Shown here: positions 1 to 50,742 of the stretch, piece after piece
Position numbering within the stretch: position 1 is the first letter of the stretch
How the letters are laid out: each line of letters starts with the position of its first letter
Assembly: GCA_947567595.1 (NCBI GenBank)
Contig: CANOMQ010000031.1
Span: forward strand, 1-50,742
Reading direction: 5' to 3'
Length of the DNA: 50,742 bases
DNA from: an uncultured Lachnospiraceae bacterium
GTDB taxonomy: Bacteria; Bacillota; Clostridia; Lachnospirales; Lachnospiraceae
Made by a program: the position numbers and the translations under genes
The notes under the pieces: generated by a model
Database searches by the model: none
What the model was told of the DNA's origin: nothing
The model's input: only the letters and a program-made list of their open reading frames with translations

Positions 1-102
1 AATTCTCTTTTAGAATTTTCAGGGTTGCATTACTGTTTATTTGTCAAGGTTCATCACTTCTATTTTTATTCCCACCATTCTTGCAATTGGCAGAAATAAA
101 AA

Positions 103-188
103 CGGAGAGGGTGGGATTCGAACCCACGCGCCCTTGCGGACAAACGGTTTTCAAGACCGCCTCGTTATGACCACTTCGATACCTCTCC
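103..188 (-). tRNA. tRNA-Ser (UGA anticodon)
   Basis: Read on the minus strand this folds as a class II tRNA with a long variable arm. The acceptor arms GGAGAGG (182-188) and CCTCTCC (104-110) pair perfectly. The T arm GTGGGTTCGAATCCCAC is canonical. The anticodon loop CTTGAAA, closed by CGGT/ACCG-type pairs, gives anticodon TGA. CCA is not encoded. A T-rich run follows the 3' end and may act as terminator. It lies downstream of ispD but has its own strong promoter at 253-281. Confidence 0.97.
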
Positions 189-252
189 ACATCGCTATAT
201 GCAGTTTATCGCTCATGCTTGCTTTTGTGTATCACTCGCAGCGACAATATTT

Positions 253-281
253 ATTATATGCACATTACCTTTATTTGTCAA
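253..281 (-). promoter_or_regulatory. Consensus sigma-A promoter for tRNA-Ser
   Basis: On the minus strand a perfect -35 TTGACA (276-281) and a perfect -10 TATAAT (253-258) are separated by 17 bases. The element lies about 65 bases upstream of the tRNA-Ser 5' end at 188. The stretch just upstream is A-tract rich and could act as an UP-like element. Confidence 0.9.
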
Positions 282-352
282 CAACTTTTTTTAATTTTTT
301 TAAACTTTTTTTGCATACGCGTTTCTCTCCCCGAAAATCAACCTTTTGAGCC

Positions 353-1066
353 TCATGCGTCCATAAAAATTTCCGCTGTTTTTAAATCTTCCGGCGTCGT
401 AATCTTAATATTCTTATAAGAGCCCTCTACTAGTTTTATCGGTATATTCATAAAATATTCAACGACCATCGCGTCATCTGTTATTGAAATATCCGCAGCA
501 TTCAAAGACGCCTCTTCTGACAGCATTTTCTCATATGCCTTTGTTATTAATTCTTTTTTAAAGACCTGCGGCGTCTGTATCTGCCATACAAGCGAACGGT
601 CCGGTGTACTTTCCACAAATCCGTTTTTGTCCGCAAGCTTTATTGTATCCTTTACAGGCATCCCCACCACACATGCTGAAGTCTTTTGAACATTTAAAAA
701 TGCACGTTCTATGATGCTGCCATCCACAAAAGGGCGCGCACCATCATGGATAAATACATAGTCACAGTCCCAGTCAATTGCCGCAAGTCCACACGCAACA
801 GAGTGATACCGTTCTTTCCCCCCCGATGTCACAATGCGCACTTTATGAATGCCATATTTTTCCACGATTTCCTTTTGGCAATAATCAATCTCCGTCTTTC
901 CTGTAACCAGCACTATGTCGTCAATGATGCTTTCCTCAAACGCCTTTAGCGAATAATACAGCACTGGTTTGCTATTAATAAGAAGATACTGCTTCTGAAC
1001 AGTACTGTTCATTCTTTTTCCTTGCCCTGCTGCCAAAATGATGGCAGTCGTCCTGCTCTTTTTCAT
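353..1066 (-). CDS. ispD: 2-C-methyl-D-erythritol 4-phosphate cytidylyltransferase
   Basis: IspD couples CTP to methylerythritol 4-phosphate in the non-mevalonate isoprenoid pathway in the cytosol. The N-terminal nucleotide-binding motif AIILAAGQGKRM, the following K-Q-Y, the FIHDGARPFVD motif near residue 110, and the IQTPQVFK segment near residue 165 are all characteristic. Of three consecutive ATG codons the third (1066) is best spaced from an AAAGGG; an in-frame ATG at 1090, four bases after the tsaD stop, is the alternative. A second member of this superfamily at 25792-26487 is diverged and sits in a glycan operon, so this copy is taken as the housekeeping enzyme. The gene is likely co-transcribed with tsaD. 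Confidence 0.93.
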   Translation of the reverse strand: MKKSRTTAIILAAGQGKRMNSTVQKQYLLINSKPVLYYSLKAFEESIIDDIVLVTGKTEIDYCQKEIVEKYGIHKVRIVTSGGKERYHSVACGLAAIDWDCDYVFIHDGARPFVDGSIIERAFLNVQKTSACVVGMPVKDTIKLADKNGFVESTPDRSLVWQIQTPQVFKKELITKAYEKMLSEEASLNAADISITDDAMVVEYFMNIPIKLVEGSYKNIKITTPEDLKTAEIFMDA

Positions 1067-1094
1067 CATCATACCCTTTATTTGGGACATTTAT

Positions 1095-2123
1095 CTATCG
1101 CTCGCCCAGTTTTAAATTTGGAACAGCGTTTAAATCATAACTGCTCCTTACTCCTTTGATGTATTCATAATACCCCGCAGTCCCGATCATTGCGGCATTG
1201 TCTGTGCACAATATGGGGGACGGATGGTAAAATGTAATATTCCTTTTAACGCATTCCGCTTCAAATGCCGCACGCAGTGCCGAATTGGAAGCGACGCCGC
1301 CCGCTATGGCAAATTTTTGAAAACCGTATTCCTGTACAGCGTGCAGCGAGTGTTCCACCAAAACATCAATCACAGCCTTTTGAAAAGAAGCTGCCACATC
1401 TGCCTTATTTATCTCAATCCCTTTCATTTCGCAGGAATTGAGATAATTCAAGACTGCGGATTTTAAGCCGCTAAAGCTGAAATCATAGCTTGCTCCATCA
1501 ACCTTTGCGCGCGGAAACGCAATTGCTTCAGGATTTCCTTCCTTTGAAAGCCTGTCAATCTTTGGACCGCCGGGATAACCAAGTCCGATGGCACGCGCCA
1601 CCTTGTCAAACGCCTCTCCTGCCGCGTCGTCTCTTGTGCAGCCTAATATTTCATACGTCCCGTAATCCCTGACCACTACAAGATGCGTGTGCCCGCCTGA
1701 TGCCACAAGACATACGAAAGGAGGCTCCAAATCTGTGTTTTCAATAAAATTGGCACTGATATGACCTTCTATGTGATGTACGCCAATCAGCGGCTTTCCT
1801 GTGGCAAAGCTGATTGCCTTTGCCGCCGAAACGCCCACCAAAAGGGCGCCTACAAGCCCCGGACCGTATGTCACCGCAATTGCCGTTATGTCGTTAAGCG
1901 CTGTATCCGCCTTTGAAAGCGCCTGCGTTATCACCTGATTGATTTTTTCAATATGCTTTCTTGACGCAATTTCAGGCACAACCCCGCCATAGAGTGTATG
2001 CAGTTCAATCTGCGATGAGATGATATTGGACAGCACTGTCCGTCCGTTTTTGACAACTGCCGCCGCAGTCTCATCACAGGAGCTCTCAATTGCGAGTATC
2101 AGCACATCTTCTTTCTTATCCAT
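1095..2123 (-). CDS. tsaD: tRNA threonylcarbamoyladenosine transferase subunit TsaD
   Basis: TsaD (formerly Gcp) transfers the threonylcarbamoyl group to A37 of ANN-decoding tRNAs, working with TsaB and TsaE, both encoded nearby at 4111 and 4866. The protein begins with the ASKHA signature [15 protein letters not shown]. It contains the metal-binding HHIEGH motif near residue 120, the glycine-rich VASGGHTHL segment, and the distal [11 protein letters not shown] motif. Its 342 residues match the usual length. The start follows the preceding gene stop at 2147 closely, consistent with an operon. Confidence 0.96.
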
Positions 2124-2146
2124 ATCTGTTAAGTCCTTTAAGCGAT

Positions 2147-2704
2147 TTATTCCGTTACAATATCAAAGCCAAGAATCTTCCAGTGTCCGCTTCCTGATTC
2201 CTTGCGCAGCACAAAGACCTGCTTTGAAGATACGTAATCCGCGCCCCTTTTAATGGAATAGGTACAGTAAAGACTGGCGCATTTTCTGCCCTCATGCGTA
2301 TATTCCTCCACATCGGTGCTTGACGACGTGGTATAACTGATGATGGTGTAATTGTTGTTGGCAAACTCCTGTATGTCCTGCTTCAAATCCACAAGATACT
2401 GCTCCCTTGGATTATTCTCGGCAAGCTCTTCATCATAGAGTGCAAGCATTTTATCTGCCATCTGCTCTAGCTGCTCGTCCGTGTATTTTTCATTGTAAAG
2501 GCATTTTGTGATATCGCTGTAATACTTGACCAGCTCTCTTGGTGTGGAAGGATAATCATTGTCGAGGTTGCGCAAAAGCACGTCCTGAACCGCAGAGACA
2601 ACCACCCCGTCGTCGTCCTTGCCTACATTTGACACGTAAAAATAAAACCCTCCCACCAAAGCAACCAGTATCACTGCGATGATGACTCCCTTCAATTTCC
2701 CCAT
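2147..2704 (-). CDS. Membrane-anchored protein of unknown function (DUF6715-like)
   Basis: The 185-residue protein starts with one hydrophobic segment (about residues 5-25, [18 protein letters not shown]) with no lipobox or clear cleavage site, so it is probably an N-terminally anchored extracytoplasmic protein. The rest is hydrophilic, mixed alpha/beta, and ends in a segment like [12 protein letters not shown] that resembles NTF2-like or DUF4829-like surface domains. I recall a Lachnospiraceae-restricted family (DUF6715) of this kind in the same neighbourhood, but I cannot verify it here. It lies between rnz and tsaD in the same direction with short gaps. No function is proposed. Confidence 0.75.
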
Positions 2705-2727
2705 TGTTGTTCCTCCTTATATTTTAC

Positions 2728-3660
2728 TTATTCCTCATCCTCAAACCTAAGCTCCTCACTCCAGCCGTCTTTTGCAAGATAGGTCTGCGGAAAAATTGCC
2801 TGTACTTCTTTTTTATACTCCTCCGGGTGTGTGAGGGACGGCGAATAATGTGTGAGCCACAGCTTCGCAACATTTGCACGCTTTGCCATGTCTGCCGCCT
2901 CATAAAACGTCATATGCTTGTATTCCTTTGCCTTTTCTTTTTTGTCGGGTTCCCCATACATACCCTCACATATAAATAAATCGGCATTTTTAGCGTTTTT
3001 CATAATCCCTTCTGTCGGTCTTGAATCCGTACAGTAGGTAAGCTTTAGTCCCTTTCGCGGCTCGCCCATTACCATATCCGGCGTATACACCTTGCCGTCA
3101 AGCGTAATGATTTCACCTTTTTGCAGCCGGTTCCAGTATTTTTTGTCAAGTCCGAGCGCCAACGCCTTATCCACCTGAAATCTGCCTTTTCGCTCAATGA
3201 CAATATTGTAGCCATAACACAAAACATTATGGTTTACACGGAATGCCTCTATGGAAAAACCATCAAAGCAAAAAGACTGCTGCGGCTCGGAAATTTCCAT
3301 GAAGTTTATTTCAAACGGAAGCTCCGGCGCTACCACGCGCAGGGCATTTACCACCCTTGTCAGTCCTTTTGGTCCGATGATAAGAAGCGGCGTCGTCTTC
3401 TCTGCATTTCCCATCGTGAGCAGCATTCCCGGAAGTCCCGAAATATGGTCCGCATGATAATGGGTAAAGCACATGATGTCGATGGGCTTGGGGCTCCACC
3501 CCTTCTCCTTCATTGCAATCTGCGTTCCCTCTCCACAATCAATCAGAATACTGCTGCCATTGTAACGCGCCATCAGGGACGTCAGCCAGCGGTATGGAAG
3601 GGGCATCATTCCGCCCGTTCCCAACAAACATATATCCAGTATTGTAATCACCTCTTCCAC
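2728..3660 (-). CDS. rnz: Ribonuclease Z (metallo-beta-lactamase fold)
   Basis: The enzyme removes the 3' trailer from tRNA precursors. The metal-binding motif THYHADHISGLPG near residue 65 fits the HxHxDH signature, and a later CTDSRP and a distal H near residue 265 (TFYEAADMAKRA then LTHYSP) complete the tRNase Z pattern. The length of 310 is normal. Codon 1 is GTG and overlaps the rimI 3' end by 13 bases; relatives usually begin at about residue 8, where no ATG is available in frame, so the exact start is uncertain and may be a non-ATG codon. Confidence 0.93.
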   Translation of the reverse strand: MEEVITILDICLLGTGGMMPLPYRWLTSLMARYNGSSILIDCGEGTQIAMKEKGWSPKPIDIMCFTHYHADHISGLPGMLLTMGNAEKTTPLLIIGPKGLTRVVNALRVVAPELPFEINFMEISEPQQSFCFDGFSIEAFRVNHNVLCYGYNIVIERKGRFQVDKALALGLDKKYWNRLQKGEIITLDGKVYTPDMVMGEPRKGLKLTYCTDSRPTEGIMKNAKNADLFICEGMYGEPDKKEKAKEYKHMTFYEAADMAKRANVAKLWLTHYSPSLTHPEEYKKEVQAIFPQTYLAKDGWSEELRFEDEE

Positions 3661-4106
3661 ATAATAATTGCATCGTCTTTTGGTTTTTCATAGAAATTGG
3701 GTCTGATGCCTTCCGCACGAAACCCTGCATTCTCATAAAGTCTGATTGCGGCTTTATTCTGACTGCGCACCTCCAGCGTGAATGCATGAATATCATACCG
3801 TTCCCTGCCATAAGCAAGCAGCTTTTCCAAAAGCGCCGTTGCAATTTTCTGACCGCGGAAACGCGCATCTACTGCCACATTGGAAATGTCGCCCTCACCT
3901 GCAATCTCCGTGAGCATACAGCCGCCAATGATTTCCCCATTCTGTGTCTGTGCCACGAGATAGACGCGGCGCGGATTGGTAAGCGTCTCCTCAAAGTCCT
4001 TGTATTTCCACGGCATGGAAAAGCACGCTGTCTCCAATGCCGTAACCTGTTCCAAATCTTGTCTTTGCATTTCGCGGATACAAAAATTGTGCGCCTGCAT
4101 TTCCAT
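3648..4106 (-). CDS. rimI: Ribosomal protein S18-alanine N-acetyltransferase (GNAT)
   Basis: The protein of 152 residues has the GNAT fold with motif A visible as VDARFRGQKIATALLEKL and the acetyl-CoA binding region followed by LEVRSQNKAAIRLYENAGF, typical of RimI. It would acetylate the N-terminus of S18, or a related substrate. It sits between tsaB (4 bases away) and rnz, the usual arrangement in Firmicutes where rimI is part of the t6A cluster. An AAGG-type ribosome binding site precedes the ATG at 4106. Confidence 0.92.
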   Translation of the reverse strand: MEMQAHNFCIREMQRQDLEQVTALETACFSMPWKYKDFEETLTNPRRVYLVAQTQNGEIIGGCMLTEIAGEGDISNVAVDARFRGQKIATALLEKLLAYGRERYDIHAFTLEVRSQNKAAIRLYENAGFRAEGIRPNFYEKPKDDAIIMWKR

Positions 4107-4110
4107 TCCT

Positions 4111-4818
4111 TTATACCCCTTTGGATTTTTGGTTCCGCTCGCGCTCAGCCTGCGACAATCTTAGGTAATCCGGCGCAAACGCTGCCGCATCCTGCGTGAT
4201 GCCTGCCTGATAAAGCACCTCGCCCAATGCTGCCACGCACGCTGCGCGCTGCCGGTTGCAGCAGGAGGGCGCAAAATCATATGGAACCTTAACCAGCTCC
4301 ACAAGCTTTTCCCGGTAAACGCTGACACCGTCTCCCAAAAAAACGACTTCCTTACCAAATTCATTTATTTTTTGGCTTATTTGGGCTATGTCAACGGCGC
4401 ACTGTGGCTCTATTGTGACAAGCGTGTCATTTTCAAAGGTATAAAGTCCTGTATAGACCTGATTTCTTCTTGCGTCCATAAGCGGACAGATGTTTTTGGT
4501 GCTGCCATAAAGATTGTATGCAAGGGCGTCCACCGTTGGTACCGGAATAATCGGAAGTCCCAGTGCAAGCCCCAGTCCTTTCGCCGTTGCCGCTCCAATC
4601 CGCAGTCCCGTAAAGGAACCCGGACCTGATGCGACTGCAATTGCATCAATCGAATTTAAATCCAGCTCGGTCATGCGCCGGAGCTCATCGAGCATGGGAA
4701 GAAGCGTCTGCGAGTGTGTCTTTTTATAATTTAGCGTATACTCCGCAACTGTGATATCGTCTTCCACGACTGCTACTGATGCCACCAGTCCTGAGCTGTC
4801 CAATGCCAATAATTTCAT
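4111..4818 (-). CDS. tsaB: tRNA threonylcarbamoyladenosine biosynthesis protein TsaB
   Basis: TsaB is the non-catalytic partner that dimerises with TsaD in t6A synthesis. The 235-residue sequence starts LALDSSGLVASVAVV and carries the diagnostic ASGPGSFTGLRIG motif near residue 65, followed by AKGLGLALGLPIIPV. The metal-site His residues of TsaD are absent, as expected for TsaB. It is followed by rimI with a gap of only 4 bases. Confidence 0.95.
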   Translation of the reverse strand: MKLLALDSSGLVASVAVVEDDITVAEYTLNYKKTHSQTLLPMLDELRRMTELDLNSIDAIAVASGPGSFTGLRIGAATAKGLGLALGLPIIPVPTVDALAYNLYGSTKNICPLMDARRNQVYTGLYTFENDTLVTIEPQCAVDIAQISQKINEFGKEVVFLGDGVSVYREKLVELVKVPYDFAPSCCNRQRAACVAALGEVLYQAGITQDAAAFAPDYLRLSQAERERNQKSKGV

Positions 4819-4865
4819 TTTCAGATTTTCCCTAATTTTCTATTGAATTTTTTTCAAATAATCTA

Positions 4866-5300
4866 TCAAATTTCACTTTCAATTGTAATTTTCCTGTAAT
4901 CAAACCCTTTTTCGAGATTTTTCTCAATGGTGATTTTTGTTGCCTGCTGTGGTATCAGCTCCGCTATAAGCTGCGCCCACTCCACCATACAGATGCCGTC
5001 TCCAAAAAAATAATCCTCATAGCCAATCTCTTCCATCTCCTCCACATCACCGATGCGATAGACGTCAAAATGGTAAAAGGGCAGTCTTCCACTGTCATAA
5101 ACCTGAACAATGGTAAAGGTAGGGCTGTTTACATGCTCCGTAACGCCAAGCCCCTTGGCTACCCCCTGCGTGAACACCGTTTTCCCGACACCCAAATCGC
5201 CGTTTAACGTATAAATATCGCCCGGCTTTGCCAAAAGTCCAAGCTGTCTGCCAGCCTCCAAGGTCTCATCAGGACTGTTTGTCTCTATGATTGTTTCCAT
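4866..5300 (-). CDS. tsaE: tRNA threonylcarbamoyladenosine biosynthesis ATPase TsaE
   Basis: TsaE is the P-loop ATPase required for turnover of the TsaBD complex. The Walker A motif GDLGVGKTVFTQG lies near residue 35, followed by the conserved SPTFTIVQVY and FYHFDVYRI segments that recur in this family, and a VEWAQ motif near residue 108. The length of 144 is typical. It belongs to the same operon as tsaB. Confidence 0.95.
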   Translation of the reverse strand: METIIETNSPDETLEAGRQLGLLAKPGDIYTLNGDLGVGKTVFTQGVAKGLGVTEHVNSPTFTIVQVYDSGRLPFYHFDVYRIGDVEEMEEIGYEDYFFGDGICMVEWAQLIAELIPQQATKITIEKNLEKGFDYRKITIESEI

Positions 5301-5322
5301 AATCGTTGCTTTTGTCCTTTCA

Positions 5323-5802
5323 TCAAAAACGGATTTTCACCTTTTTGGGCGGCATATGGGTGGAAATCATCTGTATCAGCGGCTCTTTTTTCTCCCCCAA
5401 GTCCCTTTTGGGAAAGATGGAGGCGGTTGTTTTTGAAGTATAGAGAATAATGCTTCTTGCCGTTGAAACTGCTTTTACGCAAGCCTCCCAGCTTTGTGTC
5501 TCCTCATTTTCCCCCTGTGAAACGCTGATTCCCTCTGCGGTCAGCATGTAGTGAAGCGGCTCCTTGAAAACGGGATTGTTCACTGCCTGCTGCTTTGCCT
5601 TCAAAAAAAGCGAACAGGGCATATAGGCAATCAGCACCACGCCTGCAATCAGATAAATAAAATATCGTGTTGATAAAAATGCCATGATTAAAAAAACGCC
5701 TACCAGTGTCCCAAGCATACCGGAAAAGCCTGTGTATGTATGATACAACAGATAATCGTAAAGATCCGATGAAGTTATCCTCACATCTAGTTCAAGCTCC
5801 AT
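5323..5802 (-). CDS. YcxB-like membrane protein
   Basis: The product of about 159 residues has two adjacent hydrophobic segments (about residues 28-70), followed by a soluble C-terminal domain with a SWEACVKAVST segment and an IFPKRDL motif, the layout of YcxB-like (PF14317) proteins of unknown function. The start at 5802 is chosen because AGGAAGG lies just upstream; a longer in-frame extension to 5976 overlaps truA and looks non-coding. It is upstream of tsaE by 22 bases, so probably in the same operon. Confidence 0.75.
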   Translation of the reverse strand: MELELDVRITSSDLYDYLLYHTYTGFSGMLGTLVGVFLIMAFLSTRYFIYLIAGVVLIAYMPCSLFLKAKQQAVNNPVFKEPLHYMLTAEGISVSQGENEETQSWEACVKAVSTARSIILYTSKTTASIFPKRDLGEKKEPLIQMISTHMPPKKVKIRF

Positions 5803-5866
5803 AAAAACGCCTGCCTTCCTCTCAATCGTCCATTTACAGTATACCAAAACGTGCAAAAAGTGCAAG

Positions 5867-6607
5867 TCAATATTCCACGGACACAAGACAAAGCCCTTTT
5901 GCCGGAACAAGCTGTCCTGACTGCTCCCTTGTTCCCTCCTCCAAAAGGGAGCAGACAGAATGCGCGTCCCGCTCATGCAGTCCGACCTCCACCAGTGTTC
6001 CGGTCAGTATCCGTACCATGTGATACAGAAATCCGTCTCCCTTGTATGTGAACACCAGTTCCTCTCCTTTTTGCTCGATTGTGATGCGTTCAATCGTGCG
6101 CACCGTTGATTTCTTGCTTTTTTTCGTTGATGTGAACGCCTTAAAGTCATGTTTTCCGATAAGGAGCGCCGCAGCCTGTTCCATTGCCGCCCGGTCGAGC
6201 TTTTCGGAAAGCTCGTACACGTACCTTCGCTCAAAGACACACGGGCGCGGCGAATTCCATATGCGGTAGACATACGTTTTCTTTTTTGCATTTAATCTGC
6301 TGTGAAAACGCTCGGGCATTTCACAAATCTCTATCACCTTGATGTCATCGGGAAGATAACGGTTCATATAATCCATAATCTCCTTTGGCGTTTTGTCGGT
6401 TTCAAGCTTGAAGCTTGCTGCCTGCCCAAGTGCATGAACACCAGCGTCCGTGCGCCCGGAACCGTTTACCTGCACAAAAGCTTCTCCTGTCATTTTTGCA
6501 AGGATTGTCTCCAGCTTGCCCTGTATGGTGTTTCCCGTTGACTCCTGACGCTGCCAACCCTGATAGCGCGTCCCTTCATATTGAAGTATGATTTTAAAAT
6601 TACGCAT
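5867..6607 (-). CDS. truA: tRNA pseudouridine synthase A
   Basis: TruA isomerises uridines 38-40 in tRNA anticodon stem-loops. The start FKIILQYEGTRYQGWQRQ and the catalytic motif GSGRTDAGVHALGQ with its Asp are unmistakable, and the C-terminal FLYHMVRILTGTLVEVG motif is intact. The start at 6607 is chosen because a GAGGGA ribosome binding site lies about 7 bases upstream; this gives an 8-base overlap with the upstream permease gene. Length (about 246) is normal. Confidence 0.95.
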   Translation of the reverse strand: MRNFKIILQYEGTRYQGWQRQESTGNTIQGKLETILAKMTGEAFVQVNGSGRTDAGVHALGQAASFKLETDKTPKEIMDYMNRYLPDDIKVIEICEMPERFHSRLNAKKKTYVYRIWNSPRPCVFERRYVYELSEKLDRAAMEQAAALLIGKHDFKAFTSTKKSKKSTVRTIERITIEQKGEELVFTYKGDGFLYHMVRILTGTLVEVGLHERDAHSVCSLLEEGTREQSGQLVPAKGLCLVSVEY

Positions 6608-7778
6608 CGTTTTTTCCCTCATCGGATTGCTCCAAAATCTTCAAATCGTCCTCGTTAAGCCTTCGGAACTGATTAATCTGCGTCACAAGAATTCTTACGC
6701 TCTGCTTTGGTGTGTCAAAAAAGCCTGCCTCGTTCATATTCACGACAATGATTCCAACCGGCACGGCGACAAGCATTCCAATCACACCTGCTGCCTTATA
6801 GCCCACAAACAACAGAATGATAGTCGGAATCGGCGGCATTCCAATGGAGTCCCCCATAATTTTGGGCTGGATAATCTGCCGGAAGAGCTGTCCCACGCCC
6901 CATATGACAAGGAAGCCAAGCGCACGCACATATCCGCCGCCAAGCGCTGTCACAATTGCCCACGGGACAAGCACCGCCCCGCTCCCAAAAAAGGGCAGAA
7001 TGTCAATGACCGCAATTAACAGCGCGATTAGCAGCGCATAGCGCACATTCAGCACGGAAAGCCCAATCAGGATTAACAGGTACATCCATACCTCGATGCG
7101 AAGCTGCGCCTTAAAATATCCGCCAACAGCCTGCTTTAAGCTTCCGTAAAACACATCATATTTCTGCGATATCCCCTTGGGTACGATTTTTCCAAGCGCT
7201 TCATAAATCCAATCCCTGTCCGCGATAAAAAAGTATGCCGACAGCATTGCCATTATCACGGAAATGACCACGTTCGCAATATTCCCGACCATTGTCCCCA
7301 TACCGTCAAAGGTTTCAAAATTCAGCTTCGAGGGCAGGCTTGTTATCGCCTCGCCGATGGAATTTCCGATATTGTTAAAAAGCTCTGCAATATTCGGCGC
7401 AACACCACCCACATACTGGTTGAGCAGGGACGCAAAGTGCTCAAGGTCATGTACCAAAAGCTCCCACATTTCAGGCAGCTCCTTGACAAAGCCGTGGATT
7501 TGGCGAAACAGAACGGAAAACGCAGCATATCCGATGCCGCTCACCGCCGCAATGACCGCCACAATGACAACCACGGTTCCTGCCTTCCTTCGTATCTTGA
7601 GCTTCTTCTCCAAAAATACAACCAGCGGATTTGCGATGCACGATATCAGCCACCCGATTAAAAGCGGGAGAAAGAGCATGACCAGCTTCGGTATCAAAAA
7701 GATGCACAAAAGCAGAACCACCAAGGAAAATGCAAGGTTCACCAATGCCTTTATGATTGATTTCATATCCTGATTCAT
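6600..7778 (-). CDS. AI-2E family transporter (PerM/YdiK-like permease)
   Basis: This is a polytopic membrane protein of about 392 residues with roughly eight hydrophobic segments. The segment LLIALLIAVIDILPFFGSGAVLVPWAI is the family hallmark, and a second, GVGQLFRQIIQPKIMGDSIGM, is the conserved loop of PF01594 proteins. Members have been linked to AI-2 export or Na+/H+ antiport, so the substrate is not known. The start at 7778 lies 4 bases beyond the engB stop, with GGAGG 12 bases upstream. The gene overlaps truA by 8 bases, consistent with translational coupling. Confidence 0.88.
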   Translation of the reverse strand: MNQDMKSIIKALVNLAFSLVVLLLCIFLIPKLVMLFLPLLIGWLISCIANPLVVFLEKKLKIRRKAGTVVVIVAVIAAVSGIGYAAFSVLFRQIHGFVKELPEMWELLVHDLEHFASLLNQYVGGVAPNIAELFNNIGNSIGEAITSLPSKLNFETFDGMGTMVGNIANVVISVIMAMLSAYFFIADRDWIYEALGKIVPKGISQKYDVFYGSLKQAVGGYFKAQLRIEVWMYLLILIGLSVLNVRYALLIALLIAVIDILPFFGSGAVLVPWAIVTALGGGYVRALGFLVIWGVGQLFRQIIQPKIMGDSIGMPPIPTIILLFVGYKAAGVIGMLVAVPVGIIVVNMNEAGFFDTPKQSVRILVTQINQFRRLNEDDLKILEQSDEGKNDA

Positions 7779-7782
7779 AGCG

Positions 7783-8406
7783 TTATGCTTCCTCCACTGT
7801 CTCTGGCATGTCGTCATCTTTATTTGTTAATATTTTGTCAATTAACGTATAAATCTCGTCGCGTCCCTGTTTTGTGACTGCAGAAAAGGGAATGACTGTC
7901 GTATTTTTTTCTACCGCCAAGCCCTGCTTCACTATTTTGACGTGTTTTTGAAGCTGGCTTCTGTTAATCTTGTCCATTTTGGTCGCAATGATAATCGGCT
8001 GGTAACCGTTGGCGCAAATCCATTCATACATCTGCCTGTCGTTTGCGGACGGCTCGTGGCGGATATCAATCAGAAGGAATACCGCCTTAAGCTGCCTTGA
8101 TTTTTTGAGGTAGCGCTCGACCATTTTGCCCCATTTTTCTTTTGCCTCAACGCTGACCTTCGCGTAGCCGTAGCCCGGCAAATCCACAAAGTACAATGCC
8201 TGATTAATATTATAGAAATTAATGGTCTGCGTCTTTCCCGGCTGTGCGCTGGTGCGCGCCAGTGATTTGCGGTTCATTAACGCATTAATCAGCGACGATT
8301 TCCCCACGTTGCTTTTTCCGGCAAAGGCAATTTCCGGCATCTGGTTTTCCGGTATTTTACTGGTAACCCCGATGACGGTTTCAAGACTTACATTTTTTAT
8401 TACCAT
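7783..8406 (-). CDS. engB: Ribosome biogenesis GTPase EngB (YsxC)
   Basis: EngB is an essential GTPase for 50S subunit assembly. G1 motif AGKSNVGKSSLINAL lies near residue 30, the G2 region SAQPGKTQTINFYN near 60, G3 VDLPGYGYAKVS near 77, G4 ATKMDKI near 143, and the G5 FSAVTKQG near 175. Length (207) is normal. AGGAG precedes the ATG at 8406, which lies 26 bases inside the lon coding sequence, so lon and engB are translationally coupled. Confidence 0.96.
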   Translation of the reverse strand: MVIKNVSLETVIGVTSKIPENQMPEIAFAGKSNVGKSSLINALMNRKSLARTSAQPGKTQTINFYNINQALYFVDLPGYGYAKVSVEAKEKWGKMVERYLKKSRQLKAVFLLIDIRHEPSANDRQMYEWICANGYQPIIIATKMDKINRSQLQKHVKIVKQGLAVEKNTTVIPFSAVTKQGRDEIYTLIDKILTNKDDDMPETVEEA

Positions 8407-10741
8407 TCGTTTTTCTCCTATTTACGACGAAGGCTTTCTCGATGACCTCGTCCATTGACTCCACAAGGCAGATTTCCATGCCTGACTTGATTTCTGCCGC
8501 GATTTCCGCGACGTCCTTTTCATTCTCCTTTGGCACAAGCACGGTGGTGATGCCTGCCATTTTTGCCGCCAGTAGCTTTTCCTTTAAGCCGCCGATTGCA
8601 AGCACCCTTCCCCGGAGCGTAATCTCGCCTGTCATTGCCACTTTTGCCCTGACTGGTGTGTCTGTGACGGCGGAAAGAACCGCTGTCGCCATTGTAATTC
8701 CTGCGGAGGGACCGTCCTTTGGAACTGCCCCTTCGGGAATATGTATGTGAAAATCATTTTCCTTGAAAAACTCCGGTTTAATGTTGTACTTTGGCGCGAT
8801 GGAACGAATGTAGCTAAGACCTGCCTTTGCCGACTCCTTCATGACATCGCCAAGCTTTCCGGTAAGCTCCACCTCGCCTTTTCCGGGCATTACATTGACT
8901 TCTATCTGAAGCGTATCGCCTCCGACGCTTGTCCACGCAAGTCCCCTCACAATGCCCACGTCGTCTTTTTCATTTGCCATATCCTCATGATATCTTGGCT
9001 TTCCCAAATACTTCTCAAGGCGTTTTGAGTCTACCCTGACACATTTTTCCTTCGGTTTTTCACTTTTTAGGATTTCCAGCGCTGCCTTCCTGCATACAGT
9101 GCCAAGCTTTCGTTCAAGGCTTCGCACACCGGCTTCCCTTGTGTATTTCGCAATGATGCCGCGCATTGCATTGTCACTGATGGTAAGCTGGCTCTGCTTT
9201 AAGCCGTTTCGCTCAAGCTGCTTTCTCCAAAGATGCTCCTTTGCAATATGGAACTTTTCGTTTGCCGTGTAGCTTGAGACTTCAATAATGTCCATACGGT
9301 CAAGCAGCGGTCTTGGAATGTTGCCCGCATCGTTTGCGGTCGCAATAAACAAAACCCTTGACAGGTCAATCGGAAGCTCCACATAATGGTCGCGAAAATG
9401 ACAGTTCTGCTCCGGATCGAGCACCTCAAGCAGCGCCGACTGGGTATCCCCCTTATAATCACTGCTGACCTTGTCGATTTCGTCAAGCAGCATCAGCGGG
9501 TTGCACACGCCTGCCTGCTTTAAGCCTGCCGCAATGCGTCCGGGCATTGCACCAACATATGTTCTTCTGTGTCCGCGTATTTCTGCCTCGTCGCGCACGC
9601 CGCCAAGACAGATGCGCACATATTTTTTGCGCAGCGCCTCGGCAATTGATTTTGCAATGGAGGTTTTTCCGGTTCCGGGCGGTCCTACAAGACAAAGAAT
9701 CGGTGTATCGCCCTTGTGCGTTAAGCTGCGCACCGCAAGGTATTCGATAATGCGCTCCTTCACTTTTTCCAAGCCGTAATGGTCACGCTCCAAAATTTCT
9801 TCCGCGTGTGTAATGTCGTTGTTATCCCTTGACGCCTTATCCCACGGAAGCTCCAAAAGCGTCTCGATATATCCCCGCTCTACGGCACTCTCCGAGCTGG
9901 AATTGACAATTTTCTTAAAGCGTGCGATTTCCTTGCGGATTTTTTCCTTTACTTCATCGCCTGCCTTGAGCTTATCAACCGCTTCCTCAAACTGTGCCGC
10001 CTCCGAACCCTTGTCATCTCCACCTAACTCGTCTTGAATGTATTCAAGCTGTTCGCGCAGAATGTAATCTTTTTGGTTCTTGTCTATTTTTTCCTTCACC
10101 TTTACGGCAAGCTGCGTTCTGATTGCCGCTATCTGCGCCTCATTCATAATCAGGCTTACAAGCTCCTCGCACTGACCGCCCAAATCCTCGATTTCAAGAA
10201 TTTCCTGTTTTTTCTCATAGGAAAACGGGGTATTAATCAGCACCTGATTGACCAAAAAACGCAGGGTATTTTCCTCCTCAAAATATTTGCCAAGACTTTT
10301 TCCGACCTTTGGATAAAAGCGCACAAAGGTGGCAAATACTTCTCTGAGGGAACGCTTCAACGCCTCCTCCTGCACCGCGTCAACATCATTTTCGTCCTCG
10401 TCGATTTCCTCAATCACTGCCGTAATGTATCCGCCCTCGTTCTCCTTCACTTCCAAAAGCTTTGCCCGCAAAGCGCCTTCCACCATGATGCGCTCGATAT
10501 TGTTCGGAAGCTTTGTTACCTGCTTTATATTGGCAACTGTTCCGATATGATACAGCGTCTCAATCGTGGATTTCTCCTCGTTTTCGTCTTTCTGCGCTAC
10601 CAAAAAGAGCTTCTGATTTTCATTCAGGGAGCGCTCGACTGCCTTTTTGGACATGTCCCTGCTCAAATCAAAATGTATGATCATATTAGGCACTACGGTA
10701 AGACCACGCAATGCTACCATTGGTAATTCGTATTGATCCAT
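8381..10741 (-). CDS. lon: ATP-dependent serine protease Lon (LonA)
   Basis: Lon degrades misfolded and regulatory proteins in the cytosol. The N-terminal substrate domain (about 1-200), the AAA+ module with Walker A GPPGTGKTSIAKS near residue 360 and Walker B LLDEIDKV near 430, and the C-terminal peptidase domain are all complete. The catalytic Ser is in PKDGPSAGITMA and the Lys in the downstream GLKEKLLAAKMAG segment. The 786 residues fit LonA. The clpX terminator at 10819 separates it from the upstream genes, so it probably has its own promoter in 10742-10815. Confidence 0.97.
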   Translation of the reverse strand: MDQYELPMVALRGLTVVPNMIIHFDLSRDMSKKAVERSLNENQKLFLVAQKDENEEKSTIETLYHIGTVANIKQVTKLPNNIERIMVEGALRAKLLEVKENEGGYITAVIEEIDEDENDVDAVQEEALKRSLREVFATFVRFYPKVGKSLGKYFEEENTLRFLVNQVLINTPFSYEKKQEILEIEDLGGQCEELVSLIMNEAQIAAIRTQLAVKVKEKIDKNQKDYILREQLEYIQDELGGDDKGSEAAQFEEAVDKLKAGDEVKEKIRKEIARFKKIVNSSSESAVERGYIETLLELPWDKASRDNNDITHAEEILERDHYGLEKVKERIIEYLAVRSLTHKGDTPILCLVGPPGTGKTSIAKSIAEALRKKYVRICLGGVRDEAEIRGHRRTYVGAMPGRIAAGLKQAGVCNPLMLLDEIDKVSSDYKGDTQSALLEVLDPEQNCHFRDHYVELPIDLSRVLFIATANDAGNIPRPLLDRMDIIEVSSYTANEKFHIAKEHLWRKQLERNGLKQSQLTISDNAMRGIIAKYTREAGVRSLERKLGTVCRKAALEILKSEKPKEKCVRVDSKRLEKYLGKPRYHEDMANEKDDVGIVRGLAWTSVGGDTLQIEVNVMPGKGEVELTGKLGDVMKESAKAGLSYIRSIAPKYNIKPEFFKENDFHIHIPEGAVPKDGPSAGITMATAVLSAVTDTPVRAKVAMTGEITLRGRVLAIGGLKEKLLAAKMAGITTVLVPKENEKDVAEIAAEIKSGMEICLVESMDEVIEKAFVVNRRKTNGNKKCKS

Positions 10742-10815
10742 TTATAAACTTGCCTTTCTTATCCTAAGATATTCCTGAATTTTCCTGAATTTCCCTAAAT
10801 TTACTTTCTATTTGA

Positions 10816-10850
10816 ACAAAAAGGGCAACCCCTGAGCGGATTGCCCTTTT
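10816..10850 (-). terminator. Rho-independent terminator of clpX
   Basis: A perfect 10-base stem, AAAAGGGCAA (10819-10828) with TTGCCCTTTT (10841-10850), encloses a 12-base loop. On the minus strand the stem is followed by a T-run. It lies 11 bases past the clpX stop. Confidence 0.92.
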
Positions 10851-10861
10851 ACACAATGCAA

Positions 10862-12133
10862 TTATCTCGCCTTTTTCTCCCGCTCCGTGTGCACTGCTTC
10901 ACGATGTACTATTAAAGGCTGACTTGTTCCTTCCACTGCCTCTTTTGTGATTACGCAGGCTTCTATCGTTTCGTCCGAAGGAATTTCATACATGACGTCC
11001 ATCATGATGCTTTCCATAATCGAACGCAGACCTCTTGCTCCTGTCTTTCGCTCAAGCGCTTTTTCCGCGATTGCTTCAATTGCCTCCGGCTCAAAGCTGA
11101 GCTTTACGTCATCATACTCAAACAGCTTTTGATACTGCTTAATCAACGCGCTCTTTGGCTCCTTCAAAATGCGCACAAGCGCCTCCTTGTCAAGCCCTTC
11201 GAGCGATACGTTGATTGGCACACGGCCTACGAACTCCGGGATAAGACCATACTTGGTCAAATCCTGCGGTGTTACCTGCTTGAGAATCGCCCCGATATCC
11301 CTTGTTGTCTTATCGGCAATGTCTTTATTAAAGCCGATTGATTTCCGGTCAAGTCTGTTCTCGACAATCTTGTCAAGTCCGTCGAAAGCGCCTCCGCAGA
11401 TAAACAGGATATTGGTCGTATCAATCTGTATCAGCTCCTGATGCGGATGCTTTCTGCCTCCCTGAGGCGGTACACTTGCAACCGTTCCTTCCACAATCTT
11501 CAAAAGCGCCTGCTGCACGCCCTCACCGGATACATCTCTTGTAATGGACACGTTTTCACTCTTTTTTGTAATTTTATCAATCTCATCAATATAAATCATG
11601 CCGTACTGCGCACGCTCTATGTCATAATCAGCCGCCTGTATCAGCTTTAACAAAATGTTCTCGACATCTTCGCCCACATATCCTGCCTCCGTAAGCGTCG
11701 TCGCATCTGCGATGGCAAACGGTACATTGATAATCTTTGCAAGCGTCTGCGCAAGATAGGTCTTGCCGGAGCCTGTCGGACCAATCATGATGATATTGCT
11801 CTTTTGCAGTTCCACGTCCAAATCCTTCTCCGCCGTAACGCGCTTGTAATGGTTATAAACTGCCACGGACAATACCTTCTTTGCGTCCTCCTGCCCGATT
11901 ACATAGTCGTCAAGAAATTCCTTGATTTCCACAGGTTTTAGGAGATTAATGTCAAAGTCACCATCTATGGTTTCTTCGTCCTCATATTCCTCCTCAATAA
12001 TATCAGCACAAATATCCACGCACTCGTCACAAATATAAACACCTGCAGGTCCTGCTATCAGCTTTCTGACCTGATCCTGTGTTTTGTTACAGAAAGAACA
12101 TCTTACTCTTCCCTCAGTGCTTTTTCCTGCCAT
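10862..12133 (-). CDS. clpX: ATP-dependent Clp protease ATP-binding subunit ClpX
   Basis: ClpX unfolds substrates and feeds them to ClpP. The N-terminal zinc-binding domain (CSFC at about 12-15, CDEC at about 34-37) is intact. The AAA+ core has Walker [13 protein letters not shown] near 118, pore loop GYVGED, Walker [10 protein letters not shown] near 182 and the sensor region. Its 423 residues are normal. It follows clpP and precedes a strong terminator, so this is the last gene of a tig-clpP-clpX operon. Confidence 0.97.
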
Positions 12134-12187
12134 CCCTTTTTCTCCCTTTAAATTGCTTCTATTCCATTGCTTCTATAACGATACCAA

Positions 12188-12790
12188 CTACTCTTCCTTG
12201 CTTTGGTCTTCCCGCTCTGCGATTACCCGGTCAATCAAGCCGTACTCCTTTGCTTCCTCGGCTGATTTCCAGTTGTCACGCTCTGTATCTGCTGCAATCA
12301 CGTCGTAGGGCTGACCGCAGTTCTCCGCCAAAATGGTGTTTAATTTCTGCTTTGTACGCAGGATATGCTTTGCGGCGATTTCAATTTCCGTAGCCTGCCC
12401 CTGCGCCCCGCCAAGCGGCTGGTGAATCATAATCTCAGCGTTTGGAAGTGCAAGTCTTTTTCCCTTGGTGCCTCCTGCAAGCAGAAACGCACCCATGCTT
12501 GCCGCCATACCGATACATATTGTGGAAACGTCGCACTTTATGTAACGCATGGTATCATAAATTGCCATTCCGGCAGTTACGGAACCGCCGGGGCTGTTGA
12601 TATAAAGCTGAATGTCCTTATCCGTATCCTCCGCTTCCAAAAACAGAAGCTGTGCTACGACAAGGCTTGCCGTCACTTCATTGACTTCCTCGCCGAGGAA
12701 AATGATACGCTCCTTTAACAATCTTGAATAAATATCGTAAGAGCGCTCCCCGCGGCTTGTCTGTTCTATGACATATGGTACTAAACTCAT
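12188..12790 (-). CDS. clpP: ATP-dependent Clp protease proteolytic subunit ClpP
   Basis: ClpP forms the tetradecameric serine protease chamber. The catalytic Ser is in [14 protein letters not shown] near residue 98 and the His is in [13 protein letters not shown] near 123; the conserved [16 protein letters not shown] handle region precedes them. At 200 residues it is a normal length. It lies between tig and clpX with gaps of 21 and 54 bases. No second clpP is seen in the window. Confidence 0.97.
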
Positions 12791-12811
12791 GGTTTCTGAC
12801 CTCCTAACCGA

Positions 12812-14107
12812 TTATTTCTCAACAGCATGCTCCACTACGAAGTCTGCTGCCTTTCTGATGCAGATGTCCTCCCTGACTGACTTTTTCTCATATGCGCCCA
12901 TCATGTCGTTAATCTCCTCCACGTCCATCTGGTATGCGTCTGCCATCTTCTTGATTTCCTCATCGTATTCTTCGTCGCTTGCCTCAATGTTTTCTGCCTT
13001 GGCAACCGCCTCAAGCACAAGCCTTGACTGGATTCTCTTTTCTGCCTGCGGCTTAAGCTGCTCTAAAAATGCCGCTCTTGTCAGTCCCGTAAACTGGAAA
13101 TACTGGTCGAGTGAAAGTCCCTGCATCTGTATTCTCTGCGCAAAGTCCTCCGCCATCTGACGCTGCTGTGTCTCAAGCATTGCCTCGGGAATGTCCATCT
13201 TTGCGTCAGCGATAATCGCGTCAACAACCTTGTCTTCCTTTTCGAGCTTTGCTTCCTCTGCCTTCTTCTCCCCAAGGTTCTTTCTTACGTCCTCCTTGTA
13301 CTCTGCAAGCGTCTCAAACTCGGAAACCTCGCCTGCAAATTCATCGTCCAAGTCAGGAAGCTGCTTTTCCTTGATTTCCTTTATGGTGCACTTAAATACC
13401 GCGGGCTTTCCTGCAAGCTCCTGCGCCTGATAATCCTCGGGGAACGTCACATTGACTTCTACCTCCTTGTCTATTTCCGCACCGATAAGCTGCTCCTCAA
13501 AGCCCGGAATAAAGGTGTTTGAGCCGATTGTCAAGGGATAATTCTCGCCCTTTCCGCCCTCAAAAGCCTCACCGTCAACAAAGCCCTCAAAATCAAGCAC
13601 GGTCAAATCGCCGTCCTGCACAGCCCTGTCTTCCACGGAAACGGTTCTTGCATTGCTTTCCCGCTCTCTCTCGATTGCCGCATCCACTTCCTCATCGGTA
13701 ACGCTCGCGTCAGTCTTTTCAACCTCGACGCCCTTGTATGTGCCAAGTGTCACCTCGGGCTTCAATGCGACCTCTGCGGTAAAGATAAACGGCTTTCCTG
13801 CCTCTGCCTGCTCGATGTCAATCTTAGGCTGGGACACGATTTCCTCCGTGCACTCGTCAACAGCCTTCGCATAAGCGGTAGGAATGGCATAATTTGCGGC
13901 GTCCTCAAAAAAGATTTCCTTTCCATACATCTGCTCAATCATTTTTCTAGGTGCTTTTCCCTTACGGAAGCCGGGAATATTGATTTTATTTTTGCTCTTC
14001 TGGTATGCTTTCTCCACTGCCGCCTCAAAATCCTCTGCCGGCACCTCTATTGTAAGCTTCGCCATATTTCCTTCTAACTTTTCCACCTGTAAACTCATTT
14101 GTTCCAT
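12812..14107 (-). CDS. tig: Trigger factor (ribosome-associated chaperone)
   Basis: The N-terminal ribosome-binding domain (about 1-115) includes the signature PGFRKGKAPR motif. A PPIase-like FKBP domain (about 150-240, GDLTVLDFEGFVDGEAFEGG) follows, then the helical C-terminal arm domain rich in charged residues. At 431 residues it is normal. It begins the tig-clpP-clpX operon; the extended -10 at 14184 lies about 75 bases upstream. Confidence 0.96.
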   Translation of the reverse strand: MEQMSLQVEKLEGNMAKLTIEVPAEDFEAAVEKAYQKSKNKINIPGFRKGKAPRKMIEQMYGKEIFFEDAANYAIPTAYAKAVDECTEEIVSQPKIDIEQAEAGKPFIFTAEVALKPEVTLGTYKGVEVEKTDASVTDEEVDAAIERERESNARTVSVEDRAVQDGDLTVLDFEGFVDGEAFEGGKGENYPLTIGSNTFIPGFEEQLIGAEIDKEVEVNVTFPEDYQAQELAGKPAVFKCTIKEIKEKQLPDLDDEFAGEVSEFETLAEYKEDVRKNLGEKKAEEAKLEKEDKVVDAIIADAKMDIPEAMLETQQRQMAEDFAQRIQMQGLSLDQYFQFTGLTRAAFLEQLKPQAEKRIQSRLVLEAVAKAENIEASDEEYDEEIKKMADAYQMDVEEINDMMGAYEKKSVREDICIRKAADFVVEHAVEK

Positions 14108-14183
14108 TTCCTCCTTGCGAATATTGACTATTCTCTTTTCTAATCACGCGTGCAGTTCATAATGTCTACACAATCATTTCATA

Positions 14184-14192
14184 ATTATATCA
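14184..14192 (-). promoter_or_regulatory. Extended -10 box likely driving tig-clpP-clpX
   Basis: On the minus strand TG-A-TATAAT is present at 14184-14192, a good extended -10. The expected -35 window is only T-rich and is not a good match, so an extended -10 promoter is assumed. It lies about 75 bases upstream of the tig ATG. Confidence 0.4.
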
Positions 14193-14250
14193 TAGCAATT
14201 CTTAAAAAAAAAGAGTAAATTTATAAAATTAAAAGAAATAATTCAAAAAA

Positions 14251-14296
14251 ATCAGGCAGGGAGCCTCAGATTTGATTTCCCTGCCTGATTTTTTGT
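14251..14296. terminator. Terminator between the spore protein gene and tig
   Basis: A 12-base perfect stem, ATCAGGCAGGGA (14251-14262) and TCCCTGCCTGAT (14278-14289), with A-tract and T-tract flanks on each side makes a terminator that can work in both directions. In the minus direction it ends the spore protein transcript, which stops at 14337. Confidence 0.9.
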
Positions 14297-14336
14297 TCTT
14301 TTTAATACGATTGATGATTTTTTCGCTTAGGAATGC

Positions 14337-14540
14337 TTATTTGATTGACTCCTCATAGCTCTTAACCATTCTTCTTACCATCTCGCCGCCGATGGAGCCT
14401 GCTTCACGTGATGTTAAATCGCCGTTGTAGCCTTCCTTAAGGTTTACACCAAGCTCTGAAGCTACCTCTGTCTTGAAACGGTCCATTGCTGCCTTTGCCT
14501 CTGGAACCTCTACTCTGTTTGATCTGTTCTGTGATGACAT
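14337..14540 (-). CDS. Alpha/beta-type small acid-soluble spore protein
   Basis: The 67-residue protein MSSQNRSNRVEVPEAKAAM... matches alpha/beta-type SASP, which coat and protect DNA in dormant spores. The Gpr protease recognition region TEVASELGV and the second SASP signature DLTSREAGSIGG near the middle are complete. The start at 14540 is chosen because GGAGG lies 9 bases upstream; an ATG at 14546 is too close to it. It is a monocistronic gene, expected to be read by SigG late in sporulation, but I do not see a convincing SigG promoter by eye. Confidence 0.95.
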   Translation of the reverse strand: MSSQNRSNRVEVPEAKAAMDRFKTEVASELGVNLKEGYNGDLTSREAGSIGGEMVRRMVKSYEESIK

Positions 14541-14587
14541 ATTCATACACCTCCATAAAATTCTTTCATTTCTAATATCTATCTTCA

Positions 14588-14613
14588 AAGATAAGCTTTT
14601 TGTCGCTTATCTT
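14588..14613. repeat. Hairpin in the spore protein upstream region
   Basis: Perfect 9-base arms AAGATAAGC (14588-14596) and GCTTATCTT (14605-14613) with an 8-base loop lie about 50-75 bases upstream of the spore protein start. It could be a 5' UTR stem or a protein-binding site. There is no functional evidence. Confidence 0.6.
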
Positions 14614-14698
14614 AATCCTATTATTAGCGTTGTTTTTTGTTTTATGAATGGTATATTTTTACTAAATTGGCAGCTTATTTTTCATTGATGAATTTTCC

Positions 14699-15259
14699 TT
14701 ACAGATAGACGACGCCCTTTCCAAGCTGGTCTGCTGTCTTTTGGTCAAGCAGGCTTGCCACGATTTCAAGCCCGAACGCAATCGCGGTTCCCATTCCGCG
14801 GCTGGTAATCACGTTATCCGCTTTTACGACCTTATCGTACACAACCTCGGCTCCGGTAAGCTCTGCCTCCATTCCCGGATAAATGCACGCCTTTTTGCCG
14901 TTTAAAAGCCCCATGTGCCCGAAAATGCTCGGTGCCGCGCAGATTGCGCCAATAAGCTTTCCTTCCTTATAAAATGCGCGCAGGTTGTCCGTGAGCTTCT
15001 GGCACGCCTCAAGGTTTTTGGTGCCCGGCATTCCGCCCGGACAGATTAAGATGTCAAAGCTGTCAAAGTCAATCTCATCAATTCCGGCATTCATTTCGAC
15101 CGTAATTTTGTGACTGCCTGTGACTGTTTTTTCATTATTAATGGAAACGCATACGACCTCGATGTCTGCCCTGCGCAGCAAATCCACCACGGTAAGCGCC
15201 TCGATTTCCTCATAGCCTGTTCCAAAAAATACCGCTGCTTTTTTCATTTTAATAACCAT
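14699..15259 (-). CDS. DJ-1/PfpI (ThiJ) family protein
   Basis: The 186-residue single-domain protein has the DJ-1 signature: Glu near residue 18 in FGTGYEEIEALT and the nucleophile-elbow Cys in IGAICAAPSIFGHMGLL near 110. Family members include deglycase/glyoxalase-like chaperones and Yhb0-type proteins, and the exact reaction is not assignable. Start codon is either ATG 15259 or ATG 15247; both have imperfect spacing to AGGAG. Confidence 0.9.
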   Translation of the reverse strand: MVIKMKKAAVFFGTGYEEIEALTVVDLLRRADIEVVCVSINNEKTVTGSHKITVEMNAGIDEIDFDSFDILICPGGMPGTKNLEACQKLTDNLRAFYKEGKLIGAICAAPSIFGHMGLLNGKKACIYPGMEAELTGAEVVYDKVVKADNVITSRGMGTAIAFGLEIVASLLDQKTADQLGKGVVYL

Positions 15260-15348
15260 GCTCCTTTCCTGAACTGTCTTTCTTTTGCATTCGTTTTTAG
15301 TTTAACACGCTTTTTGCCATCTGCCAATCTGATTTTCATACTTTTTGC

Positions 15349-16002
15349 ATGGCTGCGCATAATGAGCATATGAAACGTATTGAGAGCCATTACTTTGATT
15401 ATTATGTACTTTTATTTTTCTGCCTGTCCTTTTTGGGGTGGCTTTGGGAGGTGCTGCTGTGCCTGTTTTCCGGCGCAGGGTTTGTAAACCGCGGCGTCTA
15501 TTATGGTCCTTATCTTCCGGTTTACGGGATTGGGGGGCTTCTTTTAATGCTGCTTTTTCATGCGAAACGAAAGCAGCCGTTTTTTGTCTTTTTTGCTTCC
15601 GCCCTTCTTTGTACGGCACTGGAATATGCTGCCGCCGTATGGCTGGAATACCGCTGGGGCGTGCGGTGGTGGGATTATAGCGGTTCGTTCTTAAATGTTG
15701 ATGGTAAAATCTGTTTTTTATGCAGTGTTGGCTTTGGTATCGGGGGTGTTTTGCTGATTTGCTTTTTTCAGCCCCTCTATCATAAATTTTACCACAAAAT
15801 GACACGCGGTATGCGTATTGTTCTGTGTATTTTACTGATTATTCTTTTTGTCATGGACGCGGCTTATTCCATTATCAAGCCAAATTCCGGTGCAAATATT
15901 ACTTGTTTTTTTGCGCCGAATGCCATACCATATAAGCATAGCGTAGCAATATATCAGTATATGGAAGCGATTAGGAGGGTTGTGTGCGATGGAGCATTTT
16001 GA
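15349..16002 (+). CDS. CmpB/DUF1113 family membrane protein
   Basis: A 217-residue protein with about six hydrophobic segments. The motif FVNRGVYYGPYLPVYGIGG near residue 45 and WWDYSGSFLNVDGKICF near 110 are hallmarks of the PF06541 (ABC transporter type IV, CmpB-like) family of Firmicutes, which has no proven role. It is transcribed divergently from the DJ-1 gene; an in-frame ATG at 15370 is an equally possible start. It overlaps the following CYTH gene, so the two are probably co-transcribed. Confidence 0.85.
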   Translation: MAAHNEHMKRIESHYFDYYVLLFFCLSFLGWLWEVLLCLFSGAGFVNRGVYYGPYLPVYGIGGLLLMLLFHAKRKQPFFVFFASALLCTALEYAAAVWLEYRWGVRWWDYSGSFLNVDGKICFLCSVGFGIGGVLLICFFQPLYHKFYHKMTRGMRIVLCILLIILFVMDAAYSIIKPNSGANITCFFAPNAIPYKHSVAIYQYMEAIRRVVCDGAF

Positions 16003-16486
16003 GATTGAAAAGAAATATACGGTAAAATCCCTGCCGGACGGGTTGGAGCAATATACCTGCCATATTATCGAACAGGCGTACCTGAACACGTCGCCCGTCG
16101 TGCGTGTCCGAAGGTCGGGTGACAAATACACGCTCACTTACAAGGGCAGCGGTCTGATGGCGCGTGAGGAATATAACCTGCCGTTAGATGAGGCGTCCTA
16201 CCTTCATCTGAGAGAAAAGGCGGACGGAAATGTCATTTCAAAAAAAAGATATGTAATCCCGCTTGAGGCACCGCGTTTTGCGGAAGCGTTTGCGCCAAAG
16301 CAGGCACTGGATTTAAAAATTGAGCTGGATATATTTGAACCGCCGTTTGCGCCGCTTATCATTGCGGAAATTGAATTTCCAAACGAGCAGACGGCAAATG
16401 CGTTTGTGCCGCCTGCGTGGTTTGATGAGGACGTTACGTTCAATCCAAAATATCACAACTCCAATTTATCCAAACAAGTATTCTGA
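15989..16486 (+). CDS. CYTH domain protein (triphosphate tunnel metalloenzyme)
   Basis: The N-terminal EIEKKY signature (ExExK) and the following R-V-R-R and Y-K-G pattern place this in the CYTH/TTM superfamily, which hydrolyses inorganic triphosphate or ThTP or forms cAMP. Length (165) suits a bacterial TTM. The start at 15989 is 10 bases after AGGAGG and lies inside the preceding coding sequence. Substrate unknown. Confidence 0.88.
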   Translation: MEHFEIEKKYTVKSLPDGLEQYTCHIIEQAYLNTSPVVRVRRSGDKYTLTYKGSGLMAREEYNLPLDEASYLHLREKADGNVISKKRYVIPLEAPRFAEAFAPKQALDLKIELDIFEPPFAPLIIAEIEFPNEQTANAFVPPAWFDEDVTFNPKYHNSNLSKQVF

Positions 16487-16517
16487 TTTGTATTTCAATT
16501 TCTATTGTGTATGCCGC

Positions 16518-17471
16518 TTACCGCAACGCCTGCATGAGCAGATTTGTAAAGTAAACGGCATACATTGCCAGCATGAGCACACCGCCTGTACGGCTCAATT
16601 TCTGTTTTCTGAAAACAAGAAGCCATAAAACGACCATGACAAGAATTGCCACGATACTGTCAAAAATAAATTCCGGGCGGTACGCAATCGGCGTAATCAC
16701 TGCGCTTGTTCCAAGCACGAACAATATATTGAACAGGTTGGAGCCGACAATATTGCCGACCGCAATGTCTGTCTCTTTTTTCTTTGCCGCAATGCATGAG
16801 GTCACAAGCTCGGGAAGGGACGTTCCGAACGCGACGATGGTCAGTCCGATTAAACGCTCGTCCATTCCAAATTCTGCCGCAATGTTGGAAGCCGCGTCAA
16901 CTGTCACGTTTGAGCCTGCAACAATCATCACGCCGCCTACAAGGATTAACAGCAGCAATTTCCAAACCTTGTCATTTTCATCTGCCGGCTCAAAATCCTC
17001 GCCGGAAGCCTGACTTTGTTTCGTCAGCCGTATCATGTATATGATGTAGAAAATCAGAAGCACCCAAAAAATCAGTCCGTCAATGCGTCCGATAGTTTGG
17101 TCCATTACCCCAAACACCAGTAAAAGGACAGACGCCAAGAATACATAGGGAATGTCAAAGCGTATGGTTGTTTTTTTCACCGCAAGCGGGTAAATGACGG
17201 AGGCAAGTCCCAAAATGAGCAGTACGTTCATGATGTTGCTTCCGACAACGTTGCTGATTGCCAGCTCCACGCTGCCCTTTAACGCGGCGCTGATACTGAC
17301 CGCCGCCTCCGGCGCACTTGTCCCGAATGCCACGATGGTCAGTCCGATTACAAGGTGCGGTATCCCGAACTTATCCGCTATTTTGGACGCGCCGTCAACA
17401 AACCAGTCGGCGCCCTTCATCAGAAGTACAAAGCCGACTATAAGTAAAAGAAACTGTAATACAATAACCAT
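16518..17471 (-). CDS. Calcium/sodium antiporter (CaCA family, YrbG-like)
   Basis: About 317 residues and roughly ten hydrophobic segments. The two alpha-repeat motifs, VIGLTIVAFGTSAPEAAVS near residue 40 and LIGLTIVAFGTSLPELVTS near 205, are diagnostic of the CaCA exchangers. The start at 17471 lies 8 bases downstream of the tdk stop and is preceded by an AAAGGA, which suggests co-transcription with tdk. Confidence 0.92.
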   Translation of the reverse strand: MVIVLQFLLLIVGFVLLMKGADWFVDGASKIADKFGIPHLVIGLTIVAFGTSAPEAAVSISAALKGSVELAISNVVGSNIMNVLLILGLASVIYPLAVKKTTIRFDIPYVFLASVLLLVFGVMDQTIGRIDGLIFWVLLIFYIIYMIRLTKQSQASGEDFEPADENDKVWKLLLLILVGGVMIVAGSNVTVDAASNIAAEFGMDERLIGLTIVAFGTSLPELVTSCIAAKKKETDIAVGNIVGSNLFNILFVLGTSAVITPIAYRPEFIFDSIVAILVMVVLWLLVFRKQKLSRTGGVLMLAMYAVYFTNLLMQALR

Positions 17472-17478
17472 TCTTATT

Positions 17479-18072
17479 TTATTTCCTTTCTGAATTGAAA
17501 TCCTCGACATCTGGTCCTAACATTCCTAATTTAAAATGCTTCCTGCAAAGCGCGACGTAGCTGTCATTTGCGCCCAGAAACACCTGTTCTCCATCGCGTA
17601 CAATCCCTGCGCTGTTAAAGCGCGCATTTGCTGTCGCCTTCCTTCCGCACCAGCACACGGTTTTAATCTCATGAATGGTATCCGCAATCGTAATCAGGCG
17701 CTCGCTTCCCGGGAAAAGATTATTCTGGAAATCCGCCCTTAGTCCGTAGCACACCACCGGCACTTCCATAAAATCCACAATATCCGATAAAAAGTCGATT
17801 TGGCTTTTTGTGGCAAACTGCACCTCGTCAACGATAATGCAGTCATACTTTTTAATCTCCTCCTGCGGCATGTCCACAAGCTCTGATAAAAAAATACACT
17901 CCATCTCAAGCCCGATTCTCGAACGGATTACGCGCGCGCCGTCCCTTGTGTCTGTCTCAGTCTTGCAAAGGAGCGCTTTTTGACCGACCTCTTCGTAATT
18001 AAATTGTGTCATCAGCGCGTTTGCTGTTTTTGAGCTGTTCATCGCGCCGTAGTAAAAATAGAGCTTTGCCAT
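17479..18072 (-). CDS. tdk: Thymidine kinase
   Basis: Type II thymidine kinase: P-loop GAMNSSKTANALM near residue 9, DEVQF near 85 with the catalytic Glu, and the zinc-binding Cys of CWCGRKATANARFN plus the later LCRKHF. The start at 18072 is preceded by GAGG at 6 bases. About 197 residues, normal. It salvages thymidine. Confidence 0.95.
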   Translation of the reverse strand: MAKLYFYYGAMNSSKTANALMTQFNYEEVGQKALLCKTETDTRDGARVIRSRIGLEMECIFLSELVDMPQEEIKKYDCIIVDEVQFATKSQIDFLSDIVDFMEVPVVCYGLRADFQNNLFPGSERLITIADTIHEIKTVCWCGRKATANARFNSAGIVRDGEQVFLGANDSYVALCRKHFKLGMLGPDVEDFNSERK

Positions 18073-18164
18073 ATCGGTCCTCTTTTCCTTCTTTTTGTAA
18101 TATTCAATATTATAATAGATACGGAAAAAGCTGAACCCTTTCAGTCCAGCTTCTTCTTTGGAAG

Positions 18165-18244
18165 TGCGGATAACAGGACTTGAACCTGCACGGTCTCCCA
18201 CCAGAACCTAAATCTGGCGCGTCTGCCAATTCCGCCATATCCGC
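18165..18244 (-). tRNA. tRNA-Leu (UAG anticodon)
   Basis: On the minus strand it reads GCGGATATGGCGGAATTGGC at the 5' end and ends in the T arm GGTTCAAGTCC and TATCCGC plus discriminator A. The anticodon loop TTTAGGT between CCAGA and TCTGG gives anticodon TAG. The variable arm is of Leu type. CCA is not encoded. It lies upstream of tdk. Confidence 0.95.
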
Positions 18245-18248
18245 GTAT

Positions 18249-18285
18249 GCATGTTTTGCTTCCTTTTGCCGCAAGTAAAACATGC
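18249..18285. repeat. Inverted repeat between tRNA-Leu and the MATE gene
   Basis: Arms GCATGTTTT (18249-18257) and AAAACATGC (18277-18285) are perfectly complementary around a 19-base loop. The run TTTTAT follows on the plus strand. It may be a terminator or a structural element of the intergenic region; no stronger claim is possible. Confidence 0.5.
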
Positions 18286-18363
18286 TTTTATATCTTATCA
18301 GATTGTAATCAGAAAGTCAACGCTTTACCGCCAAAATTTACCACACGATTTTGGATTGGTTTT

Positions 18364-19749
18364 TTATGCGTTATCCGGCACGCGGCTGATGACCTTTTTC
18401 CAAATGATAATCAGAAAAATGGTTGATACGCATAGCGACATCAGCTCCGCAAGCGGGAATGCCCACCATACAAGGTTTAGTCCGCCTATCCTTGCAAGGA
18501 TATATGCCGCCGGGACAAGGATTACGAGCTGTCTTGCCACAGACACAATCAGGCTGTACACGCCGTTTCCGACCGCCTGAAACACGGAGCCTGCGATGAT
18601 ACAGTACCATGCAATCAGAAAATGTACGCCGATTGTCCGAAGCGCCCGGATACCAATCGCAAGCATGTCCTCTGACGCGTCAAACATGCCAAGCAAAACG
18701 CCCGGTATCAGCTCGAAGGTCAAAAAACCAAGGAACATCAGGATAAACGCGTAGCACATGGAATATTTGATTGTTTTTACAATCCTTGTCCGCTTTCCCG
18801 CACCGTAGTTGTACGCGATAATCGGAACCAAGCCGTTGTTTAATCCGATGACCGGCATAAAGAAAAAGCTTTGTAACTTAAAATACACGCCAAACACTGC
18901 CGTCGCAGTTGATGTGAACTGGATTAAAATCAAATTCATGCTGTACGTCATGACGGAACCGATTGCCTGCATAATAATAGAAGGAACACCAACCTTGTAA
19001 ATCCTTCCGATAATCTTTGCGTCCGGCCGAAAGCCCTTAAAATGGAGCTTAAGCTCTTTATTTTTCGTCAGGTTAAAGAAAATCCCGACCAAAGCCCCCA
19101 CACACTGACCAATGACCGTCGCAATCGCGGCGCCTGCCACACCCATTTCCGGCAATCCGAACATTCCAAAAATCAAAATCGGGTCTAAAACAATATTGGT
19201 AACGGCACCCGCAAGCTGTGCAAGCATACTGTAAAATGTCAGCCCTGTGGACTGTAGCAGCTTTTCAAAAACAAACTGCGCATACATGCCAAACGAGCAG
19301 ATACACACAATGGAAAGATATTCAATTCCCATTGTATAAATATCCGACTCCGTTGTTTTTACCTGACTTAAATAAAACGGCTTTACCACTGTAAAACCGA
19401 CCACCACAAATACCAAAAAGCTCATAAACGCAAGGAAAATCGCATTTACTGCCGTCTTGTCCGCAGCATCATAATTCTTTTCGCCAAGTGTCTTTGACAA
19501 GAGTGCATTCACACCGACACCCGTTCCGGCGCCTACCGCAATCAGAAGCGTCTGTATTGGGAAGGCAAGCGAAACCGCAGTTAGTGCGTCCTCACTTACC
19601 CTCGCCACAAAGATACTGTCAACAATGTTGTAGAGCGCCTGCACGAGCATCGAAATCATCATCGGCACGGACATGTTTAAAAGGAGCTTATTGACGGGCA
19701 TGACGCCCATTTTGTTCTCCTGCTGTTTTGTACCTGCTTCCTTACTCAT
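18364..19749 (-). CDS. MATE family efflux transporter
   Basis: A 461-residue protein with about twelve hydrophobic segments. The N-terminal MSVPMMISMLVQALYNIVDS and later GLPEMGVAGAAIATVIGQ segments are typical of the MatE repeats; the family exports drugs or metabolites using Na+ or H+ gradients. Substrate is not visible from sequence. It is separated from aspartokinase by only 21 bases, but its functional link to that operon is uncertain. Confidence 0.93.
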   Translation of the reverse strand: MSKEAGTKQQENKMGVMPVNKLLLNMSVPMMISMLVQALYNIVDSIFVARVSEDALTAVSLAFPIQTLLIAVGAGTGVGVNALLSKTLGEKNYDAADKTAVNAIFLAFMSFLVFVVVGFTVVKPFYLSQVKTTESDIYTMGIEYLSIVCICSFGMYAQFVFEKLLQSTGLTFYSMLAQLAGAVTNIVLDPILIFGMFGLPEMGVAGAAIATVIGQCVGALVGIFFNLTKNKELKLHFKGFRPDAKIIGRIYKVGVPSIIMQAIGSVMTYSMNLILIQFTSTATAVFGVYFKLQSFFFMPVIGLNNGLVPIIAYNYGAGKRTRIVKTIKYSMCYAFILMFLGFLTFELIPGVLLGMFDASEDMLAIGIRALRTIGVHFLIAWYCIIAGSVFQAVGNGVYSLIVSVARQLVILVPAAYILARIGGLNLVWWAFPLAELMSLCVSTIFLIIIWKKVISRVPDNA

Positions 19750-19770
19750 TCGTAACGCCTCCGCTATTCC

Positions 19771-21090
19771 TTAAAGTCGTGTTTCCACAAAAATGTCATA
19801 AATTGCCTTAATCGCCGGCTCAAAGTCCTCATTATCCACACCGATAATAATGTTCTGTTCACTAGAACCCTGATCAATCATCCGCACGTTAATGTTGGCA
19901 TGTGCGAGCGCGGCAAAAATTCTTCCCGCCGTACCTCTTTGTGACTTCATGCTTCGTCCCACAACCGCAATCAACGCAAGGTCAGACTGAATGTCCAAAT
20001 GGTCCGGATTGACTGCCCTGTTAATTCCGGAGAGAATTTTCTGCTCCTTGTCAATAAACTCGGACTGGTGCACCATCACGCTCAGCGTATCAATTCCCGA
20101 AGGGATATGCTCAAAGGAAATATCATAATCCTCAAGCACCTGAAGCACCTTCCTGCCAAAGCCGACCTCGGCATTCATCATGTCTTTTTCGATATTGATA
20201 GAGGCAAAGCCTTTCTTTCCCGCAATGCCCGTAATCGTGTACTTGGACTTTTGGCACGTATTCCCTACAATCCAAGTTCCCTCGTCCTCGGGCTTGTTTG
20301 TATTGCGGATATTGATTGGAATGCCTTCCTTCCTGACCGGGAAAATCGCGTCCTCATGCAGCACGCCGGCTCCCATGTAGGAAAGCTCCCGCAGCTCGCC
20401 GTAGGTAATGATGTCAATGCCCTTTGGCTCCTCGATAATACGGGGGTCTGCAATCAAAAAGCCCGAAACGTCCGTCCAGTTCTCATAGACGTCCGCCTGT
20501 ATCGCCTTCGCCACGATGGAGCCTGTGATATCAGAGCCTCCTCTTGAGAACGTGACCACCGTTCCGTTTTTCATCGCGCCATAAAAGCCCGGGATAACCG
20601 CCCGCTCAACACCCTTTAAGCGTTTTGCCAAAAGCTTGTTGGTAAGCTCCGCGTCAAATGCCTGCGCTTCATTAAAACGGATTGCTTCGGCGGGGTCAAC
20701 AAACTCATAGCCAAGATACTCTGCCATGATAATTCCGTTTAAATACTCTCCGCGGCTTGCCGCATAGTTAGAGCCTGCCTTTTTCTTGAAATTGTCAATA
20801 ATCTTATCAAATTCCGGCGCAAGGTCAAGCTTTAATCCCAATCCGTCGATAATCTCCTGATACCGCTCCTCAATCGCGTTCATTTCCTTCATAAAATCAT
20901 GGTCTTTTTCCGCAAGCGCATAACATGCATAGAGCATATCCGTCACCTTTGTATCCTTGTCAAACCGCTTTCCCGGCGCCGAGGGCACCACAAATTTCCT
21001 GTCCTCATCGGCATGAATGATTTCACTGACTTTTTTAAACTGCTGCGCACTCGCAAGTGAGCTTCCTCCAAACTTTACTACCTTTTTCAT
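19771..21090 (-). CDS. Aspartate kinase
   Basis: The first step of the Asp-family pathway (Lys, Thr, Met). The N-terminal VVKFGGSSLA motif, the S-R-G-G-S-D-I-T motif in FSRGGSDITGS near residue 205, and two C-terminal ACT repeats from about residue 300 (one near DKEQKILSGIN, the last with INVRMIDQGSSEQNI) are clear. At 439 residues it is a single-polypeptide type. It lies directly downstream of homoserine dehydrogenase and an ACT-domain regulator, as in many Clostridia, so it likely belongs to the threonine/methionine branch. Confidence 0.96.
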   Translation of the reverse strand: MKKVVKFGGSSLASAQQFKKVSEIIHADEDRKFVVPSAPGKRFDKDTKVTDMLYACYALAEKDHDFMKEMNAIEERYQEIIDGLGLKLDLAPEFDKIIDNFKKKAGSNYAASRGEYLNGIIMAEYLGYEFVDPAEAIRFNEAQAFDAELTNKLLAKRLKGVERAVIPGFYGAMKNGTVVTFSRGGSDITGSIVAKAIQADVYENWTDVSGFLIADPRIIEEPKGIDIITYGELRELSYMGAGVLHEDAIFPVRKEGIPINIRNTNKPEDEGTWIVGNTCQKSKYTITGIAGKKGFASINIEKDMMNAEVGFGRKVLQVLEDYDISFEHIPSGIDTLSVMVHQSEFIDKEQKILSGINRAVNPDHLDIQSDLALIAVVGRSMKSQRGTAGRIFAALAHANINVRMIDQGSSEQNIIIGVDNEDFEPAIKAIYDIFVETRL

Positions 21091-21129
21091 CGTTCCATCA
21101 GTCTCCTTCGTTCGTTCTATTTTATAGTA

Positions 21130-22332
21130 TTAATCCATTCGAATCATTGTGATAACATTGCCCGCCTGTTCTGCCTTACTTTGATACTGCGCCTCGCTCA
21201 TCTCACCCGTGATAAAGCCGCACTCGCCCGGTACTACATCATCAAACAGCCGAACCTCGCCAAAAATTTCCTGTATCCTTGCCTTATCCGTGCCCGATAC
21301 CCTGACAAAAAACCTGCGCACTGCCGAATCAACCGGGGAAATTGCAAGCTTTTCCTCGTCCCATTTGGTGTCAAGGTTTTTCCCGATATGCTTTGCGCAA
21401 TCCAATACGTCCGCAACAACTGCGCTCGCCGTGGCAAGCTTTCCGGCGCCCTTTCCATAATACATGGTCTCGCCGCCCATGTTGCAGTTGAGAAGGATTG
21501 CATTAAACACGCCGTTTACCGCATAGAGCGGGTTTTCCGGCATGACGATGAACGGCGCTACAATCGCGTAGTATTTGCCCTCTTTTTTCAGGCTTTTTGC
21601 AAACAGCTTGATGGTCGCGCCCATCTTTTTGGCATATGCAAAATCAACAGCCGTAATCGCCGTAATGCCTTCTGTCGTAATATCCGCGTAATCAACGTTT
21701 TTCCCATATGCAAGCGAAGTCAGAATCGCAATTTTCCTGCATGCGTCAAAACCCAAAATATCCGCGTCCGGGTTGCGCTCCGCATAGCCCTTCTCCTGCG
21801 CGCGCTTTAACACATCATCAAACGCAAGACCCTCCGTCTCCATTTTGGTCAGGATATAATTGGTCGTGCCGTTTAGGATACCTGTGATGGAAAGTATTTC
21901 CTCCTGTGCAAGCGAGGTGCGAAGCGGTCTGATAATCGGAATGCCGCCGCCGACGCTCGCCTCAAACAGGTAGCTGCATTTGTTTTCCTTTGCGATTTTT
22001 AAAAGCTCCGGCCCATGCTTTTCCACAAGCTCCTTGTTGGAGGTACACACGCTCTTTCCACTCTCAAGTGCACGTCTTGTAAACTTGTAGGCAGGCTTCA
22101 CACCGCCCATTGTCTCGCATACGATTTTGATTTCCGCATCATTTACAATATCATCAAAGCTTTTTGTAAGCACCTGCGTAACAGGGTCATTCTCAAAGTC
22201 TTTTAAGTCCAGCACATATTTTACTTCGATTTCCTCACCGATTTTATGTCTGATAATCTCCTGATTTCGTTTCACGACCTCAAAAACGCCGCTCCCCACT
22301 GTACCATATCCCAATATCGCTATCTTTATCAT
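21130..22332 (-). CDS. hom: Homoserine dehydrogenase
   Basis: N-terminal NAD(P)-binding GYGTVGSGVF, the catalytic-domain signature GILNGTTNYILT near residue 150, and an FVRVSG-type C-terminal ACT domain (from about 315) ending ...AGNVITMIRMD. Length (400) is slightly short of the 430 of some Firmicutes forms but all regions are present. Start overlaps the stop of the upstream ACT protein by 4 bases (ATGA), so translation is coupled. Confidence 0.96.
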   Translation of the reverse strand: MIKIAILGYGTVGSGVFEVVKRNQEIIRHKIGEEIEVKYVLDLKDFENDPVTQVLTKSFDDIVNDAEIKIVCETMGGVKPAYKFTRRALESGKSVCTSNKELVEKHGPELLKIAKENKCSYLFEASVGGGIPIIRPLRTSLAQEEILSITGILNGTTNYILTKMETEGLAFDDVLKRAQEKGYAERNPDADILGFDACRKIAILTSLAYGKNVDYADITTEGITAITAVDFAYAKKMGATIKLFAKSLKKEGKYYAIVAPFIVMPENPLYAVNGVFNAILLNCNMGGETMYYGKGAGKLATASAVVADVLDCAKHIGKNLDTKWDEEKLAISPVDSAVRRFFVRVSGTDKARIQEIFGEVRLFDDVVPGECGFITGEMSEAQYQSKAEQAGNVITMIRMD

Positions 22333-22793
22333 CTTAAATCCTCCTCATTGTACTCTTTTGCCAGCACCTTTACGTTATGCACACCGCTTCTTTTTTCCAT
22401 TGCCTGTATCATCTGCGACACATCCCCTGTGTTTGCAAGAATTTGCACGCTTAGAGACAACGATGCCGTTCCGTTAATCGGAATGGTCTGATGAATCGTC
22501 AGAATGTTCGCTTCAAAATCCGCCACCACCTTCAGTAAGTCGGAAAGCAGTCCCGGTTCGTCATCAATTTTGCACGCAAGGTTTAAGGTCGTCCCCTGCG
22601 CGGAATCATGAAACGGGAAAATGTCTTCCTTATACTTATAGTACGAGCTTCTGCTGATACCGACCTTGTCAACCGCTTCCTGCACAGATGCGGCTTTTCT
22701 TGTATCAAGCAGGCGGTTGACCTCGACTACCTTAAGCAGAACCTCGGGAAGCGCCCTCTTTCTCACGACATAGTAGGCTGTTGTTCCTTCCAT
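22329..22793 (-). CDS. ACT domain-containing protein, PheB-like
   Basis: A 154-residue protein with an N-terminal helix-turn-helix-like region (SVQEAVDKVGISRSSYYKYKE, residues about 35-57) followed by an ACT domain (IDDEPGLLSDLLKVVADFEANILTIHQ). This is the UPF0735/PheB arrangement, probably an allosteric amino-acid-sensing regulator. The start at 22793 has AGGAAAG about 8 bases upstream. First gene of the ACT-hom-aspartokinase operon, with a 4-base overlap to hom. Confidence 0.9.
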   Translation of the reverse strand: MEGTTAYYVVRKRALPEVLLKVVEVNRLLDTRKAASVQEAVDKVGISRSSYYKYKEDIFPFHDSAQGTTLNLACKIDDEPGLLSDLLKVVADFEANILTIHQTIPINGTASLSLSVQILANTGDVSQMIQAMEKRSGVHNVKVLAKEYNEEDLR

Positions 22794-22948
22794 TGTTTTC
22801 TTTCCTTTTTCTTTTCGGATTTTATTTGTCAAAAAAACAAATGCCTCTTCCACAAAAACAATTGAGCTTATCTGTTTTTCCACAAAAGACATTTGTGCGT
22901 CACTGCAATACATATTATCATAGCTTCCAAAAAAAAGCAAGGGTTTTT

Positions 22949-23680
22949 TTAATCGACCTCATAGGAAAAGACCACCCCGTCCAGCGCGCCGACGGTGACC
23001 CCGTACTCCCTGCCGTCCTTGTAAAATTCCACCTCGTACACCGCAATGCCATCGTCATAGTCAAACTCGCAGGTCAGCAGCGTAACGTCCTCCTCCGTAA
23101 AGCCTGCCTGTGCAAGCGCAATCGTTTTCGCCTGCGCCACGTCGATGTAATCCTGCGCGGCTGCTTCATGATGGTTGTGCCGTTCCTGATTGTGGTGCCA
23201 GTCTATGTCCTTGCTGTAAACCGCGCCGGTTGCGGCGTTGATTTCATATTCGTACTCCGCGTCCGGTGCATAAAACTCCAGTTCGTACATCATAACGCCG
23301 TCCTCGTAATCGGATTTTTCCTTTGTGAAGACAGCATCGGAAGCTGACAGCCCTGCGTCGGCAAGTGCCGCGGCTTTGGCGTCCTCAAGGCTGATTTGTC
23401 CTTCCCCGTTTTGCGGTGCCTGTGATGTCTGTGGCGGATTGTTGTCATTGCCCGTCTGTCCGCTTGTCGGGCGCGCCTCATCTAAAGTGCCCTTCTCCTG
23501 CGGCACGGTCTGCGGTGTTGTCTCCTGCATGGTTTCCTTTGGAGCTGTCTGCTCCTGTTGTACAGACTGCGGCGTTTGCGACTTTGGCGCGCCGTTACTG
23601 CCTCCTGTACAGCCCGCAACGCCTCCTGCCAAAAGTAGGCACTGTGCGGCACAGATTGTAACTGCAATTGTTTTTTTCAA
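22949..23680 (-). CDS. Lipoprotein with two PepSY domains
   Basis: Signal sequence MKKTIAVTICAAQCLLLAGGVAGC has a plausible lipobox (VAGC) near residue 24, so the protein should be lipid-anchored outside the membrane. A low-complexity Gln/Pro/Thr linker (about 26-95) precedes two PepSY repeats: one near LEDAKAAALADAGL (about 98) and a second near DVAQAKTIALAQAGF (about 178). Each repeat has the DDG-type turn. PepSY domains are thought to inhibit peptidases. Confidence 0.9.
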   Translation of the reverse strand: MKKTIAVTICAAQCLLLAGGVAGCTGGSNGAPKSQTPQSVQQEQTAPKETMQETTPQTVPQEKGTLDEARPTSGQTGNDNNPPQTSQAPQNGEGQISLEDAKAAALADAGLSASDAVFTKEKSDYEDGVMMYELEFYAPDAEYEYEINAATGAVYSKDIDWHHNQERHNHHEAAAQDYIDVAQAKTIALAQAGFTEEDVTLLTCEFDYDDGIAVYEVEFYKDGREYGVTVGALDGVVFSYEVD

Positions 23681-23815
23681 ATATCCTCACCTCCGATAAA
23701 ATCTTCAAATCAAAACTTCAAATCAAAAAATCATGCTTCCTATGCTCTTATCATACCCAATAATCCGCAAATGCGCAATTATTATTAAAATTTTATTCCG
23801 TCTTCTGCTCCCAGC

Positions 23816-23848
23816 AAAAAATTCCCCCACGGCGGCAGCCATGAGGGA
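23816..23848 (-). terminator. Terminator after the 72-residue protein gene
   Basis: On the minus strand, TCCCTCATGGC pairs with GCCGTGGGGGA (11 pairs including two G-U), with a 4-base loop, and the stem is followed by a T-run. It begins 18 bases after the stop of the small gene at 23866. Confidence 0.85.
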
Positions 23849-23865
23849 GACGAACATATATTCGA

Positions 23866-24084
23866 TTAATAAATCTTTGCAATCTCACCTGTAAGCGCAT
23901 ACCGGCTTTTAAATGCCTCAAGATCCGCTTCATTTCGTATCAGCATGACTTCCTCAAAGCTTCCGGTATGAATATCCTGAAATCCTGCCACCTGCTCCCC
24001 TGTGCAGATACTGCACCGAAGCACAGGTTTTTGGTTTTCCTTGTCGTATCCGCTCTTTTGCGTTTTTTTCCGAAACAATCCCAC
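23866..24084 (-). CDS. Small conserved protein with a CxxC motif, unknown function
   Basis: The 72-residue product starts MGLFRKKTQKSG, is Lys-rich at the N-terminus, and contains one CSICTGEQVAGF motif near residue 25 and a conserved core ending in an IHTGSFEEVMLIR-type segment. I recognise this as a short protein recurring in Lachnospiraceae genomes, where database labels are unreliable. I do not propose a function. A start at 24084 fits a GGAGAGGTGGGG-like upstream sequence; a good terminator follows the gene. Confidence 0.7.
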   Translation of the reverse strand: MGLFRKKTQKSGYDKENQKPVLRCSICTGEQVAGFQDIHTGSFEEVMLIRNEADLEAFKSRYALTGEIAKIY

Positions 24085-24115
24085 TGCCCCACCTCTCCTT
24101 TTTTCTGATTTGTAA

Positions 24116-24637
24116 TTATAACGCTAACGTCCATAAATCCTCATGCGGATTGGTCTTTGCAAGCCCGAGGCTTACAACCTTCCCGTCAAATGGTACAAAG
24201 CGCTCCTGCATAACGGCAAATGCCGTCTGTAGCTGCTCCTTTGTCAGCGTCTTGCCAAGCGTCACGTGCGGCAGCCATTGCATTGGACGGTAAAACCTGC
24301 TGACACGCACATCTGCAATTTGGCTTACGGACGAGCAAATTTGCTGTGACAATTCCTGTAGGTATGTGTTTAGGACAGGTGTCACATAAAGCACATACGG
24401 GAGCAGCGCGCCTATGGATACGAAGGAGACTGTCCCTTGTGGTATCTTATCGCGCAACTGTTCCATGCAGGGCAGCAGCACTTCCACGCTTCGTGCCTCT
24501 AACGACGAAATGGTCAGATGCGGCGGGACGTGATTGTCTGTCATGAATGTGTTTCCGGTCTGTTTTACAATCTGATTGATATGGCGTGTCAGCGTTTGTT
24601 CTGTTGGTTTGTCGAAGTATGCTGATATTAGATACAT
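24116..24637 (-). CDS. 2H phosphoesterase (2'-5' RNA ligase family)
   Basis: Two HxT motifs, PPHLTISSLEA near residue 38 and PHVTLGKTL near 128, define a 2H phosphoesterase/ligase fold (about 173 residues). Members act as RNA 2',3'-cyclic phosphodiesterases or related enzymes. It lies between the 72-residue protein and the glycan operon, in the same direction as both, and is probably not part of the glycan operon. Confidence 0.88.
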   Translation of the reverse strand: MYLISAYFDKPTEQTLTRHINQIVKQTGNTFMTDNHVPPHLTISSLEARSVEVLLPCMEQLRDKIPQGTVSFVSIGALLPYVLYVTPVLNTYLQELSQQICSSVSQIADVRVSRFYRPMQWLPHVTLGKTLTKEQLQTAFAVMQERFVPFDGKVVSLGLAKTNPHEDLWTLAL

Positions 24638-24731
24638 TGTTCACCTGTTGGTTTGTGAAATCATTATCATTCCATTTCCTATTATTAGGCTATATTATAA
24701 CGAATTGTGGAGGTGGTGTAAAGAGCGGAAA

Positions 24732-25778
24732 TTACATTCTTATCATTACCTTAATATATGCTTCTTTTTTATCCCGCATAAGCAGAAAGCCTTTTTCGGC
24801 GTCTTGGAGCGCAAATTCATGGGAAATCAGTTCTTTGGGCAAAGTTCTTTTATGCCCCAGCCGTTCAAGCACATAATGCCAGTCGTCATCTTTGTACTGT
24901 GTAAAGGACGAATTCCATGTTCCTGTTATTGTCAACTGATTTCTTAGGATTTTCCAATAAACCGATTTTTGCAACGTCATGTCAGAACTTGGATTGCCGA
25001 CCAGACAAACCTGCCCTTGTGGTGCCGTCAGGTCAACTGCCTGCGAAAAGGTCTCGTTTCTGCCGACGCATTCAAAAAACACGTCCGCGCCCATTTTGTC
25101 TGTGTAACGGAGTATCCATTCGGGAACGTTTTCGATTCTACTGTCACAATAACGGTTTTCATTAAGCCCGAGCCTTATGATTGTCTTTTTCTGAAATTCC
25201 TTGTTTCCTATTACAAGAATGTTTTCAATACCCGCATCCCTTAAAAACAGGAACAGCAGCATTCCGATTGTGCCTAACCCTAAAATGACAACCGTGTCAT
25301 TTTTATGCAGTTCTATCCGGCGCATTGCGTGTACTGCCACTGCCATCGGTTCGAGCATTGCCGCTTCCCCGTACGATACACTGTCGGGAAGCGCAATCAA
25401 ATTCCATTCCGGCACTGCAACGTATTGTGCAAAGCCGCCGTCCCTGCGCGAGCCAAGATAACTGTAATTTCGGCATAATTCGTAATGGTGGTTTTGGCAC
25501 TGTGTGCAGTTTTCGCACGGGATAAGCGGGAAAATACCGACACGTTTGTTTTTCCATTTTATGTTAACTTCTTCTCCCGTTTCTACCACCTGCCCTGAAA
25601 ATTCATGTCCCGGTATCAAGGGATGGGTATGTGCACCTGTCTGGTATATTCTCGGAATGTCCGACCCGCAGATGCCTGCCGCCTTTACCGCGACCAGTAC
25701 TTCCCCTGTTTTTAGCTGTGGCATTTCAACTTCCTCATATCGAAAATCGCCCGCTCCATGCAATACCCATGCTCTCAT
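24732..25778 (-). CDS. Zinc-dependent sugar-phosphate/polyol dehydrogenase, TarJ-like
   Basis: Medium-chain zinc dehydrogenase of 348 residues. Catalytic zinc ligands are visible (ICGSDIP with Cys near 37, GHEF with His near 58), the structural zinc has four Cys in ENCTQCQNHHYELC, and the Rossmann part has GLGTIGML near 170. It resembles galactitol-1-phosphate dehydrogenase. The neighbours (TarI-like cytidylyltransferase, Rpe-like epimerase, LicD) favour ribulose 5-phosphate reductase activity (TarJ), giving ribitol 5-phosphate. That assignment is inferred from context. Confidence 0.82.
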   Translation of the reverse strand: MRAWVLHGAGDFRYEEVEMPQLKTGEVLVAVKAAGICGSDIPRIYQTGAHTHPLIPGHEFSGQVVETGEEVNIKWKNKRVGIFPLIPCENCTQCQNHHYELCRNYSYLGSRRDGGFAQYVAVPEWNLIALPDSVSYGEAAMLEPMAVAVHAMRRIELHKNDTVVILGLGTIGMLLFLFLRDAGIENILVIGNKEFQKKTIIRLGLNENRYCDSRIENVPEWILRYTDKMGADVFFECVGRNETFSQAVDLTAPQGQVCLVGNPSSDMTLQKSVYWKILRNQLTITGTWNSSFTQYKDDDWHYVLERLGHKRTLPKELISHEFALQDAEKGFLLMRDKKEAYIKVMIRM

Positions 25779-25791
25779 TTCCTGCGCACCG

Positions 25792-26487
25792 TTATCCTTT
25801 CTTTATGATTTCCTTAAACCGCTCCAAATCTTCTGCCGTCGTTATCTTGAAATTTCCCTCGTCGCCTTTTATCATCACGACATCTAACCCCGCCATTACC
25901 GCAGGCTCCGTCGAACCGTTGATTTCCAGTATTCTATCCGGCATAAGCTGCCTATTCGCCTCATAATAGGTTCCGATTTTAAACGCTTCCGGTGCCTGAC
26001 CCGCGTATATCTCGCTCCGGTTTATCAGTGCACTTATTTTCTTACCGTCCGCGCTTTGGTATACTGTATCCTTCATCGGAAGCACAGGCACCACGCCGTC
26101 GTGTCCCTGCACTGCCTCAAGGCACTGCGTTATCATCCGTGCCGTAATCAGAGGTCTTGCCGCGTCGTGGATTAGTACCGTGTCAAAATCGTCCGCGTAT
26201 TTCCTAATGTCTGTCAGCCCGTTATAGATGGAAAGCTGCCTGTTTTTGCCCGGAGTGGAAAAGCCGCGAAACTTTCCTTTTTCATCATATTGCTCAAAGC
26301 ATTCCCGTATCGTTTCGTGCCACTGCGGCGCCGCCACGACCTGCACTGCATCAATCCCACTATGCATAAGCAAACGTTCTGTGCAATAAGAAATGACACT
26401 CCTGTCATAAATTTTGATGTACTGTTTCGGAATGTCCGCCCCGAGGCGGGTACCGCTCCCACCCGATAAAATTAATGCAGCCGCCAT
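25792..26487 (-). CDS. IspD-family cytidylyltransferase, probable TarI-like
   Basis: The IspD-superfamily features are present: LILSGGSGTRLG, PKQYI, VLIHDAARPLIT near residue 105, and GQAPEAFK near 167. It is 231 residues. It diverges from the housekeeping IspD at 353-1066 and is 14 bases from the TarJ-like gene. The likely reaction is CTP plus ribitol 5-phosphate to CDP-ribitol, but CDP-methylerythritol or another polyol-phosphate cannot be excluded by sequence alone. Confidence 0.83.
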   Translation of the reverse strand: MAAALILSGGSGTRLGADIPKQYIKIYDRSVISYCTERLLMHSGIDAVQVVAAPQWHETIRECFEQYDEKGKFRGFSTPGKNRQLSIYNGLTDIRKYADDFDTVLIHDAARPLITARMITQCLEAVQGHDGVVPVLPMKDTVYQSADGKKISALINRSEIYAGQAPEAFKIGTYYEANRQLMPDRILEINGSTEPAVMAGLDVVMIKGDEGNFKITTAEDLERFKEIIKKG

Positions 26488-26519
26488 CTGTTGTACCTCT
26501 TATTTTGAATTATGTAAAC

Positions 26520-27188
26520 CTATATATTGTCACAGTAACTATGAATTTCCCGGATAATCTCCCCGTAAGGTCTGTTTTTTCCAAAAAGAAGTGTTGTTCC
26601 AAGCACAAAGCCGTCAATCCCTTTCGGCGCAAACTTTAGTATTTTGTCTGCACTGCACGCGCCGTCCCAATACGCCTTGAACCCCATTTCTTCCTTTAAA
26701 AGCAAAAGCTTGTCTATTTTTTTCCCGACGTAGGGCATGTACATCTGTCCTGCGTTTCCGGGATTTACCGTCATGACAAGAACCTTTTTGACAATGCGAA
26801 GCATTTCGTATACCGTCTCTATGCTTGTCCCCGGATTAATCGCAATGCCCGGTATCATCCCTGCATCAATGATTTTCTGCAATGTTGTTGATGGATGGTA
26901 CTCTGCTTCGGGGTGGATATAAACCGTATCACCAACACGGAGATTTTTTAAAAAAATTTCCACACGGTTGTTTGGGTGCTCTATCATCAGATGCACGTCA
27001 AGCGGCTTTTTCGTCGCGCCTGCTATGTACTTCATATCGTTTAAGGACATCGCAAAGTTCGGGACAAACCGTCCATCCATGATGTCGATGTGGAATGAGT
27101 CAATCCCTCCTTCGTCTAGTTCCCGTATTTCCTTTTCCAGATTTCCATAGTTGGCACACATCAATGATGCCGTAAGTTCAAAACACAT
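26520..27188 (-). CDS. Ribulose-phosphate 3-epimerase-like protein
   Basis: The Rpe barrel motifs are visible: ASLMCANYGN, HIDIMDGRFVPNFAM, DVHLMIEHP and VMTVNPGNAGQMYMP. The usual phosphate-loop GFGGQ is changed to GNAGQ, and the late DGG region reads WDGACSADKI, so it is divergent from housekeeping Rpe. The start at 27188 has an AGG 9 bases upstream; the upstream DUF4422 gene ends at 27214. A role supplying ribulose 5-phosphate to the TarJ/TarI steps fits the context. Confidence 0.82.
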   Translation of the reverse strand: MCFELTASLMCANYGNLEKEIRELDEGGIDSFHIDIMDGRFVPNFAMSLNDMKYIAGATKKPLDVHLMIEHPNNRVEIFLKNLRVGDTVYIHPEAEYHPSTTLQKIIDAGMIPGIAINPGTSIETVYEMLRIVKKVLVMTVNPGNAGQMYMPYVGKKIDKLLLLKEEMGFKAYWDGACSADKILKFAPKGIDGFVLGTTLLFGKNRPYGEIIREIHSYCDNI

Positions 27189-27213
27189 CTTCAAATACCT
27201 GTCCTCTTTCTTT

Positions 27214-27912
27214 TTATACCAGCATAATCCGCCCTGTATGCACAATGTTAAAACGCTGTCGGTTATGCATAAAATATAGCGTAAGAAGATTTTCTCCAAT
27301 ATATCCGATATACCTGTCTGCCCGCTCATCTCCTCTTGGCACAGACAGCTCTTCCACCCGTTCCAAAATCGGAAACAGCCACTCGCAGTACGACTTTAAA
27401 ATTTCCGTCTTTGCGATAAGAATATTATAATTGTACAAATATTCCTGTGAAAAAATCATGTCATAAGCCGCATAATATTCCGGGGAAAGCTCTTTTAGGG
27501 CCTGCAAAACAGCCTCCCAATCCGTCTCTTTTATGTAACGCATATGGTGTTCTTTGATATCCGGTTCATGTATTGTCGGGTATGGCAGTATCACATCTAT
27601 ATCATGATTTAATATATATGATAGTTCCGCATTCCCAATATCAAGCCATCTTCGATAATGAAACAATCCATAGTATTGAATTTCTTTATTCATTTCTTTA
27701 CAAAGACAATTTTTCCATATCCAATACAAGACAGTCAGTTCGCAATAATTGGGATTTTTACGGGAAATGTTTTCCCCCTTGCAATCCAAAACGTCTGCAA
27801 CCCTTTCTTTTGTCAACGCCGCCCCTGCCTGAACAGGCACTAACCATGCCGGAAGTTCTTTGATATTTTTTAATGGCTTATCTTTATAAAATTTTGTCAT
27901 GAAAACACGCAT
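27214..27912 (-). CDS. DUF4422 (capsular glycosyltransferase-like) protein
   Basis: The conserved ENISRKNPNYCELTVLYWIWKN region near residue 55 and GLFHYRRWLDI near 83 identify DUF4422 proteins. A second set of motifs (EHHMRYIKETDW) also fits. This family occurs in capsule and surface glycan loci and is thought to be a GT, but no activity is firmly established. The start at 27912 is chosen because the longer extension lacks support. Length about 232. Confidence 0.85.
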   Translation of the reverse strand: MRVFMTKFYKDKPLKNIKELPAWLVPVQAGAALTKERVADVLDCKGENISRKNPNYCELTVLYWIWKNCLCKEMNKEIQYYGLFHYRRWLDIGNAELSYILNHDIDVILPYPTIHEPDIKEHHMRYIKETDWEAVLQALKELSPEYYAAYDMIFSQEYLYNYNILIAKTEILKSYCEWLFPILERVEELSVPRGDERADRYIGYIGENLLTLYFMHNRQRFNIVHTGRIMLV

Positions 27913-27951
27913 AAGCTCAACCCGTCTTCTTTCCATTGCTACAATCCGTTT

Positions 27952-28311
27952 TTATTCCGAATCACCGTCTGCCACCAGCCACAATGGCTTAAATTCTCCT
28001 GCCATTGCGTAATATCTTCCCATTAAGTCCAACTCTTTCCTTGAATCGATATTGATATAATTGTGAAAGCCTTTTTCTTCAAGGGTTTTTACGATTGCAG
28101 CATGTGTATCCTCCGGCGTCGCGATCAATACACAAATATCCTGCTCCTGAAAATCCCCAATCTCATATACAGGCAACCCTGCAAGCGTATCAGGATTGCC
28201 ACTCTTGTTGGTAACCAAAAAACCAGCCATTTCAAATTCGCTATACAACTTTTGTATTGCCCTGTATACACCAAGCGCTAAGCTCTTAGCTCCAAAAATT
28301 GCTATCCTCAT
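27952..28311 (-). CDS. Standalone PglD_N-like Rossmann domain protein
   Basis: A 119-residue protein consisting only of the Rossmann-like module also fused to many neighbours. Residues 1-20 (MRIAIFGAKSLALGV) form strand and glycine-rich turn, and the segments AGFLVTNKSG, GLPVYEIGDF and ICVLIATP follow the alternating fold. There is no catalytic GT or transferase domain. It may act as a nucleotide or sugar-nucleotide binding accessory, or as a partner for the fused copies; this is inference. Start at 28311 has GAGGGAG upstream. Confidence 0.75.
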   Translation of the reverse strand: MRIAIFGAKSLALGVYRAIQKLYSEFEMAGFLVTNKSGNPDTLAGLPVYEIGDFQEQDICVLIATPEDTHAAIVKTLEEKGFHNYINIDSRKELDLMGRYYAMAGEFKPLWLVADGDSE

Positions 28312-28363
28312 CGCAAAACTCCCTCATTGCCCTGCGTCCCGGTTTCTTTCCCGCATTCCAAAA

Positions 28364-29572
28364 CTATACTGTATGTTCTCCAATCCCAAGCGTCCTAAAA
28401 TGTTTCGGTATTCCTACATCTTCTGGATATTCCCATATGTTTTCATACTCATATTTTAAAACCTCTTCCGGGTCGTTCGGAATCCAAAACTGCCCGCCTT
28501 CCCATGTAATTCTTTTCAAAGGAAAAATCGCATCAGCAGGGATATACGTCCCTCTGTGGTACTTGTTCCATATTTCCATATTGTCAAAGCCAAAATAAAT
28601 ATACTTGCTTTTTGCTACGGCATGCTGCTTATTTTCCGTTATGATTATTTCAATATGCTGTATTTTGTCTTCAACAGAAGCGAATGCTTTAAGCTGTTCC
28701 CTTATCTTAGCCGTATAAGTACGCAGTTCCTCAAACGAAAAATCTTCTGCATAATAATCAAGAGAAAAAAAATCAATTCCGACTAATTTATTTACCACCA
28801 TAAAGTGATCCGAATAGTTTACCCAATAACAATCCTCTATCCCGTCTGTATCATTCGTCCTGTTTTTCCTTTTTTCATGAAATTCTTCCAGTGAATAAAG
28901 ATTTTTTCTGCAGTACTCCTTCAGTCTTTCATAATCCGCCCGAATCAGTCCAAAATCAATGTCATCATCCCAAGGAATAAATCCTCCATGCCGGACATAT
29001 CCTAACAGATTGCCGCCATACAAAAAAGGTTTTATATCCACCTGTTCCCCAATTTTCTCAAACAATTCTTTTGCCGCATTCACACATTCCAACTGCCTTT
29101 GCCTAAGCTGCCCCTCTGCCGGTCTCAAATCAGCAAGATTGGTGTGTCTTTTGAAAAAGTTTACCTGCATTTCCAGTGTCTTGATCCTATTTTCCCAAAG
29201 CGCCCTTTTTATCAGCATTCTGTTTGACGGGGCTGCGATATACTCCAAAAATTGCTCCCTGTTCCCTACAGATGCCTTGATCATCTCATAGGCAAAATAA
29301 TCGTATATTTGATTTTCCTCACACTGTTTCGCAATATTATATATGTCCTTCTCTTCTACAACACAAATAATAATGATACTATTTTGAAATTTTAGCTTCA
29401 ATTCATCAAAGGGTATTACACTTTTGCCATATTTATCACACTCTGTCTTTACGTTGTTATCACAAAAGCATTTTACAGCTTCCGCGCCTAAAAAATGAAG
29501 TGCCTCACAACCTAACATTCCACATCCAAAGAGAATGATATCTGCCATCCCTGTCTTTTCCTTCCCTTCCAT
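28364..29572 (-). CDS. LicD family phosphotransferase with N-terminal Rossmann module
   Basis: Residues about 10-100 form a PglD_N-like module (ADIILFGCGMLGCEAL then FCDNN). Residues about 165-390 form the LicD domain: LYGGNLLGYVRHGGFIPWDDDIDFGLIRADYE carries the catalytic DDDID-type acidic motif. LicD proteins transfer phosphocholine or polyol-phosphate (fukutin/FKRP relatives use CDP-ribitol). With TarJ-, TarI- and Rpe-like genes nearby, transfer of ribitol phosphate is the favoured guess. The start at 29572 is chosen because the longer frame opens with TTG. The fusion is unusual for LicD. Confidence 0.85.
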   Translation of the reverse strand: MEGKEKTGMADIILFGCGMLGCEALHFLGAEAVKCFCDNNVKTECDKYGKSVIPFDELKLKFQNSIIIICVVEEKDIYNIAKQCEENQIYDYFAYEMIKASVGNREQFLEYIAAPSNRMLIKRALWENRIKTLEMQVNFFKRHTNLADLRPAEGQLRQRQLECVNAAKELFEKIGEQVDIKPFLYGGNLLGYVRHGGFIPWDDDIDFGLIRADYERLKEYCRKNLYSLEEFHEKRKNRTNDTDGIEDCYWVNYSDHFMVVNKLVGIDFFSLDYYAEDFSFEELRTYTAKIREQLKAFASVEDKIQHIEIIITENKQHAVAKSKYIYFGFDNMEIWNKYHRGTYIPADAIFPLKRITWEGGQFWIPNDPEEVLKYEYENIWEYPEDVGIPKHFRTLGIGEHTV

Positions 29573-29586
29573 ATGCCCCTTTTCCT

Positions 29587-30738
29587 CTATCTGTTCCAAT
29601 TAACAAATTCTTCCGAAAACCATCTTATTTTTTCTTTCACAATCCCTATATTATCTAAATATTGCCGAATACTATCCGCCGTCCGTTGTACCGTATTCGC
29701 AATCAGTATGTAGTCATAATCAATAAGACTCAGGATCTTCTCAGGGTGATTAACATTCATTCCGTTTTTCTGATAAGCCATGTAATTTTTGTCCACCCAT
29801 AAAACAACTTCCATTCCGTCAACTGCTGACAGATAGCTGTACATCTTCTGACCTAATACGCCCGCACCATATATCACAACTCTGCTTTTTCTGTTAATTC
29901 CCCCAAATGGAAGAAGTACCTTGTCATCAAAGGACTGCATCTGACGCATAAATAATAAATATTTCTTATACTGTTCCATCTGTGGTGCCATTACACTCCA
30001 CACATTTGCATGACGGAACGCATTCTCCAAATGTTCAAACAGTAAACGATATATTCCGGTTTCATCATGTGTTTCTTTTTTCGTCATACTCCCTAAGCGC
30101 TGCACATAATGATATCCGCATATATCCGATATATAAATCGTATCAGCCTCTAACACACTTGGATAAACAACTGCTGCATCTTCCCCGATTATAATTCGCC
30201 CATCAACACACATCTGTGTTTTCAGTATTATTTCTTTGCGAAATAGCTTTGTTACCATATGCGGCTGCAAACCATATTCAAAAAACTGCCCTGAATACAA
30301 AAGCGTTGGCAAAAGGAGTTCTTTTGGATACAGACCAGTCGGGAAATTACTGCATACCTTTTTAAAGTCCGCGCCTATATCATGAAAATGATTGGACACT
30401 ACTATATCCGCCCCTGTGTCCTGCTGTGCTTTTACCATTTTTTCGAAATAGTCCGATTCAATCCAGTCATCCGCATCCACAAAGCCAATATACTGTCCCT
30501 TGGCAGCCGCTAATCCGGCTTTACGTGCATTAGACGAACCACTGTTTGTTTTATGTATTGTTATAACCCGCTTATCCATCTTGGAATATTCATCACATAT
30601 TTTTCCACTCATATCCGTAGAACCATCGTCTACCAGTATAAGTTCTGTCTCCTTATATGTTTGTCCCAAAATACTATTCACACAATGTTGCAAGTATTTT
30701 TCAGCATTATAAACAGGTACGATTACACTAACAGTCAC
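29587..30738 (-). CDS. GT2 glycosyltransferase with C-terminal Rossmann module
   Basis: Residues 1-230 are a GT-A family 2 domain: VTVSVIVPVYNAEKYLQHC at the start, ELILVDDGSTDMSGKICDEY, and DADDWIESDYFEKM for the DXD-type motif. Residues about 287-383 are the PglD_N-like module beginning VVIYGAGVLGQKMYSYL with WVDKNY as the acidic end of strand 2. The GTG at 30738 (AGGAGAAG upstream) is the likely start, 12 bases past the upstream stop. The same architecture is found at 37270-38490. Confidence 0.88.
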   Translation of the reverse strand: MTVSVIVPVYNAEKYLQHCVNSILGQTYKETELILVDDGSTDMSGKICDEYSKMDKRVITIHKTNSGSSNARKAGLAAAKGQYIGFVDADDWIESDYFEKMVKAQQDTGADIVVSNHFHDIGADFKKVCSNFPTGLYPKELLLPTLLYSGQFFEYGLQPHMVTKLFRKEIILKTQMCVDGRIIIGEDAAVVYPSVLEADTIYISDICGYHYVQRLGSMTKKETHDETGIYRLLFEHLENAFRHANVWSVMAPQMEQYKKYLLFMRQMQSFDDKVLLPFGGINRKSRVVIYGAGVLGQKMYSYLSAVDGMEVVLWVDKNYMAYQKNGMNVNHPEKILSLIDYDYILIANTVQRTADSIRQYLDNIGIVKEKIRWFSEEFVNWNR

Positions 30739-30749
30739 TTTCTCTTCTC

Positions 30750-32201
30750 CTACATTACAAGTTGAATCATCTTCTGCCAAAATTTATAGTGATCATCCAT
30801 ACTACATTTCTTTTTCAATTCCTGATGTGCTTTCTGTCCCATCTCCAAAAGCCTAGTCCTCTCCCTGTCCAAAAGACCTATCCTTTCCGCCATCATTTCA
30901 TAATCACCAACCGCGACAATAAATCCATTTTCTCCATCGGTAATATCATCATGCACGCCCCACGTATCTGTAACAACAGGTACTGCTCCGTTTGCCATCG
31001 CTTCAATTGTCGATCTTGACCTGCCTTCATGATCCGAAATATTAATGCAGATGTCTTTCTCTTTCCAAAAATCCGAAATTGCAGTTTTGTCAATTTTGCC
31101 TAACAGCTTAATCCGGCTGTCACAGTCATTCTCTTTTGCAAACTCTCTTATTTTCGTCTCATAGCTTCCTGTCCCGGCAAACGCGATGTTGTAAGGAACC
31201 TGCATTCTTTCCAAAATTTCAAGAACCTTGAGCATCAAATCCATTCTTTTTTCTTCTTTTTCCAGTCTTCCTGCAAATCCTATTCTAATTGGGCTGCCAT
31301 GATTTAACGCATAATCGCGTTTTAATGTCTCTGGGCATTCAACCGGACAAAGCATCGTGTATATTTTTTCCGGAAGAACCCCTCTTTCCATCATGTCCTT
31401 TCGAACAGCCGAGTTTACACATACATAAAGATCTGTGCAGTTTCTCATATCCATATAGCTTTCATTAATCTCAGAAAGCCCGCCCCTGATGCCGGATATG
31501 ACCTTTACATACCCCGCAAATAAATCCTTTAGCAGTTTCCCCGCCAGCAATGTCTGATCCGGTTGACTTGTTACAAGAATGCAGGGCAGATGGCTTATAA
31601 TGCAGTTTAATATCTTTTTCATATTATGGAGTGAAAACATCTGTCTACTGTCAATATCTACCTTTAACAGATGATTGTCTAATTCTTTTGGGATATGATA
31701 CGCACCATTATCAGTTAAAATATAGGAGTCATACTCACCCTCTTCCAAAAACTTACTGCAAATCCCCTTCGTCCATTCTTCTATTCCTCCAAGCCCAAGT
31801 CCTGATTCACATCCGAAAATGATTGTCGTATGATCCTGATATCTGATTTGCTCCTTTTCTATCAGGCTTTTTACATCCACTTTTTCATATAAATACATAA
31901 TCAGCCGATGGTAGGAAATTTCATGATTTAGCTGAAACCCATATGACTGCGTCAGCATCTTCCTAATATCTGCGATATCTAAAAAGCTTCCTACCGTTAT
32001 GCATATTTGTTCTTTCTTGTTGCGTAATATCTCAGGTGACTCAATAATATGTTTTCCGACAGCCTGACCCCACAGCGCGCTGTTTTTATCAATAACACTC
32101 CCAACCGATATACCGCATAAATCCATCAATTCTATAAGCGACCTGCCTCTTTTCCCAACTCCGTATATGATTATCTGTTTGCTGATATCCACACATTCCA
32201 C
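30750..32201 (-). CDS. GT4 glycosyltransferase with N-terminal Rossmann module
   Basis: Residues about 9-105 carry the module (QIIIYGVGKRGRSLIELM, SVIDKN). The rest is GT-B, with RIGFAGRLEKEEKRMDLM near 310 and SDHEGRSRSTIEAMANG near 400, where the EX7E-type pair is visible. GLGGIEEWTKGIC marks the N-terminal GT domain. The start is GTG, and a second GTG three codons later (32192) has better AAGG spacing, so the exact start is unsure. Likely a retaining glycosyltransferase in surface glycan assembly. Confidence 0.88.
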   Translation of the reverse strand: MECVDISKQIIIYGVGKRGRSLIELMDLCGISVGSVIDKNSALWGQAVGKHIIESPEILRNKKEQICITVGSFLDIADIRKMLTQSYGFQLNHEISYHRLIMYLYEKVDVKSLIEKEQIRYQDHTTIIFGCESGLGLGGIEEWTKGICSKFLEEGEYDSYILTDNGAYHIPKELDNHLLKVDIDSRQMFSLHNMKKILNCIISHLPCILVTSQPDQTLLAGKLLKDLFAGYVKVISGIRGGLSEINESYMDMRNCTDLYVCVNSAVRKDMMERGVLPEKIYTMLCPVECPETLKRDYALNHGSPIRIGFAGRLEKEEKRMDLMLKVLEILERMQVPYNIAFAGTGSYETKIREFAKENDCDSRIKLLGKIDKTAISDFWKEKDICINISDHEGRSRSTIEAMANGAVPVVTDTWGVHDDITDGENGFIVAVGDYEMMAERIGLLDRERTRLLEMGQKAHQELKKKCSMDDHYKFWQKMIQLVM

Positions 32202-32235
32202 CTTCTTATATCACAGTTTTTAGCATGATAATGAG

Positions 32236-33495
32236 CTATACGCCAACCCTGCATAATATTGAGTCATCATATTCCGGACAGGATAATGCAGTAACATTCG
32301 TATCTCCAAACGTCTCATTATTATATTTATTGGGAATATAACTATATCCTTTTCCTTTTAAAAACCACTCATATTCCAAATCAAGATGCCCAATGTCTAA
32401 CGCCCAATATCCTGCCTTTGCCAAATCATATGCAAGCACCGTTGCAGTGGGACCTAAAGCAATTAATATCAGCTTATCTTTTCCATATAGCATTGCTGCA
32501 TCACAAAGCTCATCGTACGCATCAAATGCATTCTCGTTTGGTGCAATAATCCGCTCGGTTTTTTCAGCATTGTTAAATAAATCATTTCCGACTCCCATTC
32601 GTGTCTTATCACCCTCTATAAACAAAATATTTTGCTTATCCCATATTCTCTTTAAATCACCAAATCTTTTTTTTGCTTTTTCGATATCATCATGGGGATA
32701 GATCACATAAGGTCTGCTAATATAGGCATTGTAATATTCTTTTTCCATATCCAGCAGCGCATAATGCTGTTCCCTTTTCTCCTCTGTCATGTATCTTCGT
32801 ATGGTATTCTTATTCTCTTGCCGCAATCCTTCCATACTTCCATAATCATCAGCAACCGCCACCAAATGGTTTGGGAGATTAGACATTAAAATATCTTTTA
32901 AACGCTTTGCCAACTGCACATTGTCATGCTGATATATATCTTTGGCACTTCCCAAAATGATTTCAAATTCTCCATCTCCATACCTGCTCATAGAACATTT
33001 TTCAGAAAAAATCTTCTTACATGTATTTTCTACGCTATTAACTTTCGGAAGTCTTATATTTTCAATCTTAATCCTGTCAACAGCCTCGTATAAAAAGTTC
33101 CGTTCAAAATATTGTTGATTGTCTTCTAATGCTTTGATTTTTTTGTCCAAATAATCTAATTTCATTTCTAAACGCAGCCTGTCTGCAGCTTCTTCATTAA
33201 AAATCCCATACTCAGACAATGATAATTTGTCATCATAAAAATTAATTATCTTTGAGGAGCAAACCCCTAAATCTACTAGCTGCTGGCGGACTGCCTCATA
33301 CTGGTACACAAAAATAACAATAAAATCTGCAATATCTTGCGGAAACATATAAGGAGAGTATATTTTTATTCCGTCCAATGTTTTATCACTTAATTCCATA
33401 TTATTATCAATAAAAAAAGAGAGTTTCACATTTTCACGAAACAGTTGATGAAACAATGTCTTATCTTTTATCCCTCCAAATACTGCTATCTTCAT
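32236..33495 (-). CDS. GT-D fold glycosyltransferase with N-terminal Rossmann-like module
   Basis: Residues 1-95 are a module with degenerate glycine loop (IAVFGGIKDKTLFHQLF) but with the same strand pattern (LSFFIDNNMEL, IKIYSPYMFP). Residues about 140-400 match the GT-D fold (DUF1792, PF08759), with MSRYGDGEFEIILG near 170 and the NFHRT-like features of LIALGPTATVLAYDL near 355. GT-D enzymes extend glycans on serine-rich repeat proteins in streptococci. Two to three residues past AGGAAGG set the ATG at 33495. Confidence 0.8.
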   Translation of the reverse strand: MKIAVFGGIKDKTLFHQLFRENVKLSFFIDNNMELSDKTLDGIKIYSPYMFPQDIADFIVIFVYQYEAVRQQLVDLGVCSSKIINFYDDKLSLSEYGIFNEEAADRLRLEMKLDYLDKKIKALEDNQQYFERNFLYEAVDRIKIENIRLPKVNSVENTCKKIFSEKCSMSRYGDGEFEIILGSAKDIYQHDNVQLAKRLKDILMSNLPNHLVAVADDYGSMEGLRQENKNTIRRYMTEEKREQHYALLDMEKEYYNAYISRPYVIYPHDDIEKAKKRFGDLKRIWDKQNILFIEGDKTRMGVGNDLFNNAEKTERIIAPNENAFDAYDELCDAAMLYGKDKLILIALGPTATVLAYDLAKAGYWALDIGHLDLEYEWFLKGKGYSYIPNKYNNETFGDTNVTALSCPEYDDSILCRVGV

Positions 33496-33507
33496 AAAAA
33501 TTCCTTC

Positions 33508-34821
33508 CTAAGCATTATATTTTAATACGGAGAAAATACCATCTTCATACATATGCTGGTTTTTATAAATGTCTTCTTCATTTCCAAGCAGATAATTCCA
33601 AACTTCCAAATGCTTGTCCACATAATTTTTCCATGACCATTCACTGACCGAATCAATCATTCTTTTACGTTTCATCTGCAAATTCAAAAGCACATCCCTG
33701 AAATCATTTAATGTACGGCATGCATATGTAATTCCATCCTTAACGTCTAAATGGTATCCCTGCGGTGTGACAATCGTTTCAACGCCTGCCTGCAAGGCAT
33801 CTAAAAAACCCATTGAACCTTCATCAAATCCCCAAAACAAATAATAATCAAGCAATGGCATCATTTTTATGTATTCCTCATAATCAAATTGATTATAATA
33901 GTCCACTTCAAATCCCATATCTTTTATGGAAGTCACAATATTGTCCCAACCAGAACCCATAATTTTAAATGCAAAATAATTTGGATCCAATGCTTTGCAA
34001 AGATCCACTAATATGTTCACATTTTTTCTATGATCATCGTGCGTTTTATGTGTTATTCCCAATATATATTTCTTAGGATTTATCACTCCGTCCTGTGCCG
34101 GATTAATATAGCATATTTTTTCTCTTGGTATCCCGTATGATGCCAGTTTTTCCATTGTCTCCCTTGACATACAAATACCCATTTTGGCTCTGTTTAACTG
34201 GTGTTTTAAAAAGCCTATCTTATTGTATGAGTCAATATGCGTAATCATAAATGTTTCATTATGATCGGAAGTAATGGGTTCACAGCTTGCGTAACTAACA
34301 TGATGATTGATATCTGCTGATGGGTCTATCGCATTGCCAATAGTGCATTGATATCCCTGCTTGTCCAACTCCTCTTTCATTCTTATTGCAAATTTTTTCA
34401 AAATCCAACCGCTATCCTCGCAGACTATATGCACATACCGTATCTCTCTCTTTTCCTCATCATTTATACGAATTTTTTCTTTATACAGATCAAATGCCGC
34501 ATTGTCAAAGAAATCAAAGATATAAGCATCTATTGACAATTCCCCTAACCGCAATTTGATCTCTTTCCTCGCACTTTCAGATTTTACACAGATAACAATC
34601 AATAGTGATTCACCGATTGATTCAAGCTGCGCCAATGTTATTACAGACACACCGTTTAGACTTTGTATCTCACCCGCGCATTTATCACAGATATAAGCTA
34701 CATTTTTTAAATTAGGAAACGCTTTTTTAGCATATGTTCCTGCCCCATATATTACTGTCCTGTGCCCCAAGGCTTCGCACATATCAAAATAATTGTCCTC
34801 ATATGCCATGAATCGAACCAT
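33508..34821 (-). CDS. GT-B glycosyltransferase with N-terminal Rossmann module
   Basis: Residues about 20-110 are the module (TVIYGAGTYAKKAFPNL, YICDKCAG, SLNGVSVITL). The remaining 320 residues are a GT-B type transferase with FDEGSMGFLDALQAGVETIV near 340, the donor-binding helix, and ILGITHKT earlier. Family not placed with certainty (GT1/GT4 clan). AAGGGG precedes the ATG by 9 bases. It sits between a GT-D gene and a methyltransferase. Confidence 0.8.
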   Translation of the reverse strand: MVRFMAYEDNYFDMCEALGHRTVIYGAGTYAKKAFPNLKNVAYICDKCAGEIQSLNGVSVITLAQLESIGESLLIVICVKSESARKEIKLRLGELSIDAYIFDFFDNAAFDLYKEKIRINDEEKREIRYVHIVCEDSGWILKKFAIRMKEELDKQGYQCTIGNAIDPSADINHHVSYASCEPITSDHNETFMITHIDSYNKIGFLKHQLNRAKMGICMSRETMEKLASYGIPREKICYINPAQDGVINPKKYILGITHKTHDDHRKNVNILVDLCKALDPNYFAFKIMGSGWDNIVTSIKDMGFEVDYYNQFDYEEYIKMMPLLDYYLFWGFDEGSMGFLDALQAGVETIVTPQGYHLDVKDGITYACRTLNDFRDVLLNLQMKRKRMIDSVSEWSWKNYVDKHLEVWNYLLGNEEDIYKNQHMYEDGIFSVLKYNA

Positions 34822-34853
34822 TTCAGTTATCCCCTTAAAAAACCAAAATTATT

Positions 34854-35612
34854 TTAAACTGCCTTCGCCATAAAAAAGCTGGTCCATGAATTGAAATCTG
34901 TATCCTTTAATGTAATGCAGTCTATATTGTCTATCAGCTCAAATCCCGCTTCAGCCAGCAGTGCCTCCAGTTCCGGTCTGAAAAAGTACCGCATTTTATG
35001 CACTTCGTTGATAGTCTGTACTTTACTGCTCTCTTTATGAATAATCAGTACCTCGTAATTGACATCCACTACATTTTCTTTATCATGCATAACCGGCCGC
35101 GCTATCCTAATCAGCCTATTCTTCTCATCTTCAATTTCTTTCACCCTGACACAAGGCTTATCGCTCAAAACGCCCGGTCCATACCATACATCAAAAAGAA
35201 AACAGCCACCTGTCGGAAGTATCCTTCTAGCCGCCTCAAAAGTCCCTAGCAGGTCTCTATTTGTATTCTGATAACTCATTACGTGAAATAGTGAAATTAC
35301 CGCATCATACTTCTTTTCATCTTTGTAATTTTTTATGTCAGCAACCTCAAACTCTATATTTTTTTCATTTGATTCAAGCTGCTGATTTGCTATCTCTATC
35401 ATTAATGGACTTATATCTATTCCTTTGCAGTGATAGCCAAATTTTGCAAGCTCTATGTCATGTTTTCCCGTACCACATCCAAAATTTATGATATTTTGAA
35501 TCTGAGAATTATAACTTTTCAACAGCTTGTCCACCGTTTGCGCCTCTGTTTTATAATCTTTATCCTTATAAAATGCATTATAATAATATGCATAGTCTTG
35601 AAATACTTCCAT
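34854..35612 (-). CDS. Class I SAM-dependent methyltransferase
   Basis: Motif I is IINFGCGTGKHDIELAKFG near residue 38, and the acidic end of beta2 is GIDISPLMIEIAN. The post-motif FDVWYGPGVLS and later region match methyltransferase family 11/25 proteins. The start at 35612 is chosen because GGGAGG lies just upstream and residues before it are not conserved. No Rossmann sensor domain is attached. Substrate unknown; O- or N-methylation of a glycan is plausible in this operon. Confidence 0.83.
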   Translation of the reverse strand: MEVFQDYAYYYNAFYKDKDYKTEAQTVDKLLKSYNSQIQNIINFGCGTGKHDIELAKFGYHCKGIDISPLMIEIANQQLESNEKNIEFEVADIKNYKDEKKYDAVISLFHVMSYQNTNRDLLGTFEAARRILPTGGCFLFDVWYGPGVLSDKPCVRVKEIEDEKNRLIRIARPVMHDKENVVDVNYEVLIIHKESSKVQTINEVHKMRYFFRPELEALLAEAGFELIDNIDCITLKDTDFNSWTSFFMAKAV

Positions 35613-35655
35613 GAAAGCCTCCCTATTTAACCTTATTTCCATGCATAACACTCTT

Positions 35656-36777
35656 TTAACATTTTGTTAAAACACTACGCAGCCTTTCAACTACAGCTTC
35701 CATCTGTTCTTTTGTCAATGCTAACCCACTTGGAATATAAAATCCTTTTCTTGCTAAATATTCAGCGGTTTCAAAGCTTTGTCCTGCAAACATTCCCTGT
35801 TTTTGGTACACCGGCTGCTCATGCATACACCAGAAAAATGTCCTTGCTCCTATCCCTTCCGCAGCCAAAAGTTTTACTGCTTCACGGTTCGATAACTTAC
35901 CCTTCTTATCTAAAACAATTCCATATACCCAATAGATATTATCTGCATATTCCGTTTTTGGAACAGGCAGACGGATTCCTTTTATATCAGACAGATTTTC
36001 CGTATAAAAACGCCCCATCTCACGTTTTTTTGCAACAAACTCCTCCAGTCGCTCCAACTGCGCTAAGCCAACCGCTGCCTGTAAATTTGTAAAACGGTAA
36101 TTATCACTTATTTCATCATGTACATAACGCACATCTTTCCGAAAGCAGAGATTTCGAAGCATCTGGCAGCGCTCCGCAAGCGCTTCATCATCCGTAACAA
36201 CCATTCCGCCCTCTCCCGTTGTAACATGTTTATTGGGATAAAAACTGAATGTACTGATATCTCCAAAACTACCACAAGGCTTTCCCCTATAGGTCTGCCC
36301 ATGCATTTCTGCCGCATCCTCTATCACTTTCAGATGATATTTTTTCGCTAATGCAAGAATTTCATCAACCTCAACAGGTAAACCATATAAATGAACAATC
36401 ATAATGGCTTTTGTTTTTGGTGTTATCTTTTCTTCTATTTTATTCACATCAATGTTCCACGTATCTGCATCACTGTCAATCAATACAGGTACTGCTCCGA
36501 GTTTTGTAACTGCCATCGCGCAAGAAATAATTGTAAAGGTTGGCATAATAACTTCATCGCCTTCCTTAATTTCAAGTGCCTGCATGGCGACTTCCAATGC
36601 AGCGGTTCCATTTGATACCGCAATGCCGTATTTGCGATTCACGGAGGCACTCATCTTCTCCTCAAACTGCCTGACAAACGGTCCCTCTGAGGATATCCAT
36701 CCCGTGTCAATGCATTCACACAAATATTTTTTCTCATTGCCATTTAAAAGAGGTTCGTTCACTGGTATAAAATCCAT
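35656..36777 (-). CDS. DegT/DnrJ/EryC1/StrS family aminotransferase
   Basis: PLP-dependent sugar aminotransferase of about 373 residues. FIPVNEPLLNGNEKKYLCECIDTGWISSEG is replaced here in summary by its key marks: GWISSEGPFV near 35, SNGTAALEVAMQAL near 60, IEDAAEMHG near 155, and the PLP Lys in YPNKHVTTGEGG near 185. It converts a keto-sugar nucleotide to an amino-sugar. The start at 36777 has GAGGAA upstream and is 4 bases past the cupin stop. No 4,6-dehydratase is in the window. Confidence 0.92.
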   Translation of the reverse strand: MDFIPVNEPLLNGNEKKYLCECIDTGWISSEGPFVRQFEEKMSASVNRKYGIAVSNGTAALEVAMQALEIKEGDEVIMPTFTIISCAMAVTKLGAVPVLIDSDADTWNIDVNKIEEKITPKTKAIMIVHLYGLPVEVDEILALAKKYHLKVIEDAAEMHGQTYRGKPCGSFGDISTFSFYPNKHVTTGEGGMVVTDDEALAERCQMLRNLCFRKDVRYVHDEISDNYRFTNLQAAVGLAQLERLEEFVAKKREMGRFYTENLSDIKGIRLPVPKTEYADNIYWVYGIVLDKKGKLSNREAVKLLAAEGIGARTFFWCMHEQPVYQKQGMFAGQSFETAEYLARKGFYIPSGLALTKEQMEAVVERLRSVLTKC

Positions 36778-36781
36778 GCAT

Positions 36782-37225
36782 TTATTCCTCAACTTTCAAA
36801 ATTACTTCTTCATCATAGATACCCTCAAAACGAGTCTTATCCATGTCCCCTGAATAGGGGCCTTGCTTTACCTCTATCATTTCCACTTCCTCCAATACCT
36901 TAAAACCATGTCCCCCCGAGGTCAGTAAAATGGCATCTCCCGATTCCAATATACGGCTTTCTAAATAGTCTTTATATTCATCATAAAAATCTACTCGTAA
37001 CCTGCCTTTTTTGATAAATAACACTTCCTGCGTAAGCACTACGTTTCTATGTACCAAATTATGCACATGTGCATCAATCACTTTACCTGTCGGATGATGC
37101 ATATAGGCTAGCTGTTGTGAAAACTCATTTGGCGTGATAAAATCTACGCCCTCACACTGATAAGTGTTTTTAATGATAATAGCTAACAGTTTATCCTTTT
37201 TTTTAATTAATTGTATTTTTTCCAT
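36782..37225 (-). CDS. Cupin-like protein of surface glycan clusters
   Basis: About 147 residues. A cupin-type barrel is suggested by HHPTGKVIDAHVHNLVHR near 55 and GDAILLTSGGHGFKVLEE near 105. Histidines at AHVHN could bind metal, while the WbuC/FdtA-like sugar isomerase features are only partial. The role may be a nucleotide-sugar isomerase or a binding protein. The start at 37225 has GAGGAG upstream. Directly upstream of an aminotransferase, which supports a sugar-nucleotide role. Confidence 0.7.
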   Translation of the reverse strand: MEKIQLIKKKDKLLAIIIKNTYQCEGVDFITPNEFSQQLAYMHHPTGKVIDAHVHNLVHRNVVLTQEVLFIKKGRLRVDFYDEYKDYLESRILESGDAILLTSGGHGFKVLEEVEMIEVKQGPYSGDMDKTRFEGIYDEEVILKVEE

Positions 37226-37269
37226 ATCAATTCTCCTCACAGCTTCTAATAACAAAATAACGATTTAAC

Positions 37270-38490
37270 TTACATGATAAAGGCTTGCTCCTTTTCTAAT
37301 GGCTCAAACCATATTATTTTTTCATCTGTAATATTTAAAGCCAGCAATTGTTTTTTTATTTCTGATGCAATTATTTCATTCCGTACAGCTATCAACACAA
37401 TATCAAAATCTATCTCCTTCAAACAATTTACAGGAATACATAAATTGTTAAATTTCATTTGAAATTTTTTATCTGTCCATGCAACAATATTGTATTCTGG
37501 TTCAAGTATCATTTGACTGATATAATCTTTCCCTACTTTTCCAGCACCATATAATACTAAACGGTGCTTTTTTAATCTGTTATTATCCGGCAATAAATAA
37601 CGGACTGTTCCCAAACCCTTTTCATAAACACGGTTCATACAACCGATCATGCGGATAAGCAAATAGTTATCCATAAAATTTTTCATTTTTTCCAAGTAGC
37701 CATATTCCTTCCAAATAAGACACAGCTCATTATGCAAATTACTTTCCCGCCAAAAATTATTAATATTCCATACATGAGATAAAGAATTTTCCCGTATCAT
37801 ATAATGATATTCAGCCTTTGCTAGTACAATAAACTTATGACTTTTTAAAATTCCTCTACAAAAAGCAAGCATATCTTCTCCAAAGGATTGATTATCTGGT
37901 ACACAGCTATAGCATTCCTTTATAAAATCTGTATGAAATAACTTAGAACACAATATACTTACTAGATGTTCCCCATCACATTCATGTTGACATAAAATAT
38001 GTCTTTGTATTAATTCAATTTTATTATCCTCATTTGTAATCGTTCTGTCGCAAGTTGTTATAAACATTCTTGTATTGCCATTTCCCTCTTCCGCTATAAT
38101 GCCGCTATGTACAAAATCTGCATCCGAATTTTTCAAACAATACAACAGGTTCTGATAAAAAGTCCCTTCTATGTAATCATCTCCATCAACAAATCCCACA
38201 TATTCTCCTGATGCAATCAATAACCCTGCCTTTCTTGCAGAAACTAACCCTCCGTTTTCCTTATGGATTACCTGAATTCTTTTATCATTCTCAGCATACT
38301 TATCGCATATTTTTCCTGAACCGTCCGTAGAACCATCATCAACCAATATAATCTGTAAATCAGAATAAGATTGCATCTGTATACTTTCAATACACTTTGG
38401 CAAAAATTCCAAAACGTTATACACAGGCACAATTACACTAACTACATTATTCACATTAAGGTTAAATTTCTTATACTTATTTTTTACCAT
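37270..38490 (-). CDS. GT2 glycosyltransferase with C-terminal Rossmann module
   Basis: Same architecture as 29587-30738. GT-A part: VVSVIVPVYNVLEFLPKCI, IILVDDGSTDGSGKICDKY and VDGDDYIEGTFYQNL. C-terminal module from about residue 310: RLVLYGAGKVGKDYISQ, AWTDKKF, and the terminal KIIWFEPLEK segment. The start at 38490 is a clear ATG with AAGGA upstream and overlaps the preceding methyltransferase end by 7 bases. Confidence 0.88.
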   Translation of the reverse strand: MVKNKYKKFNLNVNNVVSVIVPVYNVLEFLPKCIESIQMQSYSDLQIILVDDGSTDGSGKICDKYAENDKRIQVIHKENGGLVSARKAGLLIASGEYVGFVDGDDYIEGTFYQNLLYCLKNSDADFVHSGIIAEEGNGNTRMFITTCDRTITNEDNKIELIQRHILCQHECDGEHLVSILCSKLFHTDFIKECYSCVPDNQSFGEDMLAFCRGILKSHKFIVLAKAEYHYMIRENSLSHVWNINNFWRESNLHNELCLIWKEYGYLEKMKNFMDNYLLIRMIGCMNRVYEKGLGTVRYLLPDNNRLKKHRLVLYGAGKVGKDYISQMILEPEYNIVAWTDKKFQMKFNNLCIPVNCLKEIDFDIVLIAVRNEIIASEIKKQLLALNITDEKIIWFEPLEKEQAFIM

Positions 38491-39464
38491 TCTATTCCTT
38501 CTACTTTTTTTGCAAGCGTCATATATCCAAAGCACAGTATCTCGTTGCTCCCCTGATCCATGTTTGCCAATTTGGATAATAAACTCATATTTTTATAAAT
38601 GCATTCATAATCCTCTTCTTGTAACTGATAGCCACAATATTTTTCTGCTATTGCTTGTATACGTAGCATTTCCTGACATAAAAATTTGAAATAATTTCCA
38701 TATTCTTTTATTTCTATAATTTCAAAGCCGTTTTCCCGCAGATGATCACGATACCAATATAGGCTAAAACCATTATAGTAATAGTATGGAGCCATATGTG
38801 TCAAGCTACATACTGGCGCCGTTAACAATAATATCCCATCTGTTTTCAAAACTCTGTTAAATTCTTTTAATGCCAATACTGGATTTTTAATATGCTCAAA
38901 TACTTCTGTACACATAATGACATCAACTGTTTCCTTTTCCAACGGCATATCAATAATATCACAAATTATGTTACACGCAGATGTATCCCACTTTGTCATC
39001 TGAAATCCTCTATGCTCTTCCTGAGGATCATATTTTCCGAAATCTTGCGCAATATATTTTAGATGTTCACAATATTTTGCATATTTCATCTCCCCTGCCC
39101 CAGCATCTAAAATAGTCTTTCCACTTTCTATTTCTGATAATTTTGTTATAACCCATGTATCCCTAATTTCCTCAATATTAATTGGAATGCCCAGCACATC
39201 TTTTGTTGATATAATTCTGTTCTCTTTAATATTATATTTCTCGTGTAGTTCCTGTTTAATTTCATCATAAAATTTTCTACTTGTAATAAATATATAATCA
39301 TATTCCTTAGTGTTAATTTCTGATGGTTGTATATAAGATCCACCCATACTTTTTCTATTCTTATCACTATATGCTACTATATCAAAATATGATTTTAAGA
39401 ATGTTTCGTATTTTTGAAACTCTCTTCCTAATCCATACACAATTACTTTTTTACCTTGATACAT
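38484..39464 (-). CDS. SAM methyltransferase with N-terminal Rossmann module
   Basis: Residues about 5-90 carry the module (KKVIVYGLGREFQKYETFL, VAYSDKNRK). Residues about 118-260 are a class I methyltransferase: TILDAGAGEMKYAKYC near 115 as motif I and MCTEVFEHIKNPVLALKE near 185, typical of methyltransferase family 11. The module is strikingly similar to that of the GT11 protein at 43493-44611, including a following FYDEIKQELHEKYNI segment. Start at 39464 has GGGGGA upstream. Confidence 0.84.
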   Translation of the reverse strand: MYQGKKVIVYGLGREFQKYETFLKSYFDIVAYSDKNRKSMGGSYIQPSEINTKEYDYIFITSRKFYDEIKQELHEKYNIKENRIISTKDVLGIPINIEEIRDTWVITKLSEIESGKTILDAGAGEMKYAKYCEHLKYIAQDFGKYDPQEEHRGFQMTKWDTSACNIICDIIDMPLEKETVDVIMCTEVFEHIKNPVLALKEFNRVLKTDGILLLTAPVCSLTHMAPYYYYNGFSLYWYRDHLRENGFEIIEIKEYGNYFKFLCQEMLRIQAIAEKYCGYQLQEEDYECIYKNMSLLSKLANMDQGSNEILCFGYMTLAKKVEGIEW

Positions 39465-39499
39465 ATGCAAGTCCCCCTATAACCCTTTTTATAAATATT

Positions 39500-40630
39500 T
39501 CAATCACATTGAACTGCCACATCTATAAGATTTTGATTCGCATCTTCCGAGCCTCCCTGACAAACTTTGCAAAATGTAAGATAGCCTAATGGTGTATACC
39601 CCAATTCGAATGCTAAGATATCCTTCTTTTGGATATCTTTGTGGAAATCCAAGCAATCATTTTCATTATCAGGAAATAACCCTGAAATGACAGCAGCACA
39701 ATTACTACAACAATGGTACAGCTTTCCTTGATAAAAATTACGACAAAATATCGCACATTTATGATAAAGCATTTCTAATTCCGAATCTGTTCTTTCCGTT
39801 GGAATGTTATCAGGAAATCCCATATCCAACCATTTTTCCCCACTTCTTTTTATATCATAACGAATATTATGATCACGAAAAACAGCTACAATGTTATCTA
39901 ATTTGCACTTATCCGGAACCGCACATGTATAATCACTAATATCAATAATTACATCCTTTTCTTTGCATAGCTTAAGGATATCCTCAGAAGGATACAGTGT
40001 TCCGTTTGTTCCTATCCTAATCTCACCAATCTGATCACTATAATTATCATATAAATATGTCACGTATTCTTTTAAATGTGGATATACAAAACCTTCTCCA
40101 CCCAATAATTTCATTTTCTTAACATAATCCACTTTACTAAACAAAAGATCTGCATCAGACAATAATTGCTCTATGGAAAAATGTTGTTTTTTTTGATATG
40201 GAATATAAGAAATGCATTTTTGACAATTCAAAGTACAAAATGTAGTCATTACAATCTCTATTCTGTCAACAATAACCTGATTTCTGACATACACATGATA
40301 AAAAGCTTCATATATTTCTTCCTGAAAAAAATTAATATTTTCTTCCCATCCTTTTTGCTTAAAGTATTCATAAATGTCCAGATATTTTTTCCTGTCCTTT
40401 TCAGCACATACAACAATGTTACTATTCTCATTCAGAACATTATAGTCATTTGTGATAATAAATTTTCTATTAGAAAACTGCTCAAATTTCTTAATATACT
40501 CGTTTTGCCTTTCCAAGCTACCAACCAAATAAACATTTAAGTACTTATTAGAAATAATATTTCCAATTGAATCAAGTTTTCTAGGTACAGTATCATCCAA
40601 TTTAGTACTGTTCATTGTAAAATTACGCAT
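39500..40630 (-). CDS. Radical SAM protein with N-terminal Rossmann-like region
   Basis: The CX3CX2C motif is FCTLNCQKC near residue 133, after IEIVMT, and the GGEG motif is KLLGGEGFVYPHL near 175. A later Cys-rich region (FCRNF, CCSNC, FCKVC; about 290-365) suggests SPASM-type auxiliary clusters. The N-terminal 110 residues have a degenerate Rossmann-like pattern (LNVYLVGSLERQNEYI, ITNDYN, NIVVCAEK) that echoes the module seen elsewhere in the operon. Radical SAM members in such operons are not well studied. Start ATG 40630 has AGGAG upstream. Confidence 0.83.
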   Translation of the reverse strand: MRNFTMNSTKLDDTVPRKLDSIGNIISNKYLNVYLVGSLERQNEYIKKFEQFSNRKFIITNDYNVLNENSNIVVCAEKDRKKYLDIYEYFKQKGWEENINFFQEEIYEAFYHVYVRNQVIVDRIEIVMTTFCTLNCQKCISYIPYQKKQHFSIEQLLSDADLLFSKVDYVKKMKLLGGEGFVYPHLKEYVTYLYDNYSDQIGEIRIGTNGTLYPSEDILKLCKEKDVIIDISDYTCAVPDKCKLDNIVAVFRDHNIRYDIKRSGEKWLDMGFPDNIPTERTDSELEMLYHKCAIFCRNFYQGKLYHCCSNCAAVISGLFPDNENDCLDFHKDIQKKDILAFELGYTPLGYLTFCKVCQGGSEDANQNLIDVAVQCD

Positions 40631-40649
40631 TTTCTCTCTCCTGTGTGCT

Positions 40650-41387
40650 TTACTTCTTTTCTGCTAAAGAATTTAAAACTACATCATTTACTAATGTATA
40701 GTGCTTTCCCCCAACCTCAATATAAGCTCCCTCATATGGAGGAAACCAAAATGCTTGAATTTTTGTGTCTACATCGTCATTTTCTAAGTCAATTTTCATT
40801 AACTCCAAAACATCCTTTTTTCTGTAGAAAAGACCCTTCCTTAGATCTTGCTTTTCTCCCTTAATCACTTTTTTAACATGTATTTCTCTCAAAATTTCTT
40901 CAAATAATTCATATAAAGCATCATTTGTTTTTTGCTTTAAACTATATGCTGTCTCTTTCCTGTAATCGATTGGAAACATTTTTTTTCGGATAATATCACC
41001 CTCATCAAACTTTTCATCTACGCAATGGACAGTTCCTCCCCATTCCGTGACTTTATTTAAAATAGCCAGATTGCATCCGCCTGATCCTCTGTAATCTGGC
41101 AGAGGTGCCGGATGAAAGTTAATACATCCAAATTTGGGTGTACTAATAAAGGGCTCTTTAATTTTCTTATCATATAACCAACTTATGGCCAAATCAGCCT
41201 GCGACGCTAAATCAACTATTTGAGTATAATCATCTCCTAGGTACTTTATGTGTTTGTTATCCAAAAGCTGACATAATCCTCTATCACCAATCACTCCTAA
41301 AAGCACATCTTTGGTCTCTTCCAGTGAATCAATAATTTTGCCAATATAGTTAGTATAGGCACTTCTAGTAAATAACAATATCTTCAA
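40650..41387 (-). CDS. Sugar formyltransferase (Fmt-like)
   Basis: The formyltransferase catalytic triad is visible: NFHPAPLPDYRG with Asn and His near residue 95, and the Asp of EKFDEGDII near 130. The N-terminal ISWLYDKKIK is typical, while no C-terminal tRNA-binding domain of methionyl-tRNA formyltransferase is evident. It likely N-formylates the amino-sugar made by the DegT aminotransferase next to it. The start is TTG at 41387 with GGAGG 8 bases upstream; a longer frame to 41402 is less likely. Confidence 0.88.
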   Translation of the reverse strand: MKILLFTRSAYTNYIGKIIDSLEETKDVLLGVIGDRGLCQLLDNKHIKYLGDDYTQIVDLASQADLAISWLYDKKIKEPFISTPKFGCINFHPAPLPDYRGSGGCNLAILNKVTEWGGTVHCVDEKFDEGDIIRKKMFPIDYRKETAYSLKQKTNDALYELFEEILREIHVKKVIKGEKQDLRKGLFYRKKDVLELMKIDLENDDVDTKIQAFWFPPYEGAYIEVGGKHYTLVNDVVLNSLAEKK

Positions 41388-41413
41388 AAACGTATCCTCC
41401 AATTCATATGTGA

Positions 41414-42370
41414 TTATTTAATAATTTCTTCATTCAAATATGCATATATATCAGATCCCAACGATATATAATCAAATCCCCCTTCTTCTAACCGTTCCCA
41501 TATCGTTATATCCATAGGTGTTACAATAACTAATGTATTTTCTTTCTCTATTTCATTTATTTTTGATACATTATCATATAAGTCTGAGTATTCATCAGAA
41601 ACTATAAATCCGCTGAATGTATACCCATATTTTTTCAAATACATTTTTATTGCTTTTCCGCGGATACCATTTCCATAAACATATATATTTGCATACATGC
41701 ATATCATCTTATTTAACTCATTTATTTCTCTTACACGGTTTGAATATGAAAAATGGAACTCTGGAAAAAAATATTCAAGAATTAGTTTTGAAATATATTC
41801 GTAATCATCGTCTGCAAAATGACATCTGTCTATATATTGGATTGTTTTATAGTTCATTTTCCGATTTAAATCAAAAAATATTAAGTCCAATTCTTCTGAA
41901 ACTATCTTTAAAATCTCGTTTCGTTTTTTAATTTCTGCATTATGGTCTAAGCCACTTTCTTCATCAGTGCATCCTTCAAATGTCAACGACATTACCTTAA
42001 CATTAGTGCTATATTTTTTTAGCAAACACAAAATTTTCTTAGTTCTATCTTTATACTGCCCTGCTGCTTCCTCTGATTGTACACATTCAATATTGTAACC
42101 ATGATGTGCTCCTATATGATAAATAATGCAATCATATTTATATGGCATTTTTTCAAAGAAATGACATATTTCTTCCATAACCATATCATCTAAAATGCTG
42201 TAGGACATTGCTAACAAGTCGACACAATACCCCCCCGCATAAAAACTTAATCTTTTTCTTATGTCTCTTGTAACAGAGTCGCCTATCAAAATAATTCTTT
42301 GTTTGCATTTATTAGCGTCTTCAATCCAATAATTCAGCCACTCTGTCGTCTCACGTCTGCTAATATCCAT
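41414..42370 (-). CDS. SGNH-like hydrolase with C-terminal Rossmann module
   Basis: Residues 1-210 resemble an SGNH hydrolase: block I IILIGDSVTRDI near 28 (catalytic Ser), block III-like IYHIGAHHGYN near 85, and block V with DRCHFADDDY near 185. Residues about 228-318 are the PglD_N-like module (NIYVYGNGIRGKAIKMYL, IVSDEYS). Likely an O-acetylesterase or related transferase acting on surface glycans; the fusion suggests the module is a shared recruitment or binding part. Not placed in a named family. Confidence 0.78.
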   Translation of the reverse strand: MDISRRETTEWLNYWIEDANKCKQRIILIGDSVTRDIRKRLSFYAGGYCVDLLAMSYSILDDMVMEEICHFFEKMPYKYDCIIYHIGAHHGYNIECVQSEEAAGQYKDRTKKILCLLKKYSTNVKVMSLTFEGCTDEESGLDHNAEIKKRNEILKIVSEELDLIFFDLNRKMNYKTIQYIDRCHFADDDYEYISKLILEYFFPEFHFSYSNRVREINELNKMICMYANIYVYGNGIRGKAIKMYLKKYGYTFSGFIVSDEYSDLYDNVSKINEIEKENTLVIVTPMDITIWERLEEGGFDYISLGSDIYAYLNEEIIK

Positions 42371-42375
42371 CTGTT

Positions 42376-43467
42376 TTACCTTTCCAAATAAAACTCTTTA
42401 ATGCATGTGCATATATACACAATCTGTTCATTTTTTAAAGTTATCATTGACGGCAGCCATAATATGCGCTTAGTCACAGCTTCTGTTACCGCAAACTCCC
42501 CACCATATCCATATGCTGGTTCTGAGTGAAGTGGCGGATAGCATTCTCTGCTGCCTACACCTCTTTCTTTTAGATACTCCTGTAGCTCTGCTCTTCTTTC
42601 GCATAATATTTCATAAAACCATGGTAAAGAATCATTAATATCAATAGAAATCATCTCTATTTGTGATATATCTTTCAGTAAATCAAAATAAAGTTTCCAA
42701 AGTTCTCTCTTTCTTTGTATGCGAGATGGTAATTTTTTCATCTGCTCTATCCCAATAACTGCCTGTAAATCAGTAAATTTAAAATTCCATCCTTTTGTTA
42801 TGTAATGGTCACTTCCGCTCTTTTCACGACCAAAATCCCTGATTAGTTTTATTTTTTCATACAAATTTTTATCATCTGTAATCAATGCTCCTCCCTGTCC
42901 TGTTGTAATAATTTTGGGTACACTGAACGAAAAACTTCCTATCTCGCCAAATCTTCCTAAATGAACTCCCCCACATCTGCTCCCTAACGATTGTGCCGCA
43001 TCCTCAATAAAATGTATTCCTCTGCTTTGACAATACACAATAAACTCATGGATATTTTCCGGGCATCTTCCATTTATTGATACAAAAATCACTGCTTTCG
43101 TTTTGAAAGTAACTGCTTCTTTCATTTTTTCAAAATCCATACAGAATGTATCTTTATTTATATCTGCAAAGACTGTTTTTGCTCCAATCAATTCAACTGC
43201 ATTTGCCGTAGCAACCATCGTATAATCGGGAACTATAACTTCATCTCCAACGTTCACTCCACAAGCCATCAAGGCAACCGAAAGACTTAACGTACCATTC
43301 GGCATTATTGAACAATATTTAGCACCTGTGAAATCTGCTATCATGCTTTCTAATTCTCGCGTCTTTTTAAATTCCATAAGCCATCCACCAGAACGAAGAT
43401 ATTCATCCATCGCTTTTCTCTCTGCATCATCAAAAGATGGCTCCATTTGGTTAATAAATTCCTGCAT
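42376..43467 (-). CDS. DegT/DnrJ/EryC1/StrS family aminotransferase (second copy)
   Basis: A 363-residue sugar aminotransferase of the DegT family, paralogous to 35656. MPNGTLSLSVALMACG, VPDYTMVATANAV and IEDAAQSLG mark the fold, and the PLP Lys is in SFSVPKIITTGQGGALITDD near 180. Start ATG 43467 is preceded by GGAG. Sits 6 bases from the SGNH gene. The two DegT copies may act on different keto-sugars. Confidence 0.9.
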   Translation of the reverse strand: MQEFINQMEPSFDDAERKAMDEYLRSGGWLMEFKKTRELESMIADFTGAKYCSIMPNGTLSLSVALMACGVNVGDEVIVPDYTMVATANAVELIGAKTVFADINKDTFCMDFEKMKEAVTFKTKAVIFVSINGRCPENIHEFIVYCQSRGIHFIEDAAQSLGSRCGGVHLGRFGEIGSFSFSVPKIITTGQGGALITDDKNLYEKIKLIRDFGREKSGSDHYITKGWNFKFTDLQAVIGIEQMKKLPSRIQRKRELWKLYFDLLKDISQIEMISIDINDSLPWFYEILCERRAELQEYLKERGVGSRECYPPLHSEPAYGYGGEFAVTEAVTKRILWLPSMITLKNEQIVYICTCIKEFYLER

Positions 43468-43492
43468 ATTATTTCTCCGTATTTCCTAATTT

Positions 43493-44611
43493 TCACATTT
43501 TAATCCAATTTTCTTCATATACATCCGGACATGAAGTAGTATTATTCCATTTTTGAGGCACTATAACGGTACCTTGTTTCCCATGTATCCATGAAGCCCA
43601 CCAACTCATTGAACTATTGGCCCCAATAATATGTTTACATTGTGAAATTAGGAAAATATTAAATTCCTTAAATTCCTGTGAATCAAGATTGTATGTAATT
43701 ACATTCATATCTCTATATTTTTCTTTGGCATATTCTTCGTCATTGGAAAACACAAAAAATTCTGCATTCGGATGCATATTACGAATGTAATCTATAGCCT
43801 TTTGATAATAGTCATCCGTACATATATCTCCAAATATTTTTCTATTTTCTTCATTTGCAATATAATCTCCCCGTCTCACCCAAATCGCCACTGACTCACT
43901 GCTTTTTATATGATGAAGTATTTTCTTTTGACGATACGATACCGCATTCTCATTAATATTCAGCAAAGTTTTCCTTATTGAATCACCGATATCATCAAAA
44001 TAACGTCCTGTTTGCCAATATCCGTTATAGTAACCACTCCCCCGCATAAATATATCTGCATCAAATTTACTCATTTCCTTTTCTGCATAATATCCTTTCA
44101 TCTTTGACACTAATACTTCTGTTTTGGACGCAATCTCTAATTTTTCATTAAATAGTCTTTCAAAAATCCAAGGTACCTGAAACGACATTAGAAACATATT
44201 TTCCGAATAATACCATGACAAATCTACTTTGACCGAAACAGTAGGATATAAAAATTGAAGTTTCTTATATAACGCATATTGAAAAAGGTAGTTCCCCATT
44301 CCTCCATACATTCTGATTACGATAACATCCTTTTCCGCTTCCATTATTTGCTTTAAACTAATTATTTGTTTCGATTGTATGTTGCAATTTTCTACTAAAT
44401 TATTTTTAATCTCTTCATAAAATCTGCTGGCAGTTACAATAATATAATCAAATTGCAAATTTTTTATTTCCTTACATCTCACAAAATTGTCACACAATAC
44501 ACTTTTCTCATCATTAGAATCGGAAACTCCTACAATAGTATACTTTTTAGAGAAATAATCTTTATAATCTAAAAAATTGGCTCCCATACCATATAAAACA
44601 ATTTTTTCCAT
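43493..44611 (-). CDS. GT11 (alpha-1,2-fucosyltransferase-like) with N-terminal Rossmann module
   Basis: Residues 1-95 carry the module (EKIVLYGMGANFLDYKDYF, VGVSDSNDE) followed by the same FYEEIKNNL stretch as in 38484-39464. From residue about 97 it is a GT11: VIRMYGGMGNYLFQYALYK, the motif AIWVRRGDYI near 240 and SSMSWWASWI near 342. The GT11 family makes alpha-1,2-fucosyl or related galactosyl links with GDP-fucose. Start at 44611 has AGGAG upstream; 11 bases after the previous stop. Confidence 0.87.
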   Translation of the reverse strand: MEKIVLYGMGANFLDYKDYFSKKYTIVGVSDSNDEKSVLCDNFVRCKEIKNLQFDYIIVTASRFYEEIKNNLVENCNIQSKQIISLKQIMEAEKDVIVIRMYGGMGNYLFQYALYKKLQFLYPTVSVKVDLSWYYSENMFLMSFQVPWIFERLFNEKLEIASKTEVLVSKMKGYYAEKEMSKFDADIFMRGSGYYNGYWQTGRYFDDIGDSIRKTLLNINENAVSYRQKKILHHIKSSESVAIWVRRGDYIANEENRKIFGDICTDDYYQKAIDYIRNMHPNAEFFVFSNDEEYAKEKYRDMNVITYNLDSQEFKEFNIFLISQCKHIIGANSSMSWWASWIHGKQGTVIVPQKWNNTTSCPDVYEENWIKM

Positions 44612-44621
44612 CACCATTCTC

Positions 44622-47111
44622 CTATTCTATACCGCAAAGCATACATATATAATTCTTTATATTAATAATTGGACCATCTGTCTCCCTAAGACTACAATCT
44701 AAATTTCCCCAATTATATATGGCTTCCATTCTATTTACATTTTGTTCTACATTTAGTTCCACGGTATCAATTATTTCATATTCATCATTTAAAATAATCC
44801 ATCTTCCCGTTTTTGTTTCAACAAGTATCTTTTTATCTTCCCACTCAAAAAGTGTATTAAACCTTGAATAATGATCCCAGTAATTTTCCTCGTCGTAATC
44901 ATCTTCACTTATATTAATCTCCCTTATTTCACCTGTCCTTTTATTCATGCGCAATAACTTATTTGCAAGTCGAGGCAATAATACAATTTCATTTCCCACA
45001 ATGTGCTGCATATGAAAGCTCCATTCGCCACACACATAGCCCAAAGGAAAACTTTTTATAATTTGTACAGTCTCACATTTTTCATTTATCTTAATTATCC
45101 TGTCGCCCTTCATAGGAAACACCCAATAATATTGCCCTGCTTCAACAATCCCAGCAAGTGGCTCATTGCTGATAAAATCCAAAGTGTCTACCTTTTTTGT
45201 TTTTAAATTCACATGAACTATTTTATTTTGTGTTATACTTGTAAAAATAACATTTTCTTTTTCCTGTACAAAATTCCCCCATGAAAATATATCTGTATAT
45301 TTTTCACCAATACAAGGTAATGTTATGGACTTATCTTCCTCAATAATTTCTTTTTCCATATTAAATGCCACAATTTGATCATATTGACACGGCAGCAAAA
45401 ACAGGATGTCTCCTAACATCACTCCCCCATTAAAACACGCTCCATTTATCCTTCCTTTGAACCCAAACTCTATATAACTTACTTTACCTTCTGCTATATG
45501 ATAAACTGCAATGTATTTGCATAGATCCGGCATTAAAATCAACTTATCCTTATAAGAAAATAATTTTGTATATCCCATTTGCGTTAAATACAGTTCATCC
45601 ACATGCGGCATATAACGTACATACTCTACCATGAATGTATTTAGGTCCATCTTGTACAAAATATTATCTTTTACAGAAACAAAATACCAATCATTACCAA
45701 CACGTGTGCCATTACACATAGCAACGCTTGATTCGGTCATTGCCTCCACATTCTGTATCATGATTGGTTTTCCTGTTTTCTTATACAATGCCACAACGGA
45801 GCTTCCATCCCCGTAATACGCATCACTTATTATAATCGCTCTATTTATATCACTACTGTCATCATAAATCCCCCAGCCTTCTTCCCGATATTTTCTGACA
45901 AGCCTGTCATATTCTATCCAAAGCTGCGGTCGCATACTTTCCACTGTGGCTTTAATCAATGGATGTGGACGCCACAAAAGAACTACATTTTCCTGATTTC
46001 CTTTAAACACCTCAAATACAGACTCCATCTTTTGCAGCATTTTCTCATTATATTGCAACAACGCACCTACACTCGTATTGTAGAAAACAATTTTCTTCCA
46101 ACTTCCGTCTGCCCTCTCAATAATCTGCAACCATTCCGGCGGTATCTTTAAATCTCCCTTTTTGGTATTCAATACCTTATCAATCTTAGGCGAACCAAGT
46201 CCCAATATTTTATCATCCCAATATTTCCTAGCTGCCTCACTATGATCATTTGTAGCATCAAGAAGAACCTTCATATATACCTGCTTCATATCCTCTGATT
46301 GTACAATGACCTTATGTGCATTGAATACGGCCGGTGTCGTCACAAAATGCTTCATTCCCTCTATTTCATCAGTGTCATCCGGTTTCATTTCATTCAGGAC
46401 AAAATATGGTATATATACTAATTTCTCCGTATACTTCTTCAAATTCTCCGAAAAGAAAAACGGTGGTACACTCGTCACATAATTTAAATCATCATACGGA
46501 TTGTGAATATAAATTGTATCCGGTCGGTGCGCCTCGAAGTCAAATTCATCGTACTTCGTTATCGGAACATAATCCGGGTACTGCTTTCCTTCATAATGCA
46601 TTTCCCGAAAGCTTCCATCCGGATTTTTATCATAATATGGTATCGGGATAACAAACGCGTCACAGTTCGGATCTTCGTCTGCCGCCTTCCATACACTCTC
46701 TAAGCTGTCCCACATACTGGCCTTATATGGCAGGAAAACTGCCTCTGTTCTGATTGGAATATCGTTTCTGATACAATTTCCAATCTTAATCATTTTCTGC
46801 CGAAGCAGCTTGAACACCTTACTGGATTTGATTTCTTTATACTCTGCCAAATTTGCATGAATCTGATAAACCAGTTCACAATACTCTTCTAACAACGATA
46901 CCGCAGAATGCCCTTCACCCTGCGTCTGTTCAATCAAGGTACCTATGGCAATCCCGCCATTCTGACAATCCTCCAAAAGCTCCATCGCAGACTGCACGCT
47001 GCCTTGTTCTATATACTGTTTTATCTGGTCGTGTGCTTCTTCAATCTGTTTGACCAATTCTTCCGCCTGCTGTTTCTGCGCTTTTCTCATCTTCTGCTCC
47101 CAGTTATACAT
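44622..47111 (-). CDS. Large CDP-glycerol-transferase-like protein with coiled coil and propeller-like tail
   Basis: An 829-residue first gene of the glycan operon. Residues about 1-120 are helical and charged (QKQQAEELVKQIEEAHDQIK). About 120-470 resembles a GT-B fold of the CDP-glycerol glycerophosphotransferase (TagF/TarF) clan: LWRPHPLIKATVESMRP near 380 and DAYYGDGSSVVALYKKTGKP near 435 (replacing the usual D-Y-S-S). About 475-829 is beta-rich with repeated turns (GNDWYFVSVKDNILYKMDL and related), likely a propeller. Possible donor: CDP-ribitol or CDP-glycerol. An alternative start at 47090 (GGGAG upstream) is possible. Confidence 0.78.
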   Translation of the reverse strand: MYNWEQKMRKAQKQQAEELVKQIEEAHDQIKQYIEQGSVQSAMELLEDCQNGGIAIGTLIEQTQGEGHSAVSLLEEYCELVYQIHANLAEYKEIKSSKVFKLLRQKMIKIGNCIRNDIPIRTEAVFLPYKASMWDSLESVWKAADEDPNCDAFVIPIPYYDKNPDGSFREMHYEGKQYPDYVPITKYDEFDFEAHRPDTIYIHNPYDDLNYVTSVPPFFFSENLKKYTEKLVYIPYFVLNEMKPDDTDEIEGMKHFVTTPAVFNAHKVIVQSEDMKQVYMKVLLDATNDHSEAARKYWDDKILGLGSPKIDKVLNTKKGDLKIPPEWLQIIERADGSWKKIVFYNTSVGALLQYNEKMLQKMESVFEVFKGNQENVVLLWRPHPLIKATVESMRPQLWIEYDRLVRKYREEGWGIYDDSSDINRAIIISDAYYGDGSSVVALYKKTGKPIMIQNVEAMTESSVAMCNGTRVGNDWYFVSVKDNILYKMDLNTFMVEYVRYMPHVDELYLTQMGYTKLFSYKDKLILMPDLCKYIAVYHIAEGKVSYIEFGFKGRINGACFNGGVMLGDILFLLPCQYDQIVAFNMEKEIIEEDKSITLPCIGEKYTDIFSWGNFVQEKENVIFTSITQNKIVHVNLKTKKVDTLDFISNEPLAGIVEAGQYYWVFPMKGDRIIKINEKCETVQIIKSFPLGYVCGEWSFHMQHIVGNEIVLLPRLANKLLRMNKRTGEIREINISEDDYDEENYWDHYSRFNTLFEWEDKKILVETKTGRWIILNDEYEIIDTVELNVEQNVNRMEAIYNWGNLDCSLRETDGPIINIKNYICMLCGIE

Positions 47112-47141
47112 AAATTATTCGAAAGAATGCTAAAAAAATGC

Positions 47142-47202
47142 TAAAAAAATGTCTTTTACAAGACCAAACTCCCTCGCAAAGAACGCTGTCCTTGCGTTCT
47201 TT
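47142..47202 (-). promoter_or_regulatory. Hairpins with T-run in the glycan operon leader
   Basis: On the minus strand an AAAGAACGC/GCGTTCTTT stem (47178-47202, 7-base loop) is followed by a GTCTT/AAGAC stem (47151-47164), and the latter by seven T's at 47143-47149. This lies just upstream of the first glycan gene at 47111. It resembles an attenuator or weak intrinsic terminator ahead of a long operon. A clear -35/-10 pair is not seen here. Confidence 0.55.
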
Positions 47203-47221
47203 TAAACAAAATATAGATTTA

Positions 47222-47505
47222 CTTAGTCTGCGTCTTTTGCAGACTTAGAAAATCTTTTTGTTTTATCATAAGGATTAGCCGGGCGTTTTATGCCTGTAAA
47301 TCCAATTTCATTGGATTTACTTCGCTCCGCATAAGGCTGCGGTCTTGGCATACCGGAAAGTTATTAAAATAACTCAGATAATGCCGTTTGTTGCCTTTGT
47401 GAACAGCATTTTGCTGTGCACGATATTGTTAACATACGTTCCTGTGATCCTGCTTGGTGTATTGTATCCGTGGCATTTCCCAAAACGCCCCCGATACAAT
47501 ACACC
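47222..47505 (-). ncRNA. Structured region downstream of the TnpB-like gene, candidate guide RNA scaffold
   Basis: Several inverted repeats are present. The largest is GGTGTATTGTATC (47456-47468) with GATACAATACACC (47493-47505), 13 perfect pairs. Inside it a GGCGTTT/AAATGCC inner stem with one G-U pair extends it. Others are ACAGCA/TGCTGT (47403-47417), GTTATT/AATAAC (47360-47373), GTAAATCCAA/TTGGATTTAC (47296-47320), and AGTCTGC/GCAGACT (47225-47245). It starts 70 bases past the TnpB-like stop on the same strand. Structure is directly seen; an RNA role is inferred. Confidence 0.5.
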
Positions 47506-47574
47506 GGGTGAAACTGCCTATGTAAAATTTGTTTCAAATCTTAAACAGACCGTTTATTCTCAGTTCTGTATGGT

Positions 47575-48954
47575 TTAACCGACTTGCGTCTTAAAATTCT
47601 TTTTAGTTTTAACGTTTTTGCTACTGTTATGTTTATTTTCAATATTTCTTGCGCCATTTAGGGCAATTGTGGCTTTATATCCGCAGCTTGGACACACAAA
47701 ACCGTCCGGCTGCCGTTTTCCTTCTGCCCCACAGCAAGAACATATGCTTCCTGTCCCTTTGGAATTAATCTCCACAAGTTCAATAGAGTGAAGACGGCAT
47801 TTATAAGAGAGCCGTTCCCTGACATATCCATTAAAGCTTCTTGTCATATTTCTGTTTGCAGACTTTGATGCAAGCTTTGTCTTGTTAATTGTCACCGGCT
47901 TTGTAATCACAACCCGCTCCGGTTTTTCCGTCGCAAGCATTCTGTTGATTTCCGTATTGATAAGCGCCTGTGTCTTTGTGAGTTCTTTCTCTTTACGCCT
48001 GTCATATTTCTGCGTACCAAGATTATTGGCTGCGATACATTCTGCCTGTTCCTGCTCTCCTGACATGATACTGTCTTGATATAACGCCCGCATTTTTGCA
48101 CGTTCTTTGTTCTTTTGCATCAATCGCTGCGTTTCTGTTGAGGTTATGGCGCCCAGCGACTGTCCGTAAACAACTCCATTGGAAAGCGTGAACATATCCT
48201 GATAGCCGATATGAATATAAATCGTACCATTATAGTCCTTGTGTTTTTTAATTGTTGTTTCCACTGGAAGCGCAAGCGCAGCATATTCATTTTTGATACA
48301 AATCCGAATTTGTCTGTCACAGATTTGATTATCTTTTAACGGAATCGGTATTCTCTGTCCTGCCGTTCTTGACGCAATACATATAGCACCATCCCTGTAT
48401 GCATAACCAGAAGGCGCTATACTGAAATAATCTCCGCCGCCTGTCTTTGGCTTTGTCAGATACTTTCTTGTCAGCCTTCGCAGCAGATTATTCAGACGTT
48501 CTACATCAATATCCAGACCTTGTGCCCTTTTCGGCATTTCATAATCCTCACAGCAAAGCACCGCTGCATATATTTTGTCAAGCTTCAAAACGGTTCTTAG
48601 ATAAAGCCTATCCTCATCACTTAGGTTCTCATTTGCCGCAATCAGTGTTCCAATCCTGTTTTTGAGCATTCCCCACATTCCCTTGATATCGGCAACTGCC
48701 TCAACAATGGCGGGGTCAAAATATGCGGACGGCAGTCCAAGCTGCGTCCTAATGCCGCTATGGCGCACTTCACGCATAATGTCAAATACCGGTGTAAGTC
48801 TTCCAAGACTTTTGATGCCGGAATACCGTTTGTATGTATAATTTTTTACCTTGCCATAGTCAGATGCAATTCCTCTCAAAAATACCATTGTATCTTCTGG
48901 CAGCATTTCACTGTACTGCCAAACGGTCTTTGTGATTGTACTACCTGCGGACAT
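47575..48954 (-). CDS. TnpB-like protein with replaced RuvC catalytic residues
   Basis: About 459 residues. The C-terminal zinc finger has four Cys (SICSCCGAEG and FVCPSCGYKA), as in TnpB. Aligning by eye to TnpB: strand 1 reads IYIHIGYQDMFTLSNG where the family has GIDLG (Asp to His near residue 245); the second motif reads ERVVITKPVTI where the family has VIEDL (Glu to Thr near 348); the third reads ATIALNGARNI where the family has a D before NAARNI (Asp to Ala near 430). All three RuvC acids are absent, so nuclease-dead is likely. No TnpA partner is found. ATG 48954 has AAGGG 8 bases upstream. Confidence 0.82.
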   Translation of the reverse strand: MSAGSTITKTVWQYSEMLPEDTMVFLRGIASDYGKVKNYTYKRYSGIKSLGRLTPVFDIMREVRHSGIRTQLGLPSAYFDPAIVEAVADIKGMWGMLKNRIGTLIAANENLSDEDRLYLRTVLKLDKIYAAVLCCEDYEMPKRAQGLDIDVERLNNLLRRLTRKYLTKPKTGGGDYFSIAPSGYAYRDGAICIASRTAGQRIPIPLKDNQICDRQIRICIKNEYAALALPVETTIKKHKDYNGTIYIHIGYQDMFTLSNGVVYGQSLGAITSTETQRLMQKNKERAKMRALYQDSIMSGEQEQAECIAANNLGTQKYDRRKEKELTKTQALINTEINRMLATEKPERVVITKPVTINKTKLASKSANRNMTRSFNGYVRERLSYKCRLHSIELVEINSKGTGSICSCCGAEGKRQPDGFVCPSCGYKATIALNGARNIENKHNSSKNVKTKKNFKTQVG

Positions 48955-49087
48955 TCTGTTCACCCTTTTTGAATAATCTGTCTTTTTTATTTTGGCAGAA
49001 TAATTCTTTTTCGATAAACTGTTAATAAAAGCTGCTCTGATATACGCACGGACACAAATTTACGATCCGCAAAACAGTTATGCAAGC

Positions 49088-49116
49088 TTATCGTAGATTT
49101 CCCGAATCTACGATAA
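49088..49116. repeat. 29-bp quasi-palindrome, copy 1 (candidate recombinase core site)
   Basis: Arms TTATCGTAGATT (49088-49099) and AATCTACGATAA (49105-49116) are perfect 12-base inverted repeats around the asymmetric core TCCCG. A second copy at 50548 is the exact reverse complement of all 29 bases. It lies 34 bases past the integrase stop at 49150. Confidence 0.9.
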
Positions 49117-49120
49117 AACG

Positions 49121-49140
49121 TTCCAAACACTTCCAAATAC
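49121..49140. repeat. Tandem 10-base repeat beside copy 1
   Basis: TTCCAAACAC (49121-49130) and TTCCAAATAC (49131-49140) are adjacent 10-base direct repeats with one mismatch, lying just beyond the quasi-palindrome. They could be recombinase or accessory-factor sites. Function is not known. Confidence 0.55.
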
Positions 49141-49149
49141 AGTGTTTCT

Positions 49150-50253
49150 CTAACCTGCATGACCATAAATGTGACCATAAAGCTTTGACAGGCTGTCCAC
49201 ACATTGACGTTTTGTGTCCATAGACGGATGCACATAACGGTTCAAAGTAATTTCTACATCAGAATGGCCTAGCATTTCACTAAGGCTTTTGACATCCGTT
49301 CCTCCTTCAATACAGTTTGTGGCAAATGTATGCCGCAGAATGTGAAAGTTTGTATCGGGCAAATTTGCCTCCCGCAAGATCTTTTTAAAACGGTACTGTA
49401 AATTTCTAGGTTCTAATGGTTTATCTCCACCAAACACGTATTCGCCATTTCTATAAAAACAAATAAGTTTTTTCAGTATTGTGTCTGACAATGGAATTTC
49501 TCTACAAGAATACGCACTTTTGGGGACTGTCTCTATTAGTATGGTTTTTGTTTTATACCCTTCAACATGAAGGCGCTGTACGGTTCTGCTAACCACAAGC
49601 GTTTTGTTATCAAAATCAATGTCACTCCATTTTAGTGCACACAGTTCGCCGAGTCTAAGTCCTGTGAACAGACACAGCAGCACCGCCATTTTAAACAAAT
49701 CCGTTTCATGGCAAAGAGCGGCAACCAATTTCTGCTGTTCTTTTTTGATAAACGTTTTAATGGGCTTATTTTTCATTTCCGATTCAGGCTTATTTAAGCA
49801 GGGCATTGCTATAGAATACCGACGGAACGCGTATTTTAAAACTTGATTTAGCACACAGTAAATACTTTTGCGCATGTTGTCTGATAAATGGTCTGAAAGG
49901 GTTTCTTTGACAAGCGTATCCGTAATCTCTGACAGCATCCTACCTGAAAAATCCTTTTCAATGTGTTTTTGAAAAACCATACTATACTTTACATAAGTTG
50001 ATGGCTTTCTTTTCACTTTTACTTCCACAAGCCATTCCCGCGCCGCATCGTTCAATAGAATTTTCCGGTTTCCCCCGCCTCCATTCTGCTTTGCCGGACT
50101 TTTATGCAAAAACAGTTTTTCGCGCACCTCTTCGTATGTCCTGCCATAGACAGAACAGTAAACCTTCTTCTGTTTTTCGGCATTATATACAGGATAACGC
50201 CCCTCCCAACGACCATCTTTTCTTTTTCTTATGTTTTCTCCATGTCTTGCCAT
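49150..50253 (-). CDS. Tyrosine-type site-specific integrase
   Basis: 367 residues. N-terminal AP2-like arm-binding domain (RKRKDGRWEGRYPVYN near 10), core-binding domain around residues 75-170, and C-terminal catalytic domain. All catalytic residues are visible: Arg in FTGLRLGELCALKW near 200, His/Arg in FHILRHTFATNC near 302, His in MLGHSDVEITLNRY near 326 and Tyr near 335 (LNRYVHPS). It resembles conjugative-transposon and phage integrases of Firmicutes. No excisionase gene is seen nearby. It is flanked by palindromes and TGACCATAAA repeats, so it may act on those sites. Confidence 0.93.
   Translation of the reverse strand: MARHGENIRKRKDGRWEGRYPVYNAEKQKKVYCSVYGRTYEEVREKLFLHKSPAKQNGGGGNRKILLNDAAREWLVEVKVKRKPSTYVKYSMVFQKHIEKDFSGRMLSEITDTLVKETLSDHLSDNMRKSIYCVLNQVLKYAFRRYSIAMPCLNKPESEMKNKPIKTFIKKEQQKLVAALCHETDLFKMAVLLCLFTGLRLGELCALKWSDIDFDNKTLVVSRTVQRLHVEGYKTKTILIETVPKSAYSCREIPLSDTILKKLICFYRNGEYVFGGDKPLEPRNLQYRFKKILREANLPDTNFHILRHTFATNCIEGGTDVKSLSEMLGHSDVEITLNRYVHPSMDTKRQCVDSLSKLYGHIYGHAG
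49160..49181. repeat. TGACCATAAA direct repeats, 3' end of the integrase gene
   Basis: TGACCATAAA at 49160-49169 and 49172-49181 are identical 10-base direct repeats with a 12-base period, inside the last codons of the integrase (encoding its YGHIYGHAG tail). The same word recurs upstream of the gene at 50365. Candidate arm-type integrase binding sites. Confidence 0.6.
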
Positions 50254-50364
50254 AACAATTATTCCTCTCTGCTTTTGTGATTTTTTAAGAACGCTCTGAC
50301 CTTTATCAATTTGTTTTTCTAAAAATCAGGCTGCCTCGTTTTCAGGAATTTTTGACCCTAAATC

Positions 50365-50407
50365 TGACCATAAAATGCCCTATATACCTTTATTTTTACC
50401 ATAAAAT
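50365..50407. repeat. TGACCATAAA-type repeats upstream of the integrase
   Basis: TGACCATAAA at 50365-50374 is identical to the two copies at 49160 and 49172; a near copy TTACCATAAA lies at 50396-50405, and the shared ACCATAAAAT is at 50367-50376 and 50398-50407. These sit about 110-150 bases upstream of the integrase start and may be arm-type sites. The rest of 50254-50364 shows nothing else recognisable. Confidence 0.6.
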
Positions 50408-50473
50408 ACTGTTATCACCATATATTTCCTAGTCATCAGGCAATGATTTTGGCAATGATTTTCTAAAAAATGT

Positions 50474-50502
50474 TTGCTATTTCTCTTAATTCATGTTAAA
50501 CT
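50474..50502 (+). promoter_or_regulatory. Possible plus-strand promoter
   Basis: TTGCTA (50474-50479) and TAAACT (50497-50502) with a 17-base spacer form a moderate sigma-A-type match reading rightwards through the second palindrome and out of the window. No gene start is visible downstream within the window, so this is weak. Confidence 0.3.
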
Positions 50503-50528
50503 AATACCGATATAACGTTATGTAGACA

Positions 50529-50576
50529 GAAAAATACAGTATTTTTCTTATCGTAGATTCGGGAAATCTACGATAA
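50529..50576. repeat. 29-bp quasi-palindrome, copy 2, with abutting 19-bp palindrome
   Basis: TTATCGTAGATT (50548-50559), core CGGGA (50560-50564), and AATCTACGATAA (50565-50576) make the exact reverse complement of copy 1 at 49088. A second palindrome abuts it on the left: GAAAAATAC (50529-50537), one central A, GTATTTTTC (50539-50547). Beyond 50577 to the window end (about 165 bases) nothing recognisable is seen. Confidence 0.9.
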
Positions 50577-50742
50577 TAACGATATCCCAAAGCACCTGAT
50601 TTTTAGGGTTTTACGCGCTCTTAACATTCCAAAATATTTCAAGAGACAATTGAAATGCACTTTTTTAAGCTATCTGTTTCAAAAAAAGTTTCTTTCTGAA
50701 CTTTGGGTATGATAGGTAATAAAAGAACAGGTCAAAGATCTG

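Follow-up and report, generated by a model that had tools for sequence, protein, structure and literature searches.

What is a TnpB-like protein that has lost every catalytic acid doing at the head of a glycan operon? The locus lies in the window, by which we mean the whole 50,742-nt stretch analyzed, which makes up all of contig C31 in the 4.16-Mb, 99-contig genome of an uncultured Lachnospiraceae bacterium. A first-pass annotation had proposed a TldR-type, nuclease-dead, RNA-guided regulator. A protein of that kind would be homologous to TnpB, have an inactivated RuvC domain, have a guide RNA encoded beside its gene with a complementary genomic target, and be stably associated with genes other than those of transposons. 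As far as sequence can speak to it, the proposal gains support from three sides: the acids are lost throughout the family, a conserved element resembling a guide RNA follows the gene directly, and a target can be predicted.

The protein and its family

47575-48963, minus strand: nuclease-dead TnpB-like (TldR-like) protein; intact ORF with a GTG start, 462 amino acids, with H251, T354, and A434 in place of the RuvC D, E, and D

The ORF had earlier been given as 47575-48954; the lower coordinate stands, and the upper one lies 9 nt further, at 48963. The 462-residue protein shows the homology to TnpB that is found in TldRs, matching PF07282 at 1e-13, over the cut-off, and the TnpB model NF040570 at 2e-16; the latter score falls below its cut-off (60 versus 100 bits), and the protein is thus a divergent TnpB relative. 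The likeness lies in the C-terminal half. PADLOC returned matches to Cas12f/Cas12u and one to Csx1, and nothing else. The genome carries a second copy on contig C1, 60% identical, and these two are its only PF07282 genes at E≤0.001. Named relatives are mostly labeled Lachnospiraceae.

The replacement of the three RuvC acids (Asp, Glu, and Asp) by His, Thr, and Ala, noted in the first-pass annotation, is borne out by the alignments and by phmmer comparison with solved chains. The motifs IYIHIGYQD, VVITKPV, and ATIALNGARNI begin at residues 248, 351, and 431, respectively. In the phmmer alignments (three chains shown), H251 falls at the RuvC-I Asp (VVGVDLG in the best chain) and A434 at that of RuvC-III (ADYNAARNI and ADFNASQNI). 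In a 73-row alignment, composed of 72 nonredundant family ORFs plus the window protein, which is thus counted twice, the RuvC-I column holds 35 H, 16 Y, 12 S, 8 A, 1 P, and 1 gap; the RuvC-II column holds 41 T, 17 P, 11 A, 3 V, and 1 E; and the RuvC-III column holds 35 A, 14 K, 10 S, 5 P, 5 R, 1 Y, 1 N, and 2 gaps. Asp is absent from RuvC-I and RuvC-III in all 73 rows, and likewise among the window protein and 40 relatives. The sole RuvC-II Glu belongs to a 214-residue fragment with canonical-looking motifs (L209), which from its sequence is probably an ordinary TnpB; the RuvC is dead in every other aligned row. The replacements differ by clade (H/Y versus A/S at RuvC-I), suggesting an old loss.

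The four zinc-ribbon Cys residues, described earlier as kept, are invariant in the 38 sequences aligned. An AlphaFold2 model (38 sequences; pLDDT 83.7, pTM 0.60) places H251 in the strand at 246-252, T354 in the strand at 348-354, and A434 at the beginning of the helix at 433-461. The Asp of IGYQD (D256) had been named as a possible shifted RuvC-I acid. We rejected this candidate on the alignment, where its column is unconserved (43 D, 8 N, 5 A, 4 C, 4 T, 3 V, 3 H, 1 E, 1 S, and 1 gap). By the sequence alignments, the protein lacks the D, E, D set of an active TnpB and has the inactivated RuvC of a TldR. TnpB has an RNA next to the 3′ end of its gene; the protein resembles TnpB and Cas12f in this respect, in its C-terminal sequence, and in its zinc ribbon, and it is unlike them in lacking the RuvC acids and in scoring under the TnpB model cut-off.

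The downstream RNA and the glycan genes

47265-47590, minus strand: conserved structured RNA (putative guide RNA), starting over the tnpB stop codon; start approximate
47265-47387, minus strand: RNA 3′ domain with pseudoknot, matching covariance model R1
47262-47276, minus strand: putative 15-nt guide, AATCCTTATGATAAA, from tail matching and genome search
44622-47111, minus strand: GLY, first gene of the glycan operon; weak match to PF04464 (CDP-glycerol glycerophosphotransferase), 8.8e-5, 22.0 bits versus a cut-off of 22.1
46488-46502, minus strand: GLY site equivalent to the guide target, AATCCGTATGATGAT, codons N-P-Y-D-D; coordinates by hand
28364-44617, minus strand: rest of the glycan operon as far as scanned (Pfam scan)

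Some 230 to 480 nt 3′ of the tnpB stop codon are conserved across the relatives, from a GGTTAAA..GAGAATAAA-like block over or just past the stop codon to an end like CTAATnCTTATGAT. Window positions 47170-47590 fold with a z of −9.1. In 22 aligned 3′ domains, 94.2% of cells are paired and 15 of 25 pairs have changes on both sides, the structure having been drawn from the very alignment on which pairing was scored; none of 500 shuffles matched this pairing, and sliding the partners leaves at most 40% paired. A pseudoknot helix just 5′ of the tail is 100% paired, with two compensated pairs and none broken (variants CCG/CGG, CGG/CCG, CGC/GCG, and CUG/CAG). The covariance model finds the RNA directly 3′ of tnpB at 37 of 41 loci, the window included; 22 of these built the model, 5 more match at E values from 3e-25 to 1e-19, and 10 from a distant clade match at 9e-8 to 0.07. 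It finds none at the other four (L005, L008, L010, and L036). At E≤1, the window's own genome has exactly two matches, one behind each dead tnpB, and within the genus the RNA occurs at 37 places. Rfam at the gathering score returned tRNAs only (11 sources) and no family for the RNA; two weak matches near the locus have E values of 1.2 and 2.2. A conserved structured RNA, putatively the guide, is thus encoded beside the gene, as in TldRs.

Several loci show further features around the RNA. At L093 (8140-9802), the RNA occurs a second time, apart from tnpB and 1.4 kb from the first copy; its 3′ extension differs, and a PD-(D/E)XK transposase-like gene separates the two. Distant-clade RNAs (L003, L004, L012, L038, and L039) have a different tail, CCAATATG(C/T)CTT(A/G)TT. 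In the window, a long inverted repeat follows the guide at about 47205-47264 (AAACAAAAAGATTT..AAATCTATATTTTGTTT), and in L090 the core CTAAGTCTGCAAAAGACGCAGACTAAG is shared and the stem enclosing it differs. At several loci the bases 3′ of the tail form hairpins, as read by eye, which could be leader structures.

The glycan operon lies downstream of tnpB on the same strand, as first described. Its scanned genes after GLY are mostly sugar-modifying and glycosyltransferase genes: GT11, two DegT aminotransferases, a formyltransferase, a radical SAM protein, two methyltransferases, two GT2, GT-D, GT1, LicD, and two proteins without a Pfam family. Among the 41 loci, GLY is 3′ of tnpB on the same strand in 28 (in four of them at 2 kb), 5′ in three, and not seen in ten, for which mostly about 1.5 kb of flank is available; the stable association with nontransposon genes that is typical of TldRs is thus present, with GLY downstream in 28/41. 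At L028 (6748-8358), an AAA-ATPase/PD-(D/E)XK-like gene of about 537 codons sits between the RNA and GLY, and a related gene is also found in L026, L027, and L029 (the scan covered that of L028). The window also carries two tRNA genes, both on the minus strand (103-188 and 18165-18244; Rfam RF00005).

The RNA tail, conserved as AAYnCnTATGATRAW, reads as Asn-X-Tyr-Asp-(Asp/Asn), the codons of an H-N-(P/A/G)-Y-D motif in GLY, a link that was spotted post hoc. Since the tail is in the sense orientation to GLY, it could pair with the template DNA strand and could not pair with GLY mRNA. For 19 guide-GLY pairs, namely those caught by script patterns that missed tails preceded by CGAT (L002, L025, L030, and others), the HNPYD site was the best match among 1050 offsets on both strands, and guides with permuted columns reached it 0 to 1 times in 1000. 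The bases after the conserved TATGAT were also considered as the guide and were rejected for this tail: genome searches with them returned about as many matches as the reversed control (6 versus 4; 3 versus 3) or the RNA itself, and local scans gave nothing convincing.

In the full data set, 66 GLY sites were compared with 36 guides, which came from 23 genomes of the genus. All RNA places but one of the 37 were used (G314, E 1.1e-4, has no recognizable tail), and 74 GLY rows were reduced by six (three from G299, outside the genus set, and three fragments) and by two without the motif. Over 15 nt, 30 of 32 guides had a better match in a nonadjacent GLY than in the adjacent one, with 2 ties and none worse (means of 13.25 and 11.06 of 15, respectively), and the counts were 29/2/1 at 14 nt and 27/4/1 at 12 nt; this sets one adjacent gene against the best of several and is biased towards the several. 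When the mean of the other GLY genes replaced the best, 21 of the 32 guides favored the others (15 nt). Genome identity provides the stronger test: among cassette-free GLY genes, those in the same genome as the guide were matched better than those in other genomes, to a degree equaled in 1 to 3 of 5000 permutations at 15 nt, 1 to 6 at 14 nt, and 25 at 12 nt. Complementarity to a genomic target, as expected of a TldR guide, is therefore present statistically; it is imperfect in most genomes and complete (15/15) in three, G304, G324, and G317.

The third residue of the motif points the same way. Seven genomes have an HNAYD GLY, and each of their 10 guides has GC (Ala) at positions 4 and 5, compared to 3 of 26 elsewhere (Fisher 1e-6); counted by genome the figures are 7/7 versus 3/16 (p 5e-4), the genomes being related. 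The adjacent GLY is also of the Ala type for 6 of those 10 guides. For nine of the 36 guides (three S, two T, one L, and three A type), none of the nonadjacent GLY genes found shares the third residue; missing targets prove little, since many of the genomes are drafts. The genomes of one genus being related, none of these counts represents independent events.

Guide-GLY matching is high at positions 1 to 15 and then falls to background, except at positions 19 and 20, which are equally high for the adjacent GLY; position 6 matches in 44% of the best nonadjacent targets and mismatches in 56%. There is no match at −6, −5, or −3. An A at −4 (context ATACAT) is found at 27 of 35 cassette-free and 9 of 31 cassette GLY sites (Fisher 1.6e-4), making ACAT, 5′ of the target, a candidate and probable flanking motif. 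When five genomes were searched with AATCCTTATGATAAT, allowing at most one mismatch, 33 matches were found, one of them the window's own RNA, compared to 2 for the reversed control; exactly one match per genome has ACAT in front, and each of these is a GLY gene. A tnpB relative lies near four of the 35 "cassette-free" GLY genes, whose omission changes nothing; for most of the 35, only about 1.5 kb of flank was covered.

In the window's own genome, the C1 guide matches the GLY of contig C5 at 14/15 positions, the window GLY at 13/15, and its own GLY at 10/15, and the window guide matches the C5 GLY at 13/15 and its own, adjacent GLY at 12/15. The guide of G299 matches its best paralogue at 13/15 and its own GLY at 12/15; the C1 guide of G300 matches its own GLY at 14/15, equal to any other. 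We also considered whether each guide avoids its own GLY specifically. This is unsupported, because permuting guides among cassettes left the match to the adjacent GLY about unchanged, permuted guides mismatching cassette GLY genes about alike. The "immunity" thus belongs to the cassette GLY genes as a class, which are poor targets for the guides generally. The downstream glycan operon had been suggested as a possible target or partner; it holds up as the partner, and the predicted target is instead the GLY of a paralogous operon elsewhere, at C5:39735-41075. The C5 and C1 operons have common gene kinds after GLY (GDP-mannose-dehydratase-like and UDP-GlcNAc 2-epimerase), as expected of alternative versions of one coat.

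The same RNA could be read as a cis-acting leader of the glycan operon, an antiterminator or attenuator that the dead TnpB binds for control of its own operon, with no target in trans. Gene order is consistent with this, since GLY comes after the protein gene and the RNA, in the same orientation, at those 28 of the 41 loci and hairpins follow the RNA at several. However, the RNA stays with tnpB where GLY is upstream (L032-L034) or where another gene intervenes (L026-L029), the second copy at L093, with its different 3′ extension, stands apart from tnpB, and the tail varies in step with the GLY genes that head other operons of its genome. We therefore regard a cis-acting leader as unlikely.

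The upstream segment

49090-49114, plus strand: recombination-like site, copy 1, ATCGTAGATT-TCCCG-AATCTACGAT; from an inverted-site search in which 100 shuffles gave no match
50550-50574, plus strand: recombination-like site, copy 2, inverted, ATCGTAGATT-CGGGA-AATCTACGAT; from the inverted-site search
49150-50253, minus strand: tyrosine recombinase (PF00589), inside the putative invertible segment
50474-50512, plus strand: Sigma70-like promoter inside the segment, pointing away from tnpB (OFF); coordinates by hand

Upstream of tnpB, positions 49090-50574 are bounded by two perfect 25-nt sites whose 5-nt centers are reverse complements of each other, and the promoter (TTGCTA-N17-TAAACT..CGATA) sits at the far end of the segment. 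Besides tnpB, the interval from the recombinase gene to GLY has no further gene-like ORF. At 12 places, the window included, a recombinase gene is surrounded by inverted TTCGCAGA-type sites about 1.4 to 1.5 kb apart, and pairs about 0.36 kb apart without a recombinase gene occur at 4; with a doubled arrangement in strain A4, the total is 17 of 41 places, many of the others being short of upstream sequence. Inverted sites flanking a promoter, as in a tyrosine-recombinase inverton, are thus present.

A promoter pattern was found at 20 places, disregarding matches far from tnpB. It faces tnpB at five (L002, L013, L016, L028, and L089), points away at 14, including the window and two near-identical loci without a clear site pair (L030 and L037), and points both ways at A4. 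L027 (away) and L028 (towards) have the same neighbor genes with opposite promoter orientations, and in L013 and L016, both ON, the recombinase gene has the reverse orientation; these are differences between assemblies of relatives rather than flipping observed directly within one strain. The architecture makes the segment a likely phase switch, and the recombinase, which the first-pass annotation did not mention, probably makes the cassette phase-variable. At A4 (L088:2669-5530), two identical recombinase-promoter segments stand head to head in opposite orientations, which is either a true duplication or the product of assembling the two orientations together. The distant-clade members L004 and L011 have a different inverted repeat upstream of tnpB (TTGCAAAAAGTATAGGTTTTGCAA type), 130 to 140 bp apart.

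The presence of a recombinase gene within the available sequence of 20 of the 41 loci raises another reading, in which the complex is not a repressor: it could guide the neighboring recombinase as a recombination-targeting factor or recruit RNA polymerase as an activator. Yet the recombinase has inverted sites of its own, unlike the guide, some inverted segments have no recombinase gene (L002 and L026-L028), and targets inside coding sequence are unsuited to activation; we consider either role very improbable. That the protein is a functionless, degenerate TnpB remnant carried beside a phase-variable glycan locus, as the loss of every catalytic acid and the sparse distribution (9/299 family and 6/295 order genomes) might suggest, is scarcely credible in view of long open frames and invariant noncatalytic residues among relatives with 32 to 82% identity to the window protein, compensated RNA pairs, and an RNA present in 24 of the 38 genus genomes.

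A model and its precedents

The best model, and in our judgment a probable one, is that the protein is a phase-variable, TldR-like, RNA-guided repressor that, with its own surface-glycan operon switched on, would silence the alternative ones; that the protein binds RNA and DNA, that the segment inverts, and that transcription is repressed are all inferred. When the segment flips to ON, protein, guide RNA, and local glycan operon would become one transcription unit. The protein-guide complex would pair with the template strand inside the GLY of an alternative operon, probably flanked by ACAT, and block transcription of that operon, so that one surface glycan would replace another. Targeting of the template strand by dead Cas12-type proteins is an effective block to transcription. 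In the genome as assembled, the window cassette would be OFF and the C1 cassette ON, and both guides would have the cassette-less C5 operon as their common target, where the simplest effect would be an R-loop that acts as a roadblock about 590 nt from the start of the first gene.

Bacteroides capsule loci have recombinase-driven invertible promoters before polysaccharide operons, and exclusion between those loci works via protein factors; we know of no RNA-guided factor there. The present loci resemble them in the likely inversion of a promoter ahead of polysaccharide operons. Among flagellin systems, Hin is a serine invertase, and the hin-csrA-tldR loci look like the nearest precedent, to which the glycan system appears to run parallel with a different recombinase. 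According to the published account (PMC13418256), csrA-linked TldRs have guides inside fliC genes, with hin genes and promoter inversion upstream. With the csrA-associated TldRs of Oscillibacter and Flavonifractor, as described there, the present system would have in common a chromosomal nuclease-dead TnpB with a guide RNA (putative here), guides within the coding sequence of alternative surface-structure genes (predicted here), an invertase gene with promoter inversion upstream (likely here), and several loci per genome. The csrA-associated systems in the same account combine Hin, CsrA, flagellin, and inversions of about 120 bp, whereas here a tyrosine recombinase gene lies inside a segment of about 1.5 kb and the operons are glycan operons. 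The fliC-associated TldR of flagellin-remodeling prophages (PMC13418256) represses the resident gene and supplies an alternative isoform, the same scheme that is predicted here; it is prophage-borne and aimed at a promoter, whereas here the predicted target is coding sequence and the promoter is probably invertible. At L008 (1492-4343), a distant family member (34% identical) lies directly 3′ of a flagellin gene on the same strand (PF00700, 2.5e-30), with no R1-type RNA found there; this hints at a link between the glycan-type and csrA-linked flagellin systems. Our literature searches found no glycan-linked TldR, and an earlier description is possible.

More broadly, and with somewhat less assurance than for the repressor itself, we lean towards a picture in which recombinase-flipped cassettes couple a glycan operon to a dead-TnpB guide complex that would silence alternatives through a codon signature in their first gene, the cassette copies being recoded and poorly matching, so that coats in Lachnospiraceae would exclude one another by an RNA program. 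The model names concrete targets and predicts which operon should change on inversion, making it testable, for instance in COE1 and A4. Sensitivity to phages and recognition by the immune system commonly depend on surface glycans. If the model is true, the reach of RNA-guided transcription factors would grow beyond flagellins to include Lachnospiraceae surface glycans, and a single cassette would combine two layers of regulation, stochastic DNA inversion and RNA-guided silencing.
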